Part shown: in pieces, positions 1-64,000 of the stretch | How positions within the stretch are numbered: the first letter of the stretch is position 1 | Layout: each line of letters starts with the position of its first letter | Source of the DNA: Stappia sp. 28M-7 | Lineage (GTDB): Bacteria; Pseudomonadota; Alphaproteobacteria; Rhizobiales; Stappiaceae | Length of the DNA: 64,000 bases | Direction: 5' to 3' | Assembly: GCF_014252955.1 (NCBI RefSeq) | Contig: NZ_JACMIA010000001.1 | Location: forward strand, 3,990,258-4,054,257 | Position numbers and translations under genes: made by a program | The notes under the pieces: generated by a model | Told to the model about the DNA's origin: nothing | Database searches by the model: none | What the model saw: the letters and a program-made list of their open reading frames with translations, nothing else

Positions 1-372
1 GTGACCGAGGCGGCGATCGAATCGCGTGTGGCCAACTCGATGAAGACCGTAGGCGGCAAGATCGTCTGGCGCCACGACCAGCGCGGGATCGGGGAGTGCC
101 GGATCAAGCAGGCGAGCGTCCGCCCGAACCCGAACCTCTGGCCTGCCCTGTCCAGCCTCGCCTGCCCCGTCCTGGTCCTGCGCGGCGCCAAGTCCGACTA
201 TCTCGATGCAGCACGCGTGCAGCGGATGTGCGAGACGAATCCGCGCGTGGCGGCCCAGGAGATTGAAGGTGCCGGCCACTACGTGCACGACGACAATCCG
301 GTAAGCTTCAACGCCGTGGTCGGTGCGTTCCTCGACCGCGTCATCGGGGCGAGAGGAGCCGGACGGAGATAA
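1..372 (+). CDS. alpha/beta hydrolase, C-terminal part (gene starts before the window)
   Basis: The frame is open from base 1 and ends in TAA just before the GntR gene, so this is the 3' part of a longer gene. The visible 123 residues carry the last third of an alpha/beta hydrolase fold: a strand followed by VLVLRGAKSDYLD, which supplies the catalytic Asp, and IEGAGHYVHDDNP, which supplies the catalytic His. The nucleophile Ser lies upstream and cannot be checked. The substrate is unknown. The stop is one base from the ATG of the next gene, so the two are probably co-transcribed and the hydrolase probably belongs to the pathway controlled by that regulator. Confidence 0.75.
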   Translation: MTEAAIESRVANSMKTVGGKIVWRHDQRGIGECRIKQASVRPNPNLWPALSSLACPVLVLRGAKSDYLDAARVQRMCETNPRVAAQEIEGAGHYVHDDNPVSFNAVVGAFLDRVIGARGAGRR

Positions 373-373
373 G

Positions 374-1060
374 ATGGATACCAAGGCCAGCAATCCCGCG
401 CGCGTCCGCGGGGCCAGTGTGCGCGAGCGCGTCACCAATGCCCTTCGCGCCGACATCATCACGGGCGTGTTCGTTCCCGGCCAGCGCCTGTCAGAGGCCG
501 AGCTGTGCTCCCATCTCGACGCCTCCCGTACGCCGGTTCGCGAAGCGCTTCGCCAGCTGGAGGCGGAGCGGCTCGTCGAGGTGCGCCCCAACCGGGGGCC
601 GATCGTTGTGAAGCTCGGCCCAGAGGAGGCCGAGCGGATCTACGACGTGCGCGAGCTGATCGAACCGGAAGTCGTCCGCCTCTTCGCGCTTGCTGCAACC
701 GGCGAGCAGCTGGAGCAGATGGACGAGGCACTCGTGGAATTCGAGCAAGCTTCATCCGAGGGACTCAATCCGGCTCAGCTGATCCTGGCCACCACCACCT
801 TCTACGAGGTGATGTTCCAGGGCTGCACCAACGACATCCTCGCCGACATCCTGCGCGGCCTTCTTGCCCGGGTGAACCTGCTGCGCTCGCGCTCCATGTC
901 CCGGCCCGGCCGACCGAAGGAAAGCCTGAAGGAGATGCGGGACATCCTGTCATGCATCCGCGCCAGGGACGTTCCCGGCGCCCAGCAGGCCGCAATCACG
1001 CACATTCGCAACGCCCGCGCCCAGGCAAGGGCTGCAATGCCGGCCCCTACCGCCCCCTAA
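374..1060 (+). CDS. GntR-family transcriptional regulator, FadR (FCD) subgroup
   Basis: A 228-residue protein. The N-terminal winged helix-turn-helix (about residues 15-80) shows the family pattern VPGQRLSEAELCSHLDAS followed by RTPVREALRQLEAERLV. The rest is the all-helical FCD ligand-binding domain, beginning near the DVRELIEPEVVRL stretch. Members usually repress neighbouring catabolic or transport genes and release DNA on binding a carboxylic acid. The ATG at 374 is chosen over upstream in-frame codons because it follows the hydrolase stop directly and gives the normal length. It sits immediately before tctBA, so it is likely to control uptake of a di- or tricarboxylate. The ligand is not predictable. 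Confidence 0.92.
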   Translation: MDTKASNPARVRGASVRERVTNALRADIITGVFVPGQRLSEAELCSHLDASRTPVREALRQLEAERLVEVRPNRGPIVVKLGPEEAERIYDVRELIEPEVVRLFALAATGEQLEQMDEALVEFEQASSEGLNPAQLILATTTFYEVMFQGCTNDILADILRGLLARVNLLRSRSMSRPGRPKESLKEMRDILSCIRARDVPGAQQAAITHIRNARAQARAAMPAPTAP

Positions 1061-1081
1061 TCCCGCAAGGACACCGACGCC

Positions 1082-1522
1082 ATGCAGCCGAAGCTCAATC
1101 GTGACGCCGTGAGCGGGTTCCTGCTCGCCTTGATCGGAGCCGCAGCCGCCTACCGCGCCCTCGACTACGGCATCGGCAGCGCGGCGCGCATGGGGTCCGG
1201 CTATTTTCCGTTGCTGATCGGCGGGGCATTGGTGTTGCTCGGCGCGGTGATCGGCATCGGCGGCCTGCGCGCATCGGCAACGCCTGTGCACATTCCCTGG
1301 CGCGAGTTGATTCTGATCGCGCTCAGCGTCGCGAGCTTTGCGCTGACCATCGGCCGCTTCGGCCTGTTTCCGGCCCTTGGCATCTCGGGCCTGCTCGCGT
1401 GCCTGGCCGACCGCGACGTCGGGTTGCGACGAACCATCGGCATCGTCCTCTTCTCCTGCGTTCTCGTCTGGCTCGTCTTCGTGATCGGGCTGAATTCCCC
1501 CGCAGCTTTGATCAAGGTGTGA
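1082..1522 (+). CDS. tctB: tripartite tricarboxylate transporter small membrane subunit TctB
   Basis: A 146-residue membrane protein with four hydrophobic segments, the size and layout of TctB. The first helix is followed by the GSGYFPLLIGGALVLLG stretch typical of the family. TctB is the small inner-membrane partner of TctA in secondary carboxylate importers that work with a periplasmic binding protein (TctC). It lies 21 bases after the GntR gene and 4 bases before tctA, so the three form one transcription unit. No tctC is visible here; it may lie upstream of the window or elsewhere. Confidence 0.88.
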   Translation: MQPKLNRDAVSGFLLALIGAAAAYRALDYGIGSAARMGSGYFPLLIGGALVLLGAVIGIGGLRASATPVHIPWRELILIALSVASFALTIGRFGLFPALGISGLLACLADRDVGLRRTIGIVLFSCVLVWLVFVIGLNSPAALIKV

Positions 1523-1526
1523 TCCG

Positions 1527-3020
1527 ATGGAGTTGTTCACGCTCGGCTTCGCCTCGCTGACGCTGACCTCCGTGGTCTATTGCTTCGCGGGAGTTTTCCT
1601 TGGAACCCTGATCGGCGTGCTGCCCGGCGTCGGAGCGCTGTCGGCAATCTCGCTGCTGATGCCGGTCTCCTTCTATCTCGACCCGACGACGGCACTGGTC
1701 TTCCTGTCGGGGATCTATTACGGCGCCGAATATGGCGGCTCGACCGCCTCCATCATGCTCAACCTGCCGGGCACCTCGTCGAACGCCATCACCTGCCTCG
1801 ATGGCTATCCGATGGCCCAGAACGGAAAGGCGGGCGTGGCGCTTACCGTCACCACCTATGTGTCCTTCTTCGGAGGAACCGTCGGTATCCTGCTGCTGAC
1901 CTTCCTCTCGCCGATCATCAGCCGACTGGCCGTGGCCGTCGGCCCTTCAGAATATGCTGCGATCCTGCTGCTGAGCATCATCATGGCGGCGACGATCTCC
2001 GACGGTCCGCCAATGAAGGGCATCGCGATGGTGCTTCTCGGCGCGCTGCTCGGCACCGTCGGCATCGACGTGAACAGCGGCGACTATCGCTTCACCTTCG
2101 GCGTTCCGGAACTCTTCGACGGCGTCAGCCTGGTGGCACTGGCCCTCGGCACATTCGGCGTCGGCGAGGTCATCTTCGCGATCCGCGCCCAGAAGGCCCG
2201 CGGGCCGATGCCCAAGGTAACCTTCCGCTCGATGATCCCGAGCCGGCCGGAATTCCTGAAAACGCTGTTCCCGATGGTGCGCGGAACGGGTGTCGGCAGC
2301 GTGGTCGGCCCGCTGCCGGGCGCCGGACCGACGATCGCCTCGCTGATCGGCTATGCGATCGAGAAGCGCATAAGCCGGACGCCCCACCGGTTCGGCAAGG
2401 GCGCGATCGAAGGCATCTCCTCGCCCGAGGCCGCCAACAACGCGGCCGTGCAGACCGCCTTCATTCCGACCCTGTCGCTCGGCATTCCCGGCAGCCCCAC
2501 CATGGCGATCATGCTTGGCGCGCTGATGATCCACGGCATTTCGCCCGGCCCCAAGTTCATCTTCGAACAGCCCGAAATGTTCTGGGGGCTGATCGCGAGC
2601 TTCTGGCTCGGCAACATCATCCTGCTGGGCCTGAACCTGCCGCTGGTCGGCATCTGGCTCTGGCTCCTGCGCATCCCCTATTCGATGATGTATCCGGTGA
2701 TCGTGGCGCTCATCTGCGCCGGCGTCTACACGCTCACCAACAGCGCCTTCGCCGTGTGGCTGGTCCTAGGGTTCGGCTTCGTAGGCTTCCTGTTGCGGCT
2801 CTTCGACTATTCGCCGGCGCCCCTGCTCATCGGCTTTATTCTCGGCCCCATGCTGGAAGAGAACCTGCGCCGGGCGCTGCTGATCCATCGCGGCAGCTAT
2901 ATCGAGATGTTCTCGCGTCCCGCCACTGCCGTACTGATGCTGCTCACGCTGGCAATCCTGCTCTGGGCGCTGCTGAAGCGGAACGCGCCGGCCCAGGCGG
3001 GCGACGACCTGGGCAGCTGA
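1527..3020 (+). CDS. tctA: tripartite tricarboxylate transporter permease TctA
   Basis: A 497-residue polytopic inner-membrane protein of normal TctA length. Family signatures are clear: IGVLPGVGALSAISLLMP near residue 35, then GGSTASIMLNLPGTSSNAI and DGYPMAQNGKAGVAL around residues 70-105. A related glycine/proline-rich motif occurs in the second half (GPLPGAGPTIASLIGYAIE). It forms the cation-coupled translocation channel, with TctB as partner, and needs a TctC binding protein for substrate capture. It is the last gene of this unit; a strong intrinsic terminator lies about 300 bases downstream. Confidence 0.95.
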   Translation: MELFTLGFASLTLTSVVYCFAGVFLGTLIGVLPGVGALSAISLLMPVSFYLDPTTALVFLSGIYYGAEYGGSTASIMLNLPGTSSNAITCLDGYPMAQNGKAGVALTVTTYVSFFGGTVGILLLTFLSPIISRLAVAVGPSEYAAILLLSIIMAATISDGPPMKGIAMVLLGALLGTVGIDVNSGDYRFTFGVPELFDGVSLVALALGTFGVGEVIFAIRAQKARGPMPKVTFRSMIPSRPEFLKTLFPMVRGTGVGSVVGPLPGAGPTIASLIGYAIEKRISRTPHRFGKGAIEGISSPEAANNAAVQTAFIPTLSLGIPGSPTMAIMLGALMIHGISPGPKFIFEQPEMFWGLIASFWLGNIILLGLNLPLVGIWLWLLRIPYSMMYPVIVALICAGVYTLTNSAFAVWLVLGFGFVGFLLRLFDYSPAPLLIGFILGPMLEENLRRALLIHRGSYIEMFSRPATAVLMLLTLAILLWALLKRNAPAQAGDDLGS

Positions 3021-3119
3021 GATGGCACGCCCAGCGACGCCGGCGCCAAGCCGCACCAAATGCCGCTGGCACCTACCCAGAAGACCCGGGGCTGCACACT
3101 GGAAGTCTGCCGGGAAAGC

Positions 3120-3141
3120 CGGTAGCGGCTGACCGCTACCG
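3120..3141. repeat. short perfect inverted repeat after tctA
   Basis: GGTAGCGG, a four-base loop and CCGCTACC, with one extra flanking C-G pair, make a 9-bp stem about 100 bases after the tctA stop. No T-run follows, so it is not a classical terminator. It could stabilise the 3' end of the tct message. Confidence 0.4.
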
Positions 3142-3231
3142 TCCCCCTCACCCACCGGATACACGCGACAGACCCCGGCTGTTCTCCCGGCTTCCGGCAG
3201 CGTAGGTGTGCTTGCTGCTTAAAGATTGAGA

Positions 3232-3382
3232 TATAATCACATACCGGACGTGAGAGACCTCGAGGCGCATAGAGTAAAGACATCAGCCGGATGAGGTTAA
3301 CTGGAAACCCTGATTGAAATGAAGACGGCGGCCACGCCGCGACCCTTGCGTAATGTGGCCGCCGTCCACGGTTTTCTTTTTT
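3232..3382 (+). ncRNA. candidate small RNA or orphan transcript between tctA and the cupin gene
   Basis: The 375-base gap after tctA holds no credible gene. It has a consensus TATAAT at 3232-3237 in AT-rich surroundings and, about 90 bases on, a strong rho-independent terminator on the same strand. No coding frame lies between them. A transcript of roughly 130 bases would fit. No good -35 element is seen at the correct spacing, so the promoter is uncertain, and the terminator may simply end the tct message. Confidence 0.25.
3324..3382 (+). terminator. rho-independent terminator
   Basis: GACGGCGGCCAC and GTGGCCGCCGTC form a perfect 12-bp stem (3324-3335 with 3355-3366), followed within a few bases by a T-rich run (TTTTCTTTTTT). 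It lies between the convergent tctA and cupin genes and ends rightward transcription. The stem could also slow leftward transcription from the cupin gene. Confidence 0.8.
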
Positions 3383-3395
3383 GACTGCACCAGCG

Positions 3396-3833
3396 CTACA
3401 GGGGGAGGAAATCCACGTCGAAGTCGGCGCAAATGCGCACCACGTCCGCCGGGTCGGGAACCCTATCGATGTTCCGGAAAAGCTGCTCGAGCTTGCTGGT
3501 CGGCGAGGCCCAGAACAGGCTCGTCGCGTCGGCGTCTGTCTTGTTGAAGATACCGTGCGGCATTCCCCGCGGCATGCGCACGAGGTCCCCCGGTTCGGCA
3601 ATCTGCTCCTGGCCGTCCAGCAACAGGTTGTAACGTCCTGTCAGGACGTAAATGTATTCTTCTTGCGTGTGGTGCACGTGAGGAGGCACGAAGGTTCCTG
3701 CCGGAAACAAGGCATGCCAAGCGATCGAACTCTCGCTCACCTGCTTCAGTGTGTAGGTCTGGCCCAGTATGTGCCAGACGGTTTGTCCCCGCGCCTCGTC
3801 GGCGCGCGTGATACCGGCAATTTCATCGATCAT
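3396..3833 (-). CDS. cupin-domain protein
   Basis: A 145-residue single-domain cupin. Motif 1 is PPHVHHTQEEYIYVLTG with the His-X-His and Glu metal ligands; motif 2 is the GDLVRMPRGMPHGIFN stretch, giving the last His ligand. Such small cupins bind a divalent metal and act as dioxygenases, isomerases, decarboxylases or ligand sensors, which the sequence alone cannot separate. It starts at ATG with AAGGAAAG upstream and lies 35 bases downstream of the flavin monooxygenase gene on the same strand, so it is probably in the same operon and pathway. Confidence 0.85.
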   Translation of the reverse strand: MIDEIAGITRADEARGQTVWHILGQTYTLKQVSESSIAWHALFPAGTFVPPHVHHTQEEYIYVLTGRYNLLLDGQEQIAEPGDLVRMPRGMPHGIFNKTDADATSLFWASPTSKLEQLFRNIDRVPDPADVVRICADFDVDFLPL

Positions 3834-3868
3834 TGGCTACTTTCCTTGAAAAGTGGGGAGTGCTCGCA

Positions 3869-5101
3869 TCATACTTTTCCGCCGTCAGCGACGCCGAAGA
3901 CAGTCCACTTGGCTTCAGGGTCCGTCGCGCCGAGGATCTGCCGGCCGCATTCCTCGATGATCTGATCGGCCATCAGGATGTGCTGGGTGCCGGAGTGGAT
4001 GTCGCGGTAGCACCGTTGCATGACCGTGTTGTAGAGCGAGGCGCTGCGCGCGGAGCGATGGGCGAAGGTGGCAACGTCGGAAACCACGTCATGAACGTGA
4101 CGCAACACGAGCTTGGCATCGGTCATCTGATCCTGGGTCACCGTTCCGCCCTGCTCCAGTCCGAGGCAGATCCCGCGCCAGGTCTCGTGTGCATAGGCGC
4201 GCGCAGCACGATAGCGTGCCTCGACCAGAGCCAGCTGATACTTGAAGCTCGCGCTGTCCACGGTCTTGCCGAACGCGTCGCGGCGGTTGCGCGCGACCTT
4301 TACGAGTTCGTCGAGCATGCGCCGTCCGACCCCCAGCGCCCAACTTGAATGAGCCCAAGCGCTATAACCTGCGAGGCCCAGCTGCCCCTGCGGCCCACCG
4401 CGCAAGGGAACTGCATTGTCGAAGTCGTAGACCAGTTCGTCCGGAACGAAGATCGTCTCACCCTCAGCCACCTCGTAGTCGTAGCTGCCTGTCGCCTTCA
4501 GACCCAAAACATCCCACTCGCCCTTAAGCCGGATCGTGCTGCGCGGATGATGTACGAGAACGACACGGGGGCTGCCGGTCGGACCGAAGATCATCTGCTT
4601 CTCGTCGTCGACAAGAAAGCCGCCGGTATGGATCCACTCCGCATGGCAGATACCGCTTCCAAAGGCCCAGTTGCCCCAGATCTCGTACCCCCCCGCCACT
4701 TTCCGGGCGAACCCGCGCGGCACCCCGTTTCCCGCGACCGTCACGTCCACGCCGTTCGCGAAAACGCGTTCGATGCCGCTGTCGGGAATGTAGAGGGCCA
4801 TGGTCGCACCCTCCATGTTGTTCACATTGGCGCACCAGCCGGCGGAAGCATGGGCATGGGACAGCTTCTCGATCAGCGGCATTGCGTCGGCCAGGCTGAC
4901 GTCTGAACCACCGACCTCCCGGGGAAACAGCATCGTGTAGATGCCGGACTTGCGTAGCGCCGCCACCACGTCATCGGTCAGGCTGCCCTGAGCTTCGGCC
5001 TCCGGCGCCCGCTCCTCCACCAGGGGCAGGATCTGTTCCAGATTGGCGGCAAGCGTCGCCAGATCGGGGCCCTCCGACAGGCCCGGTTTCACTGCACTCA
5101 T
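3869..5101 (-). CDS. acyl-CoA dehydrogenase-fold flavin-dependent monooxygenase (group D, HsaA/HpaB-like)
   Basis: A 410-residue protein of the acyl-CoA dehydrogenase fold. The N-terminal helical part carries LRKSGIYTMLFPREVGG, the central beta domain includes GNWAFGSGICHAEW and GLKATGSYDYEV, and the C-terminal helices contain the VARNRRDAFGKTVDS stretch. It resembles the oxygenase half of two-component monooxygenases (HsaA, DszC, pigment hydroxylases), which take reduced flavin from a separate reductase, rather than true acyl-CoA dehydrogenases. A flavin reductase gene lies about 2 kb away in the same cluster. ATG at 5101 is preferred, with GGAGGAG about 10 bases upstream. The substrate is unknown; an aromatic or cyclic compound is likely. 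Confidence 0.8.
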   Translation of the reverse strand: MSAVKPGLSEGPDLATLAANLEQILPLVEERAPEAEAQGSLTDDVVAALRKSGIYTMLFPREVGGSDVSLADAMPLIEKLSHAHASAGWCANVNNMEGATMALYIPDSGIERVFANGVDVTVAGNGVPRGFARKVAGGYEIWGNWAFGSGICHAEWIHTGGFLVDDEKQMIFGPTGSPRVVLVHHPRSTIRLKGEWDVLGLKATGSYDYEVAEGETIFVPDELVYDFDNAVPLRGGPQGQLGLAGYSAWAHSSWALGVGRRMLDELVKVARNRRDAFGKTVDSASFKYQLALVEARYRAARAYAHETWRGICLGLEQGGTVTQDQMTDAKLVLRHVHDVVSDVATFAHRSARSASLYNTVMQRCYRDIHSGTQHILMADQIIEECGRQILGATDPEAKWTVFGVADGGKV

Positions 5102-5162
5102 GTTCCTCAAACTCCTCCACAGGCGTGATCATGCCGGGGTTCCGGCTGATCCTCCCTGTGAG

Positions 5163-5177
5163 GTTCGGCGGCCGAAC
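5163..5177. promoter_or_regulatory. candidate operator dyad in a divergent promoter region
   Basis: GTTCGGC-G-GCCGAAC is a perfect 15-base dyad in the 196-base gap between the divergent monooxygenase and LuxR-type genes. Its position and symmetry suit an operator for the adjacent regulator, but no consensus identifies the binding protein. Confidence 0.35.
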
Positions 5178-5297
5178 GGATTTCCCGCAATCCCCCTAAC
5201 CCGGGGGGTGTTGGCACGAACGTGTAGCGGCTAACCTTCGACTGGCGCCGGCGACAAGTCGCGCCGACGGCCGTCAGAACAAATGGGAGGGAGGCCC

Positions 5298-6053
5298 ATG
5301 AGTTTTTCGGAGGATGCATCAGGCCCGAATCTGCGGTCGACCGCGGACCTTTTGATTTCCGTGGCCGAGGCAGCCACCCCCCAGAACCTCAGCGAAGCCT
5401 GTGGCGCGGCCCTGGCCCATATCACCGGATCCGGGGTAGTCGGGATTTATCTGGTGGTCGCCGGGCGTCCCCAACTTCTGGGCAGCACGAACGTGCCCAT
5501 GGGTCTGTTGGGAGAGTATCGCAGCGGCCTTGGCGTTAGCGATCCCTACCTTGAGCGCCTTAGCGAAGCTCCCGATGTCCTCGACGGCCCCGGCTTCTAC
5601 GGCACGCACGGCTGGCGCCGGAGCCGCTCCTATGAACTGCTAAGGGGGTGGGGCCTTTGTTCCAACATGTGTGGCCCGCTGTTGCATGAGGGGGAGGTCG
5701 CTGGCGTCCTCTACACCGCGACGGATCGTGACGACAGACCCTATACCGCACGCATGAAGCAGGACATGGCGCTTCTGTGCCGGGCCGCCTCCGTCGCCCT
5801 TCCACGGCTTCTCCCCACGGTCGGCCAGACGGAGCCCGACTTGCGATTACCGCAAAGGCAAGCCGAGGTAGCCATACTCGTCCGGCAGGGCTTATCCAAC
5901 AAGGCCGTCGCGCGCGAACTGGGCCTCTCCGAGCACACTGTAAAGGAATATGTCGCGATCCTCTGCCGGCGTTTCAGTGTGCGCAACCGCACGCAGCTCG
6001 GGGCCCTGATCGCACAGGCAGGCAGTTTCGCACCGCGCCACCCCGATGCCTGA
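5298..6053 (+). CDS. LuxR-family regulator with N-terminal ligand-sensing domain
   Basis: A 251-residue protein. The C-terminal helix-turn-helix (about residues 185-245) reads LRLPQRQAEVAILVRQGLSN followed by KAVARELGLSEHTVKEYVAI, the LuxR/FixJ type. The first 170 residues form a GAF/autoinducer-binding-like domain and lack the Asp pocket of a response-regulator receiver. ATG at 5298 is chosen because a GGGAGGGAGG ribosome-binding site precedes it. It faces the monooxygenase-cupin unit and is followed on its own strand by the hydrolase and reductase genes, so it probably controls this pathway, perhaps sensing its substrate. No luxI is present. Confidence 0.85.
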   Translation: MSFSEDASGPNLRSTADLLISVAEAATPQNLSEACGAALAHITGSGVVGIYLVVAGRPQLLGSTNVPMGLLGEYRSGLGVSDPYLERLSEAPDVLDGPGFYGTHGWRRSRSYELLRGWGLCSNMCGPLLHEGEVAGVLYTATDRDDRPYTARMKQDMALLCRAASVALPRLLPTVGQTEPDLRLPQRQAEVAILVRQGLSNKAVARELGLSEHTVKEYVAILCRRFSVRNRTQLGALIAQAGSFAPRHPDA

Positions 6054-6201
6054 CGCCAGACTTCGCGATGGATCCCGCGCTGGTTATCGCGCCTGAAATC
6101 CGAAGCGAGATCCATCCCTGCAGAATGGCTGTCACGCCCTGCTCCCCGCAGGGTGAACGGACAGCCTCGCCTTCCAAAACCGATAAAAAGGACACTTCCG
6201 C

Positions 6202-6990
6202 ATGACTGTAAAATTCGAGGAACAGACGCTCCTGGTGGGCGGTGTACCAACCCATGTCCAACACGTCGGACAAGGGCACCCGGTGATCTTTCTGCACGGC
6301 GCCTCCACTCTCGAGGGCTTCGACTTCGTTGACGGGCTTGCCGACCGCTTCAAGGTCATTTGTCCGCATCATCCAGGCATGGGACGGTCCGGGTCGGCGG
6401 ATCACGTTGCCGGCATGACCGACTTGGTGATCCATTACCTCGATCTGCTCGACACTCTCGATCTCGAGGTCCGGCCCCATCTTGTGGGCTTTTCCATGGG
6501 AGGCTGGCTTGCGGCGGAGCTCGCGGCCGTGGCGCGCGAGAAATTCGACCGCATCGTTCTGATAGCTCCAGCGGGATTGAACGACCCGGCGCATCCCATG
6601 ACCCCGATCCCCACCATTCCGCCGGCAGAACTTCCCGCGTACCTCTCGCATGATCCGGCGGTCGCAGCGCGGTACTTCCCCGACGGATCCGACCCGGACG
6701 CAGCTTCCGCCTTCGCTGCGGAACGTGCCCGCGAGGGCGATCTCGTCGGCAGGGTCGCTGCGCCCCTGGGCTTCGGCCACCCCAACCTTCGCAGGATGCT
6801 TGCACGCATCACATGTCCCGCCCTTGTCGTCTGGGGTAGCAAAGACCGCCTTCTGCCCGCCTCCCAGTTGCCGCTCTGGTGCGATGCGCTTCCTCATGCG
6901 CAGTCCCTGCTCGTGGAGGATGCCGGCCACCTCGTCGCGCATGAAAAGGCGGAAACCATGCGCCGTATCGGAGATTTTCTCGCACCGTGA
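6202..6990 (+). CDS. alpha/beta hydrolase (C-C bond hydrolase or esterase type)
   Basis: A complete 262-residue alpha/beta hydrolase. The oxyanion region is IFLHGASTLEGF, the nucleophile elbow is VGFSMGG with Ser98, the acid is in VWGSKDRLLP and the base in VEDAGHLVAHE. Size and arrangement fit meta-cleavage-product hydrolases and related esterases. The stop overlaps the start of the flavin reductase gene by four bases, so the two are translationally coupled. With the nearby oxygenase they suggest ring hydroxylation followed by hydrolytic cleavage, although no ring-cleavage dioxygenase is evident unless the cupin plays that part. Confidence 0.88.
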   Translation: MTVKFEEQTLLVGGVPTHVQHVGQGHPVIFLHGASTLEGFDFVDGLADRFKVICPHHPGMGRSGSADHVAGMTDLVIHYLDLLDTLDLEVRPHLVGFSMGGWLAAELAAVAREKFDRIVLIAPAGLNDPAHPMTPIPTIPPAELPAYLSHDPAVAARYFPDGSDPDAASAFAAERAREGDLVGRVAAPLGFGHPNLRRMLARITCPALVVWGSKDRLLPASQLPLWCDALPHAQSLLVEDAGHLVAHEKAETMRRIGDFLAP

Positions 6991-7577
6991 CCCAGCCGTC
7001 CTTCTCCCTCACACACCCCGCCGAAAGCGGACCGGCTCTCCTTTCGGCGGCATTCCGCAATGCGTTCCGCGGACATCCTGCGGGTGTCGCCATCGTGACC
7101 GCCGATCCGGGTTCTGGCCCCGTTGCGCTGACCGTAAGTTCCCTGATCTCGGTCAACGCAGAGCCGCCGATCGTCGCCTTTTCGGTCTCGGGCCGGTCGG
7201 GCTCCGGCGCAGCGCTGCTGAGCGCGGATACGGTCGTGGTACACTTGTTACGGTTCTCCAACCTCGATCTGGTCAAGACGGTCGCCGCTCCGGGAGCGGA
7301 CCGCTTCGGCCCGGAGATGGATTGGGAGCGGCTGGCCACCGGGGAGCCGCGCTACCGCGAGGTTCGAACCTGGTTCCGGGCACGTGTTCTGGGCCGGCTT
7401 ACCCTGGACGGGGCGACCCTGCTGGCCGCCGAACTTCTGGAAAGCGCGCCCACGGAAGAAGGCCATGCCTCGACCCAGGACACCCTTGTCTACATGGACC
7501 GACGCTGGCATCGCTTGCAGACCGATCCTGTACGCCTTTCCACGGTCGCAGCAGGAGCCGAGGACGCCTGGTTCTGA
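6987..7577 (+). CDS. flavin reductase family protein (reductase partner of a two-component monooxygenase)
   Basis: A 196-residue protein of the FMN-binding split-barrel flavin reductase family. The N-terminal part FRNAFRGHPAGVAIVTADPG and the following VALTVSSLISVNAEPPIVAF match the family pattern, as does the VVHLLRFSNLDLVKTVA segment. These enzymes use NAD(P)H to reduce free flavin, which diffuses to an oxygenase such as the one at 3869-5101. The start is GTG in a GTGA overlap with the hydrolase stop. The C-terminal 40 residues are less typical. Next downstream are insertion-sequence remnants, so this is the right edge of the pathway cluster. Confidence 0.82.
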   Translation: MTQPSFSLTHPAESGPALLSAAFRNAFRGHPAGVAIVTADPGSGPVALTVSSLISVNAEPPIVAFSVSGRSGSGAALLSADTVVVHLLRFSNLDLVKTVAAPGADRFGPEMDWERLATGEPRYREVRTWFRARVLGRLTLDGATLLAAELLESAPTEEGHASTQDTLVYMDRRWHRLQTDPVRLSTVAAGAEDAWF

Positions 7578-7654
7578 CCTCCAGGACGCGACGCAAGCCG
7601 ATCGTCCGACCGTGCCGCTCGCGATTGCGGCAGGACACCTTCCGCGCCGGGGCT

Positions 7655-7745
7655 GCCACACTTGCCTTCCACTTGTAGAAGGTCGCACTGCTGATGCCGT
7701 GCTTGCGACACAGATCCGCCCTCTGTTGCTCCGCCCCCTGAAAAA
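7655..7745 (-). pseudogene. fragment of an IS3-type transposase orfA
   Basis: On the minus strand this stretch reads ADLCRKHGISSATFYKWKA, the helix-turn-helix of IS3-family OrfA proteins. The similarity stops abruptly after that motif and there is no start or continuation. It is a broken end of one element, abutting a second element of opposite orientation. Confidence 0.7.
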
Positions 7746-8245
7746 TGGGTCGTTCGAAACTGGAGTTTTCCGCAGTAACATCCTTTGGCTGGTGAGAGTG
7801 GAAAACGATGAAAGCATCAAAGTTGCCTGACGCGCAGAAGAGGTCCGTTTCCCAGCGGGGAGACGACGGGATTTCTGTCGCGAAGATCTGCCGCTTTACG
7901 GGGGAAATCCAGGATAACTACTTCAAACGGAAGAAGAAATACTACGTCCTTCTGCCGACAGAGATGAAGCGCCTGAAGCATCTGGAGGACGAGAACGGCA
8001 ACCTGCGGAAGCTGGTCGCCGACCTGTCCCTCGACAAAGAGATGCTGCAGGACGTGATCTGCCGAAAACTGTGGGCCTGATCGCAAACGCGAGCTGGTGG
8101 CGCAGACAATGAGGTGGGTGGAACGCGTCGGTCCGGCGGGCCTGCCGGGTTCTGGAGTTCGACACGTCGAGCTATCACTGCAAGCCCCGTCGGCGCGTGA
8201 AGGCGAAGCTGCGGGACGATCGGCCACAAGGTGCCAACTGCCAAG
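7738..8245 (+). mobile_element. IS3-family insertion sequence remnant (orfA plus truncated orfB)
   Basis: The left part (from the CCCCCTGAAAAATGG stretch) looks like the terminal region of an IS3-group element. It is followed by an orfA-like frame at 7808-8080 (90 residues) starting MKASKLPDAQKRS and ending with the coiled-coil type LEDENGNLRKLVADLSLDKE and a DVICRKL terminus. The recognition-helix part has diverged. After the orfA stop come orfB pieces: RKRELVAQ, then, after a frameshift, RACRVLEFDTSSYHCKPRRR, then nothing further. The catalytic DDE domain and right end are gone, so the element cannot move by itself. Confidence 0.75.
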
Positions 8246-8255
8246 CCCGGCCGCT

Positions 8256-8909
8256 TCACTGCTTCACCGTCATGTCCCTCGCATGGGCGATAAGCTTTCC
8301 GCGGGAGTTGGCGCCTGCTTTTTGCAGAATGGCGGCAACATGCGTTTTGACAGTGCTTTCGGTCAGATCGAGATCCCGGGCAATCTCTTTGTTCGAAAGT
8401 CCGGCGACGATGAGCCTGTAAACGTCGGCCTGACGCTTCGTGAGGTCGAGCCGTTCCGGACGCGTCACCATCCTCGGACTGCATTCGGACGACGCGGCCT
8501 CACCATCGAACAGGACACGCGGGAAAAAGACCTCACCGGTCAGCAGCAACTCGACCACGTTAACGATCACCCGGGGATCGGCGGTCTTAGGAATGAACCC
8601 GTCGACCCCTTCGGCGCGCGCGCGGTTGACGGTCTCACGGTCCTCCTCGCCCGAAATCAGCGCAATCGACATCGCCGGATCCGCCTGCTTTAGGCGGGTG
8701 AACCCTTGAAAACCGTTCGAATCCGGCAGCTTGAGATCGAGTAGCACAAGGTCGAAGGGCCTGGAAACCTCCAGTTCATGCAATGCCTCCGCAACGGACG
8801 CTGCTGCGACGACCGAAGCGCCGTCGATTTCGAGTTCCAGCAAGGCCTTCATGCCCGAGCGAATAACCGAGTGATCGTCGACGATGAGTATCTTGACCAT
8901 AGCATCCAA
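8256..8909 (-). CDS. NarL/FixJ-type response regulator (receiver plus LuxR helix-turn-helix)
   Basis: A 217-residue two-domain regulator. The receiver (residues 1-120) has the acidic pair DD at 11-12, the phosphoacceptor Asp58 in LVLLDLKLPD and the Lys in GFIPKTAD. The C-terminal domain has LDLTKRQADVYRLIVAGLSN followed by KEIARDLDLTESTVKTHVAA. It is the last gene of a leftward run that begins with the ABC-transporter binding protein at 16159, lying 21 bases after sdaA. The only kinase gene in the neighbourhood is the hybrid kinase at 18506-20671 on the opposite arm, which is the likely partner (inference). Confidence 0.92.
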   Translation of the reverse strand: MDAMVKILIVDDHSVIRSGMKALLELEIDGASVVAAASVAEALHELEVSRPFDLVLLDLKLPDSNGFQGFTRLKQADPAMSIALISGEEDRETVNRARAEGVDGFIPKTADPRVIVNVVELLLTGEVFFPRVLFDGEAASSECSPRMVTRPERLDLTKRQADVYRLIVAGLSNKEIARDLDLTESTVKTHVAAILQKAGANSRGKLIAHARDMTVKQ

Positions 8910-8930
8910 TCCGCCCGGCCAAGGGCGCTG

Positions 8931-10301
8931 TCAACATCCCGTGACGAAGAGGGCCAATCCGCCCTGCGAGGTCTCCTTATAGCGCTCATGCATATCGTTA
9001 CCAATGTTCCGCATCGCCTCGATGCAGGCGTCCAGCGGCACGATATGGTCGCCGTCTCCCTTCAGTGCGAGGCGCGCTGCGGCAACCGCCTTGATCGCGC
9101 CGAGACCGTTGCGCTCGATGCAGGGAACCTGAACGAGCCCCATCACCGGATCGCAGGCGAGCCCCAGATGATGCTCAAGCGCGATCTCGGCGGCATTCTC
9201 GACCTGCCTCGGAGTTCCACCGCAAACGGCAGCGTAGCCGGCAGCAGCCATGGCCGCCGCGCTCCCAACCTCGGCCTGGCATCCAAGGTCAGCGCCGCTC
9301 ACCGACGCGTTCCGCTTGATGATCGCTCCGATCGCGGCCGCCGTGAGCAGATAGTCGCGCCCGAGGGAATGGCGCTCCGAAGGCGTCTCGTCCAGCCAGA
9401 AGCGCAGCACGGCAGGCACGATCCCGGCTGCACCGTTGGTCGGTGCGGTCACCACCCGGCCCCCCCTGGCATTCTCTTCGTTGACCGCCAGTGCGTAGGC
9501 GAGCAAGCGGTCCTGTGCCCGGAAGGGCGCGGCCTCGTCGTCTTCCAGAGCCTTGAAGAGCGCCTGTGCGCGGCTACGGACCTGCAACCCTCCAGGCAGA
9601 ATGCCCGCGCCGGCGGCACCGCGCGAAATGCAGGCCATCATCTCGTCGCGGATGCGATCCAGGCCACCCGGGATATCCCGGTCGCGATGCAGGGCCCGTT
9701 CGTTCCTGTACATCACGTCCGAAATCCCAACGCCCAGCTCCGAACAGATGTTCAGCAATTGGGCACTGTTCCCGAACGGTAGTGGAACGTCGCATCGCGC
9801 ATCCGTCACCGAACCGCCCCGCAAGTCCGGTCCGTCTTCCTCGGCAACGATGCTTCCTCCACCGATCGAGACATAGGAGCGGGAAAGAACCGCGGCGCCG
9901 TCCTGTGTCACTGCCTCGAATGTCAGCGTGTTGGGATGCCAGCGCGGCCTTGTAACGGTGTCGAACACGACCCCGGCCCCGGGATCGATGTCGAAAACTC
10001 CCACCTGGGGATGAGCGCCGCGCCCACCGGCCGATATGTCGCGCCAGATTCCTTCCGCGATCGAATGATCGAAATCTTCCGGCGTCAGGCCGCAAAGCCC
10101 CCAAACGGCCGCCTTGTCGGACGCGTGTCCGCGCCCGGTGAAGGCGAGCGAACCGAGAAGGGTGACCCGGATGATAGGGGCGTGGACATCCCGCTCCGCA
10201 AGTTCGGCGGCAAAACGGTTGGCCGCGATCATGGGGCCCATTGTGTGAGACGACGAGGGTCCGATCCCGATCTTGAAGATGTCGAAAACCGAGATGTACA
10301 T
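8931..10301 (-). CDS. sdaA: L-serine dehydratase (L-serine ammonia-lyase), single-chain iron-sulfur type
   Basis: A 456-residue single-chain L-serine deaminase, converting L-serine to pyruvate and ammonia in the cytoplasm with a [4Fe-4S] cluster. The start [20 protein letters not shown] is diagnostic, and the three conserved Cys are seen in [15 protein letters not shown] and VPCIERNG. The C-terminal alpha domain also has the [20 protein letters not shown] segment. ATG at 10301 overlaps the stop of the Na/Pi gene by one base (TGATG); a GTG three bases earlier is possible. This coupling of serine deamination to a phosphate transporter, inside an amino-acid transport operon, is unusual. Confidence 0.96.
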
Positions 10302-11923
10302 CACAGGCTCACTTTCGATGCCGCATGAATGTGATAGAAAATCCGTGTAAAATCCCGAAGAAGATCGCCGTGCAGTGCTGACGTCGTGACAGAGGACGGG
10401 TTCTTGTTGCTGAGGCGGCGAAAGTGCTCCTGCCAGCTCGCCTCGACCAGCCGGTCAAGCTCTTTCCTCTGCCGGTTTATGTTCTTCTTGATCTGCGTAT
10501 CCCCCTGCAGGGCCGCGACCAGCGTCAGCCGGAGACCTTGCTGGATGATGTCGAGCAACGACAGGAGCTCTCTCTTTCCCTCTTCGGAAAAGCGGGCCTG
10601 GTCCCGGATGCGTGCCTCGCACAGGACCATCGCATTCAAGACGAGCTCGGAGACGTGCCTCATGTTCGCCGACAAGAGCATGATGTTCATCGCGCGATTG
10701 CTGTCGTCTTCCGAGATCTCACCACGCGTGACTTCGCTCAGATAGAATTTGAGAGAGTCCAGCGTCGAGGAAATCTTCGCGTGGTTCTGCTTCGCCACGG
10801 CAACGCCGGCAAGATCGTCGGTCCTGATCGCCGCCGTCAGCGCCAACAGCGAGTCGTCGATCTGGTCGGGAATCCGGTTCAGTTCGCGCGATGCACTGGC
10901 GAGAGCCAGGGACGGGGAATCGAGCAAGCCTCGGTCGAGATAGCGCGTGGCCGGTCCGTCTTCCGGTTGAACGGTGTCCGGGATCAGTCTCTCGAACAGC
11001 CGCGCAAAGACGCCGACCCAGGGAAGGAACAAGAGGGCGACGACGACGTTGAGGCCGGTGTGGAAATTCACCAGCGCGCCCGCCGTGTCCATGTAGTGCG
11101 CGAAAGCGTCCTTCAGGACATCCAGGAACGGAACCGCCAGCAGGCAAACGCTCAGCTTGAACGCGGCGTTACCGATGGCGACGCGCCGTCCCGCGACGCT
11201 TGCGTTCAACGTCGCGATGATCGGGGGAACCGTCCCGCCGATATTGGCGCCAAGCACCATCAGCATTCCCATTTCGACGGGGACGACATCGGCGACAAAC
11301 AGCGATGTCGTCAGCAGGACTACAGCCAGGCTCGAATGCACGAGCCAGGTCAACACGGCGACAATGAACAGGGTCAACAGCGGCTCGTTCCCGAGCGTCG
11401 TCAGCATCTGGACCAGCAGGGCGGAGTCACGCAAGGGTGCGGACGAGACCCGGACCAGCGACAGCGCCAGCAGCACCAGCCCCAGTCCTAGCAGGCAGCG
11501 GCCGATCTGGCGCCTGACATGATCGGTGCATTGGGAATGCGCGAAGAAGCCGACGAAAACCAGGACATAGGACGCAACCGACAGGTCGAAGGACAGGATC
11601 TGTGCAGCGATCGACGTCCCGACATCCGCGCCGAGCATGACCGCCAGGGCGGCGGGGGCCGCGATCATCCCCTTTGCCGCAAGCGATGCGATGATCATCG
11701 CGGTGGCGGTGCTGCTCTGGACCAGAACGGTTATGAGCGCACCGACACCGAAGGACATGAACCGGTTGCCGGTGACCTCCGCCAGGGCATGACGAAGCGA
11801 TGCGCCGAAAGCCCGCAGGATGCCGGTTCGGATCAGGCGAATGCCCCAAAGCATGAGGGCCACCGAACCGACGATCTGAACGAGAATTGCAGTGCTGGAA
11901 ATCGAAGTGCCCTCCAGTGACAT
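10301..11923 (-). CDS. Na/Pi cotransporter family protein with C-terminal PhoU-like domain (YjbB-type)
   Basis: A 540-residue protein. The N-terminal half (about residues 10-310) holds the two inverted Na/Pi repeats: GALITVLVQSSTATAMIIAS and MLGADVGTSIAAQ in the first, LTWLVHSSLAVVLLTTSLF and MLMVLGANIGGTVPPI in the second. The C-terminal 190 residues are helical and PhoU-like. Bacterial members with this layout (YjbB type) are linked to phosphate export or sodium-coupled phosphate movement. It lies 60 bases after the ABC ATPase gene and its stop overlaps sdaA. In this context export of phosphate released by the SerB-like phosphatase is a plausible role (inference). Confidence 0.92.
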   Translation of the reverse strand: MSLEGTSISSTAILVQIVGSVALMLWGIRLIRTGILRAFGASLRHALAEVTGNRFMSFGVGALITVLVQSSTATAMIIASLAAKGMIAAPAALAVMLGADVGTSIAAQILSFDLSVASYVLVFVGFFAHSQCTDHVRRQIGRCLLGLGLVLLALSLVRVSSAPLRDSALLVQMLTTLGNEPLLTLFIVAVLTWLVHSSLAVVLLTTSLFVADVVPVEMGMLMVLGANIGGTVPPIIATLNASVAGRRVAIGNAAFKLSVCLLAVPFLDVLKDAFAHYMDTAGALVNFHTGLNVVVALLFLPWVGVFARLFERLIPDTVQPEDGPATRYLDRGLLDSPSLALASASRELNRIPDQIDDSLLALTAAIRTDDLAGVAVAKQNHAKISSTLDSLKFYLSEVTRGEISEDDSNRAMNIMLLSANMRHVSELVLNAMVLCEARIRDQARFSEEGKRELLSLLDIIQQGLRLTLVAALQGDTQIKKNINRQRKELDRLVEASWQEHFRRLSNKNPSSVTTSALHGDLLRDFTRIFYHIHAASKVSL

Positions 11924-11983
11924 CCGGACCGCCCACGACAGTGCCCCCGCCTGAGCGGTGCGCCGTTCGGACCGGTCGGGCGA

Positions 11984-12754
11984 TTAGTGGGACAGGATCT
12001 GGCTCAGGAACTTTCGGGTTCTGTCGATCTTCGGATCGTCGAAGAAGAGATCGGGCGTGTTTTCCTCGACGATCTCGCCGCCATCCATGAAAATGACGCG
12101 ATCCGCCACCGAGCGGGCGAAGGACATCTCGTGGGTGACGCAGATCATCGTCATCCCGGTCTCCGCCAGCTCGATCATCACGTCCAGAACCTCCTTGATC
12201 ATCTCGGGATCAAGCGCCGAGGTCGGCTCGTCGAACAGCATCACGGACGGGCTCATGCACAACGACCGGGCAATCGCGACACGCTGCTGCTGGCCACCGG
12301 AGAGTTGCCCCGGATACTTGTCCCTCTGCTCCGAAATCCCCACCCGCTCGAGATACATGCAGGCGGTTGCCTCCGCCTCCTTGCGGGGCATGTTGCGAGC
12401 CCAGACAGGCGCAAAACAGAGATTGTCCAGGATCGTCATGTGCGGAAACAGGTTGAACTGCTGGAACACCATCCCGACTTCGCGGCGAATGCTCGTGATG
12501 TTCTTCAGCTTGTCGTCCAGCACCGTCCCGTTGACGGTGATCGTTCCTTCCTGATGTTCTTCCAAATGGTTGATGCAACGGATCAGCGTGGACTTGCCCG
12601 ATCCGGACGGTCCGCAGATCACGATCCGCTCGCCCTTCTTCACCGAGAGCGACACGTCCTTGAGAACGTGAAAACTGCCGTACCACTTGTTCACCCGCTG
12701 CATTTCGATGACGGGCGCATCTTCGGTGATCTGGCTGTCGATCCTGATGGTCAT
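11984..12754 (-). CDS. aapP: amino-acid ABC transporter ATP-binding protein (AapP type)
   Basis: A 256-residue polar-amino-acid ABC ATPase. Walker A is [10 protein letters not shown], the signature is [15 protein letters not shown], Walker B is [14 protein letters not shown], and the H-loop His is in [17 protein letters not shown]. The length equals rhizobial AapP. ATG at 12754 is chosen because AGGAGG lies five bases upstream; codons further upstream in frame lack a site. It powers the permease pair encoded just before it. The aap name is given at family level; the real substrate may differ from that of the Rhizobium general transporter. Confidence 0.94.
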
Positions 12755-12776
12755 GGATACCTCCTGGGAATGCTGC

Positions 12777-13892
12777 TCAGCGACGGGCGCCGCCGGCCCC
12801 GCGGGTTTCGAGCGCGCGGCCATACAAGCTTAGGTTGTAGCAAATCAGCCAGTACACAAAGGCTGCGAAGACATAGGCTTCCGTCTGGAAACCGAGCCAT
12901 TCGGGATCGAAAGCCGCGTTCTTGATCATGCCGAGGAAGTCGAGCAGCCCGACGATGATCACAAGCGACGTGTCCTTGAACAGGGCGATGCAACGCCCGA
13001 TCAAAGGAGGAAGGACATGTCGCAGGGCCTGCGGCACGACGACGAACGCGACGGTGCGGGCCGGCGAAACGCCAAGAGCCAGGGACGCCTCGGTCTGCCC
13101 TTTCGGAATGGCCTGCAGTCCGCCCCGGACCACCTCGGCCATATAGGCTGCCGAGAAGAGGATCATGCCGATCTGGATACGCATCAGGTTGTTGATGACC
13201 ATTTCCGGCGGCATGAACATCGGCAACATCACCGAGGCCATGAAGAGGATCGTGATCAGAGGAACGCCGCGGACAAGCTCGATGAAACCAACGCACAGCG
13301 CCTTGATCAGCGGAGAGCCGTAGTAACGCCCGAGCGCCAGAAGAACGCCGAGCGGAATGGAGACGATCACGCCCACGAGCGCCAGCAGGATGCTCAGCAT
13401 CAGCCCGCCCCAGAGCGACTGCTCCACTTCCACCATACCGAATGCGCCGCCGATCATGACCAGGGCGAAAAGCGGCAGCACCAGCCAGGAAAGGATCAGC
13501 ATGGGGCCGTTCAGGCGGTTCGTGTAGGTCAACCACGCCAGAACCACGAGCGCCAGGCCGGCCAGACCGGGCCGCCAGATCAACTCCTGCGGATAGACAC
13601 CGACCATCAGCACGGGAAGCTTGTCGACGATGAACGGCCAGCAGGCTCCCGCGCTCTGCCGGCACGTTTCCGCGTCTCCGGCGAAGGTCGCGTCAAGCAG
13701 CAGCCAACCGGAAACGGCCGGCAGCAACCAAAGCACCAACCCGATCAGGACAAGCGAGATAGTGCTGTTGAACCATCCCCCGAACAGATTTGCCTGCAGC
13801 CACCTGATGGCACCCGTGTTGTTTCCGGGCGCGGGCCGCGCGGCGAGCGGCCGAAAGGTTTCAGCGGATGTCGAATGCATTGCATAGGCCAT
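12777..13892 (-). CDS. aapM: amino-acid ABC transporter permease (AapM type)
   Basis: A 371-residue inner-membrane permease of the His/Glu/Gln/Arg family with the long N-terminal extension seen in AapM. The cytoplasmic EAA loop reads [20 protein letters not shown] followed by the [22 protein letters not shown] stretch (first twenty of these match the family pattern best). Several transmembrane segments are evident. It starts three bases after the stop of the other permease, so the two are almost certainly co-translated as a heterodimer. Confidence 0.93.
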
Positions 13893-13895
13893 ACT

Positions 13896-15068
13896 TCACC
13901 TTTCGACGATCTGGACGCGGGAGTTCAAAAAGTTCATTGCAACCGAGATCAGAAGGTTGATCGTCAGGTAGACTGCCATCCACATCGCGATGATCTCGAT
14001 GGCCTGTCCGTTCTGGCCGATGATCGTTCCGCCGATCGACACCATGTCGGGAAAGCCGATGGCCACTGCGAGCGAGCTGTTCTTGACGAGGCTCGCATAG
14101 TCGTTGGTGGTTGCTGGAATGGTCACCCTGAGGGCCTGGGGCAGCATGATCAGGCGCGTCACGATCCCGCTCGAAACGCCCAAGGCATTGGCTGCTTCGA
14201 TCTGGCCCGGATGCACGGAGGCGATGCCGCTGCGCACGTTCTCGCCGATATAGGCGGCGGTGTAGAGGACCAGGCCGGTCACGAGCGACACGAACTCGGG
14301 CTTGAGCGTCAGTCCTCCGGCGAAGTTGAGCCCGCGATAGGCGGGTACCTCGACCCCCACAGGGGAGCCGCTTGCAAAGAAGGCCAGGGTCGTGATCGCT
14401 GTGAAAAGGGCCAGACCGCCGAGAAAGCCGGGGACGGACCTTCCGGTCGTTCTCTTGTGGTTGCGGGCCCAGATCCAGAAACTTGCGGCCATCGCTGCGG
14501 CAATCACCGTTGCGAGCAGGAAGATCTGAAAGCCGTCCTCGACGACAGGACGCGGAACGAAAACGCCGCGCTTGGTCAGATATACCCCGTCCATCGGCGA
14601 AATCGGGTCTCGGGGATGCGGCAAGGATCCGATGACCACCGTGTAGACGAATATCAAGGTCAGCAACAAAGGAATGTTTCGTAGCGCCTCGACATAGATC
14701 GCCGCCATTTTCGCCAGCAGCCAGTTCGACGAGACGCGCGCAACGCCGATCAGTATTCCAAGTATCGTACTCAGAATGATCGCAATGGCGGAAACGAGCA
14801 GCGTATTGAGAATGCCAACCAGAAACGCGTAACCGTAGCTCCGTGTCGGATCGTACTCGATCAGGCTGTCGCCGATCGGCAGGCCGGCCTCATGACCGAG
14901 GAAAGCAAATCCGCTCTCGATACCGCGGTCCTGCAGGTTTGCCTGGGTGTTCTGGAAAAGAACATATACGCCGCTTAGGACAAGTCCGAGCACGGCAGCC
15001 TGAACCAGGACGGCTCCCATGCTCTGCCCGCCCCACGCGGTCGATCTGGTCTTGGATTTGAAGGACAT
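13896..15068 (-). CDS. aapQ: amino-acid ABC transporter permease (AapQ type)
   Basis: A 390-residue permease. The EAA region includes YIGENVRSGIASVHPGQIEA followed by NALGVSSGIVTRL and the VTIPATTNDYASLVKNSSLA stretch, the AapQ pattern. ATG at 15068 is preferred, with GGAAG five bases upstream; a second in-frame ATG lies 12 bases earlier. It follows the binding-protein gene by 80 bases and precedes aapM by three. A periplasmic insert between helices, beginning around residue 95, is typical of this subgroup. Confidence 0.93.
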   Translation of the reverse strand: MSFKSKTRSTAWGGQSMGAVLVQAAVLGLVLSGVYVLFQNTQANLQDRGIESGFAFLGHEAGLPIGDSLIEYDPTRSYGYAFLVGILNTLLVSAIAIILSTILGILIGVARVSSNWLLAKMAAIYVEALRNIPLLLTLIFVYTVVIGSLPHPRDPISPMDGVYLTKRGVFVPRPVVEDGFQIFLLATVIAAAMAASFWIWARNHKRTTGRSVPGFLGGLALFTAITTLAFFASGSPVGVEVPAYRGLNFAGGLTLKPEFVSLVTGLVLYTAAYIGENVRSGIASVHPGQIEAANALGVSSGIVTRLIMLPQALRVTIPATTNDYASLVKNSSLAVAIGFPDMVSIGGTIIGQNGQAIEIIAMWMAVYLTINLLISVAMNFLNSRVQIVER

Positions 15069-15148
15069 CACAACTTCCATCGGAGTGGGCCAGGCTGGAC
15101 AAAGCACGTCCAAGGACATGCTTTGTCCGTGATCACGTCCTGCTGCGC

Positions 15149-16159
15149 CTAGCGGATCGGCATGGCGTACATCAGCCCGCCATCCTTCCATTGGGCGTTC
15201 AGGCCGCGCTCGAGGCCGAGCGGCCTGGTCAGGTTGCGATCAAAGATTTCGCCGTAGTTGCCGACCGCCGCGATCGCGTCCTTCATCCATGTGGCGCCAA
15301 GACCGACGAAGTTGCCGGAGTCGACCGAACTGCCGAGCAGGCGCTGGACGTCTGGATTCGCGGAATTCGCCGCCATGTCATCGACGTTGGCGGAGGTGAT
15401 CCCGAGCTCTTCCGCCGCAATCAGGCCGTAGATCGTCCAGGACACGATGTCCTTCCAGTTGTTGTCGCCATGGGCGACGAGCGGGGCCAGCGGCTCCTTG
15501 GAGATCAGGTTCGGCAGGATGGTGTGGGCACTCGGATTGGAAAAGCTAATGCGGAACGAGGCCAGTTGGCTTGCATCGGTGGTGAGGGCGTCGCACCGGT
15601 CGGTCATATAGGCCTCGACCGCTTCCCGCTTGCCGTCGAACACGACCGCCTCGACCTGAATATTCTGGGCGCGCGCGAAGTCGGCCAGATTCAGCTCGGT
15701 CGTCGTCCCCGTCGTCACGCAGACCGTTCCGCCATCCAGCTCCTTCGCCGAGGTGATGCCCGACTCGGCGCGAACCATGAAACCCTGGCCGTCGAAGAAG
15801 ATGACCTGGGTGAAGTCGACCCCCTCGGCACCGTCGCGCTTCATCGTCCACGTGGTGGTACGGGAGGTCATCTCAACCTGCCCGCTCGAAACCGCGAGGA
15901 CCTTCTGCTTGGAGGACAACGGAACGAAACGGACCGCGCCGGCATCGCCGAGAACGGCGGCGGCAACGGCACGGCAGATGTCGGCGTCGAGACCTTCCCA
16001 CCTGCCCTCGGAGTTCGGGTTCGAGAAGCCCGGAACACCCTCGCTGACACCGCATGCCAGCACGCCGGCGCTGCGCACCTTCTCAAGTGTACCGGCCTGA
16101 GCCATGCCGGCAGACGCAGCAACGGCAAGCGCCGCCAAAGTCGTAATCCTGATTTTCAT
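15149..16159 (-). CDS. aapJ: amino-acid ABC transporter substrate-binding protein (AapJ type)
   Basis: A 336-residue periplasmic binding protein of the SBP_bac_3 family. A Sec signal peptide (TTLAALAVAASAGMAQA) is followed by the usual VRSAGVLACGVSEGVPGFS and GRWEGLDADICRAVAAAVLG. The C-terminal AVGNYGEIFDRNL and GLERGLNAQWKDGGLMYA are the AapJ/BztA hallmark. ATG at 16159 follows GGAGGAG. It is the first gene of a seven-gene leftward run ending at the response regulator. A paralogue of identical length lies on the opposite arm at 17486. Differences from AapJ in the binding cleft cannot be judged by eye, so the ligand is open. Confidence 0.93.
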   Translation of the reverse strand: MKIRITTLAALAVAASAGMAQAGTLEKVRSAGVLACGVSEGVPGFSNPNSEGRWEGLDADICRAVAAAVLGDAGAVRFVPLSSKQKVLAVSSGQVEMTSRTTTWTMKRDGAEGVDFTQVIFFDGQGFMVRAESGITSAKELDGGTVCVTTGTTTELNLADFARAQNIQVEAVVFDGKREAVEAYMTDRCDALTTDASQLASFRISFSNPSAHTILPNLISKEPLAPLVAHGDNNWKDIVSWTIYGLIAAEELGITSANVDDMAANSANPDVQRLLGSSVDSGNFVGLGATWMKDAIAAVGNYGEIFDRNLTRPLGLERGLNAQWKDGGLMYAMPIR

Positions 16160-16595
16160 TTCTTTCTCCTCCACTTGACTTCCATTCAAAAAGAAAAAAT
16201 CGGCAACCTTCCCGTATAGACAGTCAGACTTCGCGATTTTTCTCTCGCCTTGATTGAAAACCTTAGTGATGGCGACGCCGTTCGGGATATCCGCCGTCAG
16301 ACCGAGCCTCGGCAGATACCGGCCCGGACCCGGCGCCGGGCTCGGCCCACGGGACTAGTCCTTTCGAGGGATGGGAGATTTTCTGGTTTTGAAATCAATG
16401 AGCTGACAGGGGGTTGGCGAACACCTGCCGCCTCCGCCCCTCGGCCGTCATGCCGAATGGAACACGGTGCGACATTGATACAAGCTGCCGGTGAGGCAGC
16501 GCATTCCACCGACACGGCCCGCATTGAACCACGCGACTTGCCACACGAGGCCGTCCGGCGCGAACTCGCAACCGCCCAGAACCGAGGGATCAACT
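16160..16595. other. divergent control region between the two arms of the cassette (436 bases)
   Basis: No credible gene lies here. It separates the leftward transporter operon from the rightward phosphatase-binding protein-kinase operon, so both promoters and the response-regulator site should be inside it. The part nearest aapJ is AT-richer (around 16180-16260). I could not assign a convincing -35/-10 pair or a known riboswitch. Confidence 0.5.
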
Positions 16596-17468
16596 GTGTC
16601 GATAAATCTGGTTGCTGTCGGAAACCCGGCAGGGGGTGTATCAGCGTTCGAAGGCATCGGAGCCATCACTGGAACGCATCAGTTCGAATGGCTTTCGGCC
16701 GGGCGTGCCGCCCTGTACCGGACCGGGAGACCGCTGGACGCGACCTGCATCGAGAAGGCCAGGAACCTTGCCTTGTCCGCGGAAATCGATCTCTTCGTCA
16801 CACGCAAGCCGATCGAGAAGAAGGCGGTGCTCGTCGCCGACATGGAGGCGACGATCATCCTGGATGAAATGCTGGACCTGTTGGCCGAGGAACTGGACCT
16901 TGGCGACGCGGTCGCCAACATCACCAGCCTGGCCATGAACGGCAAGATCGACTTCGGCCGATCGCTTGCGGCCAGAACGGCACTGTTCGCCGGAACGCCC
17001 GAAAGCCTGCTGGAGAGGCTTTGCGAGCGGATGCGTTTCACCCCGGGCGCGCAACGTCTGGTCACAAGCATGAAGAACGCGGGAGCACGGACCGTTCTCG
17101 TCACCGGAGGCTATGACATGTTTGCCGAGAAGGTCAGGGATGCCTGTGGCTTCGACGAGGTCGTCGCCAACAGGCCGGAGGTCCGGGACGGCATGCTGAC
17201 CGGCCAGCTTCTCCCACCGATCTGCACAGCCGCCACCAAGCGCGAGGTTCTGGAAAGGACCTGCAGCGCTCTCGGCCTCCCGGCCGAGAGCGCCTGTGCC
17301 GTCGGCGATGGCGCCAATGACATGGAAATGCTGAAAATCGCCGGCCTCCCGGCGAGCTACCGTGGTAAACCGGTGCTGCGCGACCTGGCGGACTTCAACA
17401 TCGTCCATGGCGACCTGACCGCACTGCTCTTCGCGCAAGGTTATCGCGAAAGCGAAATCTCCAACTAG
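16596..17468 (+). CDS. serB: SerB-like phosphoserine phosphatase (HAD family)
   Basis: A 290-residue HAD phosphatase with SerB architecture: a small N-terminal domain (about residues 1-75) and the HAD core. Motif I is VADMEATI with nucleophile Asp82; the second acidic residue is Glu84 where DxD phosphatases have Asp. Motif II Thr is in VLVTGGYDMF, the Lys of motif III is in TAATKREVLE, and motif IV is AVGDGANDMEML. It should hydrolyse O-phosphoserine to serine and phosphate. GTG at 16596 is chosen from GAGGGA upstream and family length. It is unlikely to be the biosynthetic copy only, because it sits with serine deaminase, a phosphate transporter and amino-acid uptake genes. Confidence 0.88.
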   Translation: MSINLVAVGNPAGGVSAFEGIGAITGTHQFEWLSAGRAALYRTGRPLDATCIEKARNLALSAEIDLFVTRKPIEKKAVLVADMEATIILDEMLDLLAEELDLGDAVANITSLAMNGKIDFGRSLAARTALFAGTPESLLERLCERMRFTPGAQRLVTSMKNAGARTVLVTGGYDMFAEKVRDACGFDEVVANRPEVRDGMLTGQLLPPICTAATKREVLERTCSALGLPAESACAVGDGANDMEMLKIAGLPASYRGKPVLRDLADFNIVHGDLTALLFAQGYRESEISN

Positions 17469-17485
17469 GCGTGAGAACCGGGATC

Positions 17486-18496
17486 ATGGCCTTTTCTCTT
17501 CGACACAGTCTCGGAGCCGCATTGGTTCTTCTCGCGCTGGCGCCGCAATGCCTGTCGGCACAACCGGGCGAGACCCTTAGGCAAGTGAGGGATCGCGGCT
17601 ACCTAATCTGCGGCGTTGGCGTCGGCGACATCGGCTTTGCAACACAGCAGACCGACGGAAGCTGGGCGGGATTCGATGTCGACTTCTGCCGGGCGGTCGC
17701 GACGGCGACGCTTGCGGATGCAAACGCCGTCGAGTTCGTTCCGCTGGACAGCCTGAACCGGCTCAGCGCGCTGCAGAACGGCGATATCGATGTCCTGTTC
17801 CGCACAACGACCTTCAATATGGAGCGCGACGTCTCCCTCGGGTTCGAGTTCCCGGCAATCACCTATTTCGATGAACAGCGTGTTCTCGCCCATGCGAGCA
17901 CCAGGGCGAGGACACTGGACGATCTCGCCGGGCGCGTCATTTGCGCGAATGCGGGCACGACGAGCATCCGCAACATCAGGGAGGCGCTCGCTTCGCGGCA
18001 GATCGAGGCCGAAATACTGGAAATCTCGTCCCAGGCCGGGCGTTGGCGCGCCTTTTTCGGGCAGGAATGCGCCGCCGTGACGGGCGACGGCAGCGACCTC
18101 AACATCATGCGCGCCATGCACGGCCTGGATGAAAGCGCCCTGGTCGTGCTGGAGGACATCCTCGCGAACGAACCCTTGAGCGCGGTCGTGCGGGAAGGCG
18201 ACCAGCAATGGGAACAGGTCATTCGCTGGGTCGTCAATCTCCTCATCCTGGCGGAAGCCGAGGGCATCGGCAGGGCAAACGCCCTCGACGCGGGGTCCGA
18301 CCTGAAGGTTCCGGCCTACCCTCGCCTCGGCCTGACCGAAGGCTGGGCCCACAGGACGATCTCTGCTGTCGGGAACTATGGGGAGATTTTCGAACGCAAC
18401 CTGGGCTCGGGCAGCGACTTCGGACTGGAGCGCGGGCTGAACAGGCTCTGGCGCGAGGGCGGACTGATGTACGCCCTCCCGATGAAAAACCGGTAG
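17486..18496 (+). CDS. periplasmic amino-acid-binding protein paralogue, probable sensor partner of the kinase
   Basis: A 336-residue SBP_bac_3 protein with signal peptide (ALVLLALAPQCLSA). It aligns end to end with the AapJ-type protein at 15149-16159: VRDRGYLICGVGVGDIGF, SWAGFDVDFCRAVATATLAD, RTTTFNMERD, AVGNYGEIFERNL and LWREGGLMYALPM. It is not next to permease genes; it precedes the hybrid histidine kinase by 9 bases. ATG at 17486 follows CGGGA; a GTG 15 bases earlier is possible. A binding protein paired with a kinase recalls TorT-TorS, so this copy may report ligand to the kinase, or share the permeases across the gap. Confidence 0.9.
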   Translation: MAFSLRHSLGAALVLLALAPQCLSAQPGETLRQVRDRGYLICGVGVGDIGFATQQTDGSWAGFDVDFCRAVATATLADANAVEFVPLDSLNRLSALQNGDIDVLFRTTTFNMERDVSLGFEFPAITYFDEQRVLAHASTRARTLDDLAGRVICANAGTTSIRNIREALASRQIEAEILEISSQAGRWRAFFGQECAAVTGDGSDLNIMRAMHGLDESALVVLEDILANEPLSAVVREGDQQWEQVIRWVVNLLILAEAEGIGRANALDAGSDLKVPAYPRLGLTEGWAHRTISAVGNYGEIFERNLGSGSDFGLERGLNRLWREGGLMYALPMKNR

Positions 18497-18505
18497 GCCG
18501 CCCAT

Positions 18506-20671
18506 ATGCGGCAGTCGCAGATCGGCATCGGCAAGATTGTCTTTCTGTCCTTGCTGTTCATGTCTCTGGGGACGTTGGCGATCGGCTTCATCGCCGTTTT
18601 TGGCATTCGCTCCTACAGCCACGAGTTCGATCGGCTCGTCGCGATCGACCTGCCGCGCGCCGATGTCTCGATCAAGATGAATGGCGCCATCTCCGGGTTG
18701 AGCAGCCAGGCCGTCGAACTGGCGCTGGCAGATTCGGAAAGCGCTTTCGGCACGGTTCGCATCCAGATCGACGACCAGATCCAGGCAATCGACCGCCTGA
18801 GACAGCAGGTCCGCAACCTCGGCCTGATGGAAACGGACTTTTCGAGGATCGACGACTGGCTCACAGACCTTACGGACAATCTCGTCGTCCTGACCGGCCT
18901 GATCGCCCAGCGCATCGATGTGGAGAGGGCGCGTGCCGACCTGGCGAGCCGAGCGAGCCGGTCCAGCGTCCCTTCCGGCCTGCAAAAGAAATACCTTCTG
19001 TTCCTCCGGGATTTGAAAGAAGCAAGCCTGCCTGTCGACTTCGCGCGGCTTGACGCCGCGTTCGACCGGATGGCTCGTGCGGGACTTCCGCGAGGGCCCC
19101 GGTCGCTGGTCGCCCGCCTCATTGTCACGGGCCGCGAGAAAACACGTGTCGAGAAATCGATCCAGGGCCGGCTGAGCCGTCATGCGCAACTGTCTTCGCT
19201 CCTCACCGATGCGACCCGGCTGAGTTCCGCAACACTCAACGAAAGCGCGAACGCACGCAGCGCCCTTATTCGGGAAAAGATGCGCGTCAGCGCCTACCTG
19301 ATCCTTGTCGGCTTCCTGGTCTTCGCATCCATCGCAATCTCGATCTTCTTCTATCTCGACCGCAACGTAGTCGCCCGCATCCAGCGCCTGACGCGCCAGG
19401 TGGACAAGTATGTCGGGGAAGGCAGCAAGGCCGGTCCGAAAGAGCGGCTCAACGAAATCTCCATGATCGAGACGTCATTCGAGACGCTGCGCAACACGAT
19501 AGACGAGCGCGAGGCCCGGCTTGTCGCTCTGAACGTCGCAGCGACGGAGGCGCGCGCGGAGGCCGAGGAGGCCAACCGCTCGAAGTCTGAGCTTCTGGCG
19601 GCGGCAAGCCACGACCTGCGCCAGCCGATCCATGCGATGGGCCTGCTGCTTGGTGGCATCGACCGCGACCGGATCGACGGCACCGACCGCGACACCATCG
19701 ATCGGCTCGCGTCCCTGACGCGGGAAACGAGCCAGATGTTCAACTCGATCCTCGACTTGTCCAAGCTGGAGGTCGGCACCTTCGCGGCGACCAGTGCTCC
19801 TGTCGATGTCGACGACCTGTTCCGGCGAATGGAGTTGGAGTTCGCGCCCCGCGCCGCTTCGGCCAGGACCCGGGTGCATATCCGCCGGCCGCCGCCCGAC
19901 ACGTTCGTGCTCGGAGATGCCGAGGCGATCTACCGCATTCTGAGCAACTTGCTGGTCAACGCACTCGACTACGGGCGCGAGGGCACGATTTCGGTCGGTT
20001 GCGGCCGGGCGGAAGACGGCGCATTCACCTTTTTCGTCGCAGACCAAGGCCCGGGACTGTCCGTTGCTCCTTCGCCAGACGCAGCCCCCTCGACAGATCA
20101 GTCGGTGCGGCACTACGGGCTGGGGCTGTCAATCTGTTTCGCCCTGACGAAAGCCATGAAGACGGAACTGCTGCATAGCCAACTTGAACAGGGGGGCACC
20201 GAGTTCCGCTTCCGGCTGCCTGCGGCAGAGATGCCGGCCCGCATGTGCGCCTCACTCGCCGCCATGCCGAACAACGAACTGAAAAGGCGAAACCTGATCC
20301 TGCTTGAGGACGATGCAGACGTTCATTCCGCAACCAGGGACCTGCTCGGGCGCCTGGGTAGCACCGTGACGGCCTGCCGTTCCGTCCGCGAGGCCCGGCA
20401 GGCAGTGGCACGCCAGGACGCGCCCTTCCTGCTCGTGACGGATTTCGACCTCGGCCGGGGCAACACCACCGAGGAACTCGTCAAGAACACCCTGGAGAGA
20501 GCGGAGCACCTCCAGGGCATCATCGTGACCACGGCGGATCCGGGCCGCCTCCCGGCGACTTGGCACGACGAACCTGCCATTCACATGCTGGAAAAGCCTT
20601 TCACGATCAATCGGCTGGCAAGCCTCATACGCTTTGTCACACGCCAGGCGGACCGGAAGTCGCCGACGTAG
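18506..20671 (+). CDS. hybrid histidine kinase with periplasmic sensor region and C-terminal receiver
   Basis: A 721-residue kinase. A transmembrane segment at about 10-35, a helical periplasmic region of about 230 residues, and a second transmembrane segment near 265-285 are followed by HAMP and coiled coil. The dimerisation motif AAASHDLRQPIHAMG has His369; the ATPase domain has ILSNLLVNALDYG, DQGPGL and GLGLSICFAL. A receiver follows with phosphoacceptor Asp646 in LVTDFDLG and Lys in LEKPFT. The helical periplasmic part resembles TorS-type sensors that dock a binding protein. It likely signals to the NarL-type regulator at 8256-8909; no Hpt protein is visible. Confidence 0.92.
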   Translation: MRQSQIGIGKIVFLSLLFMSLGTLAIGFIAVFGIRSYSHEFDRLVAIDLPRADVSIKMNGAISGLSSQAVELALADSESAFGTVRIQIDDQIQAIDRLRQQVRNLGLMETDFSRIDDWLTDLTDNLVVLTGLIAQRIDVERARADLASRASRSSVPSGLQKKYLLFLRDLKEASLPVDFARLDAAFDRMARAGLPRGPRSLVARLIVTGREKTRVEKSIQGRLSRHAQLSSLLTDATRLSSATLNESANARSALIREKMRVSAYLILVGFLVFASIAISIFFYLDRNVVARIQRLTRQVDKYVGEGSKAGPKERLNEISMIETSFETLRNTIDEREARLVALNVAATEARAEAEEANRSKSELLAAASHDLRQPIHAMGLLLGGIDRDRIDGTDRDTIDRLASLTRETSQMFNSILDLSKLEVGTFAATSAPVDVDDLFRRMELEFAPRAASARTRVHIRRPPPDTFVLGDAEAIYRILSNLLVNALDYGREGTISVGCGRAEDGAFTFFVADQGPGLSVAPSPDAAPSTDQSVRHYGLGLSICFALTKAMKTELLHSQLEQGGTEFRFRLPAAEMPARMCASLAAMPNNELKRRNLILLEDDADVHSATRDLLGRLGSTVTACRSVREARQAVARQDAPFLLVTDFDLGRGNTTEELVKNTLERAEHLQGIIVTTADPGRLPATWHDEPAIHMLEKPFTINRLASLIRFVTRQADRKSPT

Positions 20672-21167
20672 CGTCTCGAAACGCAGGCGGACGGAAGTCG
20701 GTAGCGGGCGCCCCGATTGCGATCCCATACGCGCCGTACACAGACCACTCGCGCCAGACGAGAGCTCAAGACCGACGACGACCGCTACTGTCACCTGTTG
20801 ACGGCAACCGACCAGGCTTCACGCATGATCCTGGCCTGCAAAGCCCTTGAATCGATGAACGAGTAGCCGGTCATCGAAACCTTCCTGCACCTGTTCAGGG
20901 CGCACTCGTCCCTGGGAAACCAGACGCCGCTCGAAACGAGCCGGATGCTTGAACAATTTGAGCGCTCCGCGCCCGGCACGCTTGCCCAGAACGACCGGCA
21001 AGAATACCGATCTCCAACCCACAGACTCTCGTTATCAATGAGGGACGATCGGGGGGCGGGCACATACTGACGTGCTCCCCGGACTTTGGATCGCCCCGAA
21101 CCGGAACTTCCGGGCGGGCCTTCGTTGTAGTGTCCACGCCGACCCTTCAGCTTTTCGCGGACTTTTC
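20672..21167 (+). mobile_element. IS481-like transposase remnant and non-coding debris
   Basis: Within this 496-base gap the plus strand from about 20745 to 21010 reads, with an internal stop, DRYCHLLTATDQASRMILAC KALESMNE (split here for length) and then ETFLHLFRAHSSLGNQTPLE. The first piece resembles the catalytic-core entry of IS481-family transposases, the second their C-terminal region, with the middle deleted. No start, intact DDE triad or terminal repeats are seen. The rest of the gap shows nothing recognisable. Confidence 0.55.
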
Positions 21168-21971
21168 ATGCAACTCGATTTTCTGCACCTCGACACGATC
21201 TACAAGCTCTGGGACGACCTTGCCGCCTTCGACGCCGTGGATATCCACGCGTCTCGCAGGTTCCTGCTGCAGGAGATCTGTACCCTGGTGGATGCGCAGA
21301 ACGCGGACTGGATCGGCTGCGTACGTCTGAACTGGAGCCAGAGCGGCGATCCGATGAAAGGGTGGAGGCCGCGCACCCTCTTCACACTGCACCCTTGCAA
21401 GGTCAGCAGCGAGGCAATCGACCAGGCCTTTGCGGAGATGGAGAACGGCGAGCCGGACATCACCACGACGCGCAATGTGGAACTGGCCGGCACTTTCAGG
21501 GTCCTGCTGCTGAGCGAGCTGGCCACGCCGGACTGGTTCGAGGGGCCGTCCTATCGGCGCTACTACAAAGCACTGGACCGACGCGATTCCATCTGGGCCG
21601 GGATTCCCGTCAGCGCCGATGCGGAACTGCAGATCGGATTCCATCGCAGCTTCGAAAAGGAGCCGTTCTCCCTGGAAGATCAAGCCACGATCTTCCATGC
21701 GCTGCGCGGGATTAGCTGGTTCTACAAGCACCAGATGCTGGGCGAAGGAGCTGGCGTCGCCTCGACCCCGCTCACCCCCACGGAACAGCTCGTCCTGCAG
21801 GGCCTGTTGCTCGGCCGCACGGAAAAACAGATCGCCGAGCAAAACAACCAGAGCCCGCATACCACGCACGACCACGTGAAGCGGATCTTCCGCAAGTACG
21901 GGGTCTCCAGCCGCTCCAGCCTGATGGCCCTGTGGCTGGGCAAGGGTCTGAAAACGAACAAGAACCCCTAA
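21168..21971 (+). CDS. LuxR-family transcriptional regulator, orphan
   Basis: A 267-residue protein. The C-terminal helix-turn-helix (about 200-258) reads LTPTEQLVLQGLLLGRTEKQ then IAEQNNQSPHTTHDHVKRIF, LuxR type. The first 190 residues lack a receiver Asp pocket and look like a GAF/autoinducer-like sensing domain with several conserved Trp (WIGCVRLNW, WFEGPSYRRYY). ATG at 21168 is chosen because the protein begins sensibly at MQLDFLHLDTIYKLW; the site upstream is weak. It lies 135 bases before the autotransporter gene and may control it. The related regulator at 5298 belongs to the same broad class but is not a close copy. Confidence 0.85.
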   Translation: MQLDFLHLDTIYKLWDDLAAFDAVDIHASRRFLLQEICTLVDAQNADWIGCVRLNWSQSGDPMKGWRPRTLFTLHPCKVSSEAIDQAFAEMENGEPDITTTRNVELAGTFRVLLLSELATPDWFEGPSYRRYYKALDRRDSIWAGIPVSADAELQIGFHRSFEKEPFSLEDQATIFHALRGISWFYKHQMLGEGAGVASTPLTPTEQLVLQGLLLGRTEKQIAEQNNQSPHTTHDHVKRIFRKYGVSSRSSLMALWLGKGLKTNKNP

Positions 21972-22106
21972 ACAGGGGATTCACCCCATCGCCTCTCCCG
22001 CGCAAAAAGACGGTTGCTGACACAACCTGCGCTGCGGGAGAGCTGCGCCGGCTGCCGAAATGCGGCGGCGGTGCCCGGTCGCCTGACGGTGCGCCGAGGG
22101 GGATCC

Positions 22107-25100
22107 ATGGACACACTGAAAACAACGGCCCGCGGGTCTTGCGATACGGCAGGTCTGGCGCCGGACCGTTCGGGCAAGCCGGCCTCCCGAGAAGATCATC
22201 TCCGCCAACCGGCGGGACGCGCGCGCGCCGCGCGGAGGCGCACGCTGTGGCTTCTCGCGTCGACCGCCCTCTGTGCCGCAGCGATCCTGCCTCTGTACGA
22301 CCGGCCCGCTCACGCCGCGACCTTTACGGTCACGGAAGCAACCGACGACGGCAGCGGCACTGTCACCGGTTCGCTGAGCTGGGCCATTGCCAGCGCAGGC
22401 GCCAGCGGGGATGTGATTGAGATCGATCCAACGATTGCGACCATCGCCGTGTCGGGCGGATTGCCGGCCTTTGCGGCAGACGTCACGGTTCAGGCAAGCG
22501 CTCCGGTCGAGATCACCGGCTCTCCCTTCGCCGCATCTGGCACATCGCTGGTGCTGTCGGGCGTATCCTCCACCAATGCACTCACCGCCGCCCTGTCGGG
22601 CACTGCGGCCGGCGGGAACGGGGCCAACGGTGGCAACGCAACCGAAGCCGCCGCCAGCACTGCGGGCGACGCGGGAACGACAGCCGTTTCGGGGAGCGGA
22701 TTTTCGCTGCGGATGACCGGGTCCGCAACCGGCGGCAACGGCGGTGTGGGCGGCAACGGCGCTTATGAATCCGTCAATGCGAACGCCAGCGGCGGTGGAG
22801 CCGGCGCAGCCACCGTCTCCGGCAGCAACGGCAACATCGAGAACCGCGGCACAATCACGGGTGGACGCGGTGGCAACGGAGGCAATGGCGGCGTCCGTCA
22901 CTCCAGCACTGGCGGCAGGGGCGGCAACGGCGGTGCAGGCGGTGCCGGCATTGCGGGCAGCAACCTCACCATCGACAACTCCGGGACGATCACCGGTGGC
23001 GCGGGCGGTCAAGGGGGCGCGGGAGGTGGTTCCATAATGGCCAGCACGGGGCCTGCCGGAAGCGCAGGCGTCGGCGGGACCGGTATCACCGGCTCAGACC
23101 TGACGATCGTCAACAGCGGCACGATTTCCGGCGGTCTCTCCGGCGGCAATCGCGCCAATGCCATCGAATTCACCGGCGGTACCAACAGTTTGGAGTTGCG
23201 AGCCGGGTCAACGATCATCGGCAATGTCGTTGCGGGCGGCGGAAACGACACGCTTGTTCTGGGGGGAGACACCAGCCCGGTTCCGAGCTTCGATCTCGGT
23301 GAAATCGGCACCAAATACACCGGCTTCGAAACCGTATCGAAGACAGGGGCCTCCACCTGGACCATGACCGGCACGGCCGGCGCCCCACTCGGCCACCTGG
23401 CGGTTTTCGACGGCTTGCTCAAGCTAGACGGGGCAACGGCGAGCGTAAGCAATTTTCACGTTGCGGATGGCGCTGCGACAGTCTCGAATGGATCCGTAAT
23501 CGACAGCTACCGCATTTACCTGGGCGGCCAGGCGGGAAAGACCGGCACATTGACTGTTTCGGGAAGCGGAACGTCGATGAACAGCACCAACAGTGTCTAT
23601 CTTGGTTATGCGGGCGGTGACGCCGGCAACCTGACCGTTTCCAATGGCGCCAGCTTGACCACGGGTTACAACGCCTTTCTGGGCAACGTCGCCAACAGCA
23701 CAGGCACCGTCAATGTAACCGGCGCGAATTCCTCCTGGAGCGTTGCGGACGACCTTCGGGTTGGGTATCGGGGCACCGGTTTCCTCTCCATCGCCGACGG
23801 TGGGTCAGTGTCGAGCGGGAAACAAACCGTCGTCGGCAACCTGAGCGGCGCGACGGGAACGCTCGACATATCCGGATCCGGGTCGTCCTTCACCTCGAAC
23901 GCCAATATGGTCGTCGGTTCCAGTGGCAACGGCACGGTGGCGATCAGCAATGGCGGCGCGCTCAATACGTCGAAGTTGCTGATTCTGGGATCCGGGAGCA
24001 GCTCGAACGCCACGGTCACTGTGTCGGGCACAGGGTCGTCGATCAATGCCGCCAACGTCGTGACCATCGGCCAGAGCGGGCAGAGCGCGACCTTGACCCT
24101 GACCGACGGCGGGGCATTGAATGCAGTATCAACCGTCTATGTGGCACGCTTCAGCGGCTCAGGCGCCCTGAACATCGGCGCAGGCGCAGGTCAAACCGCA
24201 TCGGGCGCCGGCACCATGACCGCGAGTTCTCTCACATTCGGAGATGGCGACGGGTCTTTGGTCTTCAACCACACCGACGGTGGCTACGCCTTCGCCAGTG
24301 ATATAGTCGGCAATGGGACGATCGCGGCCCTCGCCGGCACCACGACCCTGACCGGCAACAACGCCGCATTCACCGGCAAGACGGTGGTGAACGGCGGCAC
24401 GCTGCGCGCCGGCGGCGCAAACGCATTCGCCGACAACACCCGCTACGAGATCAACGGCGGGACCCTCGACCTCGGCGGCCATGACCTGACGATATCGCAG
24501 CTGTGGGGAACCGGAGGGACGCTGACCAGCATCGGCTCGCAAGCGGATCTGATCCTCGATCAGGACGACGTCACCGGGTTTTCCGGTGAAATCTCCGGCC
24601 TGGGCAAACTCACGAAAACGGGTTTCGGAACCGTGTTCCTGCGCGGCAACACGACCGTCTCCGGCGCAATCGGCGTCGATGAGGGCATTGTCAACTTCGG
24701 CGGCGGCAAGACCATGACGAGCGGGCGCGGAGCGATCACCGCGGCAGGCAGCCGGGATGCCGACTTCGAAATCTCGGGGGCGGGCACGCTCTGGACCATC
24801 GGCTCGGATCTCAAGCTGGGCGAAACCGGCGGGAGCGGAAGCGCCAACCTGTGGATCTGGGACAAGGCCTTGGTCCGCGCCGACACTCTCGACGTCGGCA
24901 GCGCCTCCCGCGCCAGGGTCAGTGTCTTCGGAGCCGACAGCCGCCTGTCGATCGCAAACGGTGCCACGATCGGTAGCGGTTCCGGCGGAGAGGGCATGCT
25001 TGTGTTGTCGGACGACGGCGTCGCCGAGATCGGCGGCGGGACCGGCACGCTCGAACTCGGCAAACTGGCCGGGTCGAGCGGAACCCTTGTCTTCGGCGCA

Positions 25101-26933
25101 GAAGAAGGAGCGACGCCTGTCGGCGCGGGGACGCTTCTGGCCGGCACGGTCGCGTTTGGTGCGGGCGAAGGCAGCATCGTCTTCAATCACACGGATGCAG
25201 CTTATGACTTCGCAGCCGATGTGACCGGCGACGGCACGCTCGCCTTCCTGAACGGCGAAACGCTGCTCACCGGCGACTATACCGGCTTCACCGGCTCGGC
25301 CGAGATCTACCGCACCGGTGCGGCACGGCTTCAGTCGAATTTCACCGGCGATGTCGGCCTGCACTCGGGTGTTGTCTACACGCTCGACACCGCGCTTTCC
25401 GGCAGCTTCATCGTACATAACAGCGCTCTGCTCCAGGGCACCGGCACGATCGGCGGCCTTTCGCTTGCCTCGGGCGGCACACTTGCACCCGGCAACTCGA
25501 TCGGGACGATCAATGTTGCCGGCGACGTCTCCTTCGGCCCGGGAAGCATCTACGCCGTGGAGGTGGACGAAACCGGCGGAAGCGATCTGACGGCGGCGAC
25601 CGGACGGATCGACCTGTCAGGCGGGACAGTCAACGTTTCGCTGCTGAGCGGGGCCACCCCTCCCCTTGCCCCGTCGACCAGCTACACGATCCTCACTGGC
25701 GCGGGCGGGGTCTTCGGAACTTTCGACAGTGTCACGGAGAGCTTCGCCTTCCTGGATGCCACGCTTGTCTACCAACCGGACGCGGTGGTGCTGGAACTGA
25801 TCCGCAACAGTGCGAACTTCGCCTCGCAGGCACGGACCGCCAACCAGCGGGCCGTCGCCACGAGCCTGGACGGTCCGACGACCTCCGCCACCCTCTATGG
25901 CACGCTGATCGGCCTGGACGCCCCCTCGGCCCGGGCCGCCTATGACAGTCTGTCCGGCGAAATCCATGCCTCCCTGCCGGCCTTGTTCGTGAGCGAAAGT
26001 GCCCGTCTGCGCGATGCGGTGACCAGCCGCATCGCCAGTGGCTTCGCCGGCCTCGCACACACGGGCGCCGCCAGGGCTCCCTCGACCACACAAGGGCCTC
26101 TCACGAACCTACAGATATGGAGCCAGGTCCAGGGCGCCTACGCGATGTTCAAGGGCGATGGCAATGCCGCCCGGCTTTCGGGGACCACCGGCGGCGGTCT
26201 CTTCGGTCTGGAATCCAGCCCGACGCAGGATATCAGGCTCGGCCTTCTGGCCGGCTTCGGCCGGACGAGCGCAAGCGTCGACAAACGTGGATCAAGCGCA
26301 ACGGCGGACAGCTTCACGCTTGGCGCCTATGGCGCGGTTCGCTCCGGCGCGTTCCGGGTCGAGGCGGGCGCCTCGCACAGCTGGCATCAGGTGTCGACCC
26401 GTCGCCACGTGGCCTTCGGCGGCATCGATGAGACCGTCGAGGCCGACTACGGATCGCGTACCGCGCAGGCCTTCGCAGACCTCTCCTATCGGTTCGAGAC
26501 GCCTTGGCTGGAGCTCGAGCCCTATGCCGGCCTTGCGGTGGTTCACCACCATGCCGGGGCCGTGAAGGAGACCGGATCCGCCGATGTGACGCTTTCCGGC
26601 AAGGCCTCGGCGCAGTTCTTCGGATCGACCAACCTCGGCATGCGCCTGTCAAAGACCTTGTCGATGCGCGACGGCATGACCACCGAGCTCACCGGACGTC
26701 TCGGCTGGCAGCATGCCATCGGCAACACCACGGCCCACCGGCGCCTCGCCATTGCGGGCCTGGATGGTTTCTCCATCCACGGAGCTCCCCTCGATCGCGA
26801 CAGCGCGCTGCTGCAGGCCGGCGTTCGCTTCAACTTCAGCGACCGCGCAAAAGTCGGCCTCAGCTATCAGGGTCGATTCGGGCGCAATGCCGTTGAGCAA
26901 GGCGCCAACGCGAGGCTTGAGGTTCGCTTCTAG
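22107..26933 (+). CDS. large autotransporter (type Va secretion) with Gly/Asn-rich passenger
   Basis: A 1608-residue protein. The signal peptide is extended: a 45-residue basic n-region, then TLWLLASTALCAAAIL and a cleavage site near AHA at 68-70. Residues 165-325 are rich in GGNGG-type repeats. Residues 470-700 hold tandem beta-helix repeats of the pattern LTVSNGASLTTG / YNAFLGNVANSTGTVNV. Autotransporter-associated strand repeats (for example TVVNGGTLRAGGANAF) follow. Residues 1334-1608 form the outer-membrane barrel, ending in the required aromatic residue (LEVRF). The passenger should be exposed on the cell surface, probably as an adhesin; no protease triad was recognised. A GAGGGGG site precedes the ATG. 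Confidence 0.93.
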   Translation: MDTLKTTARGSCDTAGLAPDRSGKPASREDHLRQPAGRARAARRRTLWLLASTALCAAAILPLYDRPAHAATFTVTEATDDGSGTVTGSLSWAIASAGASGDVIEIDPTIATIAVSGGLPAFAADVTVQASAPVEITGSPFAASGTSLVLSGVSSTNALTAALSGTAAGGNGANGGNATEAAASTAGDAGTTAVSGSGFSLRMTGSATGGNGGVGGNGAYESVNANASGGGAGAATVSGSNGNIENRGTITGGRGGNGGNGGVRHSSTGGRGGNGGAGGAGIAGSNLTIDNSGTITGGAGGQGGAGGGSIMASTGPAGSAGVGGTGITGSDLTIVNSGTISGGLSGGNRANAIEFTGGTNSLELRAGSTIIGNVVAGGGNDTLVLGGDTSPVPSFDLGEIGTKYTGFETVSKTGASTWTMTGTAGAPLGHLAVFDGLLKLDGATASVSNFHVADGAATVSNGSVIDSYRIYLGGQAGKTGTLTVSGSGTSMNSTNSVYLGYAGGDAGNLTVSNGASLTTGYNAFLGNVANSTGTVNVTGANSSWSVADDLRVGYRGTGFLSIADGGSVSSGKQTVVGNLSGATGTLDISGSGSSFTSNANMVVGSSGNGTVAISNGGALNTSKLLILGSGSSSNATVTVSGTGSSINAANVVTIGQSGQSATLTLTDGGALNAVSTVYVARFSGSGALNIGAGAGQTASGAGTMTASSLTFGDGDGSLVFNHTDGGYAFASDIVGNGTIAALAGTTTLTGNNAAFTGKTVVNGGTLRAGGANAFADNTRYEINGGTLDLGGHDLTISQLWGTGGTLTSIGSQADLILDQDDVTGFSGEISGLGKLTKTGFGTVFLRGNTTVSGAIGVDEGIVNFGGGKTMTSGRGAITAAGSRDADFEISGAGTLWTIGSDLKLGETGGSGSANLWIWDKALVRADTLDVGSASRARVSVFGADSRLSIANGATIGSGSGGEGMLVLSDDGVAEIGGGTGTLELGKLAGSSGTLVFGAEEGATPVGAGTLLAGTVAFGAGEGSIVFNHTDAAYDFAADVTGDGTLAFLNGETLLTGDYTGFTGSAEIYRTGAARLQSNFTGDVGLHSGVVYTLDTALSGSFIVHNSALLQGTGTIGGLSLASGGTLAPGNSIGTINVAGDVSFGPGSIYAVEVDETGGSDLTAATGRIDLSGGTVNVSLLSGATPPLAPSTSYTILTGAGGVFGTFDSVTESFAFLDATLVYQPDAVVLELIRNSANFASQARTANQRAVATSLDGPTTSATLYGTLIGLDAPSARAAYDSLSGEIHASLPALFVSESARLRDAVTSRIASGFAGLAHTGAARAPSTTQGPLTNLQIWSQVQGAYAMFKGDGNAARLSGTTGGGLFGLESSPTQDIRLGLLAGFGRTSASVDKRGSSATADSFTLGAYGAVRSGAFRVEAGASHSWHQVSTRRHVAFGGIDETVEADYGSRTAQAFADLSYRFETPWLELEPYAGLAVVHHHAGAVKETGSADVTLSGKASAQFFGSTNLGMRLSKTLSMRDGMTTELTGRLGWQHAIGNTTAHRRLAIAGLDGFSIHGAPLDRDSALLQAGVRFNFSDRAKVGLSYQGRFGRNAVEQGANARLEVRF

Positions 26934-27283
26934 CGAACCGGCCGCCATGGATGCCGGGGCCGGCTGAAGGCAGCGGATATGGGCCGGCGCGGTGCGTCCC
27001 TGAGCGGTGACGAACCGCCAGGGCTCGCGTCCGCACGCCAGGCAGCCGCGGCCGCATGGATAAGGTGCGGGTCAAGTTCGGTGGCGCACGAAGTATCTTC
27101 CTGAAAGAAGCATTGCGTCACCCGCTCCTGCCGGAGAATGTCCACCACATTCAAGGAGGCGGGCGAAAAGGCCACCGGAGCAGAGCCCGTCTCGGGCCGT
27201 GTGCAAATGGTAACGCTTCAGCCCCACACGTGAGCATGCCCACCGCCCAAGCTGTCTAATCATCTGAATTGATTTGGGAAATT
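26934..27283. other. 350-base gap between the autotransporter and tRNA-Met
   Basis: No gene is supported. A CCGGCC/GGCCGG stem directly after the autotransporter stop could form a hairpin but has no T-run. No integrase gene or repeat of the tRNA 3' end was found here. Confidence 0.5.
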
Positions 27284-27360
27284 TGGTAGCGGAGGAGGGA
27301 CTCGAACCCCCGACACGCGGATTATGATTCCGCTGCTCTAACCAACTGAGCTACTCCGCC
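27284..27360 (-). tRNA. tRNA-Met (anticodon CAT), CCA encoded
   Basis: Read on the minus strand, a 77-base cloverleaf starts GGCGGAGTAGCTCAG and ends CTCCGCTACCA. The acceptor stem pairs with a G-U at the first position. The anticodon arm is GCGGA, loop ATCATAA, TCCGC, giving CAT. The T-arm has GGTTCGAGTCC. CAT could also mean tRNA-Ile2, which is lysidine-modified, but the sequence matches the elongator tRNA-Met type of alphaproteobacteria. The initiator type is excluded by the paired first position and the lack of three G-C pairs in the anticodon stem. Confidence 0.95.
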
Positions 27361-27401
27361 AGACCGGCAGCGGGCAGCTGAGGCCCGCGCGAGTGAGCCC
27401 G

Positions 27402-27431
27402 CATATAGTCGGCGCCGCGGCCGCCTGTCAA
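27402..27431 (-). promoter_or_regulatory. promoter of the tRNA-Met gene
   Basis: On the minus strand TTGACA (27426-27431) is followed, after 17-18 bases, by CTATAT/TATATG (27402-27408). It lies about 45 bases before the tRNA 5' end. This is the best sigma-70-type promoter seen in the window. The remaining bases up to the exporter gene at 27704 hold nothing recognisable. Confidence 0.75.
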
Positions 27432-27703
27432 GAGAGGAGCGGCAGGTTAGACAAGCTTCTCCCCACTCGCAGTTTCACGCAGCACCAAAGGGCCGTGGCG
27501 CAGGCTGCCAGGGGCTTCTTTCCGCAAGCGGATCGCCGCCTGTCACAGGCGGTTGCCGCGAGGAGCCTGCCCGGCGCAACTGCGTTTCCCTCTTCTCCGA
27601 ATTGCGTTAGAGCAGGGTGCGCGACCACAGCCGGACGGCGCACGGTGCGGGCCTTGCAGCCGGCAGGACCCCAAACCGGCAACGAGCAGGCAAGACGGAC
27701 GAG

Positions 27704-29452
27704 ATGGCGGGGCAGAACGAAAGCGCGGCGGGCAGCAGCGACCAGGGCAACAGCGGGCTCGGTTCCCTCTTCGCGTTTTTGATCCGCGATGGCAACCTGA
27801 TGCGCTCGCCCGTGCTGGCCTATGCCGTGCTGGCCAGCGTCACCCGCTCCGGCATGATCTACGCCATCAACACGCTGGCGGGCGCTGCGGCCATCGCCAC
27901 CGGCGACGTGCTTCTGCTGCTGGCCGCCATCGCTTCGACGCTGACCTTCTCGCATCTGGCGCGCGTCGCCAGCTTTCGCCTCGTCGAGACTACAAAACGG
28001 CGGCTGCGCACCGAGTTGAGCCGGCGGCTGCTGGATGCGCGTGCCGACTTTCTCTCCCGCCGCGACCACGGCAAGGTCTATTCCATCGTCACCCATGAGG
28101 TGAACCAGATCTCCTATGCGTCGGTGAACTTCATCCAGTCGCTGGAAGCCGCGCTGGTGATCGCCTTCTGCATTCCCTACATCTTCTATCTGTCATGGCC
28201 GAGCGGCGTCGCGACGCTGGGCGCCGTCGTGATCGGCGCCATCGGCTACCTGCTGGCGCAAACGCCGGCGCAGGCGAGCGCGGAGCGCGCCTCGCGGACG
28301 GAATGGACCTTCTTCGACCGGGTCAACGACGTGCTGCGCGGCTACAAGGAGCTGCGGCTACGGCGCGCGCGGCGCGACGGACTGCAGGCCGACATCGTCG
28401 ACGCGGCGAGCCGCGAACGCGAGCTGAAGGTCACGGCAGAGCGCTTCTTCAGTCTCGGCCAGACGGTCGCCCAAGGCGCCATGATGGGCCTCCTGTGCCT
28501 GATCGTCGTCGGCCTGCCGCTGTTCGCCGGCACACCGACGGAAACGGTGCTGCAGGTGCTGACCGTCGTCCTTCTGACCTACGGGCCCGTGGAAACGGTG
28601 ATGGGCAATCTCGCCTCCTTCTCGCGCGCTGCCGTCGCCCGCAGGCTGATCGCCGGGCTGGAAAAGGACCTGATCGCGGAGGCCGAGACCGACGCCCCGA
28701 CGACAGAACCTGCCGCTCCCCCTGCCCGCTTCTCACGGATCGAGCTGCGCGGCGTGACGGCAACCCTGTCTGAGGCACCGCCCGAAGGAGTGAACGCGGC
28801 CGCACCGGCCGACGACGAACGCTTTACCGTCGGGCCGCTCGACCTTGTGCTGGAACCGGGCGAAGTGGTGTTCATCAGCGGCGGCAACGGCGCTGGAAAG
28901 TCGACGTTGATCTCGCTGCTGACCGGCCTGCGCCGACCCGAGGGCGGCGAAATCCTGCTCGACGGGAAGCTGGTGACCCCGGCGAACCTTCAGGACTATC
29001 GCGACCTGTTCAGCGCGGTCTTCAGCGAGTTCCACCTCTTCTCGCGGCTCTACGGGCTGGACGAGGCCGAACAGGCAAAGGTTCCCCCGCATCTCGCAGA
29101 GCTCGACCTTGCCCACCGCGTCCGCATCGAGAATGGCGCCTTTTCGACCCTGGCGCTGTCGACAGGCCAGAAGCGGCGGCTTGCCCTCTCCGTGGCCCTC
29201 GCCGAGGCACGGCCGATCATCGTGCTGGACGAATTCGCCGCCGACCAGGACCCGGTCCGCCGCAAGCTCTTCTACGACGTGCTGGTGCCGCAGATGGCGA
29301 GGGACGGCCATCTGGTCATCGCGGTGACCCATGACGAGCACTGTTTCGACAAGTGCGACCGGCTGATCCGCATGGAAGCCGGCCGGATCCTTGCCGACAC
29401 CCGCCAACCGGGGGCGGCACACGCGATGGCGGATGCCGCGTCCGGCGCCTGA
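27704..29452 (+). CDS. cyclic-peptide/siderophore-type ABC exporter, fused permease-ATPase (SyrD/PvdE family)
   Basis: A 582-residue half-transporter. Six transmembrane helices occupy about residues 20-320; the C-terminal ATPase has Walker A GGNGAGKST, the atypical signature LSTGQKRRLALSVALAEARP and the Walker B region IIVLDEFAADQDP. The STGQ signature and AADQDP are hallmarks of the cyclic peptide export family (SyrD, PvdE, YojI). ATG at 27704 gives the normal N-terminus; upstream codons in frame are unsupported. The gene is convergent with the operon to its right and no peptide-synthetase or precursor gene is in view, so its cargo is unknown. Confidence 0.9.
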   Translation: MAGQNESAAGSSDQGNSGLGSLFAFLIRDGNLMRSPVLAYAVLASVTRSGMIYAINTLAGAAAIATGDVLLLLAAIASTLTFSHLARVASFRLVETTKRRLRTELSRRLLDARADFLSRRDHGKVYSIVTHEVNQISYASVNFIQSLEAALVIAFCIPYIFYLSWPSGVATLGAVVIGAIGYLLAQTPAQASAERASRTEWTFFDRVNDVLRGYKELRLRRARRDGLQADIVDAASRERELKVTAERFFSLGQTVAQGAMMGLLCLIVVGLPLFAGTPTETVLQVLTVVLLTYGPVETVMGNLASFSRAAVARRLIAGLEKDLIAEAETDAPTTEPAAPPARFSRIELRGVTATLSEAPPEGVNAAAPADDERFTVGPLDLVLEPGEVVFISGGNGAGKSTLISLLTGLRRPEGGEILLDGKLVTPANLQDYRDLFSAVFSEFHLFSRLYGLDEAEQAKVPPHLAELDLAHRVRIENGAFSTLALSTGQKRRLALSVALAEARPIIVLDEFAADQDPVRRKLFYDVLVPQMARDGHLVIAVTHDEHCFDKCDRLIRMEAGRILADTRQPGAAHAMADAASGA

Positions 29453-29455
29453 TCC

Positions 29456-31900
29456 TCAGGCCTTCACGCGGGCATTCTGCGGATCGTAGAGAGACCCGAG
29501 TTCAATCCGAGCCGGAACCCGCTCATTGGCGACGACGAGCTCGTAATTGCCGGCGCGCAGGTAAGCTTCGTTCACACCACCCGCACGGCGCACATAGCCG
29601 TAGCCGATCGGCCGGTCCACCGTGTAGCCGTAGCCGCCGCTGGACAGGTAGCCGGCAAACTCGCCATCGCGCAGGACCGTCTCGCGGCCGAGCAGCACCA
29701 CGCTCTGGTCCTCCACCGTGAAGCAGGCGAGCTGCTTGCGCAGCGGCGCCGCCGCGATCCGCTCCGAAGCCTCCCGACCGAGGAACGGCAGGCCGGAGCG
29801 CAGCTTCACCGCCCAGCCGAGACCGGCCTCGAACGGGCTGTCGTTCGGCGTGATGTCGGCACCCCAGGCGCGATAGCCCTTTTCCAGGCGCAGGGATTCG
29901 ATGGCGCGGTAGCCGGCCGGACGGATGCCGTGCGGGGCACCCGCCTCCATCAGGGCATCGAACACCGCGCCGGTGGCCGCGATGGGCACGTGCAGCTCCC
30001 AGCCGAGTTCTCCGACATAGGTGACGCGCAAGGCCCGCACCGGATGCCCGGCGATCTCGATCACGCGCACATGGCCGAAGGGGAACGCCTCGCCAGAAAC
30101 GTCCGCGCCCGGCGCAACCGCGGCAAGCACGTCGCGCGCCTTCGGCCCCATCAGCGACAGCGTGCCGAACTCCTCGGTCACATCGACGAGGGTCGCGTTG
30201 GAGCCCGCACGCAGGTGCTCGGCGATCCAGCTTCCGTCATGAGTGCGGAAGCCGGTGCCGGTGACGATATAGAACAGATCGTCGGCAAGGCGCGCGACGG
30301 TCAGGTCGCACTCGATGCCGCCGCGGCTGTTGAGCAGCTGGGTATAGGTCAACCGGCCGGCCGGCTTGCCGACCTTGTTGGCGCAGATGAACTCCAGCTG
30401 CTCCGCCGCATCCGGCCCACGCAGCTCGAACTTGGCGAAGGACGACTGATCGAACAGGCCGACTGCCTCGCGCACGGCCCGGTGCTCCTCGCCGACCGCC
30501 TCGAACCAGTTCTGCCGGCCCATGGAATAGACGTCGCGCGGCTCGTCCTGGGCACGCGCGAACCAGTTCGGCCGCTCCCAGCCGAGCTTGGAGCCGAACA
30601 CCGCCCCGCGCCCCTTGAGCCGCTCATAGAGCGGCGAGACGATGCGCGGCCGGCCGCTCGCATATTCCTCATGCGGGAAGACGATGGTGTAGTGCTTGCC
30701 ATAGGCCTCCAGCGTGCGCTCGCAGACCCAGTCACGGTCGCTGTGCAGGCCGGAGAAGCGGCGGATATCGACGCTCCAAAGGTCCAGCGGCGCCTCGCCC
30801 TTCATCACCCATTCGGCCAGAACCCAGCCGGCGCCGCCGCCCGAGGCGATGCCGAAGGCATTGAAGCCCGCGCCGACATACATGTTCGCGCATTCGGGAG
30901 CCGCGCCGAGGATGAAATTGCCGTCCGGCGTGAAGCTCTCCGGCCCGTTGATCATCTGCTTGACGCCGGTCTGCTCCAGCGCGGGAACGCGATGGATCGA
31001 GTTGACCAGATGCTGCTCGAAATGGTCCCAGTCGTCCTCGAACAGCTGGAACTGGAAATCGTCCGGCACATCGCCCGTGGTCCAGGCGATCGGGTCGGGC
31101 TCGTAGCCGCCAAGGGCCAGACCGCCGACCTCCTCCTTGAAATAGGTGCGCCGGTCCGGGTCGCGCACCGTCGGGGTGTTGGAGGTGATGCCCTTGATCG
31201 GCTCGGTGATGATGTACTGGTGCTTGACCGGCTGCAGCGGCACGTTGACCCCCGCCATGGCGCCGACCTGCCGCGCCCACTGGCCGGCGCAGTTGACCAC
31301 CGTGTCGCAGGCGACGCGTCCCTGCGTGGTCTCCACATGGGTGATGCGCGCCCCGTCCATGACGAAGCCGGTGACCCGGATGCCCTCGACGATCCGCACC
31401 CCGTGCATGCGCGCGCCCTTGGCCAGCGACTGGGTGATGTCGGACGGGCTGGCCTGCCCGTCGGTCGGCAGGAAGGTCGCCCCCACCAGATCGTCGACGC
31501 GCATCAATGGCCACATCGCCTTCACCTCGTCGGGCGAGAGCAGATGCATCTCCATGCCGAAGCTGCGCGCGGTGGTGGCAAGGCGGCGATACTCGGTCCA
31601 CCGGTCCTCGTTGCAGGCGAGCCGCAGGCAGCCGGTCATCCGCCAGCCGGTCTCCAGACCCGTCTCGGCATCGAGCCGCTTGTAGAGGTCGACGGAGTAT
31701 TTCAGCACCTGGGTGATCGAGGCGGAGGAGCGCAGCTGGCCGACCAGCCCGGCCGCGTGCCAGGTCGAGCCGCTGGTGAGCTTGCCCTGTTCAAGCAGCA
31801 GCACATCGGCCTTGTGGTCGCGCGCCAGGTGATAGGCGGTCGAACAGCCGATGATGCCGCCGCCGATGACGACGATCTGGGCCTGCTGTGGAAGCGACAT
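29456..31900 (-). CDS. FAD-dependent dimethylglycine/sarcosine dehydrogenase-like protein with aminomethyltransferase domain
   Basis: An 814-residue fusion. Residues 1-380 are a DAO-type flavoprotein with Rossmann motif VVIGGGIIGCSTAYHLA and the flavinylation site GSTWHAAGL (His48), the residue that binds FAD covalently in mammalian dimethylglycine and sarcosine dehydrogenases. A linker domain follows, then a GcvT-type folate-binding domain from about 430 to the end (YVGELGWELHVP, AIESLRLEKGYRAWGADIT). Such enzymes remove N-methyl groups onto tetrahydrofolate. It is the last gene of a leftward operon with betaine-type uptake genes. ATG at 31900 gives the family N-terminus. Whether the substrate is dimethylglycine, sarcosine or another N-methyl amine is open. 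Confidence 0.9.
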   Translation of the reverse strand: MSLPQQAQIVVIGGGIIGCSTAYHLARDHKADVLLLEQGKLTSGSTWHAAGLVGQLRSSASITQVLKYSVDLYKRLDAETGLETGWRMTGCLRLACNEDRWTEYRRLATTARSFGMEMHLLSPDEVKAMWPLMRVDDLVGATFLPTDGQASPSDITQSLAKGARMHGVRIVEGIRVTGFVMDGARITHVETTQGRVACDTVVNCAGQWARQVGAMAGVNVPLQPVKHQYIITEPIKGITSNTPTVRDPDRRTYFKEEVGGLALGGYEPDPIAWTTGDVPDDFQFQLFEDDWDHFEQHLVNSIHRVPALEQTGVKQMINGPESFTPDGNFILGAAPECANMYVGAGFNAFGIASGGGAGWVLAEWVMKGEAPLDLWSVDIRRFSGLHSDRDWVCERTLEAYGKHYTIVFPHEEYASGRPRIVSPLYERLKGRGAVFGSKLGWERPNWFARAQDEPRDVYSMGRQNWFEAVGEEHRAVREAVGLFDQSSFAKFELRGPDAAEQLEFICANKVGKPAGRLTYTQLLNSRGGIECDLTVARLADDLFYIVTGTGFRTHDGSWIAEHLRAGSNATLVDVTEEFGTLSLMGPKARDVLAAVAPGADVSGEAFPFGHVRVIEIAGHPVRALRVTYVGELGWELHVPIAATGAVFDALMEAGAPHGIRPAGYRAIESLRLEKGYRAWGADITPNDSPFEAGLGWAVKLRSGLPFLGREASERIAAAPLRKQLACFTVEDQSVVLLGRETVLRDGEFAGYLSSGGYGYTVDRPIGYGYVRRAGGVNEAYLRAGNYELVVANERVPARIELGSLYDPQNARVKA

Positions 31901-31904
31901 GGAA

Positions 31905-32807
31905 CTAACCCTTTCCGAAACGGAGGCGGTAGCTGGCAAGCGCCGCCTCATAGGCGGCGAGCGTTTCTGCGGTGTAGGCGACGTAGTCGACGCCCGGCGC
32001 GTCGAGATGCAGTTCGGAGACGAGGCTCCAGAGGGTCTCGCGCAACAGCGAGGCGACCTGCATCGCTACATGGGCATGCAGGAAGGCCTCATCCGCCGGC
32101 GCGTCGAGATAGGCCGCCAGCAGGTCTTCGGTCTCCAGCTGCGAGAAGCCCGCGTTGGAGGCGATGCCGGCAAGGTCGAACATCGCCGTGCCGAAGCCGG
32201 CATATTCGAAGTCGATCAGCCACAGACGATTGCCGTCGTCGATGAAGTTCGCGGGCAGCAGGTCGTGATGACCGAAGACGATGGGCAGCGCCACCTGCGC
32301 CTCCTCCATCTCCTGCGCTACAGTGAGGAATTCCAGCAAGCGGCCCGCCATGCGCGAGTTGCCGGCAACCAGTGTGCGGGCATAGTCGCGGATGACGTGG
32401 AAGACCCAGAAGATGAAGCCGGGCCCGCTGACCCGTGCGCCCATGCCTGTGTGGAAGCGCCGGATGAGCGCCGCGACATCGGCCCGCCGGGCACGGACGT
32501 CTTCAGGCCCGAAGGTGTGCCCGTCGATGAAGCGGGAGACCATGATGCCGGGCTCGACATGCACCAGCTCCGGCGCAAGGCCGAGATCGACAGCCGCCCG
32601 GGTCACCATCGCCTCGCGGGCCCGCTCCACGTGATGGAACGGGAAGTCCTGGCCAAGGCGCACCACGAAGGCCCCTTCGCGATCGCGAACGCGAAAGCTG
32701 GCATTGGACAGCCCGCCGTGCAGCGGCTCGATCTCGATGGGGCCGGACCAGACCGGCAGGGTGGCGATCCTGTCGCGCGTCGGGGCGGTGCCGGGCGCAT
32801 CGCTCAT
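31905..32807 (-). CDS. aminoglycoside-phosphotransferase/choline-kinase-fold kinase
   Basis: A 300-residue protein of the APH/ChoK fold. The N-lobe has the nucleotide-binding loop LHGGLSNASFRV; the C-lobe has the Brenner motif VFGHHDLLPANFIDD with catalytic Asp and Asn, and LIDFEYAG with the metal-binding Asp. The start ATG follows AGGAGG and overlaps the permease stop by four bases. It therefore belongs to the betaine/choline-type transport operon and probably phosphorylates a small hydroxyl-bearing amine such as choline or a relative. It is not evidence of antibiotic resistance. Confidence 0.88.
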   Translation of the reverse strand: MSDAPGTAPTRDRIATLPVWSGPIEIEPLHGGLSNASFRVRDREGAFVVRLGQDFPFHHVERAREAMVTRAAVDLGLAPELVHVEPGIMVSRFIDGHTFGPEDVRARRADVAALIRRFHTGMGARVSGPGFIFWVFHVIRDYARTLVAGNSRMAGRLLEFLTVAQEMEEAQVALPIVFGHHDLLPANFIDDGNRLWLIDFEYAGFGTAMFDLAGIASNAGFSQLETEDLLAAYLDAPADEAFLHAHVAMQVASLLRETLWSLVSELHLDAPGVDYVAYTAETLAAYEAALASYRLRFGKG

Positions 32808-34870
32808 GAGCGTCCTCCTGCGGTGTCGTCGAGACCGAGGCGCTGCCGGCTGCGCTCTGCGGCAGCGGCGATCAGCCGGTCGGCGATGATGGCGATGAAG
32901 GCGACGGCAAGACCGGCGACGAGACCGCGTCCGGTATCGGCCTTGGTGAGCGCGATATAGACCTCCTGACCAAGGTCCCGCGTGCCGACCAGGGCGGTGA
33001 TCACCAGCATCGACAGCGCCAGCATGATGGTCTGGTTGATGCCGAGCAGGATCTCCGGCAGGGCGAGCCGCAGGCGGATCTTGGTCATCAGCTGCCACGG
33101 CGTCGCCCCGGCGACGAGCCCCGCCTCGACCAGCTGCGGGTTCACCTGGCGCAGCCCGTGCGCGGTGTAGCGGATGGCCGGCGCCACCGCATAGGCAACG
33201 ACCGCGATCATGGCGGTGAAGTCGCCAACGCGGAACAGCATCACCGCCGGCATCAGGTAGACGAAGGAGGGCAGCGTCTGCAGCGTGTCGATGACCAGTT
33301 CCACGCCCTTCCACACCCGCTCGCGCGTGGAAGCGAGAATGCCGACGGGAATGCCGATCATGCAGGCGATGACGACGGAGATGCCGCACAGATAAACGGT
33401 CACCATCGCCTTTTCCCACTGGCCGGTGAAGGCAATCAGCGAGGCGAGCACACAGACCAGAAGCGCCAGCCGCCAGCCGCCGAGCCGCCAGCCGAGCAGG
33501 CCAAGCAGCCCGGTGACGCCAAGCCACGGCAGGCCGGCGAGGAACCGCTTAACCGGAACCAGGATGTTGAGCAGCAGCGCGTTCTTCACCGCCTCGATCT
33601 GGTCGAAGAAGTTGACGTTGATCCAGCCGACGATGTCGCTGCCGACCGAGCCGGTGGAGAGCTGCAGGGCCTTGGGATAGGCCTGGATAGGCGCCGCGAC
33701 GAGGCCGGCAAGGGCCGTGATCAGCACCAGCAGACAACCGGCAACCGTATAGGGGTGGCGCGCAAGCAGCCCCTTTCGCTGCGCGCCTTCCGCCTCGTGC
33801 TCGGGACGGCGGCCGGCAAAGGCCTGGCTCAGCCTGTCGAGGGCGATGGCGAGTGCGACGATGGCAAGGCCCGCCTCGATGCCGGCACCGATGTCGAGCC
33901 GCCTCAGGGCCGCCAGCACGTCGAAGCCGAGCCCGCCCGCGCCGATCATCGAGGCGATGATGACCATGTTGAGCGACAGCATGATCACCTGGTTGACGCC
34001 GACCATCAGCCCAGGCCGCGCACTCGGCACCAGAATGCGCCAGGTCATCTGCCGCCGCGAGCAGCCGGTCATCCGCCCGAGTTCATGCGCCTCTTCCGGC
34101 ACGGCGCGCAGGGCCAGCAGGCTGATGCGGGTCATCGGCGGCAGGGCATAGATGATCGTCGCGACGATGGCCGCCGTCGGGCCGAAGCCGAACAGAAACA
34201 GGATCGGCACCAGATAGGCGAAGACCGGCACGGTCTGCATCAGGTCGAGCACCGGCCGCAAGGCCTTGTCGAACACCCGCCAGCGGAAGGCGGCAAGCCC
34301 CAGCAGCAGCCCGCCGACGACCCCGACCGGCACGGCGATCAGGATGGAGGCGAGCGTCACCATCGCGCTGGTCCACTGGCCGAATATCGCCAGGAAGGCG
34401 AAACAGCCGCCAACCAGGAGAGCGAGCCGGCGCCCGCCGGCATAGTGGCCCATCAGCATCGCGATGCCGGTGACCGCGATCCAGGACAGCGGCGGCAGAA
34501 GCTGCACGGCGGCGCTGCCTCGCCCATCGAGAATGCCGGTTGACAGCAGACCGAGGACAAAACGGTAAGGCGCCTCGACCATTGCGGCGAGGAAGCGGGT
34601 AAAATCGGTGAAGGTGAAGAGGCCGAAGCTCGCATCCTCGACCAGCCAGCGCATCGCCGCGCCGATCCAGCGCTGCAGCGGAATGCGCCAGCCGCGCGGT
34701 ATGTCGAAGGCCCAGCCGGCATAGGGCTCGCCGAACTGCCAGAGCAGGACGAAGGCGACCAGGCCGATGCCCCAGACCATCTGCCAGCGGCGGCGGCTCT
34801 CCCGGCTGCCGGAACCGGCGGGGGCGACAGGCGCGGCTGGCGAGCGCGCGATGCTGGCGGCCTCGCTCAT
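32804..34870 (-). CDS. ABC transporter permease with two fused permease domains (ProW/OpuAB type)
   Basis: A 688-residue inner-membrane protein made of two homologous halves. The first half has the PVLDLMQTVPVFAYLVPILF segment and EEAHELGRMTGCSRRQMTWR; the second has IDTLQTLPSFVYLMPAVMLF and the EAGLVAGATPWQLMTKIRL stretch. Each half is a complete binding-protein-dependent permease domain, so one polypeptide may replace the usual homodimer. The ATG at 34870 lies two bases after the ATPase stop, with AGGG upstream. It should move quaternary amines such as glycine betaine or choline across the inner membrane. Confidence 0.92.
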   Translation of the reverse strand: MSEAASIARSPAAPVAPAGSGSRESRRRWQMVWGIGLVAFVLLWQFGEPYAGWAFDIPRGWRIPLQRWIGAAMRWLVEDASFGLFTFTDFTRFLAAMVEAPYRFVLGLLSTGILDGRGSAAVQLLPPLSWIAVTGIAMLMGHYAGGRRLALLVGGCFAFLAIFGQWTSAMVTLASILIAVPVGVVGGLLLGLAAFRWRVFDKALRPVLDLMQTVPVFAYLVPILFLFGFGPTAAIVATIIYALPPMTRISLLALRAVPEEAHELGRMTGCSRRQMTWRILVPSARPGLMVGVNQVIMLSLNMVIIASMIGAGGLGFDVLAALRRLDIGAGIEAGLAIVALAIALDRLSQAFAGRRPEHEAEGAQRKGLLARHPYTVAGCLLVLITALAGLVAAPIQAYPKALQLSTGSVGSDIVGWINVNFFDQIEAVKNALLLNILVPVKRFLAGLPWLGVTGLLGLLGWRLGGWRLALLVCVLASLIAFTGQWEKAMVTVYLCGISVVIACMIGIPVGILASTRERVWKGVELVIDTLQTLPSFVYLMPAVMLFRVGDFTAMIAVVAYAVAPAIRYTAHGLRQVNPQLVEAGLVAGATPWQLMTKIRLRLALPEILLGINQTIMLALSMLVITALVGTRDLGQEVYIALTKADTGRGLVAGLAVAFIAIIADRLIAAAAERSRQRLGLDDTAGGRS

Positions 34871-34872
34871 GC

Positions 34873-35928
34873 TCAACCCTGCATCATCACGGTGACGACC
34901 GCATCGCGGGTCAGGCGCCCGAGCACCCGTCCGTCCCGCGCACGCACGCCTATTTCCTGCAAACCGCCGGCAAAGAGCGAGGCGGTATCGGCAATGGGCG
35001 CGCCCTCTTCGACCGTCGGCGCATCTGTCGGGGCAGCGCCTACCTCCATCAGGCTGCCGACGCGGACGACCTTCGCCCGCGCCACCCCACGGGTGAACTC
35101 GGCGACATAATCGTCCGCCGGCCGCAGCACCAGATCCTCCGGTGTGCCGACCTGCACCACGGCGCCGTCCTTCATGATGGCGATGCGGTCGGCCAGGCGG
35201 ATCGCCTCGTCGAAATCGTGGGTAATGAAGACGATGGTCTTGCGCAGCACCGACTGCAGGCGGATGAACTCGTCCTGCATCTCGCGCCGGATCAGCGGAT
35301 CGAGCGCGGAGAACGGCTCGTCGAGGAACCACAGTTCCGGCTCCACCGCGAGCGAACGGGCAATGCCCACCCGCTGCTGCTGGCCGCCGGACAGCTCGCG
35401 CGGGAAGAAGCCCTCGCGCCCCTCGAGACCGACCAGCGAAATCATCTGCCGGGCCCGCGCCTCGCGCTCCGCACGCCCCACGCCCTGCACCTCTAGCGGG
35501 AAGGCGACATTGCCCAGCACGGACAGATGCGGCAGCAGCGCGAAGTGCTGGAACACCATGCCCATGTGGTGGCGGCGGATCTCGATCATCCGCTTCGGAC
35601 TGGCGGCGAGCAGGTTCTCGCCGTTGAACAGGATCTCGCCATGGGTCGGCTCGACCAGCCGCGACAGGCAGCGCACCAGCGTCGACTTGCCGGAGCCGGA
35701 CAGCCCCATGATCACGAAGATCTCGCCCTCACGGACGCCGAGATTGACGTTGCGCACCGCACCGACCAGTCCGGCCTGTGCCAACCGGCCGCTGTCCGCG
35801 GCCTCAGGGCGGTCGATCGGGTAGCCTTCGGCACTAGCGCCGAACAGCTTCCAGACCGCGCGGCATTCGAGCTTTGTCACGGATGGCGCGGCTGCGGGCG
35901 CTGCGCCCTGCTGCATTGAAGTGGTCAC
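34873..35928 (-). CDS. quaternary-amine ABC transporter ATP-binding protein (ProV/OpuAA type)
   Basis: A 351-residue ATPase. Walker A is [15 protein letters not shown], the signature is [19 protein letters not shown], Walker B is LWFLDEPFSALDPL and the H-loop is VFITHDFDEAIRLAD. The N-terminal extension before the nucleotide-binding domain (about 50 residues, KLECRAVWKLFGASAEG) is typical of ProV. The C-terminal 100 residues are a reduced regulatory region without two complete CBS domains. GTG at 35928 is preferred since GAGG lies about 10 bases upstream; ATG at 35916 is the alternative. It energises the double permease encoded immediately downstream. Confidence 0.9.
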   Translation of the reverse strand: MTTSMQQGAAPAAAPSVTKLECRAVWKLFGASAEGYPIDRPEAADSGRLAQAGLVGAVRNVNLGVREGEIFVIMGLSGSGKSTLVRCLSRLVEPTHGEILFNGENLLAASPKRMIEIRRHHMGMVFQHFALLPHLSVLGNVAFPLEVQGVGRAEREARARQMISLVGLEGREGFFPRELSGGQQQRVGIARSLAVEPELWFLDEPFSALDPLIRREMQDEFIRLQSVLRKTIVFITHDFDEAIRLADRIAIMKDGAVVQVGTPEDLVLRPADDYVAEFTRGVARAKVVRVGSLMEVGAAPTDAPTVEEGAPIADTASLFAGGLQEIGVRARDGRVLGRLTRDAVVTVMMQG

Positions 35929-36064
35929 GGGTGGAAAGCCTCGGCTTGCGTGTCCCGCCCTCGACGGCCCGCCGCAGAAAGCTCTGGCGGAACCGCGGCA
36001 GGGCGAAAAGAGGCTGCCGCCGCCCCGGGGACGGAAGACGGCGACAGCCAGTCGGGCAAGGGTG

Positions 36065-37024
36065 TTACTTGATCCACTCCGACCAGCGGCCGGTATTGGC
36101 TTCCATCCAGGCGGCAACCACGTCCTCGACGCTCTGTCCGTCAAGGTCGACCTTGGTGATCATCCCGCCCATCTCGTCATTGTCGACGGAGAAGGCCGAG
36201 ATCGCCTTGTGTGCGCCGGGCCACTTCTCCTTCACGCCCGACCAGGCGACCTTCCAGATCGGCCCGCGCGGCTTGCCGCAATCATAGGCCATATCCGGAT
36301 TGGAGCCCCAGGCGGGGTCCTCGTAGCAAGCCTTCTCGTAGGTCGGGAACTCGATCCACTCGCCCTCGTATTTCTGCGGCGCCCAGTGCGGGGCATAGAC
36401 CCACAGGATGATCGGCGCCTTGCGCTGATAGGCCGATTCCAGCTCGGCGAAGAGCGCTGCATCCGTCCCTGCGTGAACCACCTCGAACGGCAGATCGAGC
36501 GCCTCGACGCGCTCGTCGTCATAGCCGCCCCAGGTCACTGGAGCTCCCAGATACCGGCCCTTCGGTGCAGTCTCCGCAGTGGAGAAGGCCTCGGCGCAGG
36601 CATCGCTTTTCAGCGCTTCCCAGTTGGGCAGGCCCGGGCAGAGCTCCTTCATGTAGCTGGGATACCACCACTCCTCGATGGCCAGCATGCCGCTGTCGCC
36701 GAGATTCTCGACCTGCCCGGTGGCGGTCGCCTCGTCCAGCGCATCGCGTCCAGTGGTCTCCCAGATCTCCATCGCCACATGCAGATCGCCGGTCTTGAGG
36801 CCAGCGAACTGGGCAATGTAGTCGGCCTGGACGTACTCGACGTTGTAGCCGGCCTTCTTCAGCACCTCGCCCATGATCTGCGTGGTGATGAGCTGGCCGG
36901 TCCAGTCGTGCAACGTCAGGCGGATGGGGTCTGTGCTTTCCGCGGCTCGCACGGGCGTCCCTGCAAGGACGGTTGCGGCCATCAGGGCGGACAGGATGGC
37001 TGCCGCCGGGCGGACATGTGTCAT
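36065..37024 (-). CDS. glycine betaine/choline-type substrate-binding protein (OpuAC family)
   Basis: A 319-residue periplasmic protein with signal peptide (ILSALMAATVLAGTPVRA). The mature part has the OpuAC features LTLHDWTGQLITTQIMGEVL, MEIWETTGRDALDEA and the aromatic-rich LAIEEWWYPSYMKELCPGL and ILWVYAPHWAPQKYEG, whose Trp and Tyr would form the cation-pi cage for a quaternary ammonium group. It is the first gene of the leftward operon; a GC-rich gap of about 135 bases with hairpin potential separates it from the ATPase, a common place for mRNA processing that raises binding-protein levels. Confidence 0.93.
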   Translation of the reverse strand: MTHVRPAAAILSALMAATVLAGTPVRAAESTDPIRLTLHDWTGQLITTQIMGEVLKKAGYNVEYVQADYIAQFAGLKTGDLHVAMEIWETTGRDALDEATATGQVENLGDSGMLAIEEWWYPSYMKELCPGLPNWEALKSDACAEAFSTAETAPKGRYLGAPVTWGGYDDERVEALDLPFEVVHAGTDAALFAELESAYQRKAPIILWVYAPHWAPQKYEGEWIEFPTYEKACYEDPAWGSNPDMAYDCGKPRGPIWKVAWSGVKEKWPGAHKAISAFSVDNDEMGGMITKVDLDGQSVEDVVAAWMEANTGRWSEWIK

Positions 37025-37161
37025 GGCTGGTTCCCTCTGTATGCGCTCTGGAGGCAGCGCCCGCCCTTGTCGGATCTCTTCGGCGCCGTCACAGGATCGT
37101 CACCTCGACTGCCAAACCTGTCAATGGATTTGAGGGATAAAATTGGCAAATACGTCAATTG

Positions 37162-37209
37162 GTGTGGCTTTTTGATATTTAATGACCGATATTGCCACAA
37201 AAGCCACAC
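37162..37209. promoter_or_regulatory. candidate DeoR-type operator: 11-base inverted repeat between divergent genes
   Basis: GTGTGGCTTTT at 37162-37172 is repeated exactly in inverse as AAAAGCCACAC at 37199-37209, 26 bases apart, in an AT-rich stretch between the binding-protein and DeoR genes. Its place upstream of both genes suits autorepression and control of the transport operon by the DeoR protein. Confidence 0.6.
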
Positions 37210-37242
37210 ACTCAGCCAAATCAATCCACTGCGACCGGTGCC

Positions 37243-38004
37243 ATGACCTTCAGCAAGCGTCAGACCCTGATACTGGAAAGCGCCCGCCGCTCGGGCAGCG
37301 CCCGCATCGCCGACCTGGCGGCCGAGTTGGACGTCTCGCTGGAGACGATCCGCCGCGACATCCGCTCGCTGGTGGAGACCGGTGAGATCGTCAAGTCGCA
37401 CGGGCTGGTCAGCCTGGCGCGGCAGGACATGGAGGCCCCGTTCGAGCGTCGCATGCGGGAGAACCTCGACGCCAAGATCCGCATCGCCCGCCATGTCGCG
37501 GCAGGCATCGCCGACGGCGACAGCGTCATGATGGACACTGGCACCACGACGAGCGTGCTGGCGCGCGAACTGCGCGGCAAGACCGGTCTGACCATCGTCA
37601 CCAATTCGTCGGACGTCGCCAGGACCCTGGCGACCGTGAACGGCAACAAGGTCTACATGGCCGGCGGCGAGCTGCATGGCGACAACGGCGCCGCCTTCGG
37701 CCGCTCGGCCATCGACTTCGTTTCCGCCTTCCGCGTCCGCCATGTGGTGATCTCCATCGCCGCCATCGATCCGGTGGGCGGGCTGATGGACTACCACCTT
37801 GCCGAGGCGGATTTCGCCCGCACCGTGCTCGGCTGCGGCGAGACGCGCACGGTCATCACCGACCACAGCAAGTTCAACCGCCGCGCGCTGGTGCGGGTCG
37901 CGGGCTTCCTCGACGTCGACCGGATCGTCACCGACATGGCTCCGCCGCCGGAGATCACCGAGCGACTTCTGGCCGCCGGCACCGCCCTTGAGATCGCTGC
38001 GTAA
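37243..38004 (+). CDS. DeoR/GlpR-family transcriptional regulator
   Basis: A 253-residue regulator. The N-terminal winged helix has SKRQTLILESARRSGSARIA followed by DLAAELDVSLETIRRDIRSL, the DeoR pattern. The C-terminal domain (about 75-240) is the sugar-isomerase-like effector fold with MMDTGTTTSVLARELRG and TIVTNSSDVARTLA. Effectors of the family are usually phosphorylated small molecules, which is notable because the operon it faces encodes a kinase. ATG at 37243 gives the standard N-terminus; a TTG further upstream is unlikely. Confidence 0.92.
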   Translation: MTFSKRQTLILESARRSGSARIADLAAELDVSLETIRRDIRSLVETGEIVKSHGLVSLARQDMEAPFERRMRENLDAKIRIARHVAAGIADGDSVMMDTGTTTSVLARELRGKTGLTIVTNSSDVARTLATVNGNKVYMAGGELHGDNGAAFGRSAIDFVSAFRVRHVVISIAAIDPVGGLMDYHLAEADFARTVLGCGETRTVITDHSKFNRRALVRVAGFLDVDRIVTDMAPPPEITERLLAAGTALEIAA

Positions 38005-38118
38005 GACGGCATCCCGGCACGGCCACGCGATTGCCATGGAACTGCCGTTTGCCGTTGACCGGATTCTCCATTAGGAAACGGGCAACATCCTGCCCCTTCC
38101 ATCCGGAGGCACTTTTTC

Positions 38119-39405
38119 ATGGCCGACCTCATCGTCGACGGCGGACACCCGATCTCGGGGACCGTCAGTCCGTCGGGCAACAAGAACGCCGTTTTGCCGA
38201 TGCTCTGCGCCACCCTGCTCACCGACGAGCCGGTGACGCTGGAGAACGTCCCAGAGATCAGCGACGTCGCCAAGATCCTCGCCTATTTCGAGAGCATGGG
38301 CTCGACCGTCGCTCGTGCCGACGACGGCGCGACCCTGACAATCCGTCACGACTTCGAAGCCTTCCGCGACCGCGATGCAGACCTGCCGCTCGGCATCCGC
38401 TCCGCCGTGCTGTTGCTCGCCCCCGTCATGGTGCGCACCGGCACCCTCACCTTCGACACGGACGCCAAGGGCTGCGCCCTCGGCCTGCGCGAGATCGATC
38501 CGCATCTGGAGATCCTGGAGCAGTTCGGCGCCCGCATCGTCGCGACGCACCCTTACGACATCCGCCGCGAGGACCGGCTCAAGGGCCAGGCGATCTGGGC
38601 CGACTACGCGTCGGTGACCGCGACCGAGACCTTCGCGATGATCGCCGCCACGGCGGAGGGCTCCTCCGTGCTGATGAACGCGGCCTCCGAGCCGCACGTC
38701 CAGGCGCTGTGCGAGATGCTGCGTTCCATGGGCGCGAAGATCGACGGGCTCGGCACCTCGCGCCTCAGCGTGACCGGCGTCGAGCGCCTGTCGGGCACCC
38801 GCGTGCGCGTGCCGGACGACCACCACGAGGTTGCGACGTTCCTCGCCATCGGCGGGGTCACCGGCGGCCGCCTGACCGTCAAGACCGACATCACCCCGCA
38901 TATGACGCTGATCCTGCGCCAGTTCGAAAAGCTCGGCCTGCAATTCGAGACCACGGACGACTCGATCACCGTCACCGGCTGGACCCGCGAGATTTCGCGC
39001 CCCTATACCCGCGAGATGCTGCCGAAGATCGAGGCGGCTCCCTGGCCGTATTTCCCGGCCGACCTGCTGCCGCAGGCTATCGGCGTCGCCGTCGGCTGCC
39101 ACAGCGAGATCATGTTCTGGAACAAGATCTACGAGGGCGCGCTGGCCTGGAGCTCGGAATTGGCGAAGTTCGGCGCCAGGGTGCACCTGTCCGATCCGCA
39201 TCGCCTGATCGTCTTCGGCGGCAACAACCTGCGGCCGGCGGAAGTCGAGGCGCCCTACATCATCCGCGTGGTGCTCGGCCTGTTCCTTGCCGCGATCCAG
39301 GTCGAAGGACAGTCGACCATCCGCAAGGCCGACCCGATCCGCCGCGCCCACCCGCGCTTCGTCGAGAAGCTGACTGAGCTGGGCGCGCAGGTCCGCTGGG
39401 CCTGA
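38119..39405 (+). CDS. divergent UDP-N-acetylglucosamine 1-carboxyvinyltransferase (MurA paralogue)
   Basis: A 428-residue enolpyruvyl transferase. The catalytic residues of MurA are recognisable: Lys22 in PSGNKNAVLP, Cys119 in KGCALGLREIDPH (equivalent to E. coli Cys115) and Asp in YFPADLLPQA. Several signatures differ from housekeeping MurA, for example SGNKN for SGAKN and GLREID for GARPVD. This suggests a second, specialised MurA or a related enolpyruvyl transferase rather than the cell-wall gene itself. It is alone between a DeoR gene and an enolase-superfamily gene. If it is a true MurA it adds enolpyruvate to UDP-GlcNAc in the cytoplasm. Confidence 0.85.
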   Translation: MADLIVDGGHPISGTVSPSGNKNAVLPMLCATLLTDEPVTLENVPEISDVAKILAYFESMGSTVARADDGATLTIRHDFEAFRDRDADLPLGIRSAVLLLAPVMVRTGTLTFDTDAKGCALGLREIDPHLEILEQFGARIVATHPYDIRREDRLKGQAIWADYASVTATETFAMIAATAEGSSVLMNAASEPHVQALCEMLRSMGAKIDGLGTSRLSVTGVERLSGTRVRVPDDHHEVATFLAIGGVTGGRLTVKTDITPHMTLILRQFEKLGLQFETTDDSITVTGWTREISRPYTREMLPKIEAAPWPYFPADLLPQAIGVAVGCHSEIMFWNKIYEGALAWSSELAKFGARVHLSDPHRLIVFGGNNLRPAEVEAPYIIRVVLGLFLAAIQVEGQSTIRKADPIRRAHPRFVEKLTELGAQVRWA

Positions 39406-39413
39406 TATCCCTT

Positions 39414-39446
39414 GCGCGAAAGCGACCGCCCGTGTCGCTTTCGCGC
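39414..39446. repeat. stem-loop after the MurA paralogue
   Basis: GCGCGAAAGCGAC and GTCGCTTTCGCGC form a perfect 13-bp stem with a seven-base loop just after the stop. No T-run follows. It may act as a weak terminator or RNA stabiliser before the next gene. Confidence 0.6.
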
Positions 39447-39514
39447 GTCTGGACATCCTCCCCGTCGCCGTTAGCCTGAAAGGGCCGACCAACGCGCGAT
39501 CAGGAGGAAACGCG

Positions 39515-40744
39515 ATGAAGCTTGCCGGACTCGAGACATTCGTGGTCGGCAATCCGCCGCCCGGCTTCGGCGGCCGCTATTTCGTCTTCGTCAAGCTCAC
39601 CACGGCCTGTGGTATTGTCGGCTACGGTGAGATCTATGCGGCGAGCTTCGGTCCCGACGCGATGACGCGTCTTACCGAGGATGTCTTCGCCCGCTATCTG
39701 GACGGGGCTGATCCCTTCGCCATCGAGGTCTTCTTCCGCAGGGCCTACGGCTCCGGCTTCACCCAGCGCCCGGACCCGACCATGTGCGGGGTGGTCAGCG
39801 GCCTCGAAATGGCGATGTGGGACATCATCGGCAAGGCACTCGGCAAGCCGGTTCATGCCCTGCTCGGCGGGCGCGTGCACGAACGGCTGCGCTCCTACAC
39901 CTATCTCTACCCGAAGGGCGACGAGGACCACGCGGCCTTCTACGGCGATCCGGACCTGTCGGCCCAGCGCGCAGCCGAATATGTCGATGAGGGCTTCACG
40001 GCGGTGAAGTTCGATCCTGCCGGCCCCTACTCCGTGCATGGTGGGCGCCAGCCGGATCTGGAGGATCTCGAGCGCAGCGAACTCTTCTGCCGCCGCCTCC
40101 GCGAAGCGGTCGGCGACCGGGCGGATCTCCTGTTCGGGACCCATGGCCAGTTCACCGCATCGGGCGCGCTCCGCCTTGCCCGCCGGATCGAGCCCTACGA
40201 TCCGCTCTGGTTCGAGGAGCCGGTGCCGCCCGACATGCCGGAGGAAATGGCGAAGGTGGCGCGCGGAACCGCGATCCCGGTTGCGACCGGCGAGCGGCTT
40301 TGTACCAAATGGGAGTTCGCCCGTCTGCTGTCGACGGGCGCCGCCTCGATCCTGCAGATGAATCTCGGCCGCGTCGGCGGCTTGCTGGAGGCCAAGAAGA
40401 TCGCCGGAATGGCGGAGGCCTGGCACGCCCAGATCGCGCCTCACCTTTATTGCGGGCCCATTGCCGCGGCCGCGAACATCCAGCTTGCCGCCTGCTCGCC
40501 GAACTTCCTGATCCTGGAATCGATCCGCCGGTTCGACGGCTTCCACGCCGACATTCTGAAGACGCCGCTGCGCTGGGAGAACGGCTATGTCACCGTGCCC
40601 GATGCGCCGGGCCTCGGCGTCGAGCTCGACGAGGACGTTGCCCGCGCGCATCCCTACACGGGGCGCGCGCTGCATCTGGACATGACCCAGCATCCGGTCG
40701 ATCCCATCCGGGATCGCCGGTTTCCAAGGGATGGCGAAGCGTGA
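39515..40744 (+). CDS. enolase-superfamily protein (mandelate racemase/muconate lactonizing type), sugar-acid dehydratase-like
   Basis: A 409-residue two-domain enolase-superfamily member. The capping domain is followed by the barrel: SGLEMAMWDIIGKALGKPVH, then LLFGTHGQFT (residues 205-213), WFEEPVPPDMPEE (Glu234/235), ATGERLCTKWEF (Glu260), LQMNLGRVGGL and APHLYCGPIAAAA (His310). Overall it resembles sugar-acid dehydratases such as galactonate or mannonate dehydratase. The first metal ligand, normally Asp at the end of the third strand, is Gly208 here. The substrate cannot be named. An AGGAGG-type site precedes the ATG. Its stop abuts the stop of the convergent amidase. Confidence 0.85.
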   Translation: MKLAGLETFVVGNPPPGFGGRYFVFVKLTTACGIVGYGEIYAASFGPDAMTRLTEDVFARYLDGADPFAIEVFFRRAYGSGFTQRPDPTMCGVVSGLEMAMWDIIGKALGKPVHALLGGRVHERLRSYTYLYPKGDEDHAAFYGDPDLSAQRAAEYVDEGFTAVKFDPAGPYSVHGGRQPDLEDLERSELFCRRLREAVGDRADLLFGTHGQFTASGALRLARRIEPYDPLWFEEPVPPDMPEEMAKVARGTAIPVATGERLCTKWEFARLLSTGAASILQMNLGRVGGLLEAKKIAGMAEAWHAQIAPHLYCGPIAAAANIQLAACSPNFLILESIRRFDGFHADILKTPLRWENGYVTVPDAPGLGVELDEDVARAHPYTGRALHLDMTQHPVDPIRDRRFPRDGEA

Positions 40745-42031
40745 TCAGTCGCCGCCGTTGAGGTCCCGGTCGAGCCTTGCACCGACGGACAACACGCGCT
40801 CGTCGTGCCCCTTGATCCCACCGATCATCAGCGCGCCGGGACGACCGGCACCGGTGGTGTGCGTCGGCATAGACATCGCGCAAGCATCGGCAAGATTGAG
40901 CAAGGAGGTGTTGCGCAACATCGCCGCGTTGATGCGGTCGAAATCCGCCAGCGTGTCCGAAATGCTCGGCGGAAAGATCTGCAGCGTCGGAGCGATCAGC
41001 GCGTCAAAGCCCGACAGCGCCTCCGCCGTACGCGCGATGACCTCGATGCGGGCCGCCCGCGCCTCGGCCAGCTCGTCGTCGCTCAGCGTCTCGCGGAAGC
41101 GGATACGGGTCAGCACCCGCGGATCGCCGACGCTGACGAGCGTGTCGAGATGATCCCCGTAGAGCTCATGGGCCTCGGCGGAGACGAGGATCTTGTTGAG
41201 CAGCAGCGCTTCGTGCAGGAACCCCAGATCGAGCGGCACGAGCTCGTGGCCGGCCTCGACAAGGCGCGCCTTGGCCGCCTCGAAGTGGCTGCGCGACCAC
41301 TCGTCCAGATCGTTGGTGAAGGCGTTCTCCGGCACCGCCAGACGCAGGCTGCCGGCCGGTGCCTCGACACCGGGCGCATCACCGCCGCTCATCACCTGAT
41401 AGGCCGCCAGCATTGTGGCGAAATCGGTGGCCAGCGGGCCGCAGGTATCGAAGGAAACCGCCAACGGATGCACCCCGTCGAGCGGCACCTTGTCCTGGCT
41501 CGGCTTGTAGCCGTAGAGGCCGTTGATGGCAGAGGGAATGCGGATCGAGCCGCCGGTGTCGGTACCGAGCGCGATCTCGCACAGGCGAAGGCCCACCGTC
41601 ACGCCGCCGCCCGAGGTCGAGCCGCCGGGAATGCCGCCCTCCTCGAAGACGTTCGAAGGCGTACCGTAATGCGGGTTGATGCCGACGCCCGAATAGGCGA
41701 ACTCGCTCATCGTGGTCCGGCCGAACGGCACGCCGCCGGCCGCCTTGATCCGTGCGACGACCGGGCAGTCCTCGGTTGCCGGCTCCCGGTCCTTCAGCAG
41801 CAGCGAGGCCGCCGTAGTGCGTTGGCCCGCCTCGTCGTAGAGGTCCTTGACGGAGACCAGCATCCCGGCGAGCGGCAGCGGCCTGTCGGCGGACGCGACA
41901 AGGGCCTCCGCCTCGGCCGCCGCCTGCAGGATGCGGGTGGGAGAGAACTCGGTGAAGAGCGCCGATGCCGCGTCTCCCAGAGCCTCGACGCGTCCGATCG
42001 CAGCCCTGGCCTTCTCGACAATCTCACCCAT
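40745..42031 (-). CDS. amidase (amidase signature family)
   Basis: A 428-residue amidase. The Ser-cisSer-Lys triad is recognisable: Lys in MLVSVKDLYDEAG, the cis-Ser in GGSTSGGGVTVG and the nucleophile Ser in LGTDTGGSIRIPSAINGLYG. Such enzymes hydrolyse small or aryl amides to acid and ammonia. It ends a leftward operon that begins with a DUF1445 protein and includes a TRAP transporter and a DUF2848 protein, so the imported substrate is probably an amide- or carbamoyl-containing acid. It is too short and differently placed to be GatA. Confidence 0.9.
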   Translation of the reverse strand: MGEIVEKARAAIGRVEALGDAASALFTEFSPTRILQAAAEAEALVASADRPLPLAGMLVSVKDLYDEAGQRTTAASLLLKDREPATEDCPVVARIKAAGGVPFGRTTMSEFAYSGVGINPHYGTPSNVFEEGGIPGGSTSGGGVTVGLRLCEIALGTDTGGSIRIPSAINGLYGYKPSQDKVPLDGVHPLAVSFDTCGPLATDFATMLAAYQVMSGGDAPGVEAPAGSLRLAVPENAFTNDLDEWSRSHFEAAKARLVEAGHELVPLDLGFLHEALLLNKILVSAEAHELYGDHLDTLVSVGDPRVLTRIRFRETLSDDELAEARAARIEVIARTAEALSGFDALIAPTLQIFPPSISDTLADFDRINAAMLRNTSLLNLADACAMSMPTHTTGAGRPGALMIGGIKGHDERVLSVGARLDRDLNGGD

Positions 42032-42095
42032 TCACCTGTCTCCTCCTGTGCCGCGCGGACCGTCCGCCGGCGGCAGCTGTCCTGCGACCGTTGCC

Positions 42096-42773
42096 TCAGG
42101 CGACGATCGGCAGAACCGTGATCTCGTAGCTGTGACCGATGCTGCGGCCGAGCACCGGATCGCGAAGCTCCATCCTGAACGCCGCCGCCGGGCGCACGCC
42201 GCCGATGGCGCCGAGCGTTCCGCACAGCATGGCGACGCAGTCACCGCGCTCGCGGGCGGCATCCATTCCCGACCCCTCGATCAGATCGGCGAGCGGGCGG
42301 ATCGAGCCGACCTTGCCGTCCTGATAGGGGATCCAGTCACCGGCCGCATCCTCCTTGATCCACGAGCGCAGTTCAAGCGCATCGAGATGCCCGGCAACCT
42401 CGTCGAACAGCCAGAGTTCGCCGGCCACGGGCTTCGCGCAAGCCTGCTTGGACAGCGCCACGGAATGAGCTTCCAGGTCGCGGTCCGTATGGTCGGAGGC
42501 AAGACCGATATGAAGCACGCCGTCCTTCGCCAGCAGGAAGGGCTCGACCTCGCCGGAGGTGCCGCCGCCGACGACTTGGATGCGGCTTTCGCGCGTCAGG
42601 AGATCTGCGGCGGTACGATAGTAGAGCGGCACGGTGGACGGCGGCGCCACGCCGATTTCCGCCAGCTCGTCGATGTGATGACGGATCGCCTCCGGATCCC
42701 GGCCGGTCCAGCCGGCAACGGTCAGGTCAGCAACGTGGGCGACAAGCGGCGCGCCGTTCAGGGTGAACTCCAT
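42096..42773 (-). CDS. DUF2848 family protein
   Basis: A 225-residue cytoplasmic protein recognised as DUF2848 from the start LNGAPLVAHVADLTVAGWTG, the central GGGTSGEVEPFLLA and GLASDHTDRDLEAHSVALSK, and FDEVAGHLDALELRSWI. The family has no established reaction that I know of; parts recall fumarylacetoacetase-type hydrolases. It lies between the TRAP permease and amidase genes in one operon, so it is probably an enzyme acting on the imported compound or its amidase product. Confidence 0.85.
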   Translation of the reverse strand: MEFTLNGAPLVAHVADLTVAGWTGRDPEAIRHHIDELAEIGVAPPSTVPLYYRTAADLLTRESRIQVVGGGTSGEVEPFLLAKDGVLHIGLASDHTDRDLEAHSVALSKQACAKPVAGELWLFDEVAGHLDALELRSWIKEDAAGDWIPYQDGKVGSIRPLADLIEGSGMDAARERGDCVAMLCGTLGAIGGVRPAAAFRMELRDPVLGRSIGHSYEITVLPIVA

Positions 42774-42818
42774 GGGAAGCTCCTTGAAAAAGGGAAAAGG
42801 GCCTGCGCCTGCGCCGGA

Positions 42819-44099
42819 TCAGAGCGATCCGGGCAGGAACAGGGCGATTTGCGGGAAGACGATGAGGGCGGCGACCATGGCGAGCATCACCAGGACGTAG
42901 GGGATGCAGCCGAGCATCACCTCGCTCAGCGAGCCGGACTTGCGCGCGCCCTGCACCACGTAGAGGTTGAGCCCGACGGGCGGCGTGATCAGCGCCATTT
43001 CCACCAGCACGATCATCATCACCCCGAACCAGACCTTGTCGTAGCCGAGCCCGACCATGATCGGCACGACGATGGGAATGGTCGCGACCATCAGCGACAG
43101 CGTCTCGATGAAGAAGCCGAGAACGATGTAGAGGACGATGACCACCAGCAGCGTGCCGAAGGGTGACAGGTTCAGGCTGTCGAACAGGTCCTGAAGCTCG
43201 CGGCCGAGCCCGGCCGAGGCCAGCGTGAAGTTGAGGAAATAGGCGCCGGTAATGATCAGCATGATCATCGCGGTGATGCGCACGGTGCCGAGCAGGCTCT
43301 CGCGCAGCATCGCCGAGGAGACGCCGCCGTTGAACAGCGCGATCAGCAGCGCCATGGCAACGCCCACAGCCGCCGACTCGGTCGGCGTGGCCCAGCCCGC
43401 ATAGATCGATCCGATCACCACCGTGAACAGGATGAAGATCGGTACCAGTTGGACGAGGGCCGCGAAACGCTCGCCCCAGGTGAAGCTGCGGCTCGGACCG
43501 CCGAGCGAGGGGCGGATCTTGCACAGCACCGCCGTCACGATCATGAAGGCGACCGCCATCAGCAGCCCCGGCAGGAGACCGGCCAGGAACAGGCGTGGGA
43601 TCGAGGTCTCGGTCAGGAAGCCGTAGACGATCAGGTTGATCGACGGCGGGATCAGGATACCGAGCGTGCCGCCGGCGGCAATCGCTCCGGAAAACAGCTT
43701 GGGATCGTAGCCCAGCCGCTCGGCCTGGGGCATGGCCACGGTGGCGACCGTCGCGGCGGTTGCGACGGAGGAGCCGGAGGTGGCGGAGAACATCGTCGCC
43801 GTGCCGATATTGGCATGGACCAGCCCGCCCGGCAGCCAGGACACCCACTTGTCGAGCGAGCCGTAGGTCTTCTCGGCAATGCCGCCGCGCACAAGGATCT
43901 CGCCGAGCAGCACGAAGAAGGGAATCGCGATCAGCGTGGCGGAATCGGACGCCGACCAGACCACCTGCCCGAGGCCACGGATCAACGGAAAGACCGAGAA
44001 GAACTCGGAAATGCCGAAGCCGAGCAGGAACAGGACGATGCCGACGGGAATGGACAGCGAAAGGAGCCCGAGCAGGGCGATGGCGACGCTTCCGATCAT
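42819..44099 (-). CDS. dctM: TRAP transporter large permease (DctM)
   Basis: A 426-residue membrane protein with about twelve hydrophobic segments, the normal DctM size. Family features include SATLIAIPFFVLLGEILVRG, GNIGTATMFSATSGSS-like text (ANIGTATMFSATSGSSVATA), and GTLGILIPPSINLIVYGFLT. It is the ion-coupled channel subunit of a TRAP carboxylate importer. ATG at 44099 overlaps the dctQ stop by four bases. Confidence 0.94.
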   Translation of the reverse strand: MIGSVAIALLGLLSLSIPVGIVLFLLGFGISEFFSVFPLIRGLGQVVWSASDSATLIAIPFFVLLGEILVRGGIAEKTYGSLDKWVSWLPGGLVHANIGTATMFSATSGSSVATAATVATVAMPQAERLGYDPKLFSGAIAAGGTLGILIPPSINLIVYGFLTETSIPRLFLAGLLPGLLMAVAFMIVTAVLCKIRPSLGGPSRSFTWGERFAALVQLVPIFILFTVVIGSIYAGWATPTESAAVGVAMALLIALFNGGVSSAMLRESLLGTVRITAMIMLIITGAYFLNFTLASAGLGRELQDLFDSLNLSPFGTLLVVIVLYIVLGFFIETLSLMVATIPIVVPIMVGLGYDKVWFGVMMIVLVEMALITPPVGLNLYVVQGARKSGSLSEVMLGCIPYVLVMLAMVAALIVFPQIALFLPGSL

Positions 44100-44644
44100 T
44101 TGCCGTCCTCCGCTTCGCCGCGTGCGCCGATCATCGCGTCGGCGTTCTGGAAGTCGCCGCGCAGCACGGTGGCCAGCGCCAGCAGGACCAGAAGGCAGGA
44201 GGAAATTGCAAACCACACCCAGCCGGAGAACCAGACGGCCTGCGGGATCCACAGGGGTGTCTCCAGGGCCGTATTGGCCCGCGAACCCCGAACCAGCGTC
44301 TTTTCCAGAACCGGCCAGGCCTGATAGGCGATGATGCAGACCGTGCCGGCGGCAATGCTCATCGCGAAGATGTCGAGCATGGCCCGCCCGCGCGTCTGCA
44401 GCTTCTGGCGCACCAGATCGATGCGCACATGGGCAAGCTCGGTCAGCGCATAGGACAGGCCCCAGCTTGCGACCGCGGCCATCACATATCCGGAGATTTC
44501 GTCCGAACCGCCGAACGAATGGCCGAACTGTCTTAGCGTGATGTCGACGATCACGAAGCCTGCGGTCACCAGCACGACGATGCCGACCAGCAGGGCAAGT
44601 CCGGAATTTATGCGGCGGAGGGCCGCGGCAAGATTGTCCGTCAT
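44096..44644 (-). CDS. dctQ: TRAP transporter small permease (DctQ)
   Basis: A 182-residue protein with four transmembrane segments, the DctQ layout, including TLRQFGHSFGGSDEISGYVM and the RIDLVRQKLQTRGRAMLDI loop. It is the small partner of DctM. It follows dctP by 27 bases. Confidence 0.9.
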   Translation of the reverse strand: MTDNLAAALRRINSGLALLVGIVVLVTAGFVIVDITLRQFGHSFGGSDEISGYVMAAVASWGLSYALTELAHVRIDLVRQKLQTRGRAMLDIFAMSIAAGTVCIIAYQAWPVLEKTLVRGSRANTALETPLWIPQAVWFSGWVWFAISSCLLVLLALATVLRGDFQNADAMIGARGEAEDGK

Positions 44645-44671
44645 GTCGCGGCCCCCTCTTGGATCAGGCCG

Positions 44672-45715
44672 TCACTTGACGGTGACGCCGGTGGTCTGGC
44701 CGACGCTGTCGTTCCAGCGCTTCACCCAGTCCGCACCGGCCCGCTCGGCCCACTCCGGCAGAACGGTCTCGGTCAGGATCTTGCGCGCGGTGGCGACATC
44801 CGCCTCGCTCGCCTCGACCAGCTTCATGGACGCCGGCTTGCCGGCCGGGCACTCGCCATTACCGGTCAGGCAGGCGGTGTCGGTGGCGACGGAGGCCGCA
44901 ACGGAATCCCAGGCCGGGGTCTCGAACTTCTCCTTGATCTGGGTCTCGATCAGGGTGCGGGTCTCTTCCGGCAGGGCGTTCCAGCGGTCGAGGTTGACGG
45001 CGGTGACGACCGAGTCCCAGCCGCCGAGCGGCAGGTTCATCAAGGTGTCGGTGACTTCCCACCAGCCGGCGCTGTAGCCCGAACCCGAACCGGTGACGGC
45101 GCAGTCGATGACGCTGCGCTCGAGCGCGCCCGGCACTTCCGAGAAGGCCACATTGACGCCCTCGGCGCCCAGCGCCTCGAGGAACTTCGTGGTCATGCGA
45201 CCCGAGCCTCGGATCTTCTTGCCCTTCAGGTCTTCAAGCGAGGAAACGTCGCCCTTGCAGAAAACGACCTGCGGGGGATACGGCGCGATCGCCAGGACCT
45301 TGGCATTGAAGCGCTGCTGGTAGATGTCCTCGACCATCGGACGGGCGGCCGCGACCATGGCGCGAGCCTCGTCGGCGGTGGTGGCGATCAGCGGTACATC
45401 GAGGCCTTCGAGCTCGGGGGCATCACCCACCGCATAGTCGGCGACCGTCATGCCGACGTCGAACACGCCGTCACCCAGCATGCGGAACACGTCGCCGCCC
45501 TGGATGCCCATCTGGTTGTGGGTGGTCATCTGCACCTCGATGCCGCCGTTCGATGCGGCCGGCAGGGTCTCGGTCCAGAACGGAGCCTCGAACTTCTGGT
45601 GCAGGGGAAGATTGGACCAGCTGCCGACGACCGACAGGGTTTCGGCGGAAGCCGGGGCGAATGCGGCAAACGACAGGGCCGTGGCCGCGAGCAGGCTGGA
45701 GGCAATGCGCTTCAT
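44672..45715 (-). CDS. dctP: TRAP transporter solute-binding protein (DctP family)
   Basis: A 347-residue periplasmic protein with signal peptide (SLLAATALSFAAFAPASA). The family Arg that binds the substrate carboxylate is in the LKGKKIRGSGRMTTKFLEAL stretch, followed by the hallmark ALGAEGVNVAFSEVPGALERS. It captures an organic acid for the dctQM permease. ATG at 45715 follows GAGGAG. Ligand identity is not deducible by eye; the operon suggests an acid with an amide, lactam or carbamoyl group. Confidence 0.92.
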   Translation of the reverse strand: MKRIASSLLAATALSFAAFAPASAETLSVVGSWSNLPLHQKFEAPFWTETLPAASNGGIEVQMTTHNQMGIQGGDVFRMLGDGVFDVGMTVADYAVGDAPELEGLDVPLIATTADEARAMVAAARPMVEDIYQQRFNAKVLAIAPYPPQVVFCKGDVSSLEDLKGKKIRGSGRMTTKFLEALGAEGVNVAFSEVPGALERSVIDCAVTGSGSGYSAGWWEVTDTLMNLPLGGWDSVVTAVNLDRWNALPEETRTLIETQIKEKFETPAWDSVAASVATDTACLTGNGECPAGKPASMKLVEASEADVATARKILTETVLPEWAERAGADWVKRWNDSVGQTTGVTVK

Positions 45716-45737
45716 GTGGGACTCCTCTGGTTTTCGT

Positions 45738-46598
45738 TCACTTCGAAGCGGGCCAGACGCCGCCGAGCGTGAATTCGGCAGCATCGGCAGAGAGATCGGT
45801 CACCAACATGTGGCCGGGCTCATGGGTGATGGCGATCTCCGGACGGGCCTGGCGGATCGCCATCTGCGGGGTCACGCCGCAAGCCCAGAACACGGGGATT
45901 GCTCCGGGAGCAAGCTCCGGGACTTCGCCGAAATCGGGTTTCATCAGGTCGGCAATGCCGATGCCGGCCGGATCGCCGATATGCACCGGCGCACCATGCG
46001 CCAGCCGATAGCGATCGGACAGCAGCACCGCCTGGATCGCGTCGGAAGGATGGAAGGAGCGCATCGACACCACAAGCGGTCCGCCGAACGGGCCGCTCGG
46101 TGCCGTCTGCAGGTTGGTGATGTACATCGGCACGTTCTTGCCGCCCTCGAAATGCGGCAGGGGAATGCCGGCCCGTACGATGGCCGCCTCGAAGGAGAAC
46201 GAGCAGCCGAGCACGAAGGAAACGAGGTCGTCGCGCCACACGTCCGAAAGGTCCGGCACCGAGGTGTATCCCTCCTCGCCTGCGCGAAACACGCGATAGC
46301 CGGACACGTCGGTGCGGATATCGAGATCCGCACCCAGCGAAGGAATGGCCGGATTGCCGGGCTCGGACATGCCGATCAGCGGACAGGGCTTGGGATTGAG
46401 CGTGCAGAAGCGCAGGAAGTCGCCGGCGAGTGCAGCCGGAAGGATCGCCAGGTTCCCCTGGAGGCAGCCCTGGCCGTAGCCGGCGGTCGGACCGCGAAAC
46501 CGGCCCGTCCTGATGCTGACGCGAAGATCGGCGGGAGACAGACCACGGAAGGCATCCTGTTCGGATGCGGTGCGGTCAAGGGCGACAGATGCAGGCAC
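45738..46598 (-). CDS. DUF1445 putative hydro-lyase (D-glutamate cyclase-like)
   Basis: A 286-residue protein of the DUF1445/YcsI family, annotated as putative hydro-lyase. Typical stretches are CLQGNLAILPAALAGDFLRF, LNPKPCPLIGMSEPGNP, FVLGCSFSFEAAIVRAGIP, NVPMYITNLQT and FWACGVTPQMAIRQARP. One branch of the fold includes mammalian D-glutamate cyclase, which dehydrates D-glutamate to 5-oxo-D-proline. It is the first gene of a six-gene leftward operon. A lactam or amide substrate would unite this gene, the amidase and the acid importer, but that is inference. Confidence 0.88.
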   Translation of the reverse strand: MPASVALDRTASEQDAFRGLSPADLRVSIRTGRFRGPTAGYGQGCLQGNLAILPAALAGDFLRFCTLNPKPCPLIGMSEPGNPAIPSLGADLDIRTDVSGYRVFRAGEEGYTSVPDLSDVWRDDLVSFVLGCSFSFEAAIVRAGIPLPHFEGGKNVPMYITNLQTAPSGPFGGPLVVSMRSFHPSDAIQAVLLSDRYRLAHGAPVHIGDPAGIGIADLMKPDFGEVPELAPGAIPVFWACGVTPQMAIRQARPEIAITHEPGHMLVTDLSADAAEFTLGGVWPASK

Positions 46599-46647
46599 GC
46601 TGGCAACCTCCTCACGTTACCTTGTGAGGATTGCCAGTCGTTATGAT

Positions 46648-46694
46648 CTTGTCAAGTTATCGATATAAGATTTTTATGATCTTCTTTCAAGATC
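46648..46694. promoter_or_regulatory. cluster of small dyads near the LysR/DUF1445 junction
   Basis: CTTG-T-CAAG (46648-46656) and GATCTT-CTTTC-AAGATC (46678-46694) are perfect dyads in an AT-rich stretch with repeated ATGATCTT words. They flank or overlap the promoter given separately and may be operator sites for the LysR protein. Confidence 0.45.
46662..46690 (-). promoter_or_regulatory. sigma-70-type promoter of the DUF1445-TRAP-amidase operon
   Basis: On the minus strand TTGAAA (46685-46690) and TATATC (46662-46667) are separated by exactly 17 bases, about 65 bases before the operon's first ATG. The -35 box lies inside the 3' end of the LysR gene. Confidence 0.6.
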
Positions 46695-47594
46695 ATTTTG
46701 ATCACATGCGCGCGCGACGGCCGCAACCTCTTCTCCCACCTCCCGATTCCGGTCCGGCATGTAGGCGACGACGAACCGCAGTGCGCTGAGGCGGGCGCCC
46801 TCCACGACCTTCAACGGCCGGATTCGCGAGCGGAAAAGATCGGCCTCTGCAATGCGCACCGGAAGCACGCCGATGCCGAACCCGTCGGCAACCAGGTGCA
46901 GGACCGTCGACAGGCTGGCCGATCCGTGCAGGTCCGGCGGCGGCAGGTCGGGGGCCGCCAGCAGCCCCTCAAGCTCGCGGAACGGTGGCGTGCCCTTGGG
47001 AAAGGAAACGATGGTCTGCCGGGCCAGGTCGGTCAGCGTCAGCGGCTCGCCCGCCTCCGCATCCTCGCCTTCCTTGTCGGAGGCAGCCCCGTACCAGCCG
47101 AGCGGCTGGCGCTGCAACGGCACCACGGCCGCGCCGCTCGGCACGCTCTCGCGCAGCATGATGGCAACGTCCAGCCCGTCGTCGGCCAGCGCCAGGCCCA
47201 GCTCGCGCGAAGTATCGACCGACAGTTCGAAGCGCACACGCTGGTGCGCACATTTCAATTGGTTCAGCAACTCGCTTAGGATCGTGTGGACGATGGTCTC
47301 GGCAACGCCGATGCGGATGGTGCCGCTCAGCCCGCCGGGCCGCGTGATCTCCTGGATCAATCGATCCCGCGCCGCGCTCAGCCGCTGCGCCTCCTCCAGG
47401 AAGCGACGCCCGACCGGCGTCAGCCGGACCTGGCGGCGACCACGGTCGAACAGCTGGATGCCAAGCCGCTTTTCCAGGGCCAGAACCCGGTTCGAGATCG
47501 CCGACTGCGAGAGCCCGTATTTCGCGGCGGCAGCGCGAAACCCGCCTGCCCGGACGATATCCTGGAGGATCTCCACGTCCTTCAGCTCGAACAC
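46674..47594 (-). CDS. LysR-family transcriptional regulator
   Basis: A 306-residue LysR protein. The N-terminal winged helix has LKDVEILQDIVRAGGFRAAA then AKYGLSQSAISNRVLALEKR LGIQL (split for length). The effector domain begins near IRIGVAETIVHTILSELLNQ. GTG at 47594 is chosen because GGGAGGAAC lies just upstream and it gives the usual start. Unlike most LysR genes it is not divergent from its likely target but lies directly upstream in the same direction, with the target promoter overlapping its 3' end. Confidence 0.92.
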   Translation of the reverse strand: MFELKDVEILQDIVRAGGFRAAAAKYGLSQSAISNRVLALEKRLGIQLFDRGRRQVRLTPVGRRFLEEAQRLSAARDRLIQEITRPGGLSGTIRIGVAETIVHTILSELLNQLKCAHQRVRFELSVDTSRELGLALADDGLDVAIMLRESVPSGAAVVPLQRQPLGWYGAASDKEGEDAEAGEPLTLTDLARQTIVSFPKGTPPFRELEGLLAAPDLPPPDLHGSASLSTVLHLVADGFGIGVLPVRIAEADLFRSRIRPLKVVEGARLSALRFVVAYMPDRNREVGEEVAAVARACDQNDLERRS

Positions 47595-47781
47595 GTCAGT
47601 TCCTCCCTCGCCGCGCCCGATGCGCGGACGCCGCATCCTCGTGGAACGAAGGAGCGGATTCAAGCGCTCCGCGCAAGCACTGCAAACCCGCCTCTGGCAA
47701 TGCCGTCATGAACTGCATATCGTGCCGCGATCTTCCCTGCCGCACCCGGTCGCCGGGCGCTCCACTGCGAGATCGGCACTC

Positions 47782-48411
47782 ATGACACCCGACCAGCTCG
47801 TCGCCTTCGCCACCTTTGCCTTCGTCGCCTCGGTGACGCCCGGTCCCAACAACGTGCTCCTGACAGCCATTGGCGGATCCGCCGGCTTTCGCAAGGGCAT
47901 GCCGACCCTGTGGGGCATCGTCTTCGGCTTTGCGGCGATGATCTTCTCGCTCGCCGTCGGCCTCGGCGGCACGGTCTTCACCCTGCCCCATGTGATGGAC
48001 GCGATCCGCATCGTCGGCCTCGTCGTGCTCCTGTGGCTCGCCTGGAAGATCGGCTCGGCGCCGGTCGGCAGGACGGACGAGACAGCACCTACAAAGGACA
48101 AGCCGGTAGAACGGCGTGGCAGCTTCGTCGGCGCCGCTCTGTTCCAATGGGTCAACCCCAAGGCCTGGCTGATCGCCGCTGGCGCCATCGGCACCTACAT
48201 GCATCCCGGCAGCGGCGGCGTGCTGCAGCAGGCCGGCATTCTCGCCGGCGTCTTCATCGTTGCCGCGGCCCTCGGCTGCCTGCCCTGGCTCGCCTTCGGC
48301 GCGGCCCTCGGCGAACTTCTGAAGCAGCCCAGAGCAGCACGGCTCTTCAATGTCACGATGGCAGTTCTGCTCGTCGCCTCGATGATCCCGGTCATTCTCA
48401 ACGCCGGGTGA
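47782..48411 (+). CDS. LysE-family translocator (amino-acid/homoserine exporter type)
   Basis: A 209-residue inner-membrane protein with about six hydrophobic segments. The start FAFVASVTPGPNNVLLTAIG matches the LysE/RhtB pattern TPGPN, and AALFQWVNPKAWLIAAGAIG is the second conserved stretch. These proteins export amino acids or related metabolites. It is divergent from the LysR gene at 46674-47594 with under 200 bases between them, so that regulator may control it as well, as in the LysG-LysE arrangement. Confidence 0.9.
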   Translation: MTPDQLVAFATFAFVASVTPGPNNVLLTAIGGSAGFRKGMPTLWGIVFGFAAMIFSLAVGLGGTVFTLPHVMDAIRIVGLVVLLWLAWKIGSAPVGRTDETAPTKDKPVERRGSFVGAALFQWVNPKAWLIAAGAIGTYMHPGSGGVLQQAGILAGVFIVAAALGCLPWLAFGAALGELLKQPRAARLFNVTMAVLLVASMIPVILNAG

Positions 48412-48441
48412 TGCGGGAAGGCAAGAGCGCCTCCCCGCATC
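48410..48441. terminator. bidirectional hairpin between convergent lysE-type and htpG genes
   Basis: GATGCGGG-A-AGGC pairs with GCCT-C-CCCGCATC around a short loop, filling most of the 37-base gap. There is no clear T-run on either side, so it is a factor-assisted or weak terminator. Confidence 0.45.
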
Positions 48442-48448
48442 GATCAGA

Positions 48449-50383
48449 TCAAAGGCCGCGGCCCATCACCGTGGACAGCCGGCGCGCGAAGGCGACCGGA
48501 TCCGCCGGTACCTCGCCGTCGAGGATCAGCGCCTGATCGAGCAGCAGCCAGGCGGTATCTGCAAGCTTGCCCTTGTCGCCGCTGCCGGCCAGCGCCGAGG
48601 AAAGACGCGACAGCAACTCGTGCGAGGGGTTGAACTCCAGGACCGGCGCAAGCCGCGCCCGTCCGTCTCCCTGTCGCGACATCAGCTTCTCGAACTGCCG
48701 GTCCGGTCCATGCTCGGGGGCGACGAGGCAGACCGGGCTTTCAGCGAGCCGCGACGAGCTGCGCACATCCGACACCCGCTCGCCGAGCGTCTCCTTCAGG
48801 AACGCCGTGACCAGACCGATATCGGTATCCCCGGCCTCGGCCTTCTTGTCCGCATCACCCTCCGTCTCGCTGACCGGGATGGCGTCCAGCTCGGCGGACC
48901 CTTGCGTGATCGAGCGGAACGGCTTGCCCTCGAAGCCCTCCACCATCTGCACCCAGAACGCATCGACCGGATCGGAGAGGTACAGCACCTCGACGCCGCG
49001 GGCACGGAAGCCCTCCAGATGCGGGCTGGCGGCAATCGCCTCCTGGCTCGCGCCGGTCGCGTAGTAGATCTGGGTCTGGTTCTCCTTCATGTCCGCCACA
49101 TAGTCATGGAGCGAACGCCAGCTCTGCCCCTTGTCGGAGCTGCTGCGGAACCGGGCGAGCGCGAGCAGCTTGTCCTTGCGCTCGAAGTCCTCGTAGATGC
49201 CTTCCTTCAGCACCGGGCCGAAGGTTTCCCAGACCTTCTCGTAGGCCGCTGCATCGCTTTCCGACAGCTTCTGTAGGTCCCCGAGCAGCCGGTTGGTCAC
49301 GCCCTTGCGGATCGCGTCCAGCACCGGATTGTGCTGCAGCATCTCGCGCGACAGGTTGAGCGGCAGGTCCGAGGAATCGATGACGCCGCGCACGAAGCGC
49401 AGCCATGCCGGCAGCAGGTCCACATCATCGGCGATGAACACCCGGCGCACATAGAGCTTCACCCGGCCCTTGCGGTCGGGGTCGAACAGGTCGAACGGCT
49501 TCATCGACGGCACGAACAGCAGCACGGAATATTCGTGCCGCCCTTCCGCCCGGTAGTGGACTGTCATCGCCGGCTCGTCGAACTGGCCGGACACGTGGCC
49601 GTAGAACTCGCGATACTCCTCCTCGCCGATCTCGGACTTCGAGCGCGTCCACAGCGCCGTGCCGTCGGCAAGGCGGCGCGGCTCGCTCTCCTCGCCGTCC
49701 TCCGCTGGCGGCACGGCCAGCGTGATCGGCACCGGCACATGCGCGGAGTAGGCGCGCACGATCCGCTCGATGGTGGCAGGCCGCGCATAGGAGGCGGCAT
49801 CGTCCTTGAGATGCAGGATCACGCGGGTTCCGCGCGCGGGCACATCCGCATCGTCCCCGGCCGGCTCCACCGTGAAGGCGCCGAGCCCGTCGGAGCTCCA
49901 CTGCCAGGCTTCGCTGCTGCCCGCGGCCCGGCTGATCACGTCCACCTTCTCCGCCACCATGAAGGCGGAATAGAAGCCGACGCCGAACTGGCCGATCAGC
50001 GCCGTCCCGTCCTTGCCCTCGCCCAGCCGGTCCATGAAGGCCTTGGTACCGGAGCGGGCAATGGTGCCCAGATTGTCGATCAGCTCCTGCCGGCTCATGC
50101 CCGAGCCGTTGTCGGACACCACCAGCCTGCGGCCGGCCTCGTCCGCCTCCAGGCGAATGCCGAACTCGGTATCTTCGCCCAGCAGCGAAGGATCGGTGAG
50201 GGCTGCGTGCCGCAAACGCTCGCAGGCATCGGCCGCGTTGGAGATCAGCTCGCGGAGGAAGATGTCCTTGTTGGAGTAGACCGAGTGCACCATGAGATGG
50301 AGCAACCGCGCAACCTCCGCCTGGAAGGCGTGACTCTGCGGCGCCTTGGTGCCTGCCCCTGTCGTGTTCGGCTCGGTACTCAT
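48449..50383 (-). CDS. htpG: molecular chaperone HtpG (Hsp90)
   Basis: A 644-residue Hsp90. The N-terminal GHKL ATPase has the LRELISNAADACERLR helix, VSDNGSGMSRQELIDNLGTI and IGQFGVGFYSAFMVAEKVDV. The middle domain includes DLPLNLSREMLQHNPVLDAI, and the C-terminal dimerisation domain ends the protein. ATG at 50383 gives MSTEPNTTG as a short extension compared with most homologues. It is a cytosolic ATP-dependent chaperone and is monocistronic here. Confidence 0.97.
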   Translation of the reverse strand: MSTEPNTTGAGTKAPQSHAFQAEVARLLHLMVHSVYSNKDIFLRELISNAADACERLRHAALTDPSLLGEDTEFGIRLEADEAGRRLVVSDNGSGMSRQELIDNLGTIARSGTKAFMDRLGEGKDGTALIGQFGVGFYSAFMVAEKVDVISRAAGSSEAWQWSSDGLGAFTVEPAGDDADVPARGTRVILHLKDDAASYARPATIERIVRAYSAHVPVPITLAVPPAEDGEESEPRRLADGTALWTRSKSEIGEEEYREFYGHVSGQFDEPAMTVHYRAEGRHEYSVLLFVPSMKPFDLFDPDRKGRVKLYVRRVFIADDVDLLPAWLRFVRGVIDSSDLPLNLSREMLQHNPVLDAIRKGVTNRLLGDLQKLSESDAAAYEKVWETFGPVLKEGIYEDFERKDKLLALARFRSSSDKGQSWRSLHDYVADMKENQTQIYYATGASQEAIAASPHLEGFRARGVEVLYLSDPVDAFWVQMVEGFEGKPFRSITQGSAELDAIPVSETEGDADKKAEAGDTDIGLVTAFLKETLGERVSDVRSSSRLAESPVCLVAPEHGPDRQFEKLMSRQGDGRARLAPVLEFNPSHELLSRLSSALAGSGDKGKLADTAWLLLDQALILDGEVPADPVAFARRLSTVMGRGL

Positions 50384-50495
50384 TGGTTCTGACTGCCCCG
50401 TACGCTCGTAAATGTCTGACGGTGAAACGCCCGCGCGCCGGATCGGCCCGGCGGATGCGAAGGCGGCTGAGATATCGGCTTGCGATGCGGCGAAA

Positions 50496-51323
50496 TCAAG
50501 CACCCGGGCCGCTGGAGGGACCGGCCGGGGGACCAAGAGGCGACGATCCGGGCCACACGCCCTCTTCCTGCGCCACCCGTCTCAGCAGCGACGGCCGGTC
50601 GGTGACGATGCCGTTGACGCCCATCCGGATCAGCCGGCGCATCTCCGCTTCCTCGTCGATGGTCCACACATGCACGGCAATGCCCTTGGCGTTGCAATGG
50701 CGCACGAAACCGGGCGTTGCGAGCGGAACGCCATACTGCGCCAGCGGAATCTGCGCACAGGCGACATCGGGCGCGGCCACCGGCATGCCCCAGGCGCCGA
50801 AGCGCAGGGCGGTCACCGCGCGCGGCCCGCTGCTGAGGCAAACCCTGTCGCCGAAGCGGGCGCGGGCCGCCCGCAGCCGCGCGTCGGAAAACGAGGCGAT
50901 GCAGACCCGCTCCAGGCACTGCATGCGCTCCAGCAGGTCGAGCGTCGGCAACAGGGCCTGGTCGGTCTTGATGTCGATGTTGAAGCGCAGCTCCGGAAAG
51001 CTCTCCAGCGCCTCGGCAAGGGTCAGAAGCGGCTCGCCGCCCTGGATGCGCACCCCGGCAAGATCCGACATGACGAGCGAGGAGACCACGCCCTGCCCAT
51101 CCGTCGTCCGTTCCAGCGTATCGTCGTGGAAGACCACCACCCGCTCGTCGCGAGAGGCCTGCACGTCGATCTCGATATAACGGTAGCCGAGGCCGGCTGC
51201 AGCGGAAAATGCCTGCCGGCTGTTTTCCGGGTTCTCCAGCCCGCCGCCGCGATGGGCGAGCGCGTGGAATCCCGGCTCCGCGAGATAGGGATGCACGAAC
51301 CCTGTCGGCCGCGCGGCGCTCAT
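50496..51323 (-). CDS. glycerophosphodiester phosphodiesterase family protein
   Basis: A 275-residue GDPD-fold protein with the catalytic signature ALAHRGGGLENPENS (His-Arg and Glu-Asn), then YIEIDVQASRDERVVVFHDD with the metal-binding Glu/Asp and second His, and the NIDIKTDQALLPTLD strand. The C-terminal VHVWTIDEEAEMRRLI and GVNGIVTDRP are typical. It hydrolyses glycerophosphodiesters to glycerol-3-phosphate and an alcohol. No signal peptide is seen, so it acts in the cytoplasm. Its start overlaps the stop of the preceding oxidoreductase gene by four bases. Confidence 0.93.
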   Translation of the reverse strand: MSAARPTGFVHPYLAEPGFHALAHRGGGLENPENSRQAFSAAAGLGYRYIEIDVQASRDERVVVFHDDTLERTTDGQGVVSSLVMSDLAGVRIQGGEPLLTLAEALESFPELRFNIDIKTDQALLPTLDLLERMQCLERVCIASFSDARLRAARARFGDRVCLSSGPRAVTALRFGAWGMPVAAPDVACAQIPLAQYGVPLATPGFVRHCNAKGIAVHVWTIDEEAEMRRLIRMGVNGIVTDRPSLLRRVAQEEGVWPGSSPLGPPAGPSSGPGA

Positions 51324-52366
51324 GCCCAGCGCCCGTCCGGGTCGAGCGCGATCCTGCGCCCCAGCCGGGCGGAGGCATGCGCCGCCTCGATAAGGCCGAT
51401 CACCTTCGCCGCCGAGGCCATGGTCACCGGTACCTCGCCTCCGGTCTCGATGGCCTGCCGCATGCGCTCGTAGAAGGTCAGCCAGCGCCCGCGCTCGCAC
51501 GGAACAGCGCGGCGGCTTCCATCCGGGGCGACGATCTCGCCCTGTTGCGCCTCCGGCTCGCGGCCGAACTGCGGATCGAGCGGTGCCATCCCGGCCTTCA
51601 ACTGGTCCTCCTGCACGTCGAGCCCCTGCTTGCGGAACAGGCCGGCGGTTCCCTCGATACGGAACCGGTCGCGCGGCGCGGCAGAGATCAGCGAGACGCC
51701 GAGCGACAGCCGCATGCGGCCCAGTCCCATCAGAAGCTCGAACCCGTCATCCGTCGCCCCGTCCTGGCGCTGGGTGAAGACATCCGCCTGGAGCCAGTCG
51801 GGCATGCCGACGAGCTGCAGCGCCTGGTCGATGAGGTGGGAGCCGAGATCGTAGAGATTGCCGGAGGCGGGCGCCGGCCGGTCGCGCCAGCGGTCGGCGA
51901 CCTGCGGCCGGAACCTGTCCCATACCAGGCGCAACGCGGCGATCTCGCCCAGTTCGCCGCTTTCCAGCAGACGCCGTGCGGTCAGGAAATCGCTGTCCCA
52001 GCGGCGGTTGTGATAGACGGCGAGCTTGAGGCCCTTCTCGCTCGCGAGCGCCGCCAGCTGCTCCGCCTCGGCGCGGGTCGGCGTTGCCGGCTTGTCGACG
52101 ACCACATGGCGGCCGGCCGTCAGCGCGGCCCGCACTTGCGGCACATGCAGCACGTTCGGCGTCACGATCACGACGAGATCGATGTCGGGCCGCGCCAGCA
52201 GGGCCTCGAAGTCGGAAACGACGGCCGCCTGCGGAAAATCAGCGGCAACCTCCGCGCCCCGCGAGGTCGCCACCGCAGCCACTTCCATCCCCGCGGCCGC
52301 CACGAGCGGTGCATGGAGGTAGCGCCCGGCCGCGCCGTACCCTGAAAACCCGACCCGCAGCGCCAT
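51320..52366 (-). CDS. Gfo/Idh/MocA-family oxidoreductase
   Basis: A 348-residue NAD(P)-dependent oxidoreductase. The Rossmann start is VGFSGYGAAGRYLHAPLVAA, followed by LVVIVTPNVLHVPQVRAAL and GRHVVVDKPATPTRAEAEQL, the EKP-like motif (here DKP), with the C-terminal alpha/beta domain including NLYDLGSHLIDQALQLVG. Members oxidise sugars, inositols or their derivatives. It is translationally coupled to the glycerophosphodiesterase gene. The substrate is unknown. Confidence 0.92.
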   Translation of the reverse strand: MALRVGFSGYGAAGRYLHAPLVAAAGMEVAAVATSRGAEVAADFPQAAVVSDFEALLARPDIDLVVIVTPNVLHVPQVRAALTAGRHVVVDKPATPTRAEAEQLAALASEKGLKLAVYHNRRWDSDFLTARRLLESGELGEIAALRLVWDRFRPQVADRWRDRPAPASGNLYDLGSHLIDQALQLVGMPDWLQADVFTQRQDGATDDGFELLMGLGRMRLSLGVSLISAAPRDRFRIEGTAGLFRKQGLDVQEDQLKAGMAPLDPQFGREPEAQQGEIVAPDGSRRAVPCERGRWLTFYERMRQAIETGGEVPVTMASAAKVIGLIEAAHASARLGRRIALDPDGRWA

Positions 52367-52572
52367 GTCGTTCCGCTCCCCTCTCGTCTTGGGCGGGATC
52401 TTGGGAAAAAGCGGAGCGCAGGGCAACCCGTCGGCCGGCTTTTGCCGTGCCGATTGACCTCAATGTCTGTTTGAGCTGCAATCATGGGACCGTGAACGAT
52501 GGGTGCGACCAGCTGGACTGGCAGCGCGCCTGCGGGTACTTCACTCCGTCAGACCGCAGAAGGAACCTGTTC

Positions 52573-54735
52573 ATGCGCCTGCTGCATGGGATCGCCCTCA
52601 TCGCATGTCTCGGCATCGCGCAAGTGCTCGGCGCTGCGCCCGGCCTTGCCGCGGAACGGCTGGCGCTGGTTATCGGCAATTCCGACTATTCGGGCAATGC
52701 CATGACGCCGCTGAAGAACCCGGTCAACGACGCCGCACTCATCGCCGACACGCTGCGCCAGGCCGGCTTTGCCGTCGAAACCGTGCTCGACGCGGATCTG
52801 CGGACCATGAAAGGGGCGGTCCGAGACTTCACGAAGCGCCTCGGGGAGGCCGGCGAGGGATCCGTCGCGGCCGTCTACTATTCCGGGCACGGCTTCCAGG
52901 CGGGAGGGCGCAACTATCTCGCACCCATCGGGGCCGACCTGCGGGACGAGGTGGATGCGGAGTTCGAGGCCCTTGCCGTGGACTGGGTTCTGTCCGCCGT
53001 GGAAGACGCACACAAGGGCGCCAACATCGTCATTCTCGACGCATGCCGGAACACCGCGCTCAGCCGGTCCGTCGGCGCCGGCGGCCTCGCCCTGCTGAAC
53101 AGCACGCCGCGCGGCAGTTTCATTTCCTTCGCCACCGCTCCCGGCAGTACCGCCGCCGACGGCACCGGCCTCAACAGCCCCTACACCTCGGCAATCGCCG
53201 CGGAACTGCTGGTGCCCGGCCGCAGTATCGAGGCCGTCTTCAAGGCGGTGCGCCTGCGGGTGGTGGAAGCGACCGGCGGCGACCAGGTGCCCTGGGATCA
53301 CTCCTCGCTGACCTCGGAAATCGTCTTCGTGCCCGACGCCTCCGCCGACGGATCGGCGGCGGTCGCGCGCGCTGCGCCCGGCTCCGACGTCCAACTCGAG
53401 CTGCAGTTGTGGAACGACGTGAAGGACAGCGGCTCGGCCGACCAGATCCGCAGCTATCTCGACCGCTTCCCGGACGGGGCCTTCGCCGCGCTGGCAAAAA
53501 CGCGTCTCGACGAGGTCGAATCCGGCAGCGGAGACGACAGGATCGGACAGCTGTTCGCCCAGCTCGCCAGCCGCTCGCTGATCGTCGACAGCCCGACCCA
53601 GCCGCACGAGTTCTACTCCAACGCCCGTCTCAAGGAGATCCGCGGCGACTATCCCGGCGCCCGGCAGGATTATCTCAAATACTTCGCCTTCGGCATGCCG
53701 CAGGTCGATCCGCACCTGCGCTTCCAGTCGGTGCTGAGGGTGCAGGAAGGACGGGCCGGCGCATTGGAAATCTACCGGTCCCTGTCGCAGGGGCGGAACG
53801 ATCCAACGACCCTGTTCGCCGAGATCCTGCTGGAGGAGCGCGAAGAGCGCGTTCGCCGCCTCAGTACGTTCCTGGATGCCTATCCCGACTTCTCGCCGGC
53901 GCTCTACGCCCTGTCACAGGACTACAGCCAGACGCGGCTCGGCCAGCAATCGGCCTCCGACAAGACGCGTGAGCGCGATCTGCTCGACCGCTTCATGGCC
54001 GCCGTCGAGGATGGCCGCTTCCTTGGCTACTATCTCGACCAGCAGATGGCCGCCGAGCAGGTCGAGGACGCCAGGACCCGCCTTGCCGCCCTGTCCTTCA
54101 TCAACCCGGCCGCGCTTGCCAACCCGGTCCGCCTCAACGCCATGCGCTCGAACCAGGGATGGATGCTGACCCTCGCCATCGCCGACCGGACGCGCGAGAT
54201 CTTCGTGAAACTGCCGGGCGGCGAAGCCCGGTCCACCGGCTTCGTCAACGGCGCGGTCGACCCATCGACCGGCGCACCCATCCCCTATCCGGCCTTCGAG
54301 CTTCCCGGCAATGCCGGCGACACGGCCATCGAGGTGAGCTATCTCAACATCCACGGCGAGATGCAGGGCCCCTTCTCCGTCAGCTTCACGCCGGGCGATG
54401 CGCTCGTCTCGGGCCAGAAGGACATCCTCGAGCGGCTGAGCACCGGATGGCTTGCCTTCCGCGACTGGGACGGCCGCAAGCTGCTCTATTTCACCCACCT
54501 GATCAGCTATCGCTGCGCGATCCAGGAAGTCCGCTACGCCCTCGACAGCGAAACGCCGGACCGCACCTTCGACACCGGTCCCTGCGATCCGGACAACCCG
54601 CATGCCGTTCCGTCTTCGGGGCCCGGCTCCACGGTCCATGTCGACATTCCCGCCGCCACCTCCTTCGTCTCGGTGGAGCTGTTCTATCGCGACGGCACCC
54701 GCTCCGGCGTGAAGCGCTTCGACGTCGGGCCATGA
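52573..54735 (+). CDS. secreted caspase-like (peptidase C14) protein
   Basis: A 720-residue protein with signal peptide (ALIACLGIAQVLGAAPGLA). Residues 28-255 form a caspase-fold p20 domain: LALVIGNSDYSGNAMTPLKN, the catalytic His106 in VYYSGHGFQAGG and Cys158 in NIVILDACRNTALS. The remainder is a long C-terminal part with helical repeat-like text (about 280-500) and beta-rich sequence, without a named domain that I recognise. It is followed by a CHASE2 cyclase gene 49 bases on. AAGGAAC precedes the ATG. A dyad-competent caspase exported to the periplasm implies a target or ligand there. Confidence 0.9.
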   Translation: MRLLHGIALIACLGIAQVLGAAPGLAAERLALVIGNSDYSGNAMTPLKNPVNDAALIADTLRQAGFAVETVLDADLRTMKGAVRDFTKRLGEAGEGSVAAVYYSGHGFQAGGRNYLAPIGADLRDEVDAEFEALAVDWVLSAVEDAHKGANIVILDACRNTALSRSVGAGGLALLNSTPRGSFISFATAPGSTAADGTGLNSPYTSAIAAELLVPGRSIEAVFKAVRLRVVEATGGDQVPWDHSSLTSEIVFVPDASADGSAAVARAAPGSDVQLELQLWNDVKDSGSADQIRSYLDRFPDGAFAALAKTRLDEVESGSGDDRIGQLFAQLASRSLIVDSPTQPHEFYSNARLKEIRGDYPGARQDYLKYFAFGMPQVDPHLRFQSVLRVQEGRAGALEIYRSLSQGRNDPTTLFAEILLEEREERVRRLSTFLDAYPDFSPALYALSQDYSQTRLGQQSASDKTRERDLLDRFMAAVEDGRFLGYYLDQQMAAEQVEDARTRLAALSFINPAALANPVRLNAMRSNQGWMLTLAIADRTREIFVKLPGGEARSTGFVNGAVDPSTGAPIPYPAFELPGNAGDTAIEVSYLNIHGEMQGPFSVSFTPGDALVSGQKDILERLSTGWLAFRDWDGRKLLYFTHLISYRCAIQEVRYALDSETPDRTFDTGPCDPDNPHAVPSSGPGSTVHVDIPAATSFVSVELFYRDGTRSGVKRFDVGP

Positions 54736-54784
54736 GCCGCGCGGCAACCCTCAGGCCCTGCGGCCCCGGCCGGGGGAGAGGCTG

Positions 54785-56749
54785 GTGACGACGCGGCCGA
54801 CACGTCGTAGCGGATGGCAGCTGGAGATCGCGGCCGTTCTGCTTGCCTCTTTGGTCGCGCTTGTGGCCGCCTCCCGGCTCGACCCGCTTGCGGGCGACAT
54901 CGCGGTTTCCTTCGCGCCCTCGCCGCCGCCCGAGACCCTGTCCGAAATCGTGGTCGCCGTCGTGACCGAGGACACGCTTGCCACCTTCCCCTACCGCTCC
55001 CCCATCGACCGCGAGTTCCTGGCCAATCTGGTGAAACGTCTGGACAAGGCCGGGGCCGCCGCCGTCGGCATCGACGTCCTGCTCGATCAGCCGAGCCTTC
55101 CGCACAAGGACAAGGCCCTGTTCTCCGCTATCGACGAGGCCTCGCTGCCGGTCGTGCTCGCCTATGCCACCTCCGCTGACGGGCTGACCGACCGGCAGGC
55201 CGCTTTTGCTGCAAAGAACGTCGCCAGCCGCGGGCACGGGCTGATCGCCCTGCCGCGCGACGAGATCGACGGCGTGGTTCGCCACCTGCCGCTGGCACGG
55301 GTCGAGGACGGCAAGACGACACGCACCTTCACGCAGGCCCTGATCGAGGCAGCCGGCGCAACGGCTGATGAGAGCACGGGAGACACGCGGTCCCGCATCC
55401 TTTACGGCAATGGCGCGCAGACACTGCAGAACGGTGCGCCCGGCCCGTTCCCGCTCTACCCTGCCCACCTCATACCGTTGCTCCCCGACGCGTGGTTCGC
55501 CGGCAAGATCGTCCTCATCGGCACGGACCTGCCGACCATCGACCGGCATCCGACACCGATGGTCGCCGGCCAGGGCAGCGCCGCCGGCACCATTCCCGGC
55601 GTGCTGATCCATGCGCACATCCTTGCCCAGCGTCTTGCCGGGCTCTCGCTCCCCGCCTCGCCGCCCTGGCTGCGGATCGCGGCGACGCTGGCGCTTGCCG
55701 GCCTTGCCGCCCTGGCGCTGTCTCTGCCCTTCCCCCCGCGCCGGCTGGTCTTGCTGCTGGCCCTCGGCCTTGTCGCCTATTTCGCCCTTGCCGCCTGGCT
55801 GGTCGCCAGCGGCACCTGGCTGCCGCCGCTCGTCGCCCCTCCCCTTGCGGCCCTTGCGACCGCCGGCGTGCTCTCCTGGCGACGATGGCAGACGGAGCGC
55901 TCGGAGCGGGCGTTCCTGCGCCTTGCCTTCTCGCGCTATGTCAGTCCCCCGGTGGTGGAGCGCATCGCCAGCGGGCGGCTGGCGCTGGAACTCGGCGGCG
56001 AGAAGCGGAAGGTCACCTATCTCTTCACCGATCTGGAGGGCTTCACCAGCCTGTCGGAGCACCTTGAGCCCTCCGCCCTGACCGACATCCTCAACCCGTA
56101 TCTCGACGAGATGTGCCGGCTGATGACCGAACACGGGGCAACGATCGACAAGATCATCGGCGATGCCGTCGTCGGCTTTTTCGGCGCGCCCGACGAAGAT
56201 CCGGAGCAGGAAGCCCATGCCGTCGCCCTTGCCCTTGCTCTCGACGATTTCGCGCAAGGCTACCGGATGAAGGTTGCCGGACGCGGCATCCATCTCGGCG
56301 CGACCCGCATCGGCCTGCATGCAGGCGAAGCCGTCATCGGCAATTTCGGCGGTAGCCGCTTCTTCGACTACACGGGCATCGGCGACACGGTGAACACGGC
56401 GGCGCGGCTGGAGGGGGCCAACCGGTTTCTCGGCACCCGCATCCTGATGAGCGAGACGGTTGCCGCCCACTGCCCACCGAGCCAATGCAGACCGGCGGCC
56501 GATCTCGTCCTCAAGGGCCGCACCACTCCCCTGCCCTGTTTCGAGCCTCTTGCAGCCCGCCAACGGGACCCGGCCTGGCAATCCGCCTATCGCTCGGCCT
56601 TTGCCGCGATGCGCGCGGGCAATGCCGACGCAGCGAGCCTTTTCGAGGCCTCGTTGCGGCTGCGACCCGACGATCCCTTGGCGCTTCTGCACCTTCGCCG
56701 CTTGCAGGCCGGCGAAACCGGGACCACATTGGTTCTCGAGGGTAAATGA
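54785..56749 (+). CDS. CHASE2-domain class III adenylate/guanylate cyclase
   Basis: A 654-residue membrane cyclase. A first transmembrane helix (about 12-30) leads to a periplasmic CHASE2 domain (about 40-290), with the characteristic VVTEDTLATFPYRSPIDREF and DVLLDQPS text; two or three helices follow (about 290-370), then the catalytic domain. Metal Asp residues are in YLFTDLEGFTSLSE and IDKIIGDAVVGFFG; the base-binding and transition-state regions are FDYTGIGDTVNTAARLEGAN. Lys in DKIIGD and Asp in DYTG favour ATP. GTG start follows GGGGAGAGG. Its stop overlaps the downstream frame by ATGA. Confidence 0.93.
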   Translation: MTTRPTRRSGWQLEIAAVLLASLVALVAASRLDPLAGDIAVSFAPSPPPETLSEIVVAVVTEDTLATFPYRSPIDREFLANLVKRLDKAGAAAVGIDVLLDQPSLPHKDKALFSAIDEASLPVVLAYATSADGLTDRQAAFAAKNVASRGHGLIALPRDEIDGVVRHLPLARVEDGKTTRTFTQALIEAAGATADESTGDTRSRILYGNGAQTLQNGAPGPFPLYPAHLIPLLPDAWFAGKIVLIGTDLPTIDRHPTPMVAGQGSAAGTIPGVLIHAHILAQRLAGLSLPASPPWLRIAATLALAGLAALALSLPFPPRRLVLLLALGLVAYFALAAWLVASGTWLPPLVAPPLAALATAGVLSWRRWQTERSERAFLRLAFSRYVSPPVVERIASGRLALELGGEKRKVTYLFTDLEGFTSLSEHLEPSALTDILNPYLDEMCRLMTEHGATIDKIIGDAVVGFFGAPDEDPEQEAHAVALALALDDFAQGYRMKVAGRGIHLGATRIGLHAGEAVIGNFGGSRFFDYTGIGDTVNTAARLEGANRFLGTRILMSETVAAHCPPSQCRPAADLVLKGRTTPLPCFEPLAARQRDPAWQSAYRSAFAAMRAGNADAASLFEASLRLRPDDPLALLHLRRLQAGETGTTLVLEGK

Positions 56750-56802
56750 GGCAGACGAGAAGATCCGCGCGCCACCGCAAAGGTTGCCGGCGCGAGGACT
56801 GG

Positions 56803-57567
56803 ATGGACACGAGACCCGGGACTGCCATGCGCCAGACCGCTCTTTGCCTCGGCTTCGGCCTGCTCGCCGGCCTCAGCCCGGCCGCAGCACAGGCCGACTA
56901 TGTCGTCATCGCCGCCAGCGGCGCGCCCGGCAACTATGCCGCCGGGACAGAGATCGCCGACGACCAGCAGATCGATCTTCCCGAAGGCGCCAAGCTGACT
57001 CTCATTGAGCGCAGCGGCCGCATGGTCGCGCTGGAAGGCCTGTATTCCGGCACCGTACCGCCGCCAGGCGGGACGGGCGGCGGCGATGCCCCCTCCACCG
57101 GCTGGAACGCGCTGAAGCGGCTCGTCGGCTCTGCCGAAGCCAGCTCCACCGTGCTTGGCGCCGCACGCGCCGGCGCCGGCGACATCCCCCCACCTCCCGG
57201 CGTTTGGGACCTCAGCACCGACAGTTCCGGCCCCAGATGCATACGCACGGGCGAATTGACGCTCTGGCGCAAGCAGGCGGACGAGACCCAGACCGTCTCG
57301 GCCAGAAGCGCTGCCGGCCGACACGACGGCATCACCTGGAAGGAAGGCGAGAACCGGCTTGCCCTTCCCGAGGGGATGGCGATGGAAGACGGCCGCATGG
57401 TCGTCTCCGTTGGCGGAGAGCTGAGGGATTTCGAGCTTTCGGTGATGCCGCAGGCGCTTGACGGGGCTCCCGCAGGACAGTTGCTCGCCTGGCTGGCGGA
57501 GCGGGACTGCCGCCGGCAGGCGCTCGCCCTGATCGCGCGCCTGCATGCCGGCGAGACCGTAGACTGA
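56803..57567 (+). CDS. small secreted protein of unknown function, linked to the caspase-cyclase pair
   Basis: A 254-residue protein with signal peptide (ALCLGFGLLAGLSPAAAQA). The start of the mature part (SGAPGNYAAGTEIADDQQID LPEGAKLTLIERSGR, split for length) recalls FecR-like or SH3-like beta modules; the rest has a Pro/Gly linker and two Cys (PRCIRTGEL, ERDCRRQ) that could pair. I recognise no enzyme motif. ATG at 56803 follows GAGGA; ATG at 56827 and 56746 are alternatives, the latter overlapping the cyclase stop. Co-transcription with the cyclase suggests a shared periplasmic pathway. Confidence 0.75.
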   Translation: MDTRPGTAMRQTALCLGFGLLAGLSPAAAQADYVVIAASGAPGNYAAGTEIADDQQIDLPEGAKLTLIERSGRMVALEGLYSGTVPPPGGTGGGDAPSTGWNALKRLVGSAEASSTVLGAARAGAGDIPPPPGVWDLSTDSSGPRCIRTGELTLWRKQADETQTVSARSAAGRHDGITWKEGENRLALPEGMAMEDGRMVVSVGGELRDFELSVMPQALDGAPAGQLLAWLAERDCRRQALALIARLHAGETVD

Positions 57568-57587
57568 ACCGACGAGCGCCGGTTCAG
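57564..57587. terminator. bidirectional hairpin at a convergent junction
   Basis: CTGAACCG and CGGTTCAG form an 8-bp stem that contains the stop codons of both the secreted-protein and MFS genes. No T-run follows, so it is probably a modest terminator. Confidence 0.45.
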
Positions 57588-58822
57588 GCCGCCGCGGTCA
57601 ACCGGCGCGGCCGTCCGCTCTTCACCAGGATCAGCACGATCACCGCGATGTTGACCATGTTCCAGCCGATGCCGTTCAGGAACGCCGCCTGGTAGGATGC
57701 CGTAAGGTCATAGATCCAGCCCGACATCCAGCCGCCCAGCGCCATGCCGACGATGGTTGCGGTGATCACCGCACCGACGCGGCGTCCGGCCTCGCGGGCC
57801 GGCAGGTATTCGCGCACCACGATGGCATAGCTGGACACGATGCCGCCCTGCGACAGGCCGAAGATCAGCGACACCATGTAGAGCGAGGCAAGCCCGTCAT
57901 AGGGGATGTAGAGGAACAGCGCGAGGCACTGCAGCACCGCCCCGATCAGCAGCGTCGGCAGCCCGCCGATCTTGTCGGCCAGCACGCCGGAAATCAGCCG
58001 GCTGGCGATGCCTCCGGCCAGCATCAGGGAAAGCATCTCCGCCCCGCGCGCCACCCCGTAGCCGAGATCGACGCAATAGGCGACGATATGCACCTGCGGC
58101 ATCGACATGGCGACACAGCAGCCGAGCCCGGCAAGGATCAGCAGGAACTGCAGGGCGCCGGGCGACAGCGGTGTCGTGCGCACCGGCGGCGGCGGCTCCA
58201 CGTGCCTCGCCCCGGCCGCCATGTGCGGCGCCGGCCGGCGCAGCAGGAAGGCCATCGGCACCAGCACGGCAAGACAGACGCAGCCTGCCAGAATATAGGC
58301 CCCACGCCAGCCGTATTCGGACATCGCCGCCTGCAGCACCAGCGGCCAGATCGCCCCGGCGAAATAGTTGCCCGACGCGGTTGCGGAGACGGCGAGGCCG
58401 CGCCGTTTGGCGAACCAGTGCGAGACGTCGGCGAGCAGCGGACCGAAGGTCGCCGCCGAACCGAAGCCGATCATCGCCCCCTGCAGAACGGTGAAAATCC
58501 AGATCGAACTGGCCTGCGAGGCCAGCAGGAAGCCTGAGCCGAGCAGCACGGAGGCCAGCGCCAGCGGCACCATGACGCCGAGGCGATCGACGAAACGGCC
58601 GATGAACAGATTGCCGAGCGCGAAGCCGATCATTGTCGCCGTGTAGGGCAGCGAGGCATCCGCCCGGTCGACGCCAAACTCGCGCTCCACCGCCGGCAAC
58701 ACCACCACCACGGACCACATGCCCGCCCCGCCGATGGTGGCGAGGAACATGGAAAGCCCCAGCCGTGCCCAGGCATAGCCGCTGTCGACACCGCCCGTGT
58801 CGTGTGTCCCGCTTCCCTGCAT
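57584..58822 (-). CDS. MFS transporter (monocarboxylate/oxalate-formate antiporter-like)
   Basis: A 412-residue protein with twelve predicted transmembrane helices. The loop 2-3 motif is GNLFIGRFVDRLGVMVPLAL, and the matching second-half motif is ASRLISGVLADKIGGLPTLL. The region HWFAKRRGLAVSATASGNYF is common in the oxalate:formate antiporter/monocarboxylate branch. The substrate is unknown. ATG at 58822 is chosen; the frame extends upstream only to a TTG. Confidence 0.88.
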   Translation of the reverse strand: MQGSGTHDTGGVDSGYAWARLGLSMFLATIGGAGMWSVVVVLPAVEREFGVDRADASLPYTATMIGFALGNLFIGRFVDRLGVMVPLALASVLLGSGFLLASQASSIWIFTVLQGAMIGFGSAATFGPLLADVSHWFAKRRGLAVSATASGNYFAGAIWPLVLQAAMSEYGWRGAYILAGCVCLAVLVPMAFLLRRPAPHMAAGARHVEPPPPVRTTPLSPGALQFLLILAGLGCCVAMSMPQVHIVAYCVDLGYGVARGAEMLSLMLAGGIASRLISGVLADKIGGLPTLLIGAVLQCLALFLYIPYDGLASLYMVSLIFGLSQGGIVSSYAIVVREYLPAREAGRRVGAVITATIVGMALGGWMSGWIYDLTASYQAAFLNGIGWNMVNIAVIVLILVKSGRPRRLTAAA

Positions 58823-58951
58823 GGCGTGAGCGTCCTCCCGGTTGCCCGCATGTCTCCCGCATGCAGGCTTTTTCAACCGGTTACTACCCTCCGCGGGGTC
58901 TTTCAATGTCAATCGGCGGCACCGCCAGAGTGACGTAGCGGCGCGAAGTCG

Positions 58952-60040
58952 TTAGCAGGCGCGGGCCTGGCGAGGTTCGGCAGCCTCGTTCTCCGCGAGC
59001 GCCGTTTCGGCGGCCTGCGCCTCGGCCGGGCGCAGGAACGGCCGGCCCCAAAGCCGCGCCAGCAGCCAATCGCCATCGCCCTCGCTGGAGCGCCGGTGGG
59101 ACATGTCCCGCTCGGGCACGATGGGTGCGTATCGGCCCTCGTCCCGCTCGGCGATCGCGAAACGGAACACGTAGGCCGGCGTAAGCCCCATCCGCAGATC
59201 CGAGACGACGAGGCGGTTCCCCAGTTCCTCGATCCGCAGATAGCCACGGCTGAACCAGTCGAGCTTGGCATAGGCGGGATTGGCCGCAAGGCACTCGGCG
59301 AACCTGCCGCCCCGGTCGTGGGTGTAGATCGTCGGAGGGCTGTCGGCGTCGAGCAGCGACAGGTAGAGATTGTGATAGCGCTCATCCTCCATGCCGATCA
59401 CCTTCCACACCACCGTGTTGAAGGGAGCAGCGATCGCGAAGACCCGCTGCGGCGCGATCCCGGCTTCCGCGAAGATGCGGCTGGCGCGGGCTTCCATATG
59501 CGCCTGCAGTCCGACCGTCAGCGCCATATAGGCCGTGCTGAGCACCAATGCGGCGGCGTTCGCCCGTGAAAAGCGCGGCGACCATTCGCCCCGGGCCAGC
59601 GCCCAGACCGCGACCGCGAGCAGCGGCAGGGTATAGAGCGGATCGATGATGAAGACGGAGCCGACGCCTACCGGATCCGGAAAGATCGGCCAGAACAGCC
59701 GCGTCCCGTAGACCGTCATCGCGTCGATCAGCGCGTGGGTGGCGAAGCAGAGATAGACCGTCAGCCAGACGAGCAGGCGTCGCTCGCGCAGCGAACGGAA
59801 CAGCCTGACCAGAACCTCGCCGAAGACCGGCGCCGCCAACGCCTGGATGAACAGCGAATGCGTCGCCCCGCGATGCAGGACGAAACTGTCGACCGGATCG
59901 GCGAAGGGCAGCAGGACATCGAGATCCGGCAACGTGCCGAGCACGCCGCCGACCAGCGCCGCCCGGCGCGGGCCGAGGGTCTTGCCGAGGAAGGCGGTCG
60001 AGACGGCGGCACCGAGCACGAACTGGGTCAGGGAATCCAT
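58952..60040 (-). CDS. membrane-bound metal-dependent hydrolase (YdjM/DUF457 family)
   Basis: A 362-residue protein. The start MDSLTQFVLGAAVSTAFLGK, GGVLGTLPDLDVLLPF and HRGATHSLFIQALAAPVFGE define the YdjM family, with the HRGxTHS motif likely binding metal. Five or so transmembrane segments occupy the first 200 residues; the C-terminal 160 residues are soluble and beta-rich. E. coli YdjM is LexA-controlled and uncharacterised biochemically. No LexA box was identified upstream here. Confidence 0.88.
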   Translation of the reverse strand: MDSLTQFVLGAAVSTAFLGKTLGPRRAALVGGVLGTLPDLDVLLPFADPVDSFVLHRGATHSLFIQALAAPVFGEVLVRLFRSLRERRLLVWLTVYLCFATHALIDAMTVYGTRLFWPIFPDPVGVGSVFIIDPLYTLPLLAVAVWALARGEWSPRFSRANAAALVLSTAYMALTVGLQAHMEARASRIFAEAGIAPQRVFAIAAPFNTVVWKVIGMEDERYHNLYLSLLDADSPPTIYTHDRGGRFAECLAANPAYAKLDWFSRGYLRIEELGNRLVVSDLRMGLTPAYVFRFAIAERDEGRYAPIVPERDMSHRRSSEGDGDWLLARLWGRPFLRPAEAQAAETALAENEAAEPRQARAC

Positions 60041-60224
60041 CGGCGGGTCTTGTCCAGGGCAGGTACGAAAGCGGCGCGGCGGAGCTTATCTCCGCCGCGC
60101 CCGCCTCGTGACATTCGGGCGTAATCGCGTTGCGCCCTCACATAGGGTCCGAGGACATCTGCCGCCAGTGCGAACGCCTTTCAAAGACCGCACGCAAGCA
60201 CCGACGAGGGCCGTACGGTGTCGT

Positions 60225-62324
60225 TCAATCGCGCTCGTTCAGCGAGGCAAAGGTCTTTCCCTCTTCCGCAAGGCGGACCAGCAGCGGCGCCGGTTCCCAG
60301 AAGAACGCGTCTTCCGCCCCGAGGCGGCGCAGTTCGGCGAGCACCGTGTCGAGACCGAGCCTGTCGGCATATTGCATCGGCCCGCCGCGCCAGCGCGGGA
60401 AGCCGTAGCCGGCCAGCATCGTCACATCGACATCGAGCGGGCGCAGCGCAATGCCTTCCTCGACGATCTTCGCCGCCTCGTTGATCATCGCCGCCATGTA
60501 GCGCGAGACGATCTCCTCGTCGGTAAAGCTGCGCGGCACGATGCCCTTGGCCTCGCGCTCGGCCGCGATGATCGCCTCGACCTCCGGATCCGGGCTGCCG
60601 CGCCGGGCGCCGGGCTCGTAGAGATAGTATCCCCGGCCGGTCTTCTGGCCGAACCAGCCGCGCTCGCAGATGCGGTCGGCGATCCCCACCGTGCGCTCGC
60701 GCGGATCGCGCGTCGCCGCCCGCCGCTTGCGCCCGGCCCAGGCGATGTCGAGGCCGGCAAGATCGCTGACGGCGAAGGGGCCCATCGGGAAGCCGAAAGC
60801 GACCAGCGCCGCGTCGATCTGGTAGGGGCTCGCCCCGTCCTCGACCATGTAGTCGGCGGCCTTGCGATAGGTGTTTAGCAGCCGGTTGCCGATGAAGCCG
60901 TCGCACACGCCGGCGCGCACAGCCACCTTGCGCAGCTTCTTGGCCAGCGCAAAGCCGGTGGCGACCACATCCGCCGCGGTCTTGTCCGCGACCACCACTT
61001 CGAGCAGGCGCATGACATGGGCGGGCGAGAAGAAGTGGAAGCCGATCACGTCCTGCGGCCGCGAGGTCGCCGCTGCGATCTCGTTGACGTCGAGATAGGA
61101 CGTGTTGGTGGCAAGGATCGCCCCTGCCTTGGCGATCCCGTCGAGCCGCCTGAACACGTCCTTCTTGACGTCCATGTCCTCGAACACCGCCTCGATCACG
61201 AGATCGGTCTCGGCGAGCGCCGAGTAGTCCGTCGCGGTGGAAAAGTCGCGCGACAGGATCTGGTCCCGCCGTGCCTCGCTCAGCTTGCCGCGCCGCACGC
61301 CGTCGTCGAGCAGCTTGGAAACGATGCCGCGGGCGCGCTCCGCGCTCGCCTCGTCGCGCTCCACCAGCGTCACGGGCAGGCCGGCATTCAGCGCAGCAAC
61401 CGCAATGCCGGACCCCATCGTGCCGCCGCCGATCACACCGATCGAAGCGACCTCGCGCGGGCTCGCCGCCTCCGCTTCCGGGATCTTGGCAACCGCCCGC
61501 TCGGCGAAGAAGGCATGGATCAGGCCGGCCCGCTGGTCGGAGGCCATCAGCTCCTTGAAGAGCTCCCGCTCGCGCGCCATTCCCTCATTGAACGGCAGGT
61601 CGTAGGCCGCCTCGATGGCATCGATGGCCACCAGCGGCGAGATCTGCCCGCGCGCCGACTTTTTCGTCTTAGCCCGCCAATCCGCGAACAGCGCCTCGTC
61701 CTTGGCTCCCGGATCGATCTCGCCCGAGCGCCGGCCGGTCGCCTCGCCATCGGCAAGACGACGAGCATGGGCAAGGCCGGCGGCCAGCGGGTCGTCCCCG
61801 TCGACGACCGCATCGACGATGCCGAGCTTCAGGGCCTCCACCGCGGCCACATGGCGCCCGCTGGTGATCAGGTCGAGTGCGGCGGCCGCGCCCGCAATTC
61901 GCGGCAGGCGCTGCGTCCCGCCCGCGCCGGGCAGAATGCCGAGCGTGACTTCCGGCAGGCCGACCTTGGCCGAGGCCAGCGCCACGCGGGCGTGGCAGCC
62001 GAGCGCCACCTCGAGCCCGCCTCCGAGCGCTGTGCCGTGCAATGCGGCCACCACCGGCTTCTCGCACGCCTCGATGGCCGCGATCACGTCCGGCAGGAAG
62101 GGCTCGGCCATCGGCTTGCCGAACTCGCGGATGTCCGCGCCGGCGATGAAGGTGCGGCCAGTGCCGTAGATCACGCCGGCGCGCGCCTGATCGTCTCCGG
62201 CGAGCCGGGCGATGGCCTTTGCAAGGCCCGCGCGCACCGCCTGCGACAGGGCATTGACCGGCGGATTGTCGACCGCGATCACGGCAATGCCGTCCTGAAC
62301 GGAATAGCGTACGGGATCGGTCAC
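60225..62324 (-). CDS. fused enoyl-CoA hydratase/3-hydroxyacyl-CoA dehydrogenase (FadB/FadJ type)
   Basis: A 699-residue beta-oxidation multienzyme. The N-terminal crotonase domain (1-190) has GTALGGGLEVALGCHARVAL and GLPEVTLGILPGAGGTQRLP, which contain the two catalytic Glu. The dehydrogenase Rossmann domain starts at IGVIGGGTMGSGIAVAAL (about 300) with GFHFFSPAHVMRLLEVV carrying the catalytic His; two C-terminal helical domains follow (GNRLLNTYRKAADYMVEDG, GYGFPRWRGGPMQYAD). GTG at 62324 is preferred because AAGGAG lies seven bases upstream. No thiolase gene is adjacent, so it may be a peroxisomal-type bifunctional enzyme for special acyl chains. Confidence 0.93.
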   Translation of the reverse strand: MTDPVRYSVQDGIAVIAVDNPPVNALSQAVRAGLAKAIARLAGDDQARAGVIYGTGRTFIAGADIREFGKPMAEPFLPDVIAAIEACEKPVVAALHGTALGGGLEVALGCHARVALASAKVGLPEVTLGILPGAGGTQRLPRIAGAAAALDLITSGRHVAAVEALKLGIVDAVVDGDDPLAAGLAHARRLADGEATGRRSGEIDPGAKDEALFADWRAKTKKSARGQISPLVAIDAIEAAYDLPFNEGMARERELFKELMASDQRAGLIHAFFAERAVAKIPEAEAASPREVASIGVIGGGTMGSGIAVAALNAGLPVTLVERDEASAERARGIVSKLLDDGVRRGKLSEARRDQILSRDFSTATDYSALAETDLVIEAVFEDMDVKKDVFRRLDGIAKAGAILATNTSYLDVNEIAAATSRPQDVIGFHFFSPAHVMRLLEVVVADKTAADVVATGFALAKKLRKVAVRAGVCDGFIGNRLLNTYRKAADYMVEDGASPYQIDAALVAFGFPMGPFAVSDLAGLDIAWAGRKRRAATRDPRERTVGIADRICERGWFGQKTGRGYYLYEPGARRGSPDPEVEAIIAAEREAKGIVPRSFTDEEIVSRYMAAMINEAAKIVEEGIALRPLDVDVTMLAGYGFPRWRGGPMQYADRLGLDTVLAELRRLGAEDAFFWEPAPLLVRLAEEGKTFASLNERD

Positions 62325-62454
62325 AGGGCAACTCCTTGGCATGTGGCGAGGGTCCGGCGTCCCTTTTCAGCCGGCGCATTTGGGCCGCAGTTTAGGGAGC
62401 GGCCCAACTGTTTCAATCCTAAAATATCTCCGCGCGAACGGCTCCGCCCGCGCC

Positions 62455-63282
62455 CTAACGGGTGAACGAGATCGCCATGTCGGCAAGCGACAGCCCGGCA
62501 ACGCGCGTCTCCCAGGTCTCGCCGGGCGCCACCGGAAAGGCCCGCGTCAGCGTCCCCGTCGTCACGACTTCCCCAGTGGAGACCGTGCTCGCCAGCGCGG
62601 TAGCAGGCAGCCCGTCGACCATAGCCTTGAGCGCGCTCAGCGGCCCGCCGAGCACGTTCTCCGCGCGGCCGCTGTCGATGAGCTCACCGTTGCGATGAAG
62701 ATCCAGCGTGAAGGAGGAGAGCCGTTCCAACCACTCGGCCCGGTTCACTGCTGTGACGGGCGCAAAGGGGCGGTGCCGCAGCAGGCCGTGCAGGGCGAAG
62801 GCGGCGACCGTATCGGCCGCCTGGAACCGCCAGTCCGGATAGATCGACTGGACGATCTCGAAGCCGAGCGCCACCCCGTCGATCCGCTCCAGCAACTGCG
62901 CCTCCGAAAGGCCCGCCTGCAGCGGCGAGGCGATCCGGAAGACGATTTCCGGCTCGATTCTCGGCTCGACCAGATGGCCGATGGATGTTTCGGCCGCCCC
63001 TTGCGCCGGCACCGCGGCCAGCGTCGTGTCGTAGACCGGCCCCCAGATCGGCGCGTGCACGTCGTACTCGTCCCAGATGGTCCGGTTGGTGAAGCCGATC
63101 TTCCAGCCGCGCGGGGTTTCGCCGCGGGCGATGCGGGCCGCGCGGATCTCCGCCGAGACCCGATAGGCGCGCGCTAAGCCGAAGGCGTTATCCCCGTCGG
63201 TGATCGGTGCGCAGGAGCCTGCCTCGCCGGCGATCTTCAAGAGCGCTGCCGCGTGGTGCCTGTCGCCATCCGAAATCTGCAA
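62455..63282 (-). CDS. fumarylacetoacetase-family hydratase (2-keto-4-pentenoate hydratase-like)
   Basis: A 275-residue protein of the MhpD/fumarylacetoacetase-like fold. Indicative text is [37 protein letters not shown] with the acidic metal ligands (EPE), and [16 protein letters not shown]. Such hydratases add water to 2-hydroxypenta-2,4-dienoates in aromatic meta-cleavage routes, or decarboxylate oxalocrotonate. No ring-cleavage genes adjoin it. It is 130 bases upstream of the acyl-CoA enzyme on the same strand and may share a pathway with it. Confidence 0.87.
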
Positions 63283-63464
63283 GGCCGTTCCTCCCGGTTA
63301 TCCTCGTTGGTCGCGCGACACGATGGCCGCGCTCCGCCCCTGTGGCAAGTGGCCTCGTCGGCTCGCGAACCGCTCGCCTTTCCGCATGGCTGTCCCCGCG
63401 CTATCTTCGCGGCGGCGAAACCAGCTTTCGCCAGACCCCGGAACCGCCAGCGAAAGGCCCCCTC

Positions 63465-64000
63465 ATGCTGCGACTTCTCCAGGCATTCATCCTGCTGCTG
63501 CCGCTGACCCTTGCAGCGCATGCGGAAGAACTCCAGATCCGCGATCTCGTTACCGGCACCGGCGAGGAAGCCGTGCCCGGCGCCACCGTGACCGTGCACT
63601 ACACCGGCTGGCTGATGGACGGCACCAAGTTCGATTCGAGCCTCGACCGCGGCGAACCCTTCTCCTTTCCGCTCGGCGCAAGCCGCGTCATCCGCGGCTG
63701 GGACCAGGGCGTCGAAGGCATGCGCGTCGGCGGCAAGCGCGAACTGATCATTCCGCCGGAGCTCGGCTATGGCGCGCGCGGTGCCGGCGGCGTCATTCCG
63801 CCCAACTCGACCCTGCGCTTCGAGGTGGAGCTGCTGCGCGTTTCCAAGGCCAATTTCGGCACGCTCGACAACTCGCAGCTGAAGGAGCGGCTGGCATCCG
63901 GTGCGGTGCTGGTCGACATCCGCCGACCCGACGAATGGAAGGAGACGGGCGTCATCGACGGCGCCCGCCTCATCACCTTCTTCGACCGCGAAGGCAAGGT
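63465..64000 (+). CDS. FKBP-type peptidyl-prolyl isomerase with C-terminal rhodanese domain (truncated by window end)
   Basis: The first 178 residues are visible. A signal peptide ([17 protein letters not shown]) precedes a complete FKBP domain (about 22-130): [61 protein letters not shown] rhodanese-like segment then begins: [20 protein letters not shown] and [10 protein letters not shown]; the active-site loop lies beyond base 64000. The FKBP part should catalyse proline isomerisation in the periplasm. The join with a rhodanese domain is uncommon. Confidence 0.9.

Follow-up and report, generated by a model that had tools for sequence, protein, structure and literature searches.

A recurrent ten-gene cassette in Stappia sp. 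28M-7 as a candidate system for the use of external phosphorylated amino acids

Gene content of the locus

The window, a 64,000-nucleotide (64 kb) stretch of the Stappia sp. 28M-7 genome, holds ten open reading frames arranged as two divergent runs, and the coordinates, strands and families proposed in the first-pass annotation have all been confirmed with Pfam and NCBIfam. On the minus strand, the outermost gene encodes a NarL/FixJ-type response regulator (8256..8909) with a receiver and a LuxR-type HTH domain (PF00072, 84 bits; PF00196, 60 bits). It is followed by a one-piece iron-sulfur L-serine dehydratase of the SdaA type (8931..10304; TIGR00720, 527 bits, cut-off 345) and by a 540-residue Na/Pi transporter of the YjbB/NptA superfamily (10301..11923; PF02690, 143 against 29; NF037997, 131 against 50), these two genes overlapping by 4 bp. 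The same run includes an ABC ATPase of the AapP type (11984..12823; PF00005, 139 bits; best NCBIfam match GlnQ, 314, under the cut-off of 379), a permease of the AapM type (12777..13892; PF00528, 65 bits; TIGR01726, 63, cut-off 42), a permease of the AapQ type (13896..15068, with a probable start at ATG 15068 or 15080 and the longest ORF reaching 15191; PF00528, 51; TIGR01726, 49 against 42) and the binding protein AapJ1 (15149..16159, ORF to 16189; PF00497, 47 bits; 4z9n, E 2.3e-99), which probably starts at ATG 16159 behind the ribosome-binding site GGAGGAG. A full AapJQMP set, comprising a PF00497 binding protein, two HEQRo-type permeases (TIGR01726) and an ATPase, is therefore present in one gene run.

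On the plus strand, a SerB-like phosphoserine phosphatase of the HAD family (16596..17468, ORF from 16491) probably starts at GTG 16596, as judged by comparison with relatives, giving a protein of 290 residues. A gap of 2 bp separates it from the gene for a second binding protein, AapJ2 (17471..18496; PF00497, 44 bits; 4z9n, E 1.7e-66), which is followed after 9 bp by a hybrid histidine kinase (18506..20671; PF00512, 39 bits; PF02518, 57 bits).

Recurrence of the cassette

Seven cassettes have been found, patchily distributed over Hyphomicrobiales and Rhodobacterales, and the arrangement of the window is repeated in the six others, some of which lack SerB or the dehydratase. Comparison with the cassette of MMSF_3263, another Stappia sp., gave 78% nucleotide identity over window positions 8296-20652, with an alignment that stops within 40 bp of the outward-facing ends of the two outermost genes and compared flanks that do not align. 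Since the arrangement recurs in six other cassettes and the same-genus alignment ends near the outer gene ends, it is not a product of chance; the ten-gene cassette is a discrete unit, probably an accessory one that has been passed on horizontally. In the plasmid collection, no record reached 60% identity to AapJ2 (261 records) or to SerB (48 records).

Conserved synteny, which the first-pass annotation had proposed as a check on its reading, was found in full for one part of the cassette and in part for the rest. The AapJQMP set, the Na/Pi protein, the NarL-type regulator, AapJ2 and the kinase occur in all seven cassettes, a count that for the Na/Pi protein reflects ascertainment, as this protein was the search query. 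SerB is present in only six, being absent from the Celeribacter cassette, and a full-length dehydratase in only three, with a deletion remnant in two of the four cassettes that have no full copy. All seven cassette-bearing genomes carry a further SerB and a further dehydratase outside the cassette, located in the window genome at G000:C1:3421146 and G000:C1:731197, respectively. A second Na/Pi gene is also found elsewhere (37% identity to the cassette protein). A search for Na/Pi relatives in 397 genomes from the order (E at most 1e-60) supplied 30 loci with about 1.5 kb on each side, the window's own included; the 29 outside cassettes (at most 39% identity) showed no other cassette genes, except for weak ATPase matches (33-39%) in three.

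More cassettes may exist, given that scoring in the profile search for AapJ2 was capped at five candidates per genome and that the scan of named genomes relied on two short exact peptide patterns. Moreover, genome G703, which carries the cassette and belongs to the same genus as Yoonia, is not among the carriers in the AapJ2 profile sample, having been either undrawn or missed.

The two binding proteins

AapJ1 and AapJ2 share 38% identity. For AapJ1 the range is 41-55% against 28 further AapJ-type proteins from the order (L003-L030), a non-random set consisting of the best AapJ2 matches, one per genome, longer than 290 residues and free of stops. The pocket was compared at positions where GlnBP and GltI contact their ligands, located by aligning the two E. 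coli sequences from NC_000913; a literature search on the GltI pocket residues yielded, by title, unrelated work. GlnBP position 50 is Ser and position 68 is Thr in all seven AapJ1 and all seven AapJ2 proteins. The usual AapJ residues, Ala at position 50 (18 of 28) and Asn at position 68 (25 of 28), are thus replaced at both positions in AapJ1. Ser is found in three of the 28 and Thr in two, both occurring together in L029 and L030. E. coli GltI, which binds glutamate and aspartate, has Ser at both positions, and the two changes common to both binding proteins point, by alignment, towards a GltI-like polar pocket. AapJ1 also has an invariant Glu in a loop near the pocket, as well as a Lys at a site that is Arg in each of the 28 others. 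The gene context of two AapJ paralogues, at L117 (which holds the L030 gene) and L118 (window genome, C1:2903097), gave no hint of a ligand. A structure prediction for AapJ2 was set aside (mean pLDDT 47).

The phosphatase

The cassette SerB scores 179-180 bits against TIGR00338, exceeding the equivalog cut-off of 144, and the HAD motifs I-III (DMEAT, TGGY and GDGAND) are kept in all six cassette SerBs. These form a single separate clade in the tree, with support of 100/100, and the cassette SerB is a dedicated extra copy. The DxE of motif I was considered as a cassette signature and ruled out, as the tree contains 15 more alphaproteobacterial SerBs with this form. The stem branch of the clade is long (1.09 changes per site), which leaves room for a shift in substrate. 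When lined up by eye, the Glu and Arg equivalent to E20 and R56 of the M. jannaschii phosphoserine phosphatase, residues which presumably hold the serine moiety, are kept. Inspection by eye revealed no leader peptide in the cassette SerB, and a phosphorylated amino acid would therefore have to enter the cell with its phosphate on to be a substrate of the enzyme.

Sensor kinase and divergent promoter

The kinase is laid out as a membrane-flanked helical sensor (approximately residues 33-265) followed by HisKA, HATPase and receiver domains, the C-terminal receiver scoring 24.3 against a cut-off of 30.2. An AlphaFold model of residues 1-320 (pLDDT 82, pTM 0.59) was searched against the PDB with Foldseek, where the two top matches were TorS sensor domains (E 1.8e-3 for the first and 4.8e-3 for the second, both at probability 1.00), with no match at E 0.001. 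Superposition on the TorS entry 3i9y gave a TM score of 0.65 by target and 0.48 by query (E 1.8e-3); a second TorS entry, 3i9w, superposes badly (TM 0.34 by target, rmsd 35.5). On the basis of this model, the kinase sensor is predicted to be TorS-like. The AapJ2 gene lies directly before the kinase gene in all seven cassettes and, with the sensor model nearest to TorS, the two proteins may work like TorT and TorS. AapJ2 is by this analogy a possible co-sensor of the kinase, with which it would be in contact.

Between the divergent genes lies a palindrome, GGACTAGTCC (16352..16361), a putative operator of the response regulator. ACTAGT occurs once in the window, at this palindrome, which is also the single site of AANGACTAGTCC in the window genome. 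NGACTAGTCC has been detected between the divergent genes in four of the seven cassettes; the MMSF_3263 palindrome has 3 mismatches, and none was found in the Celeribacter cassette. Counts of AANGACTAGTCC in four genomes showed no excess over a reversed-pattern control, and with at most one mismatch allowed the two matches of the window are not unusual (shuffle mean 0.83; 23 of 100 shuffles reach 2), the shuffles used for the cassette palindrome comparison preserving base content only. A literature search with the palindrome string yielded, by title, no work on this regulator.

Proposed function and alternative readings

The cassette most likely serves the use of an external phosphorylated amino acid, with O-phospho-L-serine as the leading candidate, a reading given a probability of roughly 0.56. 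AapJ1 would bind the phospho-amino acid in the periplasm and AapQMP would take it in intact, after which the cytoplasmic SerB-like phosphatase would convert phosphoserine to serine and phosphate. Serine would then yield pyruvate and ammonia through the dehydratase of the cassette or the other one of the genome, and surplus phosphate would be moved, probably outward, by the Na/Pi protein. AapJ2 would bring the transporter's ligand to the kinase at its periplasmic domain, in the TorT/TorS manner, and the kinase would act through the NarL-type regulator on GGACTAGTCC between the two divergent operons. We infer the identity of the substrate, phosphoserine or a close phospho-amino acid, and the direction of phosphate flow. 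Import and breakdown of phosphoserine had been put forward in the first-pass annotation; synteny, the dedicated SerB copy and the pocket changes in both binding proteins have strengthened that proposal, and the cassette without SerB and the four without a full dehydratase have weakened it. Counted in its favour are the recurrence of the unit in two orders, a SerB that is over its cut-off and an extra copy, the motifs, the shared pocket residues, the TorS ranks and the palindrome. The incomplete gene sets and the long SerB stem are counted against it, together with the pocket residues seen in a few other AapJ proteins, the Glu and Lys oddities of AapJ1, the weak fold match of the kinase and the palindrome statistics.

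The closeness of AapJ1 to broad AapJ-type proteins (4z9n; the 28 others), its GltI-like substituted pocket and the cassettes lacking SerB or the dehydratase would also suit a cassette for acidic or general amino acid uptake (glutamate, aspartate, serine), where SerB and the Na/Pi protein either help to balance phosphate or joined the unit by chance. This is considered unlikely, however, in view of the retention of SerB in six of seven cassettes as one clade although every genome has another SerB, and of pocket substitutions that both binding proteins share and most other AapJ proteins do not. Phosphorus scavenging, in which the cell takes up an organophosphate as a phosphate source and also imports phosphate through the Na/Pi protein, would fit the optional dehydratase and the fact that Na/Pi proteins as a family can import as well as export. 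Nonetheless, the unit has a binding protein, a kinase and a regulator of its own, no clear Pho box was seen by eye in the divergent sequences of the cassettes, and a carbon/nitrogen enzyme is present in three of the seven with a remnant in two more, which makes such a role very unlikely.

The long stem of the SerB clade and a pocket differing from that of other AapJ proteins could further indicate that the true substrate is another phospho-amino acid, such as phosphothreonine, phosphohomoserine, D-phosphoserine or a phosphodipeptide. Only a small chance is given to this, since the dehydratase family acts on L-serine and the cassette SerB keeps the residues aligned with those that presumably hold the serine moiety.

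Taken further, the phosphoserine reading describes a dedicated, horizontally moving O-phosphoserine system with intact uptake, cytoplasmic dephosphorylation, deamination, phosphate efflux and a three-component sensor on the transporter's ligand (AapJ2, a TorS-like kinase and the NarL-type regulator), through which marine bacteria could use proteins rich in phosphoserine from bivalves, barnacles and tube worms as food. This fuller version is tentative, its chances being put somewhat below even. Marine proteins for adhesion and mineralisation contain phosphoserine in abundance: it reaches 60-90 mol % in Pc-3 variants of the sandcastle worm (PMC9783952), and clam plasma has a phosphoprotein rich in it (PMC6530089). 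Among the papers listed in searches of an open-access library, judged by title and the opening of the abstract, none was seen to describe a bacterial system that takes up or breaks down phosphoserine. If the reading is true, the cassette would be a genetic marker for phosphoserine flux, SerB would be working in breakdown rather than synthesis, and the duplicated binding proteins would be a clear case of division between transport and sensing. New here are the kinase sensor model nearest to TorS, the two pocket substitutions in both binding proteins and GGACTAGTCC in the divergent promoter.

Comparison with known systems

The cassette shares the four-component architecture of AapJQMP, the general L-amino acid transporter of Rhizobiales, but adds a phosphatase, regulators and a second binding protein, and differs at two ligand positions. 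Its SerB resembles the biosynthetic enzyme in exceeding the TIGR00338 cut-off and in its HAD motifs, yet it is an extra copy in a transport setting, forms a separate clade on a long stem and has DMEAT as motif I. As in TorT/TorS/TorR, the gene for a periplasmic binding protein adjoins that for a hybrid kinase, whose predicted sensor is nearest to TorS. However, AapJ2 is of the amino-acid type (PF00497), in contrast to TorT, the kinase has no Hpt domain by Pfam, in contrast to TorS, and the regulator is NarL-type, whereas TorR is an OmpR-type regulator. YjbB is likewise a Na/Pi protein, described as promoting Pi export (PMC11389368); the cassette protein, related by family rather than by direct sequence comparison, sits instead inside a substrate-specific cassette. 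A precedent for a second binding protein that works together with a kinase to regulate uptake genes is provided by CuaD/CuaS/CuaR of Ruminiclostridium cellulolyticum, where a second solute-binding protein is reported to form part of a three-component system controlling an ABC uptake and catabolic operon (PMC10384115). The Cua ligand is cellobiose, whereas a phospho-amino acid is proposed here, and the likeness drawn here is one of role.

Organization of the cassette

Ten genes in two divergent runs, described in the first-pass annotation as a candidate cassette for uptake and breakdown of phosphoserine (or another phospho-amino acid), were confirmed at the proposed positions (window 8256-20671), each assignment being backed by Pfam and NCBIfam. 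The minus strand carries a response regulator, a one-piece L-serine dehydratase, a Na/Pi symporter, an ATPase, two permeases and a PF00497 binding protein (AapJ1), and the plus strand a SerB-like phosphatase, a second PF00497 binding protein (AapJ2) and a hybrid kinase, whose receiver scores under Pfam's cut-off. Comparison with the locus of the relative Stappia sp. MMSF_3263 shifted the probable SerB start to a GTG at 16596 (290 aa); the starts of AapJ1 and AapQ lie at 16159 and at 15068 or 15080, respectively. The window genome comprises 5.1 Mb on 11 contigs.

The MMSF_3263 locus (18 kb) aligned with window positions 8296-20652 (12,427 bases, 78.3% identity); outside this stretch the two showed no alignment at E 1e-10, and the one other match was a short AapJ cross-match within the cassette. 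The cassette is thus common to both, and the compared flanks are not. Searching named genomes with the Na/Pi alignment turned up six loci, in MMSF_3263, Yoonia ponticola, uncultured Rhodobacteraceae 3-187-3Z, Aliiroseovarius crassostreae CV919-312, uncultured Rhodobacteraceae 970 and a Celeribacter MAG, making seven cassettes with the window and spanning Hyphomicrobiales (Stappia) and Rhodobacterales. All seven have the layout kinase-AapJ2-(SerB) divergent from AapJ1-Q-M-P-Na/Pi, together with a response regulator. SerB occurs in six, being absent from Celeribacter. A full dehydratase occurs in three (window, MMSF_3263 and isolate 970, where the gene lies behind the regulator), and a short remnant in Yoonia and 3-187-3Z (about 11605-11811, plus strand, in both loci), located between the Na/Pi gene and the regulator, with the first and last segments kept and the middle missing; neither form was seen in the other two. 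Pairwise distances of the nine cassette proteins, dehydratase left out, correlate at 0.84-0.98, as would be expected of joint inheritance, although common descent alone raises such values too.

The neighbourhoods hold further genes. Just right of the window cassette lies a 1639-aa autotransporter (22014-26933, plus strand; beta-domain 184 bits, PATR repeat match below cut-off), and between the two, outside the stretch common with MMSF_3263, a LuxR-type regulator (21072-21971, plus strand) whose sole recognised domain is an HTH (GerE, 38 bits). Beside the isolate 970 cassette (15508-18629 of that locus, minus strand) are a second Na/Pi gene and a 488-aa protein joining a Cof-type HAD hydrolase match to a methyltransferase match.

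Distribution and phylogeny

A close AapJ2 homologue was found in two of the 14 Stappia-genus genomes examined, the window genome included. The AapJ2 profile scores cassette members at 602-647 bits versus at most 280 bits for other AapJ (six genomes). The cassette was rare among the genomes sampled: across the class the profile retrieved 1/385, the window's own; in the family of Yoonia 1/394, Yoonia itself; in the genus of Yoonia 2/56, both already known; and in the genus of A. crassostreae 1/21, that genome itself.

In a tree of 42 SerB sequences, none dropped, the six cassette SerBs fall into a single clade (100/100) whose stem measures 1.09 changes per site, and the seven housekeeping SerBs of the same genomes into a separate one (100/99). 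Within the former, the two Stappia cassettes join the two Yoonia-type cassettes (93/77, not starred, the tree bootstrap not being settled); among the housekeeping SerBs, the two Stappia genomes are separate from the five Rhodobacterales genomes (100/98 and 100/99, with the same reservation on the bootstrap). Taken together, this grouping, the patchy distribution and the lack of shared flanks speak for transfer of the cassette between orders, without proving it. The GC content is 62.2% in the cassette, 64.0% on its left side and 67.1% on its right.

Phosphatase and binding proteins

HAD motifs were found in all six cassette SerBs, with motif I reading DMEAT. DxE in place of DxD was ruled out as a cassette signature, as 15 of the tree's 36 non-cassette sequences, on several branches, carry it (alphaproteobacterial SerB set L032-L060). 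In the M. jannaschii phosphoserine phosphatase, Glu E20 and Arg R56 hold the serine moiety, and their counterparts in the cassette SerBs, lined up by eye, are conserved. By-eye inspection revealed no leader on the cassette SerB, so only a substrate imported with its phosphate still attached would be accessible to the enzyme.

AapJ1 and AapJ2 are 38% identical and share 4z9n as nearest solved sequence. The seven AapJ1 and seven AapJ2 were aligned with 28 other AapJ and with E. coli GlnH and GltI, the latter a glutamate and aspartate binder. Five columns are invariant and identical in both cassette sets and occur so in <40% of the others, two of them at GlnBP positions 50 and 68, both of which are ligand positions. 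Here the cassette proteins carry Ser and Thr and GltI Ser at both; other AapJ mostly carry Ala (18/28) and Asn (25/28), with the cassette-type Ser in three and Thr in two. Where all 28 other AapJ and GltI have Arg, AapJ1 has Lys. The shared Ser/Thr pair suggests that both proteins recognise a common ligand bearing a small polar or acidic side chain; phosphate binding is unproven by it. Binding proteins are perhaps paired again in another genome of the order, where two PF00497-type genes (5891-6946 and 10692-11714 of locus L117, within 5891-11714, minus strand) lie on either side of three ORFs sized like permease and ATPase genes.

The divergent region

The divergent region contains GGACTAGTCC (16352-16361), a possible operator and the sole ACTAGT in the 64 kb window; with one mismatch permitted the window has two matches, a number reached by 23 of 100 shuffles. 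NGACTAGTCC lies between the divergent genes in four of the seven cassettes; judged by eye, the site has one further mismatch in 3-187-3Z and three in MMSF_3263, and the Celeribacter region holds no convincing copy. Among 12-mers common to the window, Yoonia, Aliiroseovarius, isolate 970 and Celeribacter, the best totals 6 mismatches, versus 10-12 for the best ones in five shuffles. AANGACTAGTCC occurs once each in the window and A. crassostreae genomes, both times in the divergent region, and twice in that of Yoonia, one copy being there; the isolate 970 genome has none, its site differing at one pattern base. Since the reversed pattern occurs 0, 2, 1 and 6 times in the four genomes, it is the place of AANGACTAGTCC that is unusual, not its count.

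Proposed pathway and its control

The best explanation, to which we give a probability of roughly 0.56, is that a phospho-amino acid, in all likelihood phosphoserine, would be imported intact and dephosphorylated in the cytoplasm; the cassette dehydratase, or the genome's other one, would then turn the serine into pyruvate and ammonia, and the Na/Pi protein would deal with the phosphate. A three-component system that reads the ligand would control the whole. Phosphoserine is favoured mainly because of the apparently leaderless SerB, the dehydratase and the Na/Pi protein; another phospho-amino acid as true substrate is an unlikely alternative. For YjbB, a role in promoting the export of Pi has been described (PMC11389368). 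Loss of the dehydratase from some cassettes fits the phosphoserine pathway, as all seven genomes encode an additional one above the family cut-off. All seven also have an additional SerB above cut-off; the lack of SerB in the Celeribacter cassette is the weakest point of the proposed pathway, compatible with it provided that the MAG's remaining SerB is sufficient. Phosphoserine-rich proteins are produced by marine animals (PMC9783952, PMC6530089), and the cassette may be linked to them ecologically.

Every part of the cassette is of a known family; the gene combination, the pairing of a second binding protein with a putatively TorS-like kinase, and the presence of SerB in a cassette of this kind did not turn up among the papers listed from an open-access library. 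For the kinase sensor, a model of residues 1-320 built from seven sequences (pLDDT 82, pTM 0.59) predicts an all-helical fold. The two top-ranking PDB entries for this model are TorS sensor domains (E 1.8e-3 and 4.8e-3, probability 1.00). Not one match in the list reaches E 0.001, and superposition was fair for 3i9y (TM 0.65 by target) and bad for 3i9w (0.34). TorS-TorT complexes are also among the matches, as are F-BAR domains, helical bundles drawing weak matches. The modelled TorS likeness is thus support, not proof. As the AapJ2 gene directly precedes the kinase gene in all seven cassettes, the simplest reading is that the two may belong to a TorT/TorS-like three-component sensor. One three-component system that has been tested is CuaD/CuaS/CuaR (PMC10384115).
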